DNA of 23,341 nucleotides from positions 1-23,341 of IMG/VR virus record IMGVR_UViG_3300009423_000033, one strand, 5' to 3'. Position numbers and translations under genes: made by a program. The notes below the pieces were generated by a model. The model did no database searches. It saw only the letters and a list, made by a program, of their open reading frames with translations, and was not told the origin of the DNA. This document shows positions 1-23,341 of the stretch, piece by piece (the first letter of the stretch is position 1; the number at the start of each line of letters is the position of its first letter). The stretch is from a virus.

Positions 1-468
1 CCGGAACTTAAACACGGTCACAGCAGCCCTTTTACTTGGCGAGCCAGTCACAGCGTGGGGTACAGAGCCGTTATGGAAATACCATTTATTTTTTTGGTAT
101 CGAACTGTCTTGACTACCGGCCCATCCATACAGTCTTTAAAGTGCGTCTCGGCGTCTTCGCCATGAATAACGCAGTTATACGACCACTTGCGAATAGTGT
201 CGGTGTGAAACGGTGCGCTCCCTGTATCGAGGCGTTGTATAGCCACCATCCACTGGTCATCTATCTCTACTGGCAGGTTTTCAATCACCCAGTCCCGCAA
301 CACCCGTGGCGTTGTTATGAAGTTAAACGCAGGGTGTGTTTTAACCCCAGGGATTGCACGACTGTCTGTACAACTCCACTCTGTTAGACCAGTAACCATA
401 TCGTTGGGGAGTTCGGGCCATGCTTTCTCTTCGTAATAACTACCCTTCAAAACGCGGCGTTGCGTCAA
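1..468 (-). CDS. 2OG-Fe(II) oxygenase-like protein, partial (3' end beyond window)
   Basis: The minus strand is open from inside the sulfotransferase gene to the left edge with no stop. Counting from a TTG at 468, the visible 156 residues contain an HxD pair (H88, D90, in PFHTD), a distal His (H138, in GSVPHAV) and an Arg nine residues later (R147, in SKRAAVTVF). This HxD...H...R layout is the metal- and 2-oxoglutarate-binding pattern of double-stranded beta-helix dioxygenases, including Asp/Asn hydroxylase-like enzymes. Such enzymes hydroxylate proteins, sugars or small molecules using Fe(II), O2 and 2-oxoglutarate. The substrate here is unknown. The start is uncertain: TTG 468 has a GAAGAG-like site nearby, TTG 450 gives an 11-bp overlap, and ATG 399 lacks a clear ribosome site. 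It is the last visible gene of the enzyme cassette. The family call rests on motif and spacing only. Confidence 0.6.
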   Translation of the reverse strand, partial: MTQRRVLKGSYYEEKAWPELPNDMVTGLTEWSCTDSRAIPGVKTHPAFNFITTPRVLRDWVIENLPVEIDDQWMVAIQRLDTGSAPFHTDTIRKWSYNCVIHGEDAETHFKDCMDGPVVKTVRYQKNKWYFHNGSVPHAVTGSPSKRAAVTVFKFR

Positions 469-1129
469 AAAAAGCTGTCTCTTCAGCAAAATACTGAACC
501 ATTTTGGTGTAGCAATCAGTAGGTAACCAGTCTTGTACAGGCTCTCTGAACTCGGCGGGAACACCATTGGGGTTCATCTGTATACTTGGGAACGCCGCAG
601 TTACGGGGGTTCCTAACTTGTCGCCAAGAATGCTTCTTGTTACAGCCTCTACGTCTTCCCATCGATATGCCGTTGCTACCTGAGTGTCGCCCATAAAGAA
701 GTAATCCCTATATGAAAACGACTTGTAGTTTGTTGCTGCAAATGATGAGGCGTTTGCAAAAAATGGCCGTGGCGAACTTGCGTATCTCACTAGGTTGCAT
801 AGCTGATCAAGAGGGTCTACTGACGCATCTAACGCGCCTGAGTGTCTTGCTAAAAAGAAAGCCGACACCCACCTTTCAAAAGGCTCGCGTATAAAACCAA
901 ACGCGGTGTACTCGCTTAGTTCATCTGCTGTTACAACATTTGTGTTCACCAGCACCGCAGGCATAGCGTGATACGCTTTAATCGCAGTAATGTCTTGAGG
1001 GGTTGTCAGTGAGTAAACCACATCAGTGCTATCTGTAATGTCTGAATCTAATATAGCCCGTTGGACGCTGTTAGATGCAGTACGCGGAACAGCCACAAAT
1101 AACAGCTTATGCCTCTTTGATAAATACAT
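440..1129 (-). CDS. Sulfotransferase family protein (PAPS-dependent type)
   Basis: This 229-residue protein carries the two nucleotide-binding signatures of sulfotransferases. An N-terminal 5'-phosphosulfate loop follows a hydrophobic strand (FVAVPRTASNSV, residues 11-22, equivalent to PKTxxTS). A 3'-phosphate motif lies at residues 77-92 (FIREPFERWVSAFF), with R81, P83, R86 and S89 in the usual spacing. Enzymes of this family move sulfate from PAPS to hydroxyls, most often on carbohydrates, and the length fits a minimal catalytic domain. There is no signal peptide or membrane anchor, so it would act in the host cytoplasm using host PAPS. Its ATG overlaps the stop of the cupin-like gene (TAATG), so translation is coupled. 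The acceptor is unknown; glycans made by the neighbouring glycosyltransferase candidates are the natural guess. Confidence 0.8.
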   Translation of the reverse strand: MYLSKRHKLLFVAVPRTASNSVQRAILDSDITDSTDVVYSLTTPQDITAIKAYHAMPAVLVNTNVVTADELSEYTAFGFIREPFERWVSAFFLARHSGALDASVDPLDQLCNLVRYASSPRPFFANASSFAATNYKSFSYRDYFFMGDTQVATAYRWEDVEAVTRSILGDKLGTPVTAAFPSIQMNPNGVPAEFREPVQDWLPTDCYTKMVQYFAEETAFFDATPRFEG

Positions 1130-1707
1130 TACTCAACTCCGGTTGTGTCTGCGTAACCATCCATTACGGTGGCCCCTGGTGTAAGTCTGCGAATCAGATC
1201 CTCTTGCATTGGCCCTACAGTCGGCCCCTTCCAGCGGGCAGCTACAGTTGTAGGTGTAAGGCCATCCTTCCATTTTTGAAAGGCGAGCAGCCCAAAACCG
1301 CCGTTCACTACATCACGACCTTTGAAATTGACGCCCGCGCCATGAGTCTCGCCTGTGACTAAAGTCTCAGATGCCTCTCGGTAGGTGGTCTGTTTCAACT
1401 GACCTGCGCCATCTACTGCCCAGGTGTCCAAGCGCATCTTTATCACATCAACGTCTGGGTGTCCGTGGATAGGTAGGTTTGGGCAAGGGTGTATCAGGTA
1501 CAGTTCAACCTGAAACTGACCACTTCTAAACAAACAAAAAGAGGTGGCATCGTCGCTTAAATTTACAACTTCGTCTGGTGGTGCAATTGGTCGATTCGCA
1601 GCATTCCACCACTCGCAAAACTCCTGCACTGTTTCCCATTGCGGCACCGCGTGGCCCCGCATCGGGTTAGTGCTAAAAACACCCTGCTTTGCCATTTTAA
1701 TGGTCAT
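1129..1707 (-). CDS. Cupin-like protein
   Basis: This 192-residue protein has two segments resembling the cupin metal motifs. The first is IHGHPDVD at residues 80-87 (H81, H83, then D87 where Glu is usual). The second is VTGETHGAGVN at 117-127 (G119, H122 and N127, close to the GxxHxxxN form). They are separated by about 35 residues of mostly beta-prone sequence. Cupins are small beta-barrels that bind a metal or sugar nucleotide and act as epimerases, isomerases, dioxygenases or binding proteins; nothing here picks one. The start codon overlaps the previous gene's stop (TAATG) and its own stop overlaps the sulfotransferase start. Its position suggests a role in the same modification pathway. 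A second ATG four codons downstream is possible. Confidence 0.5.
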   Translation of the reverse strand: MTIKMAKQGVFSTNPMRGHAVPQWETVQEFCEWWNAANRPIAPPDEVVNLSDDATSFCLFRSGQFQVELYLIHPCPNLPIHGHPDVDVIKMRLDTWAVDGAGQLKQTTYREASETLVTGETHGAGVNFKGRDVVNGGFGLLAFQKWKDGLTPTTVAARWKGPTVGPMQEDLIRRLTPGATVMDGYADTTGVE

Positions 1708-2063
1708 TAGCTGGAAGCCAATTCTGCTGTTGGGCGCAGTGTTAAATATCTGTCAGCGTACTGCGCTGATAAGTCAGCTTCGTGTGCGCCTTGTAGATGC
1801 TCCAAGAAATCCGACCCGCCTTCGTGATCAAGGCAAAGCTGCAATACTTGCTGCTGGGTGATACCGCTGTAATCAATGAATGAATCAGACAAAGTGTCAG
1901 TATTCAGGTATGTCATTATTTGACCCAGGCTGTTCACTGCGCGACGGAAATCGGCGTCAAAAAACTCTACCTGCCACAACACTTTTTTGACTACGTTTTC
2001 GCGTCCGTCTTGTTCGGGGATCGTATATAGCTCTAGTATTTTTGCTTCGTACTCAATGTTCAT
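1707..2063 (-). CDS. Hypothetical protein in modification cassette
   Basis: This 118-residue acidic protein has no recognised motif. It starts with a beta-prone segment (residues 1-35, including KVLWQVEFFDAD) followed by probable helices. There is no signal peptide, membrane span or cysteine pattern. Its ATG lies 11 bp inside the preceding glycosyltransferase-like gene, and its stop overlaps the ATG of the cupin-like gene, so it is translated as part of the cassette. Small proteins in such positions can be chaperones, adaptor subunits or fibre-assembly factors, but no function can be assigned from sequence. Confidence 0.7.
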   Translation of the reverse strand: MNIEYEAKILELYTIPEQDGRENVVKKVLWQVEFFDADFRRAVNSLGQIMTYLNTDTLSDSFIDYSGITQQQVLQLCLDHEGGSDFLEHLQGAHEADLSAQYADRYLTLRPTAELASS

Positions 2064-2769
2064 TAGTTGTGTCCTCTAATAATGTTTTTGCTAACCCGAC
2101 GCGCAGCTTTGCAGCGCGGGTTAATGTTCTCTCTGCCAACTTTTTTACGGTTGGTAACTCGTCTGCAAATGGGAACGCTTTTTCCAAAGCATAAGCAAAC
2201 ATCTCGTTACCATTGGCTGAACCTTTTTCAAACACATCCACGTAGTTATAAATTGAAGCGTTTTCAGCAAGCATTCCGTAATCCATCGCCAGCTTTCCTG
2301 ACAAAACATTCGCGACGAGCGCATCGCTTTTATGATTCATGTGCCTTGGCATGCGAAGCCGTTTTGCTGTTTGTAGCACCCCCGCATCCGAAGCTGGTAT
2401 GTCAGCCCATCGTGCGGGGTTAATAATGAACACGCTCAGGTCTAAATGGTTTCTACCAATCTTGCTGCCAATAAGTCCGTAGGCTTGGCTGTGTTTTGGG
2501 TGATCACTAAACACACCAGCGCGGCCCAAACAGATGTCATACTCACCGAGCAGTTCCCAAGACGGCATATCCCCATCTTGGACGTTCAAAATGACTCCAC
2601 TCTTTACCACTAACGCTGTCTTTGTAAGGTTCTTCAGCGCTGTGGGTATAAACCCTTCATCGTAGGGCACCACCTTGTAGTCCCAGTCAGGCATGTTCGC
2701 TTTTACAGAATTAACTGTTAACGACGCCAGCTTGTTGCACTCGACTACTAAAACTTCTGGGCGCGACAT
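2053..2769 (-). CDS. GT-A-like glycosyltransferase candidate
   Basis: This 238-residue protein opens with a Rossmann-type strand-helix segment (EVLVVECNKLASLTVNSV). Later it has a stretch resembling the acceptor-side part of small GT-A transferases (LDLSVFIINPARWADI, near residue 130, like the NxGVxLINxxxW segment of GT8-type enzymes). A canonical DxD is not evident. A TTG at 2775 is possible, but AGGAG lies 6 bases before the ATG at 2769, which I take as the start. The gene overlaps the upstream GT-B-like gene by about 60 bp. A role in transferring a sugar to a virion or host component is inferred from the fold-like pattern and neighbours. An inactive or non-glycosyltransferase Rossmann protein is the alternative. 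Confidence 0.45.
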   Translation of the reverse strand: MSRPEVLVVECNKLASLTVNSVKANMPDWDYKVVPYDEGFIPTALKNLTKTALVVKSGVILNVQDGDMPSWELLGEYDICLGRAGVFSDHPKHSQAYGLIGSKIGRNHLDLSVFIINPARWADIPASDAGVLQTAKRLRMPRHMNHKSDALVANVLSGKLAMDYGMLAENASIYNYVDVFEKGSANGNEMFAYALEKAFPFADELPTVKKLAERTLTRAAKLRVGLAKTLLEDTTNEH

Positions 2770-3604
2770 GCTCAACTCCTATGTACTGTTCAAAAAAACT
2801 AGTCACGTTTTCCTGCTGACTATCTGGGCTTGACGGTATTAGCCCTGAACTATCGCTACTTAAAATAGCTTTCAACCGGTCTGCCCGAAGAACGCCTTTA
2901 GTTTCTAACGCCCTGTATATTGCCGTGTACGTACACCACTCATCGCGCTTACCGAATAAGTAAACTTTCTTGCCTTTTGCTAGGGCTACAATGCCCATTT
3001 CGCTGTTTTCACAGCAGCCTACAATCGCTGCGCGATCTAATATCGCTTTGCCACTCTTCTTCTTTTCAATGACGCTCTGTGCGCCGTACTTATGTACTAA
3101 GTGTTGGTACACAGTTGGCGACGTAAGGGGGTGACACTTGATTTTCGCGCCCTGTGCCATTGCTCTTTCGACTTTAGGCCAGTCGGTAACCTTGTCTAAT
3201 ATGTTTGTGCCTGGGAGAAAGATAACGAAATCATGTTGCTCTCCAGTCGATCGTAGTCGGTACTTGTCTTCATTGTTCTCTGCAATATCCTCAAACAGAC
3301 GCTCACCAGTTGCGTTAATTTGGCTGTTAGCTGCTTGCTGCATAGTTTGAGATGCGTGTTTTATACTTGCTGCTCTTAGGTAAATGAACTTCGTCAGCAA
3401 GTCCGTATAAACGTAGCCATGTATCTTGCCGTCGCTAAAGTTGTACCAAAGGTCATATTCGATCTTTGTACCTCTCCACGTATCAGGTAACAGCTTCTTA
3501 GTCGCGATTAGCTGGTCGCTCTTTCTGTTCCTCAGTACATTCCCGCTTTTAAAAAAGTGCGCTGCGGAATTACCAAGTTCGTCATTCTCAGCTAGTTTCT
3601 TCAA
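2711..3604 (-). CDS. GT-B-like glycosyltransferase candidate (capsule-synthesis type)
   Basis: This 297-residue protein has a C-terminal half resembling the donor-binding domain of GT-B enzymes such as capsule or CDP-glycerol-type transferases. The features are a strand ending in FVIFLPGTN (residues 126-134), a KIKCHP motif (154-159, the K-x-HP signature) and a glycine-rich terminal element (residues 192-218) with NSEMG before GKKVYLFG. The N-terminal half is less informative. The first available start is a TTG at 3604, because a stop lies just upstream in frame; the ribosome site is weak, and the start lies 17 bp inside the small coiled-coil ORF, which suggests coupling. It likely moves a sugar or polyol phosphate in the cytoplasm. 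Donor and acceptor cannot be read from the sequence. Confidence 0.5.
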   Translation of the reverse strand: MKKLAENDELGNSAAHFFKSGNVLRNRKSDQLIATKKLLPDTWRGTKIEYDLWYNFSDGKIHGYVYTDLLTKFIYLRAASIKHASQTMQQAANSQINATGERLFEDIAENNEDKYRLRSTGEQHDFVIFLPGTNILDKVTDWPKVERAMAQGAKIKCHPLTSPTVYQHLVHKYGAQSVIEKKKSGKAILDRAAIVGCCENSEMGIVALAKGKKVYLFGKRDEWCTYTAIYRALETKGVLRADRLKAILSSDSSGLIPSSPDSQQENVTSFFEQYIGVEHVAPRSFSSRVQQAGVVNS

Positions 3605-3722
3605 GTCTTTTTACCAATTGAGCCACCTGCTCTTCGAGTTCAGAGATACGGTCTTCTGTTTCTGAAAAATGCTCCATAATTACGTCAAGCGTGTTTTCTA
3701 GCTTTCTAGTCATGTCATCCAT
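3588..3722 (-). CDS. Small coiled-coil protein (44 aa)
   Basis: A short ORF starts at an ATG overlapping the stop of the Thr/Ser-repeat gene (TAATG), with GGAAG a few bases upstream. It ends 17 bp inside the next gene. The 44-residue product is almost entirely helical, with heptad-like hydrophobic positions (L8, L12, I15 and I26, L29, V33, L36, L40) and many Glu/Lys/Arg residues, so it should form a short coiled coil. It would be a plausible trimerisation plug, chaperone or assembly cofactor for the repeat protein or the downstream enzyme. It fills what would otherwise be a gap between two coupled genes, which supports it being real. Confidence 0.6.
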   Translation of the reverse strand: MDDMTRKLENTLDVIMEHFSETEDRISELEEQVAQLVKRLEETS

Positions 3723-5137
3723 TAGTCTTCCGTCCACTGTGAGCCATCCCAATAACGGCGGTTGTTAGCGCCTTGACTGCCTACTTCGGTCTCATTACCC
3801 GTTGCTGTAAGTCTTTCGTAAACCACCGTGGACGTATCCCGATTCGTGTTAGTCGATCTACTTGTCCCTGTGTCATGCGCGGTGGTGTTGTTAGTGTCAA
3901 AAGTCGTAGTGAACGACGTAGTAGTTGCACGACTAGTGCCTGTGGCGCGAGTAGTGTTAAACGACGTGGTGGTTGCACGACTAGTGCCTGTGGCCCGCGA
4001 CGTGTTAAACGACGTAGTGGTTGCTCTGCTGGTGCCTGTGGCCCGCGACGTGTTGAACGACGTGGTGGTTGCTCTGCTGGTGCCAGTAGCTTTCGACGTG
4101 TTAAACGACGTGGTGGTTGCTCTGCTGGTGCCAGTAGCTTTCGACGTGTTAAACGACGTGTTGAACGACGTAGTAGTTGATGCGCTTGTGCCGCGAGAGG
4201 TGCCGCGAGACGTTCCGAACGTAGTGGTGCGAGAGGTTCCGCGAGAGGTTCCGAACGTAGTGGTGCGAGAAGTGCCAATGGTTCTGGCGAGCCTCTTAAT
4301 CCGGTAATTTGTGGTCGTTATATTGTAGGTAGTATCAGTAGAAGTGCTGTGTTGAGCGCCCCGCTGGTATGTAAAACCGCCTGCCGAATAAGTGGTGGTT
4401 GTGGCTACACTTGAAGCTATAAGACTGCCCCCATAGCGCCAAGTTTGGTCATCTGTAGTGCCAGTGATAATACGAATTATACTGTTACTTGCTGCGTTAT
4501 AAGCTGGGTAGCTAAGTGCGTGTGTCTGTGTGTTAAACGACGTGCTACGCGACGTGTTAAACGACGTGGTGTACGACGTGCTACGCGACGTGTTGAACGA
4601 CGTGGTGTACGACGTGTTGAACGAGGTTGTGGTTGCTCTGCTTGTGCCGCGAGACGTGCCGTAGGTAGTCGTTGTGTTGAACGCTGTAGTCGTAGCCTTG
4701 CTAGTGCCAAAGGTAGTCGTGGTGTTAAACGCCGTGGTGGTCGCTCTACTGGTGCCAAAAGTAGTGGTCGTGTTGAACGCTGTCGTAGTCGCTCTACTGG
4801 TGCCAAAAGTAGTGGCCGTGTTGAACGCTGTCGTAGTCGCGTTGCTAGTGCCAAAAGTGGTGGTCGTGTTGAACGCTGTCGTAGTCGCGTTGCTCGTACC
4901 AATGCTCGTACTATAAGTCGTTGTGTAGCTGGTCGAAGTGTCAAACGCTGTAACTGTACCAAAAATGGTACTGGTGTCTCTGGTAGTGTCGTAGACAGCC
5001 GCCCAAGCAGTGGACAACGAGCCATCATCTTTTTTGACGACAACGTAGTTAACACCGAAAACCGTTGCTGCATCACCCTTAACAAATATCTGGGTGGGTT
5101 CTTTTATAGTCGAACCATCAAGGACTTTAATAGTCAA
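3722..5137 (-). CDS. Thr/Ser-repeat virion fibre protein candidate
   Basis: This 471-residue protein has five parts: an N-terminal domain (1-50); repeat block I (about 60-205); a non-repeat insert (206-290) rich in Tyr, Thr and Ile; repeat block II (about 287-435); and a C-terminal tail ending RRYWDGSQWTED. The basic unit is a tetrapeptide, aromatic or basic residue then small residue then TS (YTTS, FNTS, RSTS, FGTS). It is organised into 16-residue units, with Phe, Tyr or Ile every 16 residues from 79 to 159 and Phe every 16 residues from 329 to 409. Thr and Ser dominate both blocks. The start is a TTG immediately after the upstream stop, with no strong ribosome site. Its place after fibre genes suggests an extended beta-structured appendage or adhesin. 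The family is not recognised. The repeats leave other frames open too. Confidence 0.7.
   Translation of the reverse strand: MTIKVLDGSTIKEPTQIFVKGDAATVFGVNYVVVKKDDGSLSTAWAAVYDTTRDTSTIFGTVTAFDTSTSYTTTYSTSIGTSNATTTAFNTTTTFGTSNATTTAFNTATTFGTSRATTTAFNTTTTFGTSRATTTAFNTTTTFGTSKATTTAFNTTTTYGTSRGTSRATTTSFNTSYTTSFNTSRSTSYTTSFNTSRSTSFNTQTHALSYPAYNAASNSIIRIITGTTDDQTWRYGGSLIASSVATTTTYSAGGFTYQRGAQHSTSTDTTYNITTTNYRIKRLARTIGTSRTTTFGTSRGTSRTTTFGTSRGTSRGTSASTTTSFNTSFNTSKATGTSRATTTSFNTSKATGTSRATTTSFNTSRATGTSRATTTSFNTSRATGTSRATTTSFNTTRATGTSRATTTSFTTTFDTNNTTAHDTGTSRSTNTNRDTSTVVYERLTATGNETEVGSQGANNRRYWDGSQWTED
3833..4279 (-). repeat. 48-bp tandem repeat block II (coding)
   Basis: The DNA has a 48-bp period matching the 16-residue protein unit that runs from residue 329 to 409. 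Flanking sequence is built of 12-bp units coding FGTS/RGTS-type tetrapeptides. Copies differ mostly at single bases. The period is a multiple of three, so gain or loss of units would keep the reading frame. Confidence 0.85.
4058..4153 (-). repeat. Two identical adjacent 48-bp units
   Basis: Positions 4058-4105 and 4106-4153 match base for base over all 48 positions. Other units in the block carry substitutions. This pair therefore looks like the most recent duplication or homogenisation event in the array. Confidence 0.9.
4523..4960 (-). repeat. 48-bp tandem repeat block I (coding)
   Basis: Units of 48 bp encode residues 79-174, with a Phe, Tyr or Ile at 79, 95, 111, 127, 143 and 159. The next stretch is a pure 12-bp (tetrapeptide) array cycling YTTS, FNTS, RSTS. 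The block is separated from block II by about 240 bp of non-repetitive coding sequence. Confidence 0.85.
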
Positions 5138-5875
5138 TTAACTAACCACATACCAAACATGGCCTGCCGCAAACCCCGTGCCGCTCGATGGCGCTGTCGT
5201 GACAATTGATTGGGTCTTGATATTTGAAGGCAGTACATAGTTATTCGCGCTGGCCGCAATCCCGTCGAGCTTAGTATGGTCAGCATTCGTGAAATTGTTT
5301 TGGGACAGCTCACCGTCTTGAACGGAATATGTAGTGTTGGTGTCTGTAAACAAAGCGCCAGAAGGTACGTCTGTAAGAACCTGAGAGTCATCTACTTTTC
5401 CATCTAAAGCAGATTGTAATCCAGTGATAAAACTAATGGCGTGGGCTGATGGATGCGAGTAGTTATTAGCACTCGCAGCAATCCCATCTAATTTTGTGTG
5501 GTCTGCATTCGTAAAATTGTTCTCAGACAGCTCGCCATCTTGGACGGAGTAAGTTGTATCCGTATCAGCTTGCGTTGCTACATCATTTAAACCTGCAGCG
5601 GTAAGCCTAAGCTCACACTTATCTCCTGACGAAAAGGTACGGGCAGTAGAGTTATCTTGGGCTCTAACGACCGTCAACGTGTTACTGCTACGAGCCGTAC
5701 ATTTAACAATCTCTTTAAGCGTCGGGTCGCTGTCTACTTCAAGAGTCAGATAAAGGTAGTCGCTACCAGAAAGCGCTGGAAACGCTGACCCATCTGCCAC
5801 CGTAATAGATGTGGCAGAGTCGCTAACGCCCGCCGACAGCGTCGTAGTCGCATTGTTGTGGAATAAAACTGCCAT
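5138..5875 (-). CDS. Tail fibre protein with duplicated NADHTKLDGIA repeat
   Basis: This 245-residue protein has an N-terminal beta-rich domain (about 1-95) of a type common at the start of marine phage fibres, with a TVVRAQDNSTARTFSSGD segment. Two nearly identical 32-residue repeats follow, at 108-139 and 182-213, each containing NNFTNADHTKLDGIAASANN. Repeats of this kind are frequent in fibres of marine podoviruses and myoviruses and are thought to form trimeric shaft or connector segments. The protein ends abruptly after the second repeat, so it looks like an adaptor fibre that would need a partner for receptor binding. The next gene's protein may be that partner. GAGAGG lies 6 bases before the ATG. 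Confidence 0.75.
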   Translation of the reverse strand: MAVLFHNNATTTLSAGVSDSATSITVADGSAFPALSGSDYLYLTLEVDSDPTLKEIVKCTARSSNTLTVVRAQDNSTARTFSSGDKCELRLTAAGLNDVATQADTDTTYSVQDGELSENNFTNADHTKLDGIAASANNYSHPSAHAISFITGLQSALDGKVDDSQVLTDVPSGALFTDTNTTYSVQDGELSQNNFTNADHTKLDGIAASANNYVLPSNIKTQSIVTTAPSSGTGFAAGHVWYVVS

Positions 5876-5887
5876 GAAAAACCTCTC

Positions 5888-6313
5888 TTACGAAGCGGTT
5901 ATTGCCCAAGTCACAGTCATAGCATCTGAAGCACCTTTGTTGACGGTTGAATAAACCGTTCTGCAAAGCATGGTTCCACCGCTAGATGCATTTAATATTG
6001 CCGCTTCAGTAAGTGCGGCAGTAGCCGTACCTGCTGGGAATGTAGCTACGTATGTAATGACGTTGGCGGAGACAGTGGATGACGTTAAGGAGACCCGTCC
6101 TGACTCTGTTCCAAGCGCTGTATCTCCTGCGGCGGCGGCAGTACTGTCAGTACCAACAGCCATGTGACTCATTGCGCCGTCGGTTGTATCTTTCATGCGG
6201 CTTGCTACGTAACCCTTACCAGCGGTAACAACAAGATTAGGTATCTCTTGAACTACCTCGCCGTTGATTGCCACTGTAACGTGGCCTGTAAGCTTTAAAT
6301 TTTCTGTGATCAT
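5888..6313 (-). CDS. Phage virion appendage protein, hypothetical
   Basis: This 141-residue beta-rich protein is dominated by Ala, Thr, Val and Ser, with a central segment (MAVGTDSTAAAAGDTALGTESGR) of a type found in many phage baseplate or fibre-associated proteins. There is no signal peptide or membrane segment. AGGA lies 8 bases before the ATG. It sits between two other appendage genes with only 9- to 12-bp gaps. It is probably a structural component of the tail or fibre base; the exact role is not determined. Confidence 0.6.
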   Translation of the reverse strand: MITENLKLTGHVTVAINGEVVQEIPNLVVTAGKGYVASRMKDTTDGAMSHMAVGTDSTAAAAGDTALGTESGRVSLTSSTVSANVITYVATFPAGTATAALTEAAILNASSGGTMLCRTVYSTVNKGASDAMTVTWAITAS

Positions 6314-6322
6314 GGTGAAATC

Positions 6323-7015
6323 CTATGAATTAAGTGTGTATGTATTTAGTGCTGAGGCGTTAAGCACAGCGTTATGACCTGCCCTGATTTCGTAACTAAA
6401 ACTGTCTGAGAACGACAGAACATTTGTTTTCTCGACGCCCCAGTTCGGGCTAACGTTTACTACTTCGTCCAGGCCGAACGCTTCAGTAAAGCCTCTGGAA
6501 AAATTCGCAACACGGCTAAACGAGTCAGACACCGAAAACGCGTCGCTTGCAGGTTTGGCATAAGTACTGCTGTATAAATCTCCGAGCGATATAGAGTCTG
6601 TTTTGCTTGTATCAAATGCTCGATCCATTACTTCGGACAGAGCGACCTGATCGCTAATACCTTTGTCAAACGTAAAGACTGATACGTCTGTCACCGCAAA
6701 CGAATCGGTAAAATCACGATTAACTGTCACTAGCAAAGTGACTGAATCGCTAAATCCAACGCTATCAACTGCGCTTTTAGCTAACGCAATGGCCTGAGAT
6801 TCTGTGAATCCCAAGCTGTCCAGAGTGGTCTTTTGCGTATGGAGCGCTGCTACATCCGAAAAATTAAACTGGTTCTCGAGGTATTGGTTTAGTGGAAACG
6901 CATCCAACTTGATCTCAGTAGCAGTGATGTCTGTGTAAGACACTTCGCCCTTTGCTAACTGGTAGGCGGCTCTGCCTGTAATTTTTGCGTAAGTAACGCT
7001 AGCCTTCGGGCCCAT
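6323..7015 (-). CDS. Repetitive virion protein with ~19-residue Asp/Ser repeats
   Basis: This 230-residue protein carries about nine imperfect repeats of 17-21 residues between roughly 49 and 213. Each has a core like (S/T)D-S/A-x-(hydrophobic)-(S/T)-D/E, for example VDSVGFSDSV, FTDSFAVTDV, SDAFSVSDSF and LSFSDSFSYE. The spacing suggests a beta-solenoid or a string of small beta units. The N-terminal 48 residues differ and may anchor it. The ATG overlaps the stop of the upstream BppU-like gene (TAATG). It is likely an appendage or baseplate structural protein; no named family is claimed. Confidence 0.6.
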   Translation of the reverse strand: MGPKASVTYAKITGRAAYQLAKGEVSYTDITATEIKLDAFPLNQYLENQFNFSDVAALHTQKTTLDSLGFTESQAIALAKSAVDSVGFSDSVTLLVTVNRDFTDSFAVTDVSVFTFDKGISDQVALSEVMDRAFDTSKTDSISLGDLYSSTYAKPASDAFSVSDSFSRVANFSRGFTEAFGLDEVVNVSPNWGVEKTNVLSFSDSFSYEIRAGHNAVLNASALNTYTLNS

Positions 7016-7389
7016 TAGTCAAAATCACTACGTACTTTTAGCTTGAACAAGTCATAAACAGTCTGAATACCGCCATTAGCAAAGGTCATTTCAATCTCAC
7101 CTTCAAACGTACCAGCTGTATCTAGCGTCCCAGTGGGGAAGTTAGTGGCTACTTTCCCGTTCGTGGCATCAGTTACTGTGCAGGAAAGCGTGCTCTTCAC
7201 GGTTGTACTGCCAAGCTCTCGTATACGTAGTTTTACCGAGCCGCCTGTTATATCAATCGGAGCCCACGTAGAGGCGTCATTTTCGTCTAGCGTTTTGCCA
7301 GACGCTGCGGACTGACTGTCTTTTAGCGTAAAAGTCAGCTCTGGCAGAGTGTCACCTGTAACAAGGTTAAGTGTTTGTGAATACGCCAT
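7015..7389 (-). CDS. BppU-like N-terminal domain protein
   Basis: This 124-residue beta-sandwich-like protein opens LVTGDTLPELTFTLKD, has ITGGSVKLRIRELGS in the middle and ends with a strand-rich region. This resembles the N-terminal domain of phage baseplate upper proteins, which attach receptor-binding proteins to the tail. Here it is only that domain, so it may act as an adaptor for the following appendage genes. AGGTG lies 6 bases before the ATG. The palindromic element at 7412-7436 sits directly upstream, which makes it the likely first gene of an appendage transcription unit. Confidence 0.6.
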   Translation of the reverse strand: MAYSQTLNLVTGDTLPELTFTLKDSQSAASGKTLDENDASTWAPIDITGGSVKLRIRELGSTTVKSTLSCTVTDATNGKVATNFPTGTLDTAGTFEGEIEMTFANGGIQTVYDLFKLKVRSDFD

Positions 7390-7411
7390 TTTTACACCTG
7401 TATGTTATCTG

Positions 7412-7436
7412 ATTATATTAGGTGAGCTAATATAAT
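7412..7436 (-). promoter_or_regulatory. Perfect 10-bp inverted repeat, candidate phage promoter or operator
   Basis: Two arms of 10 bp (ATTATATTAG and CTAATATAAT) flank a 5-base centre. The element is in the only sizeable gap between the endolysin and appendage genes, about 20 bp before the ATG at 7389. Over an aligned 23-bp block (7410-7432) it matches 18 positions of a second element at 23192-23214. No good -35 hexamer stands at normal spacing, so a standard sigma-70 promoter is not convincing. A binding site for a phage polymerase or regulator fits better. Confidence 0.5.
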
Positions 7437-7444
7437 GCTAGTAA

Positions 7445-7792
7445 TTAATAGCACCAAAGAACCGGAGTGGTCTTTCTGATGTCTACATGTACGAAGCCCT
7501 TTGCGACACCAACGGACATCCCCATTGCCAATGCATGGGCCACAATGGCGCGCCGTTGTGCGCCACCTTGTACTGCGACATCTGCGGCAATACCCTGTGC
7601 ATGAGTGCCTGGTTCTGCTTTTCGCTGCTCAACGCTGTGGTTTTTACTTCTAAAACCGCTCGTTATGTAGAACGGGAAACCGCATGCCGCTCTCAGCTGA
7701 TCTAATACGTGAATAAAATCTTCTTGCATTTCATTCTCGCCAGTCTCTTGGCAGTCGAAATCTTCTATCTTGAAATACTTAAAATCTGCCAT
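7445..7792 (-). CDS. Endolysin, peptidase M15 (D-Ala-D-Ala carboxypeptidase-like)
   Basis: This 115-residue single-domain enzyme shows the M15_3-type signature: TSGFRS (44-49), H64 and D71 in GTHAQGIAADV, and H102 in FVHVDIR. H64, D71 and H102 are the expected zinc ligands. It should cut peptide cross-links in peptidoglycan to lyse the host. There is no signal sequence, so it needs the adjacent holin for release. It is the last gene of the lysis trio, starting 2 bp after the stop of the coiled-coil/TM gene. The length is typical of the compact M15 endolysins of marine phages. Confidence 0.85.
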   Translation of the reverse strand: MADFKYFKIEDFDCQETGENEMQEDFIHVLDQLRAACGFPFYITSGFRSKNHSVEQRKAEPGTHAQGIAADVAVQGGAQRRAIVAHALAMGMSVGVAKGFVHVDIRKTTPVLWCY

Positions 7793-7794
7793 TG

Positions 7795-8076
7795 TTATTC
7801 TCTAAACAAGTAAAAAACGAAGCCGAGCAATGCCGCCCATATAGAGGCTACAAGTCCTTGGCCAACCTTCACGACCTGACTATTAGTAGCTACTTGCTCA
7901 GCAACTTCTTCGAGCTTCTTTTCACCCTCATCGAGGCGGAACTCGTGGCGTTTAAGGCGAGCATCTGCACCAACCAGCTTCTCTTCGATTCGTGCGATGT
8001 GAGTCAACACCTCGGTCAGTTTGTCTATCTTCAGTTCAAGACGATCAAACCGTCGGTTTGTTTCTGGGTCGGTCAT
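7795..8076 (-). CDS. Coiled-coil protein with C-terminal membrane segment (lysis-associated)
   Basis: I place the start at the ATG at 8076, which overlaps the holin stop in an ATGA arrangement, rather than further upstream. The 93-residue product has a charged heptad-like coiled coil (about residues 5-65) and one C-terminal hydrophobic helix (VASIWAALLGFVFYLF) ending in RE. That topology, and its place between holin and endolysin, fits a lysis accessory such as a haemolysin-XhlA-like protein, an antiholin or a spanin-like factor. There is no lipobox, so a classical outer-membrane spanin is unlikely. Confidence 0.7.
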   Translation of the reverse strand: MTDPETNRRFDRLELKIDKLTEVLTHIARIEEKLVGADARLKRHEFRLDEGEKKLEEVAEQVATNSQVVKVGQGLVASIWAALLGFVFYLFRE

Positions 8077-8450
8077 TTGCGCATTCCCATTAGTTTTGAT
8101 GCGCCCTTGATCCCAAAGGAACTCGAGATCGCAATAAATAGTAAGTACTGATACCACTCTGGTAGATCGTTCAGCGTCGAAAATGCTTGCCGCACACGCT
8201 CTACAACTGTCATGTCGTTAGCTATGATTGCGTAGCCAACCATGAATATTGGTACAGCTAATATTATAGTCCAAAACTCATCTTTCCACGAGCTGCCAGA
8301 AGCGTCTGCCATCTTCGCTTCCCAGTCTGCGTCGTTCTGGATAACGTTCATTTTGGCTTCGTGCTTAGCCTGCTTTTCAGCAGCCTTGTTAGCCAAAAAC
8401 GTTTTGCCGATATCGGCCACAGGGCCTAGTAGTGCTGTAAATATGCTCAT
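8073..8450 (-). CDS. Holin, GTA-type 3-TM family
   Basis: This 125-residue protein has hydrophobic segments around residues 62-77 (TIILAVPIFMVGYAII) and 99-113 (YQYLLFIAISSSFGI). The SSWKDEFWTIILAVP and DLPEWYQYLL motifs resemble the three-transmembrane holins of gene transfer agents and related phages. The N-terminus is amphipathic and charged. It would form holes in the inner membrane to release the M15 endolysin two genes downstream. AGGAG sits about 6 bases before the ATG and overlaps the end of the giant ejection-protein gene. Confidence 0.75.
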   Translation of the reverse strand: MSIFTALLGPVADIGKTFLANKAAEKQAKHEAKMNVIQNDADWEAKMADASGSSWKDEFWTIILAVPIFMVGYAIIANDMTVVERVRQAFSTLNDLPEWYQYLLFIAISSSFGIKGASKLMGMRK

Positions 8451-8459
8451 AAATTTCTC

Positions 8460-11400
8460 CTAAAGTACTAGACTGTATCCAGGGATTATCCGAGCAGGCA
8501 CTACGTCCCAGCCTTTACCGCTGTAGAGGCCTAACGCTATATCGTCGACAAGGAATCCGTATGTGGGGCCAAAGATAGGCGATAACGCTTTGGCGGTTTG
8601 TCCAATTGGGCCCAGCCCTTGCGACTCGCCCCATTCAGCGCTTTTACCAATCATGCCGAATATGGCCATTGGCCCAGCTAGACCGCCGCGATCAAATAGC
8701 TCACCCATGTAAGTCATCATATCCATTCTGTCAGAACGGAAATAACGAGCGTTCGCTTCTACACCAGGGAGTACGCCTGCAATACCTGCTTTTGCAATTT
8801 CTCGTAATTCCAAAGACAGTGCGGCAAGCGGCATAAACGCTGCCGCCGTAAGGAGGCCCATCATCCCAACGCTGCTTAACTTAGCCAGAGTAGTGTCGCC
8901 CTCTGCCAACCGCATCTGCATTTCGCGTTTAATGCCACCTAGGATTACTTTACCGAACGAGAATAGGTATGACTTTAGCGCCCAGATAAGCTGATACTTC
9001 GGGTCGTTACCCCAGCTAGTACGCTCAGCTGCATTCGGCTTCAACATAGAGTTATCTACAAAGCGTTGCATAGCGCCCATCACCGCTTTTCCGGCTTCAC
9101 CCTCAAAGGTGTAGTGAGCACCATCAACCTGATCGACGAGCCAAGACTTTACTTGCTCAGCTGTTACGCCGTGGTCTTTAAGGTAGCGACTAGCGCGGTC
9201 GTTATTCGTCTTGTTGTAAGCGTGCTCAACCAAAAACTCTACGCTCATTACGGAGGCAAACTCTCTGGTGTAGCGGGTGAAGTAATCCAAGCCGATCTTC
9301 GAAAAGAACGCGTCAGAGTATTTACGTACTCGAGGGTCTAAGTACTCGGCATCTGCTTCGGTAAGCCCGAGATTACCCATTACTGTGCTGTGGGTTACAC
9401 CAAGTGTTCTAGCGAGTTGAATAGCTTGCTCGGGGTTCTGGATACGCGAGAGTATGGCGTTCTTAGCCATGCCAAAACCGTTGAACTCTTTAGTGTTAAC
9501 TAAAGCACCACCAAACTCTGGGATAGACCCAATAGTAGCTAGCGGCAACAACGTAACCCAGTTGAACAGTTGCATCCAAGACATAGCTTTAGAAAGTCTT
9601 GGGTTTAGTGGCTTATCTGTGTAACCGAGGTATCGCTCTAGGGTAGTGACCGCTTCTTTGCGCTTCGCTTCAGGTAACTTCTCCAACTCAAGCGCAAGCA
9701 TGTCGTTGCCGTCTGCGTCGTGGGTATTACGCTTCCATTCAGTACGCGTGATTACGTGCCGTATGTACTTCATCAATGCCACTTCTGGCTTTTCAATGAA
9801 CGGCTTCAACTCACTGTGCGGTATGTTTTGTGTCAGTACTCGCGCTTTTTCAACGACGCTCTGCGGGTTTTGGGCGTCAAAGGTAATCTCATTGTCATTT
9901 ACGATACTCTGCTGTCTTGCGACAAGACCGCTTACCGCTTGGCGAATGGTCTCCTCGTTGGCAAGTGGGTTGTACTTAATGACAAGCTCAGTAAATGTAA
10001 TTTCAGGGCTGGCTAATCTAAGCCGTTCCCGCATAAGGAGCTCCGTCATTACACCTTTTTCTACATCGGTCATTTCCTCAAAAGGTTTTGCCGTTCTGAA
10101 ATCTCGTTTCAGAAAGCTATCAATCTCTTCGTCCGTAAGTTCTTTAATCGTCTTAAGATCTTGAATATCAATAAAACCGTTCGGGTCAACGCCGTCTTTC
10201 AATAGAAGGCCTACCCCTTTCTCTGGTTGCATACTCATCTCAGAGTACTCATGCGTTGTATCTGTAGCATCAACGAACATCCGACGGTTTTCGTTGTTAA
10301 AAATAGCCGCCAAGTCTAACGCCACGGGGAAATAGTCATCCCGCTTGGCTATCTCATTGCCTGGGGTTTTGGCGATGTAGTCGTCGTAAAATTTGTTTAG
10401 CCAGTCTCTAATCTCACGAGCCTTGCCGTCCAATGCCTCAGTCTTCTTGTCTTGGTCTGCCGCAAGCTCAAATGCATCTTGGATTTCTTTAGATTCCCAG
10501 TTTGTACCGAGAACCTTTTCGAGTTGGTCATACACTTGTCCGCGTACATGGTCTTTCGACTTGAGGTAACCAAACTGGTTGTTGGCCCGAGATTTAGCAT
10601 TCGAACGCGCGTACATCATGTCGGCTATTACTGGGCTAATACCGCGAAGAATGTTGTCCTCCGGTAGCACCATTTTAAACATCGTGTGGCCAGCAGCGGT
10701 GCCATCGATATGATCTTTAAAGTTGCGAAGCATTGAGTTAACGCTTTGCTGAGCATCGGGGTTCTTTGTAATCGACTCTTCCATCGCCCGAACAAGCGAT
10801 TTTTTGCTGTAAGCCACTTCTCTTGACGCCTTGCCAGCCACTTGTCGCAAATGCGCTCGTTCTTTAATGATGGTGTTTTCTATGTAGTCATCAAAGCTCT
10901 TTGAGTAGGAGTCTTTACCAAATCGGCGTTTGAACTCCGCGCTTAGCGAGTCCCACATAGCTTTTAGCTTCTCAGCTATCTTCGCAAAGGTTCTGCCGAC
11001 AACACCGTTGGGCTGCTTCTGATCTCTGATGTATATGTTCTTAGCTGTGATTGCAGTCTGATCCGCAAACCATTCTTCGAACCCGTGTTCAGTTTGATAC
11101 TGTGCAGGTGCATCTGGAGCCGTGCGTGCTTTCTCAAAGTCGCGTTCAAGCCTCTTTCTCAAAGCAGGGTTAGCTAGTGTGCCTTCAATCTCTTCATTAA
11201 ACAGAACATGCCCAAGCGCTTCGTGGGCAGAAATTAAAGCAGTTTGTAAGTCATTAGCTACACTAATATCATCAATCAAAGCAACGTGAGCATTGGTGAA
11301 ACCGATATACTCCCCGCGTTTATCGTTGTTGCTCGCTAACTCAGCTGCAACGTTCGTGATCATAGCGGCGACTTGCGGATCGTTAAACTGCTCTGCAATT

Positions 11401-14400
11401 TTTGCAGGAGTAAGTTTTTTAAGCTGCGAAAGACCAATAACGATTACCGGCTTCTTTGGCTTAATCTTGGCAATGGTTTTGGTTACAAATTCAGTCGATA
11501 TCGTACCCAAGCTACCAAAGGGGTATTCAGCGCCACGATAAGTCTGGCGTCCATACGTTTGCCTGTTCTTCCCGCCCAAGCTGCGATCAACGTCGCGCCG
11601 TGGGTTCATCTCCAGATTTAATCGTGTCTTTGGCAGGTCTGGGTCAGCAGCATCAAAACCGTCTTTGTTGTAGTTCGCCGTGCTCATGCCTGCTACTTCG
11701 TCGCCAAGACCTTGCTCGGTGTCTCGGTTAGCGCCTTCGTTTACGACAGGGTCTTTGACAGTGACGTTATCGAAGCCTTCTGTGTCGCGCAGCCTAGTTG
11801 CGTAAGCATCAGCTTCTTCTGCGCTGTAGAAGTACTCTTTTACGTTTTCTACTTCAGTAAATTGATCGCGTGCTAAAGCCTCATCAACAGCTTTTGCTCT
11901 GGTGGTTTGAGTCTGTTTAGCTGTGATTATCTGCTCAACTCTGGCTTGGCTAGCGGGCTGAGGTGCTCCCGCTAAGTTGGAACCGAGTTCGGAAGGCTGC
12001 GGGTCACGCTCGCGAAGCGTCGGAGCGTTTACGGCATCACCGCGCGATACACGTCGCGTTGCAGTCACAATAAAAGCGCTGTTCTTAGGCGTGAGACGCA
12101 ATTCCGGTTTGAAACCATCTCGCTCGAGGCGAGCAACCTCTTTCTTTGCAGTCTCGAGTGTAAGTAGCTTACCGTCAGGACGGTTGTTTTCGCGGCGGAC
12201 AGAATACTGCTCTCCGAACGAATCCGTGAATTCTACGCTAACGAAATTATCTGACTTGCGATCCGTGACAACTGTGTTTCTAACCCGAGCGCCACTGGTG
12301 GTCTGTTCTACGGTTGTCTCAACGCGCGAGTCTCCCATCTGACCCCTAGCGCCTAGCACATCACGGAGCTGTACATCAGCACCGTCCGCTCTTGCCGCTA
12401 CAACATCGCCTATTGGGCCTAACAAGTCTTGGCTAGTGATATCAAAGATCGACTTGCCTTGTATGCGTATATCAAAGGTGGGCTTACCTTCATCTGCCAG
12501 CTTAACGTTTAGCTCTGTTATCTCAGTAATAAACTCGGGCAGACCCTGTCTCGCCATTTCGGCTAACTTGTCGCCCTGATAAGTACTGTTACCACGCTGT
12601 CGAACCAACTCACGGCCAGCGTCTGTCAGATTAACTAGGTTGATTTCTTTTGGCTCAAGACCAGCCTCGATGAGTTCAACGCCTGAGCCAGATGCGAATT
12701 GACTGCGTTTCGCACCGCGTAGCGTCTTCAGAACAAACTGATCATCGAGAGCGTCGGGGTCTTTGATGAATGAAGTCTTCTCAAGCACGTAGCCTTTTTC
12801 AGTAGCTACAATCTTAAAGTCAGACTGCGGGTCGCCCTCGGCAGTGACATCTGCCATCTTCGCTTCGGCGGCTCGTCTCAAGAACGATTCAGTCATATGA
12901 GCGTAGAAGGGGTCGCTCCAATCTTTCTTACCGAACGCTTCTTCAAACTGGGCTCGAGACGCTTCGGTATTCTTAAAAGTTTTCTTCGGGTCTTTCTTTC
13001 GCGAGTAGCCTTTGGTCTCAATTGTTTCGACATTCTCTTGGAAGCCCTGACCTTGGAAGTAATCTTGTACTTCTTCCATAGTCGCTTCTTCATCGCGAGC
13101 GTCAGGCCGCGTTTTCTGCAACTCCTGCTTCTCTGCGTATAGCACGCCAAGGATTTCGTCTTTACGCGCGTTATCGCCTTCGCGGTACTGCTTCTCAAGG
13201 GCTACAAGACGGGCGTTGTCAGGATCTTCTGCAACTAGTGCGGTTAGGTTCTCACCAACCGAAGCTCGGAACTCTTCGCGTTTCGGCTCAAGGTCTGGTT
13301 TCTGTGGGCGAGTAGACTTAGGCTCGCTGACAGGAGTAGGTGCGGGTTGCCGGTTAGTTGGACCGCCAAGGTTCAACTGTTTCTGGGAAAAACCCTCTGC
13401 ATCAGTAGGAGTAAATGTCTCCATCGACCGTTGCGTTGGCTCGTCGTCTTGCTCGTTGCCGTAGTACTCATTGTAGGCGTCTTCAAGGCTCTGCTCGGTT
13501 GGGCCCTTAACAGCTGTGAAGTAAGGGGTTTCAGGGTCTGCAAGTGCGTTAACTAAGTCGTCGAGTAAATCGTTTGCACCGAAATTGTCTGGTCGACCCT
13601 GCGGAGCGTCGTTGTAGTAACCCAATTCACGCAGCGCTGTGACCATGTCATCAAGCTGTAAACCGCCTTCCTTTCGAAAGACAGAACGTCCTTTTACTCG
13701 AGCAGTCTTGAATGCTTCTGTAATTTGAGACCCGTCTCGCTCAACTGAGCTACGAGATATACCCCCAGCAGCGACGATTGCTGCTAGTAGCCCATCTTCT
13801 GGGTCAGCGGAAAAGTTCTTTTTAGCCTGCGCCTGACGTTTATTTCTCTGTGCTGCTTTACGCTGGACCTCTGCCTCTTCTAGCTTTTGACGGTAAGCAG
13901 CTGCTCTTTCAGTACGGTCTGCTTCCCACGCGGCTTCCTCTTCGGGGGTGCGCTCGGGCTGAGGGTTCTCAGGCGCAAACAGGTCATCTGATCTTTCTTC
14001 GGTCGCCTCTGTACGTTCTGCTAGATCCTCGGCCTCAATCTCTCCAGAAGTCTTCTTATTGGCTAGCTGTTTGGCAAGTAGGTCAGCACGTTCTTTTTGG
14101 AGAGCCTCCGTCTGCTCTCTTGAAGGATTAACTATCCACCTGCCTGTGGCCAGCTCTTTGTCGCTCCACATCTTGGTTTCGCCATCTTTGGTCTTACCCT
14201 GGTAGATGGTTTCTCCATTATCAGCTTTCTTAATCTTTACGATGGTGACTTCTTCTGGCGTAATTTCGCGCTCAGTAAGAATAGATCCATCATTAGCTTG
14301 TGCCGCTGAAGTTGGGCCAGACCCACCTTTCATTACGGTTACAACTTGTCCTTCAGCAAACTCTGATTGGGGCGCTTGCGCACCTTGAGCTTCTTCTTCA

Positions 14401-15515
14401 TCAATCTTGTCGTTTTGCCGACGCTCGATTGAGTCTTCCCAGAGCTTTCTGGACTTCTCAAATATAGGAGCTGCTTTCTCAGCGGCAGCGCCTTTGTTCT
14501 GGTAAAGAGTGGATACAGCGCCGCCAACACCACCAGCAAAACCACCAACGACCGCGCCTGCAAATGCTGACTCCATACGGCGGAGGTTCGCCTCTTCTTG
14601 GGAGTACTCTGGGTCGTAGCTGCGGCGGTTCTGAATGGCTATTTCGGATTGAGCGTATTCTGAAACGCCCTCTAGGCCAGCGCCTCTCCCAATTTTTTGA
14701 CCTATGTTGCTAGCTAATTGACCGAAAACTGATCCTTCGCCAGTCGATCGTGAAGCCGCGCTCTTCCCGAGGAGTTTTAAGAACGCAACTTCTGTACCTA
14801 CACCAATAGCCGCTTGAGGCACGGCTACTAAAGCAGACTGTAAAGCTGTCTCAAGGTCTCTGTTTTGCCCAGCACCTAGGGCTTCAGAGAAATTCTCACC
14901 CGCTAGTGATGGGTATTCACCTGCGGCAAGACCCGCGTAGCTACCAAACTTAGCGCCTTTTCTGGTCGCTGCTTTCTTGGTTAGATCGTAAGCCGCCTGA
15001 GCCAGTTCAAGATCGCGTGGGTTAGCTGAACCATCTAAAACTTTTTGGGTGGCGTCATCTATTAGTCTTTTAGCTGCTTTCTTGGAGCCAGTTCTAGCAA
15101 GCGCTCCACCAGCCGCGCCCAATACGCCGCCTGTGGCTAGCGTGCCGATGCTGTAAAGAAGAGAGGGTAAGCCTTGACCGCCAGCTTTTGCGATCTGAGT
15201 AAATGCGCCACCAACGGTGGGTTCTTCGAGAAACTCGCCGAACTCCTCAACGCCTGCTAGTGCCGCCCGACCAGTTGCGTTTGCACGTTCTGCCTCTAGG
15301 ACATTTCTTTCCGCGAATTCGTCTGCGCCTACAGCCGTGCCAAGTAGGGCTTGGAAGTAGTCGATTGATGCGCCCATACCTTCGGTGCCAGCAGTAAGCC
15401 CGCCGCTAAAAGCGTTACCCATGCTGTTGTCGGCTTCAAGCTCTAAAGGTTGATCTTCGTCAACTGAAGACCCGTCTAGGTTACTTGCGTAAAACTGCTC
15501 GAGAAGTTCATCCAC
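8460..15515 (-). CDS. Giant internal virion (ejection) protein with zincin-like domain
   Basis: This protein has 2351 residues. The N-terminus has hydrophobic, Gly/Ala-rich helices (about 35-60, 112-140, 185-250, 316-335). Residues 360-1300 are charged and segmented. A zincin-like signature, HEALGH (1431-1436), is followed by EEWFADQ (1480-1486), giving likely His/His/Glu ligands. This HExxGH form has been seen in phage polyvalent proteins but is not canonical HExxH. The C-terminal third resembles large podovirus ejection proteins and has a membrane-prone segment (SSVGMMGLLTAAAFMPLAAL). It occupies the T7 gp16 position and is presumably ejected to help DNA cross the envelope. The start is GTG, overlapping the previous stop (TAGTG). 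The long fusion suggests a delivered multi-domain effector. Confidence 0.8.
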   Translation of the reverse strand: MDELLEQFYASNLDGSSVDEDQPLELEADNSMGNAFSGGLTAGTEGMGASIDYFQALLGTAVGADEFAERNVLEAERANATGRAALAGVEEFGEFLEEPTVGGAFTQIAKAGGQGLPSLLYSIGTLATGGVLGAAGGALARTGSKKAAKRLIDDATQKVLDGSANPRDLELAQAAYDLTKKAATRKGAKFGSYAGLAAGEYPSLAGENFSEALGAGQNRDLETALQSALVAVPQAAIGVGTEVAFLKLLGKSAASRSTGEGSVFGQLASNIGQKIGRGAGLEGVSEYAQSEIAIQNRRSYDPEYSQEEANLRRMESAFAGAVVGGFAGGVGGAVSTLYQNKGAAAEKAAPIFEKSRKLWEDSIERRQNDKIDEEEAQGAQAPQSEFAEGQVVTVMKGGSGPTSAAQANDGSILTEREITPEEVTIVKIKKADNGETIYQGKTKDGETKMWSDKELATGRWIVNPSREQTEALQKERADLLAKQLANKKTSGEIEAEDLAERTEATEERSDDLFAPENPQPERTPEEEAAWEADRTERAAAYRQKLEEAEVQRKAAQRNKRQAQAKKNFSADPEDGLLAAIVAAGGISRSSVERDGSQITEAFKTARVKGRSVFRKEGGLQLDDMVTALRELGYYNDAPQGRPDNFGANDLLDDLVNALADPETPYFTAVKGPTEQSLEDAYNEYYGNEQDDEPTQRSMETFTPTDAEGFSQKQLNLGGPTNRQPAPTPVSEPKSTRPQKPDLEPKREEFRASVGENLTALVAEDPDNARLVALEKQYREGDNARKDEILGVLYAEKQELQKTRPDARDEEATMEEVQDYFQGQGFQENVETIETKGYSRKKDPKKTFKNTEASRAQFEEAFGKKDWSDPFYAHMTESFLRRAAEAKMADVTAEGDPQSDFKIVATEKGYVLEKTSFIKDPDALDDQFVLKTLRGAKRSQFASGSGVELIEAGLEPKEINLVNLTDAGRELVRQRGNSTYQGDKLAEMARQGLPEFITEITELNVKLADEGKPTFDIRIQGKSIFDITSQDLLGPIGDVVAARADGADVQLRDVLGARGQMGDSRVETTVEQTTSGARVRNTVVTDRKSDNFVSVEFTDSFGEQYSVRRENNRPDGKLLTLETAKKEVARLERDGFKPELRLTPKNSAFIVTATRRVSRGDAVNAPTLRERDPQPSELGSNLAGAPQPASQARVEQIITAKQTQTTRAKAVDEALARDQFTEVENVKEYFYSAEEADAYATRLRDTEGFDNVTVKDPVVNEGANRDTEQGLGDEVAGMSTANYNKDGFDAADPDLPKTRLNLEMNPRRDVDRSLGGKNRQTYGRQTYRGAEYPFGSLGTISTEFVTKTIAKIKPKKPVIVIGLSQLKKLTPAKIAEQFNDPQVAAMITNVAAELASNNDKRGEYIGFTNAHVALIDDISVANDLQTALISAHEALGHVLFNEEIEGTLANPALRKRLERDFEKARTAPDAPAQYQTEHGFEEWFADQTAITAKNIYIRDQKQPNGVVGRTFAKIAEKLKAMWDSLSAEFKRRFGKDSYSKSFDDYIENTIIKERAHLRQVAGKASREVAYSKKSLVRAMEESITKNPDAQQSVNSMLRNFKDHIDGTAAGHTMFKMVLPEDNILRGISPVIADMMYARSNAKSRANNQFGYLKSKDHVRGQVYDQLEKVLGTNWESKEIQDAFELAADQDKKTEALDGKAREIRDWLNKFYDDYIAKTPGNEIAKRDDYFPVALDLAAIFNNENRRMFVDATDTTHEYSEMSMQPEKGVGLLLKDGVDPNGFIDIQDLKTIKELTDEEIDSFLKRDFRTAKPFEEMTDVEKGVMTELLMRERLRLASPEITFTELVIKYNPLANEETIRQAVSGLVARQQSIVNDNEITFDAQNPQSVVEKARVLTQNIPHSELKPFIEKPEVALMKYIRHVITRTEWKRNTHDADGNDMLALELEKLPEAKRKEAVTTLERYLGYTDKPLNPRLSKAMSWMQLFNWVTLLPLATIGSIPEFGGALVNTKEFNGFGMAKNAILSRIQNPEQAIQLARTLGVTHSTVMGNLGLTEADAEYLDPRVRKYSDAFFSKIGLDYFTRYTREFASVMSVEFLVEHAYNKTNNDRASRYLKDHGVTAEQVKSWLVDQVDGAHYTFEGEAGKAVMGAMQRFVDNSMLKPNAAERTSWGNDPKYQLIWALKSYLFSFGKVILGGIKREMQMRLAEGDTTLAKLSSVGMMGLLTAAAFMPLAALSLELREIAKAGIAGVLPGVEANARYFRSDRMDMMTYMGELFDRGGLAGPMAIFGMIGKSAEWGESQGLGPIGQTAKALSPIFGPTYGFLVDDIALGLYSGKGWDVVPARIIPGYSLVL

Positions 15516-18118
15516 TATTGAGGGCGTCCATATCTTTTAGAGTTTGCTTCAGCTGCTTTCTTTAAGAAGTTGCCCGCTTGTGAATTCTTGTTGTTCAACT
15601 CCCGAATCGAAAAACTCTCATCAAGCACGTCGTACTGCCACTGACCATTAACTAGCGTTGGCTGGGTTATGTATTGGATTCTGTTGCCATCGATAATTAC
15701 CCGACTCAAGAACTGATCGCTCGCTCCAAGGTTTTCGTCAGAATCCTCACGGAATAAAGAGACTACGCTTTCCCACGCGCCTCCTTTTTCTTTGGACGCT
15801 TCACCAGCAGCAATCTGACTGAAAACCATATTGGCCGACTTCATCAACAGTTTGTGCTGTTCGGGGTACTCCCTAACGTTAAATGCTGACAGCTTGTTCC
15901 AGAAAGTGTTCAGTACTCCGCTTTGCAAAACCGTGTCTGATCGCTCGCCAAGGTTGCCAAGCTCGTCATTACCCATAATCTCAGCGACGCCGTTTACTAG
16001 ATCGTCTGCGTACCCAATAGCGGTTTTATCCTGGTCGGCTTCGAATTTTTTTAATTGTAAGGCGAGCGTCTTGTTAGCTGCTTCGCGTCTCTGCTGGATA
16101 GCAGCGAAGTCTTTTGGACCTATAGCCTGACCGTTAGTCATAAGACCGAGCACTTGCTGTCGGAGAGCCGCCGCTTCTGTGCCCATACCTGCGTTAGATC
16201 CAGCAGTACCACTGTTGACTGTAGAGGCAAGTGCCGCAAGAGCGAGTGCGCGGTCTTTGTTATTCAAACGACGCATGTCTTCAAGCGTTTGTATGCCTTC
16301 GGCTTGCAGTTTCTCTGCAACTTGTTGGCGAGCCTGCGGAGAAAGATTCACCTCGCCTGAGATGATCATGTCAGCTAACTCGTCGTTAGTCTTACCTTCA
16401 GATACTTTGGCAAAGTCGTCGAACTGCTGTTGAACCGCGTTATTCGAAGAGGTGATCTTCGGGTCAACCGTCTCTTCCTCTTCTTTAGGCTTTATTGAAT
16501 CTTCGATCTCAGCTTTTTCAGCCTCGAGTTTCTGCCTATTCGCGTCTGTGATATTCCTTTTTAACTGAGCATCAATAGCGGTTACGCGCCGTTGCTGGTT
16601 CTTAGTTAATTCTGGCTCTGGCTCTGGAGCCAATTCAGGATTATCTCTCGCGACTAAGGCGATAAAACGCTTTTTGGTTTCTTCCAAGCGTTTGTTTATT
16701 TTCTGATATTCGGGTTCACTTCTAGTGTTGGCCAGTGCTTCCTTGTCTGCTTGTATCTGCCGATTCATATTAGTGTAAATAGAGGGTGTGCCCGTCACTT
16801 TATTTCCGGACAGCTCTCTCAGCTCTTCTTTCGAGTAGTCGATATCAGGATCAAAATTCTTTATGTCCATTACGACGGGACTAGGTTTTTCGGGAGGGGC
16901 AGGGTCCGCCGTAGGCTTACCGCCCATCTGGGCAAATACCTTACCAGCGTACTCTTTAGTCTCTTTACCCCCAGGCATTTTGTCTGGGTCAGCACCAGCA
17001 GCTATCCAGTCGTCTGTAGCCCCTGGACCCTGATTATATGCGGCTAAAGCATACTCAACGTTACCGTTGTACTTCTTGAGCATCGCATCGAGATACTCTC
17101 GGCCAACTCTGCGGTTCTCTGCTTCACTATCATCTTTAACGCCCTCGATCCCATAGCCTGGGTTCTTGGCTGTGGCTGGCATTAACTGCATTACGCCCTG
17201 AGCGCCAGCTGGGCTGACTGCACTATGATCGCCACCGCTTTCAACCTGCTCAACAGCGTTGAACAGCGCTTCGTTGCCCTTGAGCATTTTCCCGTCGTTG
17301 GGCTTTTGCGCCTGTGCTTGGCGAAGTGCTACTTGTTCGTTCTGCGCATCTGTTAGATCAACACCAGTTTGTTTTGGTGGTGTGAGCGGCTCAAGGCCTT
17401 GATCTTTAGCCATCTCGTTAACGACTTCGAGCTTTTCTTCGGGAGTGTCAGCGGCGGCAACAACGCCCATAGCTCGCGTTTTAGCTGCCCCTTTGGGGAA
17501 TCCATTCAAGACTTTGCCAGTGAGTATGCGCAAGTCTCTCTGAGCCTCTATTTCCTCAGCATTTGCACCAGCGTTTGTATTGATCACGTTCTCAGTCGCG
17601 CCCATAACAGAGACGCCTATCTCGTTCTGGTAGGCCATAACGGTTGAGTCCCAGGCCGTATTCACTGTATCCAAGATCTTACCGTCGGGGATGAATATGG
17701 CGGGATCTTCTGGATCTCTACTACCGTTCTCAGTCTTAACTCCAGGCGAACCGTCGTTGTTGGTTACATCTATTAGGTATCCACCATTAACGCTGTCGCG
17801 CGTAAGTCCTGTAACCTGCGAATCGTCATCAACAATGTCTGACTCATTAAGCATTTTGATGGCAAGGTCTACGCCATTTTTATCGCCATTTTTTAGCGCT
17901 TCCGCAAAACCCGCGCCCAGTCCAAGTCGATCGCCATCTAAGAAGTTACCAGCGCTGGCTCCTTTGTAAAGTTCGTTTGTAATCTTGACTTGATTCTCTT
18001 GCGCTCGTTTCTCTTGGTCGAGCAACAAATTGTCGCGGTAAAGAGCATTGCGATCTCTGGATGTCCGCGCGGAAGCGGCTTGTTGACCGCTTGCAAATAA
18101 ACCCTCAAAAAAACTCAT
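15515..18118 (-). CDS. Internal virion protein with lytic transglycosylase (SLT) domain
   Basis: This 867-residue protein has a soluble-lytic-transglycosylase domain at about 285-400. The catalytic Glu is E293 in VEQVESGGD, followed by GAQGVMQLMPATA (304-317) and AYNQGPGA (360-367), all canonical. The flanks are long, charged and probably helical, especially 450-560 with many Glu, Lys and Gln. In T7-like phages such a domain sits on an ejected core protein and locally opens peptidoglycan during infection; here it is on a separate protein from the giant one. GAGGT lies 6 bases before the ATG. It is 8 bp downstream of the S74-bearing gene, and its stop overlaps the giant gene's GTG. Confidence 0.88.
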   Translation of the reverse strand: MSFFEGLFASGQQAASARTSRDRNALYRDNLLLDQEKRAQENQVKITNELYKGASAGNFLDGDRLGLGAGFAEALKNGDKNGVDLAIKMLNESDIVDDDSQVTGLTRDSVNGGYLIDVTNNDGSPGVKTENGSRDPEDPAIFIPDGKILDTVNTAWDSTVMAYQNEIGVSVMGATENVINTNAGANAEEIEAQRDLRILTGKVLNGFPKGAAKTRAMGVVAAADTPEEKLEVVNEMAKDQGLEPLTPPKQTGVDLTDAQNEQVALRQAQAQKPNDGKMLKGNEALFNAVEQVESGGDHSAVSPAGAQGVMQLMPATAKNPGYGIEGVKDDSEAENRRVGREYLDAMLKKYNGNVEYALAAYNQGPGATDDWIAAGADPDKMPGGKETKEYAGKVFAQMGGKPTADPAPPEKPSPVVMDIKNFDPDIDYSKEELRELSGNKVTGTPSIYTNMNRQIQADKEALANTRSEPEYQKINKRLEETKKRFIALVARDNPELAPEPEPELTKNQQRRVTAIDAQLKRNITDANRQKLEAEKAEIEDSIKPKEEEETVDPKITSSNNAVQQQFDDFAKVSEGKTNDELADMIISGEVNLSPQARQQVAEKLQAEGIQTLEDMRRLNNKDRALALAALASTVNSGTAGSNAGMGTEAAALRQQVLGLMTNGQAIGPKDFAAIQQRREAANKTLALQLKKFEADQDKTAIGYADDLVNGVAEIMGNDELGNLGERSDTVLQSGVLNTFWNKLSAFNVREYPEQHKLLMKSANMVFSQIAAGEASKEKGGAWESVVSLFREDSDENLGASDQFLSRVIIDGNRIQYITQPTLVNGQWQYDVLDESFSIRELNNKNSQAGNFLKKAAEANSKRYGRPQ

Positions 18119-18126
18119 AGCTACCT

Positions 18127-18915
18127 CTAAACTCTTCTGAACTCAACGTCGACCTTGTTGTAGTCAACCATGTTGTAACCTACGCTCCGCTCGACAACTG
18201 CCCACGGAACTTCGTCTGCCATTACGCCTTGGTAGCGCTCATCTGAGCCTTTGTAACTAAACTCATAAATATTAATACCATTGTCGGAAACGCCGATTTG
18301 CTCGATGTTCTCTTTCATGCGCCGGTCGCTCGCGAATATTGCGTACGCGATAATTGCGCTTGAGGCTAAAGTCCCAACGGTAGACATCGTCTGTGCTTTT
18401 GCAGACGCTTTTGCTTGGGTGTAGGCGTTAGCTCGGGCTTGAGCATCAGACGCAGCTGAGCCAAGTTGACTCTGGGAAGATCGATTAACACCTTGCCCGA
18501 TATTAATTAAGTCCGACTTTAGCGCAGTATTCGCTTCTTGCTGTGCAATACGGGCGTCTCCAACTGCTTGTATTGAACCAAGGGTTGTTCCTCTATCAAG
18601 AGCCCGTTCTTGTTGCTGAAGCTGGGCTGGAGTCAATGCAGCTCCGTAACGTGAGGCGTTACGTTCTGATACGCCTGACATGAGACCAGCCACTCGTCCA
18701 CTATCTTCTTTAGCGGCGTCGATAAGACTCGTATCATTCTTAGCCTTTTCAAGTAGTCCATCTTCAAAAGAACTATACTTGTCCTTGAAATTTAGGTACT
18801 CGTCACGAGTGATGTTTGAGTAAGTCTGTCTCGGGTCAGTTACGTGAGGTAACGTAGGGTTGGGTTCGTACCCGTAACCGCCGCTGCCGTACCCTGGAGG
18901 TGTACTTATTATCAT
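18127..18915 (-). CDS. Internal virion protein with C-terminal S74-like chaperone domain
   Basis: This 262-residue protein has a Gly/Tyr-rich N-terminus, then a helical Ala/Gln-rich region (85-175) and a hydrophobic helix (TVGTLASSAIIAYAIFA, 179-195). Right after it comes SDRRMKENI (196-204), with GVMADEVPWAVV and YNMVDYNKV further on. This is the pattern of peptidase-S74 intramolecular chaperones, in which Ser and Lys (S196, K201) support self-cleavage. S74 domains usually cap spikes and fibres, but in some marine podoviruses they end internal proteins. Residues 36-56 (RDEYLNFKDKYSSFEDGLLEK) resemble the upstream protein's N-terminus. ATG overlaps the previous stop (TGATG). Confidence 0.75.
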   Translation of the reverse strand: MIISTPPGYGSGGYGYEPNPTLPHVTDPRQTYSNITRDEYLNFKDKYSSFEDGLLEKAKNDTSLIDAAKEDSGRVAGLMSGVSERNASRYGAALTPAQLQQQERALDRGTTLGSIQAVGDARIAQQEANTALKSDLINIGQGVNRSSQSQLGSAASDAQARANAYTQAKASAKAQTMSTVGTLASSAIIAYAIFASDRRMKENIEQIGVSDNGINIYEFSYKGSDERYQGVMADEVPWAVVERSVGYNMVDYNKVDVEFRRV

Positions 18916-19577
18916 CAGTATCTCCCCAAGCGGCTATTAATTCCCACCATATTAGTCACGAAGTTATGGCCGAAAGACCCTTTGGTTGCGGGTGTTTCCA
19001 TAACTGTCCCAACCCCTTCCTTGTTGGTAAAAGTAGCGCCCTGTGGCGCTTCACCAAACAGGCCTTTCTCTGCGCCCAACTGAAGTGCGGCCCCAGCAAC
19101 TTGACCGATGGCTTTGGTTCTAGCCGCGCGTACATCTTGTTTACCTTTAGCTCTTGTTAAGGCATCGGAAGTCGCAAGTCTGGAGGCTTTAGCCATACCT
19201 GTCTGAGCGTCAGCTTGCTGGCCTCTGGCAGTACCTAATACGTTTACGCCTAGTTTGTCTTGGATATCTTTGCCTGACTGGTTAGCTACGCCCATCTGAC
19301 CCTGCAAAGCCTGTGACATATCAGACGATTTGTTATTCGCTTGCGTATCTTCGTAGTTAGTATCAGAAGTTAGAGCCTGCATAGTGTCTGCGTTTGCTCT
19401 AGCTCGAAGCGTATTTGTCGGATTTTCAGTCTTAGACTGATCGCGCATCTCTTCGAGCAGGGGGGAGTATTTTTGCTTGAAGCTGTTGTACTCAGCCAAA
19501 GCTACGCTAGCAGACATTTTCTCGTCTGCTGACGGTTCGTATTCTTGTTTCTCAGGCTTCCCAAATATAAAACTCAT
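18915..19577 (-). CDS. Internal virion protein, T7 gp14-like position
   Basis: I start at the ATG at 19577 (MSFIFGKPEKQ), which overlaps the upstream stop as TAATG; an in-frame ATG 39 bp further up would lie deep in the previous gene. The 220-residue product is Ala/Gln/Lys-rich and probably helical, with a short hydrophobic stretch near AIGQVAGAALQLG. The segment AEYNSFKQKYSPLLEEM parallels DEYLNFKDKYSSFEDGLLEK in the next protein, which suggests the two are diverged copies of one ejection-protein gene. Position and composition match small T7-like internal core proteins that open the outer membrane during DNA entry. Confidence 0.65.
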   Translation of the reverse strand: MSFIFGKPEKQEYEPSADEKMSASVALAEYNSFKQKYSPLLEEMRDQSKTENPTNTLRARANADTMQALTSDTNYEDTQANNKSSDMSQALQGQMGVANQSGKDIQDKLGVNVLGTARGQQADAQTGMAKASRLATSDALTRAKGKQDVRAARTKAIGQVAGAALQLGAEKGLFGEAPQGATFTNKEGVGTVMETPATKGSFGHNFVTNMVGINSRLGRY

Positions 19578-20032
19578 TAAATTTCTCTCGTATAGGTTGC
19601 AGATTGCCTCTCCCAACCGTCAGACAACATACTTCGTTCTAAGTCTGATACGTTTGTTCGAGCCTCAATCCTTTTAAAGCCCATCTCCTTGGCTGTCTCG
19701 GCGAAAAAAGGCACGTACTTCTCAATTACCGTTTTTTGACCGCGTTTCTTCACCCACACTAGCCAGAAAAAGAATATGTGCTCGCCTGAGTATTCATCTT
19801 TCTCTGCTGTGCTTATTAAAAACCCCTCTGGGAATACCCAAAGAAAAGCCTCTTCGTTTAAGCACGCTGCGTAGACGTCTTCAGCCCTATATGTCAGCTT
19901 AGGTTGCTCTCGTAAAATCTCTTCAACGCCTTGCTTTACCCAATCCCATTCTTTGCGGATTGATGCTAGCGTTGGTTTAACCGCCGCTGCCGTACCTGCG
20001 TCTTGTTCGCCACGCTCGTGTGACACCACCAT
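19577..20032 (-). CDS. GNAT-like protein in T7 gp13 position
   Basis: This 151-residue protein has an N-terminal helix (LASIRKEWDWVKQGVEEIL) and a strand pair around AFLWVFPEGFLIST. A HIFFFWLVWVKKRGQ strand follows, and the C-terminus (AKEMGFKRIEARTNVSDLERSMLSDGWERQ) looks like the last helix and strand of N-acetyltransferase folds. Comparable proteins occur in many podoviruses between the collar genes and the ejection proteins, the slot of T7 gene 13. The acetyl-CoA-binding loop (Q/RxxGxG/A) is not evident, so it may be a structural relative rather than an active enzyme. A clear AGGAAGG (20039-20045) six bases upstream supports the ATG at 20032 despite a 56-bp overlap with the previous gene. 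Confidence 0.65.
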   Translation of the reverse strand: MVVSHERGEQDAGTAAAVKPTLASIRKEWDWVKQGVEEILREQPKLTYRAEDVYAACLNEEAFLWVFPEGFLISTAEKDEYSGEHIFFFWLVWVKKRGQKTVIEKYVPFFAETAKEMGFKRIEARTNVSDLERSMLSDGWERQSATYTREI

Positions 20033-20663
20033 AATTCACCTTCCTAGCTACGCCTTCGTCCGCATGACGGGCTTTTCTTTCTGCGTTAGTGATCCCTTCG
20101 GCGAAGAGTGCGCCGTAAATCTGCGCTCCGGTTAGATCGGTCCAAGCCTGACCTGGGGTACGTAACAACCGAAACAAAGTGCCGTTAATAATGCTGTCGC
20201 GGTACTCTGCAATTAGATCTGAGTCGCAGGATGTAGATGTCGGCGTAGGCTTCAACTGGGCTCTAATTAATGTACTAGAGACCATAGTCGCTGAAGGTGT
20301 CGGCACTAGCCAAACCAGTCTTTGACCTTGCTTGACATAATATTCTGGCGAGCCTGTGTTCTCTGATTTGCGCCAGTCTGGTTTTCTTTGATCTAGCAGT
20401 TCGGGAGACACGGCTTCTAGGTTCTTACCATCAAACACTGTGTTCATGATCTTATGAACCACGGTGCCGCTAGGCGGCTCTAAGTCGTATTCGTAAATAC
20501 CACTAACAGTTGTTAGAGGGTCTAGTTCCGCTTGATAAATACCGGTCTTCTCGCAGAACTCAATAACTGCTGATCGAATGTTTCTCTCAATCAAGCTATC
20601 GGGACAGGCGGGGACGACGGGTAAAATGTCTGGGAATAGTGTTTCGTAGCTAACCTTAGCCAT
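19977..20663 (-). CDS. Tail tubular or adaptor-type collar protein
   Basis: This 228-residue protein starts with a helix-rich head-tail connector pattern (LIERNIRSAVIEFCEKTGIYQ), then beta-rich segments (YEYDLEPPSGTVVHKI; YYVKQGQRLVWLVPTPS). It ends with helices containing YRDSIINGTLFRLLRTPGQAWTD and AERKARHADEG. This layout is common in marine podoviruses for gene-11-like adaptors that join the portal to the tail tube. The C-terminus is basic (RAWRTRRRYGSGG). It follows another adaptor-like gene by 11 bp, and AGGAAA lies 8 bases before the ATG. The exact ring position is not determined. Confidence 0.65.
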   Translation of the reverse strand: MAKVSYETLFPDILPVVPACPDSLIERNIRSAVIEFCEKTGIYQAELDPLTTVSGIYEYDLEPPSGTVVHKIMNTVFDGKNLEAVSPELLDQRKPDWRKSENTGSPEYYVKQGQRLVWLVPTPSATMVSSTLIRAQLKPTPTSTSCDSDLIAEYRDSIINGTLFRLLRTPGQAWTDLTGAQIYGALFAEGITNAERKARHADEGVARKVNYGGVTRAWRTRRRYGSGG

Positions 20664-20674
20664 AAACTAATTTC

Positions 20675-21367
20675 CTACGCCATCACTGGAGCGGTTGGGC
20701 GGTTTTCAGGGTTCGGGGTAGTCACCATATCTATTTGTGCTTTGCCCGTTACCGACGTAGTGAATATCTGATAATGGCTAGCAGCACGTTGTTGGTTACC
20801 AGAGTACTCAGCGTCCTTCATGTAAGCCATGTAGAGCACATAGTTCATAACTGCGTTAGCGAATATGTCTGGCAAACCCAGGTTGTCACTAGCTGTAACA
20901 GTGGTTGGGTTTGTTGAGTAGATAACCTCGATGTAAGCGTTTCCACTAACACCTGGGTATACATAGAAGTTACGGGGGTTAGCCTCGTCATACATATAAT
21001 GCTTAACGATGTTTGTATGAGCAGCATCACCAGTTACGGTAGGGTCATGCCAGTCGGGACTCTGAGTATCCAAGATGTCACGGCCTACTAACCTAATTGA
21101 TCGTTTGCCTGTGCCGCTGTTAGCAGCTGACATGTTGCGTACAACTTTGAGCAGTCTATTACCGGTGCTGGGGATATCTTGTTTTGTACCTGCAGCGAGC
21201 GTGATCGTTTCATTAACGGCACTAGCATCGGGTTTTAGTAGGGCTGTTTCTCGTTGGGCGTCATTTACCCACAATACAAGCTCTGAAGTTGCAGGCCAGC
21301 GAACGCCGGTCGTGTCTTGCAGTACGGTTTGTACTCGGTCGATGACGCTCTGTACTGTTACTGCCAT
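20675..21367 (-). CDS. Head-tail adaptor protein (SU10 / DUF6682-like)
   Basis: This 230-residue protein begins VQSVIDRVQTVLQDTTGVRWPATSELVLWVNDAQRE. This is the typical N-terminal helix-turn pattern of phage adaptor proteins of the SU10/DUF6682 type (helix, W-P, then E-L-x-x-W-x-N-D-A-Q). A strand-rich middle (RLLKVVRNMS; YVYPGVSGNAYIEVIYS) and a helical C-terminus follow. It likely forms the ring attached to the portal and receives the tail tube. It sits between the small head gene and a second adaptor-like gene, as expected for a T7 gene-11-type region. AGGT is about 8 bases before the ATG. Confidence 0.75.
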   Translation of the reverse strand: MAVTVQSVIDRVQTVLQDTTGVRWPATSELVLWVNDAQRETALLKPDASAVNETITLAAGTKQDIPSTGNRLLKVVRNMSAANSGTGKRSIRLVGRDILDTQSPDWHDPTVTGDAAHTNIVKHYMYDEANPRNFYVYPGVSGNAYIEVIYSTNPTTVTASDNLGLPDIFANAVMNYVLYMAYMKDAEYSGNQQRAASHYQIFTTSVTGKAQIDMVTTPNPENRPTAPVMA

Positions 21368-21376
21368 GCTGTATAC

Positions 21377-21772
21377 CTATGAGTTAAGTGCTAATTCCCA
21401 AGCTGCTTCTCGCTCATCAGTTCGTACCGTGCGACCTAGCATCTTGTTAACGACGGCTGCTTTGGGGGTGCCATCGGTTTTAAATGAGTTGGGGTCAGCT
21501 TCTTCGATCAGTTTCTCGAGGGTGGTGACAAGGTTTGTATCAATAGTTTTAACTTCAAATACTTCATCAATCACTGTGTCAATTACCTCTTCAAACTCAG
21601 CGATCTCAGCTTTTTCCTCTTCGACATACTTGTCGTTGTATTCTTTTGCGCCCATCTGAATGGCTAACAAGCCAATTTCTTCGGCGATTTCTCTTGGTAC
21701 GCCTGCTTCAAACAAAACAGCTGTGCCACCCATAGTGGTGACTCGCAAATCTTCACTACATACAATCTTCAT
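21377..21772 (-). CDS. Small head-associated acidic protein, hypothetical
   Basis: This 131-residue protein has an N-terminal segment (GGTAVLFEAGVPREIAEEIGLLAIQMGAKEY), a very acidic middle rich in Glu and Asp, and a compact helical C-terminus (FKTDGTPKAAVVNKMLGRTVRTDEREAAW) resembling a small HeH or winged-helix-like unit. It lies just after the capsid gene terminator. Proteins of this shape follow capsid genes in several marine podoviruses and may decorate or complete the head, but that is inferred from position. AGGA is 7 bases before the ATG. Confidence 0.65.
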   Translation of the reverse strand: MKIVCSEDLRVTTMGGTAVLFEAGVPREIAEEIGLLAIQMGAKEYNDKYVEEEKAEIAEFEEVIDTVIDEVFEVKTIDTNLVTTLEKLIEEADPNSFKTDGTPKAAVVNKMLGRTVRTDEREAAWELALNS

Positions 21773-21783
21773 GATTAGGTCCT

Positions 21784-21823
21784 ATATAAAAGAAACCTCT
21801 CCCCCCGAAGGAGGAGAGGGTTT
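21784..21823 (-). terminator. Intrinsic terminator after the capsid gene
   Basis: On the minus strand a 10-bp stem (21796-21805 with 21810-21819, one G-T pair) closes a TTCG tetraloop with a C-G closing pair. It is followed by TTTCTTTTATAT. It begins about 12 bp after the capsid stop codon. A stable UUCG loop plus a T-rich tract is a classic Rho-independent terminator. Read-through would still feed the downstream genes, as at the T7 terminator after gene 10. Confidence 0.85.
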
Positions 21824-21831
21824 AATCTTAC

Positions 21832-22977
21832 TTACTGGGCAGTATCTAGAGCGATGATGCCGAAGTCCTGTACAGAGCCACTGATGTCGCTGTTGTACTT
21901 AGGCTTACGGAGACCGAAGATCTTGCCTACGCTGATACCAGACTGATTGCCATAGTCGAAAGTATCTTCAACCATTTCAGGCAGACCGATGTCAGCCATT
22001 GCCAGGGCCTGAGCACCACAGAACAGAGCGCGTCCACCAACTACGTCGGCGTCAGCACCCCACTTGTAGCCAGCTGCGCCAGCGTTAGAGGAAGTACCAG
22101 TAGTAGCGCCAGAAGTGTTAAACACATGGCGGAACTCATGGATCATTACACCGTCAACCATCAACGAAGCAGAACCAGAGAACAGGCTGTTGCCAGTTCC
22201 TCGAACGCCAGCGTTACGGACGTTAGCTAGGAAGTCAGAATCTAACTTCAGAGCAGCCATCTGCTGAGGGGTAACAAACATGTGGAAAGTTTCTTGGTTA
22301 CCAGCACCACGAATCCCACGAATATAGTTGTCTTTGGCATAAGCCTTCAGCTCAACAATATGCTTGTAACCGATCTTGTCAGCCCCTGTAACAGCAGTAG
22401 TGTCGCCAGCAGCAATAGAAGTACCGCTGATTCGACGGTGACGATCACCAGTTGGAGCAGAAACGTCTGATGCAAACTCAAGATCAACAAGGTCGTGTCC
22501 AGCAGTAGCTGAAGCAGTACGAAGACCGCCGTTGTTTTTGTGAGTATAAGCAACACCTGACATGGTCAAGAATGCCAACTGGTCACAACGGTCAGCAATT
22601 GCATAGGCAAGTGCGTCGCGAGACTGCTCACGGAAGTTAACAACAGTCTTCTGGTCGGTCATACGGCCAGCGATGCGGTTAGCAAAACGTAACTGATCCA
22701 GCTCAATGGCGATGTCAAACGCGCGGAGGGCTTCTTCGTTGCCTTCCAGAGTGTTGTCACCAGTGATACCGTCGGTAGTCATGTCAGCTAGCAAAGTGAT
22801 GTTAGCTTTTGTGCCTTTCTGGTTCTTAGTCAGTTCAGTTACTCGCTGAACCATAGCGTTAGAACCTGTGCCAGCGAACTGGTTGATGAAAGATTGGTTG
22901 CGAGCTACTTTCCAGAAGTCGCGGCTCCAAGTTTGGAGTTGGTCGCCTGTAAGCGTACCGAAATTTGTTAAAGCCAT
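21832..22977 (-). CDS. Major capsid protein, N4-gp56-like
   Basis: This 381-residue protein has features of the N4-gp56/DUF4043 major capsid group. The N-terminus contains LQTWSRDFWKVARNQSFINQFAG, then NITLLADMTTDGITGDNTLEGNEEAL, then LDQLRFANRIAGRMTDQKTVVNFREQSRDALAYAIADRCDQLAF, the long spine-helix region. A later FHMFVTPQQMAALK segment is also typical. It would adopt the HK97 fold and form the capsid shell. AGGAGG lies six bases before the ATG, a terminator follows directly, and a long structured leader precedes it, all consistent with very high late expression. The next genes are connector and ejection genes, supporting the call. Confidence 0.85.
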   Translation of the reverse strand: MALTNFGTLTGDQLQTWSRDFWKVARNQSFINQFAGTGSNAMVQRVTELTKNQKGTKANITLLADMTTDGITGDNTLEGNEEALRAFDIAIELDQLRFANRIAGRMTDQKTVVNFREQSRDALAYAIADRCDQLAFLTMSGVAYTHKNNGGLRTASATAGHDLVDLEFASDVSAPTGDRHRRISGTSIAAGDTTAVTGADKIGYKHIVELKAYAKDNYIRGIRGAGNQETFHMFVTPQQMAALKLDSDFLANVRNAGVRGTGNSLFSGSASLMVDGVMIHEFRHVFNTSGATTGTSSNAGAAGYKWGADADVVGGRALFCGAQALAMADIGLPEMVEDTFDYGNQSGISVGKIFGLRKPKYNSDISGSVQDFGIIALDTAQ

Positions 22978-22982
22978 GATGG

Positions 22983-22988
22983 CCTCCT
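22983..22988 (-). promoter_or_regulatory. Strong ribosome-binding site of the capsid gene
   Basis: The minus strand reads AGGAGG six bases before the ATG at 22977, a full match to the anti-SD. It is the strongest ribosome site in the window and confirms the capsid start. Confidence 0.85.
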
Positions 22989-23191
22989 ATTAAATGGACA
23001 AAATAATTTATGCGGCACACGCCGCCTTATCAGCCGACTTAAAGGAGCGGCTAATCCGTATCTACGTATCGTGTAGCAACGAACTAGCGCTTATTTACGA
23101 GGTGCGACCTCGGCAGGTTTTACGCCTGTGCAGGCGAGGGGTACGTTTTTTACGGCTACGGGCCGACCAGTTATCGTACTGATAGACGTAT

Positions 23192-23214
23192 TAATCATAT
23201 TAGTACAGCTAATA
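23192..23214 (-). promoter_or_regulatory. Second copy of the palindromic element, candidate promoter
   Basis: TATTAG-CTGTA-CTAATA on the minus strand, plus flanks, matches the 7410-7432 element at 18 of 23 positions; both arms are conserved while the centre differs. It lies about 215 bp upstream of the capsid ATG, at the start of the non-coding leader. Recurrence at the two longest breaks between genes supports a shared transcription signal. Confidence 0.5.
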
Positions 23215-23227
23215 AAACAATGCAACC

Positions 23228-23251
23228 ACTATCGATGGATAGTCGTTTTTT
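23228..23251 (+). terminator. Weak terminator-like hairpin on the plus strand
   Basis: A 6-bp stem ACTATC-GATG-GATAGT is followed by CG and six T on the plus strand. The stem is AT-rich and no plus-strand gene leads into it. It may instead stop antisense transcripts or be chance; on the minus strand the same hairpin lacks an immediate T-tract. Confidence 0.25.
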
Positions 23252-23339
23252 CATTATCTACATACTCAGGGACGCAGTACGCGAATACTGGCGTCGCATG
23301 CGTCACTGGTCTGCCCTGGGTAGTTAACTTCTGCGCAAA
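23229..23339 (-). CDS. Possible C-terminus of an upstream gene, partial
   Basis: A minus-strand frame is open from the right edge for 36 residues, ending AYCVPEYVDNEKTTIHR before a TAG at 23229. Another frame is open for 24 residues and ends at 23266, so the choice of frame is not secure. The expected gene here in a T7-like order would be a scaffold or portal, but nothing diagnostic is visible. Confidence 0.3.
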   Translation of the reverse strand, partial: FAQKLTTQGRPVTHATPVFAYCVPEYVDNEKTTIHR

Positions 23340-23341
23340 CC

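Follow-up and report, generated by a model that had tools for sequence, protein, structure and literature searches.

A protein dominated by threonine repeats (TR) and a predicted glycosyltransferase (GTA) form a near-obligate pair in bacterial viruses, an association that is strongly supported in the gene neighborhoods we surveyed. The pair is found in the window, the whole 23,341-nucleotide stretch analyzed here (IMG/VR virus record IMGVR_UViG_3300009423_000033), which is a viral fragment carrying a capsid gene of KPP25-like type, and it occurs in many other bacterial viruses, largely from water samples. We consider it probable that the TR-GTA core is a virus-encoded fiber-glycosylation pair, in which GTA, working in the host cytoplasm, would place sugar on the Thr repeats, since glycosylation of the fiber is supported both by the association and by the predicted fold.

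TR, which we presume to be a tail-associated fiber and a virion component, is present in the window together with the seven genes downstream of it (Table 1). The sequence-only reading had described a Thr/Ser-repeat protein followed, with overlaps, by a coiled-coil peptide, two glycosyltransferase candidates and the rest, and all of these genes were confirmed on a single strand. From TR through the coiled coil, GTA, GTB, DUF7936 and cupin-like genes to the sulfotransferase, successive overlaps measure 31, 17, 65, 11, 1 and 1 bases; the sulfotransferase and 2OG-like genes overlap by 128 bases as listed, or by ~11 if the latter really starts near position 450, as its homologues suggest. The coiled-coil peptide is kept at the TR-GTA junction in most relatives examined. 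Of the motif-based enzyme calls of that reading, the sulfotransferase passes its Pfam cut-off, both glycosyltransferase assignments derive from predicted folds instead of sequence profiles, and no profile was significantly matched by the cupin-like protein (in Pfam, PHROG and NCBIfam) or by the 2OG-like one (in Pfam and PHROG).

Table 1. Features of the window in the region of the TR gene
Feature	Position	Strand	Remarks
2OG-Fe(II) oxygenase-like protein	1-567	-	invariant residues; gene runs past the window edge
Sulfotransferase	440-1129	-	PF03567
Cupin-like protein	1129-1707	-	HxH (H81xH83) invariant; no significant profile match
DUF7936 protein	1707-2063	-	PF25590
GTB (predicted GT-A fold glycosyltransferase, GT8-like)	2053-2775	-	predicted fold
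GTA (predicted GT-B glycosyltransferase, KpsC/WbbB-like fold)	2711-3604	-	phrog_26179 and predicted fold
Coiled-coil peptide (54 aa) at the TR-GTA junction	3588-3752	-	
TR (471-aa Thr/Ser-repeat protein, presumed fiber)	3722-5137	-	TTG start
Tail-fiber-type protein directly upstream of TR	5138-5875	-	several PHROG tail-fiber families matched
Next upstream gene, phrog_5417 (function-unknown family)	5888-6313	-	weak tail-fiber match

Threonine (152 residues) and serine (62) make up 45% of the 471 residues of TR, the median for Thr+Ser being 15% in mechanically called genes of at least 200 aa from related loci (n=566, TRs included). Its gene contains arrays of period 48 at 3912-4160 and 4665-4902. 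A chance or wrong-frame repeat is rejected in view of the mismatches between five 48-nt repeat units, which number 16, 6 and 60 at codon positions 1, 2 and 3, and of dN/dS values of 0.19-0.40 in comparisons with four relatives, of which two hardly differ from each other. Both termini, TIKVxDxGTLKEPTQIFVK at the N-terminus and VVYERLTATG...RYWDGSQWTE at the C-terminus, are conserved among close TR relatives. The repeats follow a T-x-[FYWR]-x-T register with a lag of 4 or 6: the residue two places ahead of F/Y/W/R is Thr in 81% of cases and the one two places behind it in 84%, with Ser at these positions in 3-4%. The earlier description of the fiber as mucin-like therefore applies only loosely, in that TR is rich in Thr and Ser, with Thr held in this register, and poor in Pro (2 residues in 471), which sets it outside the mucin-type (Pro/Thr/Ser) domains; proline amounts to 0-0.9% in the other long repeats and to 1.4-5.1% in five short ones. 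N-glycosylation at N-x-S/T was also considered, as 19 of the 29 Asn of the window's TR lie in sequons, and seems less likely: in the repeats of KVP40-type and Caulobacter phages Asn accounts for only 3-5%, and it is Thr whose position is strictly kept. Thr-repeat proteins gave no match to solved structures, nor did TR and the sulfotransferase in a phage collection, where a low-complexity filter may hide TR.

The association was counted around the best 80 of 144 and the best 80 of 263 GTA relatives, all confirmed in one or other of two viral-contig scans; loci with fewer than 600 bases upstream were dropped (4 of 80 in the window's GTA group, 10 of 80 in the second). A Thr/Ser-rich ORF was defined as one with 38% Thr+Ser or more, a threshold picked after the first set and then applied unchanged to the second, and the controls were same-strand stretches lying anywhere but in the 8 kb (first set) or 9 kb (second set) preceding GTA. 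In the window's group such an ORF lies within 3.5 kb upstream of GTA in 72 of 76 relatives (41 of 44 after 90% dereplication), as against none of 95 controls. The second group, whose GTAs are about 20-25% identical to that of the window (22-25% for two members, 19-20% for L165 and L172), gave 70 of 70 loci, or 32 of 32 dereplicated, against 0/62, so that the pooled figures are 142/146 and 0/157. A cruder count for the window's group, with the limit at 40% and a single ORF considered per locus (the longest of those that end within 1.2 kb), gave 64/79. The reverse search agrees: all 29 loci found by repeats alone (not dereplicated, with several contigs seen in other sets) have GTA within ~1 kb downstream, and 57 of 60 TR-selected loci have it, the remaining three ending no more than 200 bases past the TR match. 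On one contig, L129, GTA stands apart from TR, yet elsewhere it encodes a Thr-repeat protein whose available parts contain 53-54% Thr+Ser; three further GTA loci, L121, L127 and L132, are on fragments with no TR seen.

The pair persists where both the phage backbone and the fiber termini differ. Besides the KPP25-like type of the window, it is found beside siphovirus-type genes in a SAR92 contig, in Caulobacter Autographiviridae (including the cultured Lullwater), and in the cultured KVP40 and similar Vibrio phages, where it sits beside metabolic genes, outside the structural cluster. Eight of 45 matched records of cultured phages were inspected, and in six a gene with at least 37% Thr+Ser lies upstream of GTA; in Cr30 the adjoining gene has only 27%, and in DLP_6 the Thr repeat sits in another protein, AAY80_265. 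The co-occurrence of enzyme and repeat protein in related phages, which the sequence-only reading had proposed as a check, is borne out for GTA from both search directions and on several backbones, well beyond what the sequence alone could show.

GTA matches phrog_26179, an unnamed family (E 1.4e-45), and together with its KVP40 and Lullwater relatives it falls to phrog_26179 and phrog_30602, families without a given function. Neither GTA nor GTB has a significant Pfam, NCBIfam or PDB-sequence match, GTB has none among the PHROG profiles either, and their profiles gave no credible match to solved structures. The AlphaFold model of GTA (pLDDT 86) has a KpsC/WbbB-type GT-B fold by a modest margin: KpsC is matched with Foldseek at E 1e-5 (TM 0.43) and with VIA at Z 9.5 over 214 residues (4.2 A), and KpsC, WbbB and KrkA make up the top 13 VIA matches (Z 9.5 to 8.3), the best non-glycosyltransferase following at Z 7.1. 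As no sequence profile places it there, we do not file GTA as a member of the KpsC/WbbB family. K-x-H-P is present in 14 of 14 divergent GTAs, its His-Pro being a motif of KpsC/WbbB-type Kdo transferases, and a Glu after Ser/Thr is conserved across very divergent members. In the LPGxN loop the Asn is invariant, and no invariant Asp is evident as a counterpart of KpsC D160 or WbbB D232, as judged from alignment rather than residue-level superposition.

GTB, modeled at pLDDT 92, has a GT-A fold, all 50 VIA matches among those listed being glycosyltransferases. The best is GlyE (Z 12.3, 182 residues, 3.5 A), and others are WbbM, UGGT, LgtC, glycogenin, LARGE1 and the PBCV-1 capsid glycosyltransferase. 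The Foldseek result is weaker than that of VIA, with STIV A197 as best match and nucleotidyltransferases next among the top matches. Foldseek matches at E 0.001 or better number only 5 for GTA and 2 for GTB, and the top six matches of each have query-length TM-scores of 0.28-0.46, so that the fold evidence is moderate. No D-x-D was seen by eye near the expected strand of GTB in an alignment. GTB accompanies GTA in 78 of 80 loci of the window's group and went undetected in eight loci whose GTAs are divergent.

The remaining genes bear on the proposal of the sequence-only reading that the entire eight-gene run is one cassette glycosylating, sulfating and hydroxylating the fiber. Its favorable points are that the genes overlap in a single run, that TR and GTA accompany the sulfotransferase (PF03567, E 1.6e-8, 35.5 bits against a cut-off of 22) at 10 of its 11 loci, and that P15-R16-T17-x-S19 and R81-x-P83...S89, which we take to be the two PAPS-binding motifs of the sulfotransferase, are invariant in 10 sequences. 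Those 10 loci are, however, not independent, because their GTAs are 62-100% identical to that of the window. Moreover, a 10.4-kb fragment (L272) holds a DUF7936-like gene (recognized by eye), the cupin gene, a 76%-identical sulfotransferase and the 2OG-like gene without TR or GTA, and 42 of 53 cupin loci are without TR or GTA in the available sequence, the part preceding the cupin gene being 4 kb or longer in 25 of them and shorter in 17. On these two grounds the strong form of the single-cassette idea is rejected, and we regard the idea as a whole as unlikely; the outcome that the sequence-only reading had named as refuting it, enzymes no rarer where a repeat protein is absent, was observed for the cupin-like gene and not for GTA. 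Of the modifications once envisaged, glycosylation of the fiber is retained, on the association and the predicted fold, while sulfation and hydroxylation of it become conjecture. The DUF7936/cupin/sulfotransferase/2OG-like block, which the operon may carry in the window's own GTA group, is separable and may decorate TR or another fiber. Among its other products, the DUF7936 protein lies above the Pfam cut-off (E 9.2e-9); the cupin-like protein, whose HxH is invariant in 10 sequences, finds PCO_ADO as its best Pfam profile, below cut-off at E 0.21; and in the 2OG-like protein H121xD123...H171...R180 is invariant in 5 sequences (three nearly identical), presumably representing the facial triad (HxD...H) and the 2OG-binding Arg of 2OG-Fe(II) oxygenases.

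Other explanations concern the core pair itself. GTA and GTB could be folding or assembly chaperones of the repeat fiber whose glycosyltransferase fold is no longer catalytic, which would account for the near-obligate pairing, for the lack of a visible DXD in GTB and of a clear nucleophile Asp in GTA, and for a weak structural likeness of GTA to the accessory secretion proteins Asp1/Asp3 (Z 6.2-6.3); GtfB, the non-catalytic partner in bacterial Ser-rich-repeat glycosylation, is itself partly chaperone-like. A chaperone would, however, not need the K-x-H-P and Glu kept in very divergent GTAs, and genes for KdsA and a GT29-type enzyme adjoin GTA in L186, so we hold this role to be rather improbable. 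It is more improbable still that the Thr repeats form an unmodified, β-rich structural stalk and that GTA acts on another virion protein, such as the adjacent fiber: the repeat register does look structural, and the long repeats are nearly free of Pro, unlike mucin domains, but this explanation accounts neither for GTA tracking the Thr repeat despite changes of neighbors nor for the retention of both genes on the contig where they are separated. Least probable, to the point of being remote, is that the enzymes modify lipopolysaccharide or capsule at the host surface, against superinfection or to free virions from debris, with the fiber as a co-transferred neighbor. The KpsC/WbbB likeness of GTA favors it, relatives of these enzymes acting on lipid-linked glycans or lipopolysaccharide, as does the position of KVP40-type pairs outside the structural cluster. 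Phage glycosyltransferases that alter host serotype are known and provide a precedent (PMC12619734). We nevertheless set it aside as leading idea on account of the two-way TR-GTA association, seen in two divergent groups and surviving changes of backbone and fiber termini, and of the near absence of the GTA family from bacterial genomes (1 of 369 searched in one bacterial class). Nothing that the searches turned up, aimed as they were at other questions, points to a modification of nucleotides or DNA.

Under the preferred reading of a fiber-glycosylation pair, GTA would be an active enzyme that attaches sugar to the threonines of TR, its substrate, within the host cytoplasm, either ahead of virion assembly or in its course; GTB, where present, would add a second sugar. 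An acid sugar activated with CMP, for example Kdo, would probably be the donor. In L165/L186 a 3333-aa Thr-repeat protein is followed by GTA, KdsA (TIGR01362, 391.6 bits against a cut-off of 314), a cupin gene and a GT29-type gene (PF00777, 24.5 against 23). Among 48 records, many of them fragments, a CMP-sugar synthetase (PF02348) was found in none and the KdsA family in one; therefore, if this reading holds, the donor would mostly be supplied by the host. This would give the virion a hydrated stalk, coated in sugar and probably bearing negative charge, from which the virus would presumably benefit. Far more tentatively, and with the balance somewhat against it, one might propose a previously unrecognized form of virion glycosylation across several tailed-virus lineages, in which Thr-repeat fibers, the longest exceeding 3,000 residues, would be densely O-modified by a phage-specific protein glycosyltransferase family derived from or resembling Kdo transferases, with Kdo or a related acidic sugar joined straight to Thr in T-x-[FYWR]-x-T. 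No protein O-Kdo (or O-ulosonate) transferase is known to us, so this one would be the first, and the TR system would be a viral counterpart to mucins and Ser-rich-repeat adhesins. If the fiber is indeed glycosylated, such glycosylation would be common to many phages rather than peculiar to a few, the unnamed GTA family (related to phrog_26179) would gain a function, and a different approach would be called for in studying how such phages adsorb, their host range and their shielding from proteases or immunity. Cultured phages already carry the pair, so direct testing is feasible. In titles and abstract openings among the literature matches listed, a coverage mostly outside subscription papers and bioRxiv, no Thr-repeat phage fiber with a glycosyltransferase was described.

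Several known systems invite comparison. GTA shares its predicted fold and the conserved His-Pro with the Kdo transferases KpsC, WbbB and KrkA, and differs from them in having no sequence-profile match or evident nucleophile Asp and in being partnered with a protein gene rather than a polysaccharide operon. With phrog_26179 and phrog_30602 the relation is one of common family, a function being proposed here where none is given there. The streptococcal Ser-rich-repeat adhesins, glycosylated by GtfA/GtfB and GlyE, are likewise long hydroxyl-rich repeat proteins encoded beside their own glycosyltransferases, and GlyE is the best VIA match of GTB; here, in contrast, the residue is Thr and not Ser, the protein is viral and not a cell-wall adhesin, and the constant partner is KpsC-like. 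The PBCV-1 capsid glycosyltransferase (PDB 2p72/2p73; Z 9.7 to GTB) is a GT-A enzyme that a virus encodes and that acts on a virion protein, as GTB would; it belongs to a eukaryotic algal virus and has the capsid as substrate. Also comparable are the mycobacteriophage glycosyltransferases that glycosylate virion proteins, the named substrates being capsid and tail-tube proteins (Freeman et al. 2023, as reported in PMC12363180 and PMC12619734). They too are phage-encoded enzymes for virion proteins, a role that we propose here for GTA; going by their description in those papers, the substrates there are capsid and tail tube, whereas the system described here has a dedicated Thr-repeat partner and a predicted KpsC-like fold.

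The 23,341-base window is a fragment of a KPP25-like phage, as the major capsid protein encoded there shares 51% identity with the counterpart in Pseudomonas phage KPP25. In the run that follows TR, the Thr/Ser-repeat protein presumed to be a fibre, adjacent genes overlap by 1-65 bases; the overlap of the sulfotransferase and 2OG-like genes amounts to 128 bases, or about 11, according to the start assigned to the latter. The TR frame is evidently under purifying selection, because its dN/dS is 0.19-0.40 against four relatives and the mismatches among five compared 48-nt units are distributed 16/6/60 over codon positions 1/2/3. Together with the gene calls, these values uphold the sequence-only reading in that the repeat protein and the overlapping genes downstream are real and not products of chance.

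Features of the window and of related loci, with their coordinates
Feature	Coordinates	Strand	Remarks
Tail-fibre-type gene	5138-5875	-	Matches several PHROG tail-fibre families; precedes TR
TR	3722-5137	-	471 residues, including 152 Thr and 62 Ser
Run after TR, in order		-	54-aa coiled coil, GTA, GTB, DUF7936, cupin-like, sulfotransferase, 2OG-like
2OG-like gene		-	Truncated by window edge
230-aa protein	6323-7015	-	By eye, degenerate repeats of the type 'SDSFS / VxLSDxV'; PHROG search at 1e-3 gave no match
2351-aa protein	8460-15515	-	Noted by eye
867-aa protein	15515-18118	-	Lytic-transglycosylase-like stretch by eye
Virion protein candidate	18127-18915	-	By eye, the C-terminus (DRRMKENIEQIG) is similar to S74-type self-cleaving chaperone domains; top PHROG match phrog_6121, virion structural protein
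D484 Thr-repeat ORF	L142:4961-5494		Unannotated; record shows short CDS only there
F86 Thr-repeat ORF	L143:4891-5448		Unannotated; record shows short CDS only there
DLP_6 AAY80_265	L138:1408-5274		Annotated baseplate wedge subunit; contains a Thr-repeat stretch of the same kind, ~300 aa
DLP_6 open ORFs at record ends	L135:3-1655, L138:15894-18488		229-base repeat annotated at both ends
G008 genes (L165, L186)			3333-aa Thr-repeat protein (57% Thr+Ser), divergent GTA, KdsA, cupin (PF07883), GT29-type gene
G008 run, coordinates	L165:4866-16756 / L186:11736-15630		Stretch holding the genes above; its KdsA has an additional C-terminal part of ~200 aa

TR and GTA, the predicted glycosyltransferase paired with it, are almost certainly functionally linked. 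A search with TR retrieved 60 viral loci, 57 of which carry GTA, the remaining three stopping less than 200 bases past the TR match. Most of these loci show the order TR, coiled coil, GTA and GTB (the second predicted glycosyltransferase), and the order is kept with TRs of up to 1,781 aa and GTAs only 43-48% identical. As the conserved C-terminus of TR could have biased this search, it was redone with repeats alone, using 333 aa of locus L018 as the query; GTA lay within about 1 kb downstream in all 29 loci recovered, a set that was not dereplicated and shares several contigs with the previous searches. Eight of these loci combine other TR termini with very divergent GTAs (E 5e-11 to 1e-21), and GTB was not detected in these eight. 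Likewise, the repeat of phage KVP40 recovered two loci, KVP40 itself and L184, with GTA in both.

Starting from the enzyme, a search with the GTA alignment found 144 relatives, and the best 80 of the 144 were analysed for a Thr/Ser-rich ORF (at least 38%) within 3.5 kb upstream, counting loci with at least 600 bases of upstream sequence. Such an ORF was present in 72 of 76 loci, or 41 of 44 after 90% dereplication, and in none of 95 control windows, that is, same-strand stretches of these loci away from the GTA upstream region. Three exceptions (L121, L127 and L132, on contigs of 5, 11 and 20 kb) yielded no TR in a whole-contig TR search, and the fourth, L129, has a Thr-repeat protein elsewhere on its contig. 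A second GTA group comprises 263 relatives, among which two members are 22-25% identical to the window GTA, and L165 and L172 19-20%. Among the best 80 of these 263, all 70 loci with enough upstream sequence (32/32 dereplicated) have the Thr/Ser-rich ORF, against 0 of 62 control windows. Several loci of this group (L175, L179, L182, L196, L198, L201, L222 and L264) have a protein of about 190 aa between two Thr-repeat proteins, followed by GTA. The GTA family is nearly absent from the searched bacterial genomes: a pattern-based scan of bacterial genome contigs found one relative, and phrog_26179, the PHROG family without a named function that GTA matches, was found in 1 of 369 genomes of one bacterial class and in 0 of 14 control genomes, both hits being in the same SAR92 genome.

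The pair furthermore occurs on diverse backbones. A 519-kb SAR92 contig carries it in a phage region whose portal, major head and tape-measure genes are of siphovirus type. Cultured phages were inspected in 8 of 45 matched records. In the Caulobacter phage Lullwater (Autographiviridae), gp41 is 40% Thr+Ser and gp42 is GTA, and the pair is also found in Caulobacter phages Quill and BL198. KVP40 encodes 0254 (49% Thr+Ser), 0255 (a coiled coil by eye) and 0256 (GTA); D484 and F86, Vibrio phages similar to KVP40, also have the pair, and in all three it adjoins metabolic genes outside the structural cluster. Two phages that grow on the non-pathogenic Vibrio natriegens, QD01 and VH1_2019, have a match to GTA as well. 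The GTA neighbour in Cr30, gp254, is just 27% Thr+Ser, and DLP_6, a Stenotrophomonas phage, has its Thr repeat away from GTA and the coiled coil. The linear record of DLP_6 seems to have been opened within one long unannotated gene.

Across 24 repeat proteins of different lineages, Thr fills the position two residues before F, Y, W or R in 81% of cases and the position two residues after in 84%; Ser makes up only 3-4% there and is common at neighbouring positions. Thr and the aromatic/Arg residues recur with a lag of 4, or of 6 in some families. The longer repeats contain less than 1% proline, and five short ones contain 1.4-5.1%; given this scarcity and the strict positioning of Thr, the repeat is not, strictly speaking, a mucin domain. 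It is instead an ordered Thr register, which would expose Thr along a single side of the extended chain.

No sequence profile assigns GTA or GTB to a named family. The GTA model (31-sequence alignment, pLDDT 86) has as its best structural matches the Kdo transferases KpsC, WbbB and KrkA, in Foldseek at E 1e-5 with TM-scores of only ~0.4, and in VIA at Z 9.5 across 214 residues (4.2 A), where they occupy rows 1-13 and the highest-ranked non-glycosyltransferase follows at Z 7.1. The GTB model (25 sequences, pLDDT 92) predicts a GT-A fold. In VIA it is closest to Streptococcus pneumoniae GlyE (Z 12.3, 182 residues, 3.5 A), which acts in glycosylation of Ser-rich-repeat proteins, and then to WbbM, UGGT, LgtC, glycogenin, LARGE1 and the PBCV-1 capsid glycosyltransferase; Foldseek was weaker, with no more than two matches attaining E 0.001, STIV A197 as the best and nucleotidyltransferases in the top rows.

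The donor is quite possibly Kdo or a relative, a reading we hold tentatively. One locus, on contig G008, hints at a CMP-activated acid sugar, because KdsA (Kdo-8-phosphate synthase; TIGR01362, 391.6 bits against a cut-off of 314) stands there beside an enzyme with the Kdo-transferase fold and a glycosyltransferase of the CMP-sugar type. The GT29 sialyltransferase match is short, covering residues 13-67 (PF00777, 24.5 bits, cut-off 23), and there is also a radical-SAM match that falls slightly below cut-off. KdsA-family genes occur in 1 of 48 records and a CMP-sugar synthetase in none of the 48; hence, most such phages would depend on a donor made by the host. The LPGxN loop of GTA has no evident invariant Asp, so the chemistry of this enzyme may differ from that of KpsC.

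The accessory genes present a different picture. The sulfotransferase scores above its Pfam cut-off (1.6e-8) and keeps, in 10 sequences, both of what we take to be the PAPS-site motifs. The cupin-like protein retains HxH in 10 sequences with no significant profile match, and the 2OG-like protein, also lacking a profile match, retains H121-x-D123...H171...R180 in five sequences, three of them nearly identical. The sequence-only reading had tied these enzymes to the repeat protein, in a single cassette that would glycosylate, sulfate and hydroxylate it. By the refuting condition which that reading set for itself, enzymes equally common in the absence of a repeat protein, the tie fails for the cupin, since 42 of the 53 loci found with the cupin alignment show neither TR nor GTA (25 of these with at least 4 kb upstream; 11 loci have both); it also fails, once, for the DUF7936, sulfotransferase and 2OG-like genes, which stand without TR and GTA in L272. 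This 10.4-kb locus has fibre-type genes, then DUF7936-like, cupin, sulfotransferase (76%) and 2OG-like genes, and no TR, GTA or GTB. Ten of the 11 loci from the sulfotransferase search do have TR and GTA, the GTA on these contigs being 62-100% identical to that of the window. In two cupin loci read closely, L276 and L280, the cupin lies behind a different kind of fibre gene; by eye, the cupin-like gene in L272, L276 and L280 comes after non-Thr fibre genes and before sulfotransferase, methyltransferase- or oxygenase-like genes. The accessory enzymes may act on fibres in general, with no specific tie to the Thr repeat, and the placing of enzyme genes behind fibre genes may be more widespread. 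In the lineage of the window, the fibre is unlikely to be sulfated.

Regarding function, we consider it probable that GTA glycosylates TR. The two would be produced together, and GTA would modify the repeat threonines in the cytoplasm, which supplies nucleotide sugars; GTB, if present, would extend the glycan. The coiled coil may join TR to GTA or trimerise the fibre, which on completion would sit on the tail beside the product of the preceding fibre gene. Possible benefits include a stiff hydrated stalk, a shield against proteases or against adhesion to debris, and weak reversible adsorption.

The main texts of the Lullwater and DLP6 papers (PMC11053796, PMC5349666) contain no word starting with 'glycosyl'. 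Phage-encoded virion glycosylation is established for capsid and tail-tube proteins of mycobacteriophages (Freeman et al. 2023, as related in passages of PMC12363180 and PMC12619734). The system proposed here would share phage-encoded glycosylation with these, and differ in its substrate class, a dedicated Thr-repeat protein instead of capsid and tail-tube proteins, and in its enzyme class, predicted to have a KpsC-like fold. In its strongest reading, a protein O-Kdo transferase, it would, if true, exceed a variation on known phage glycosylation.
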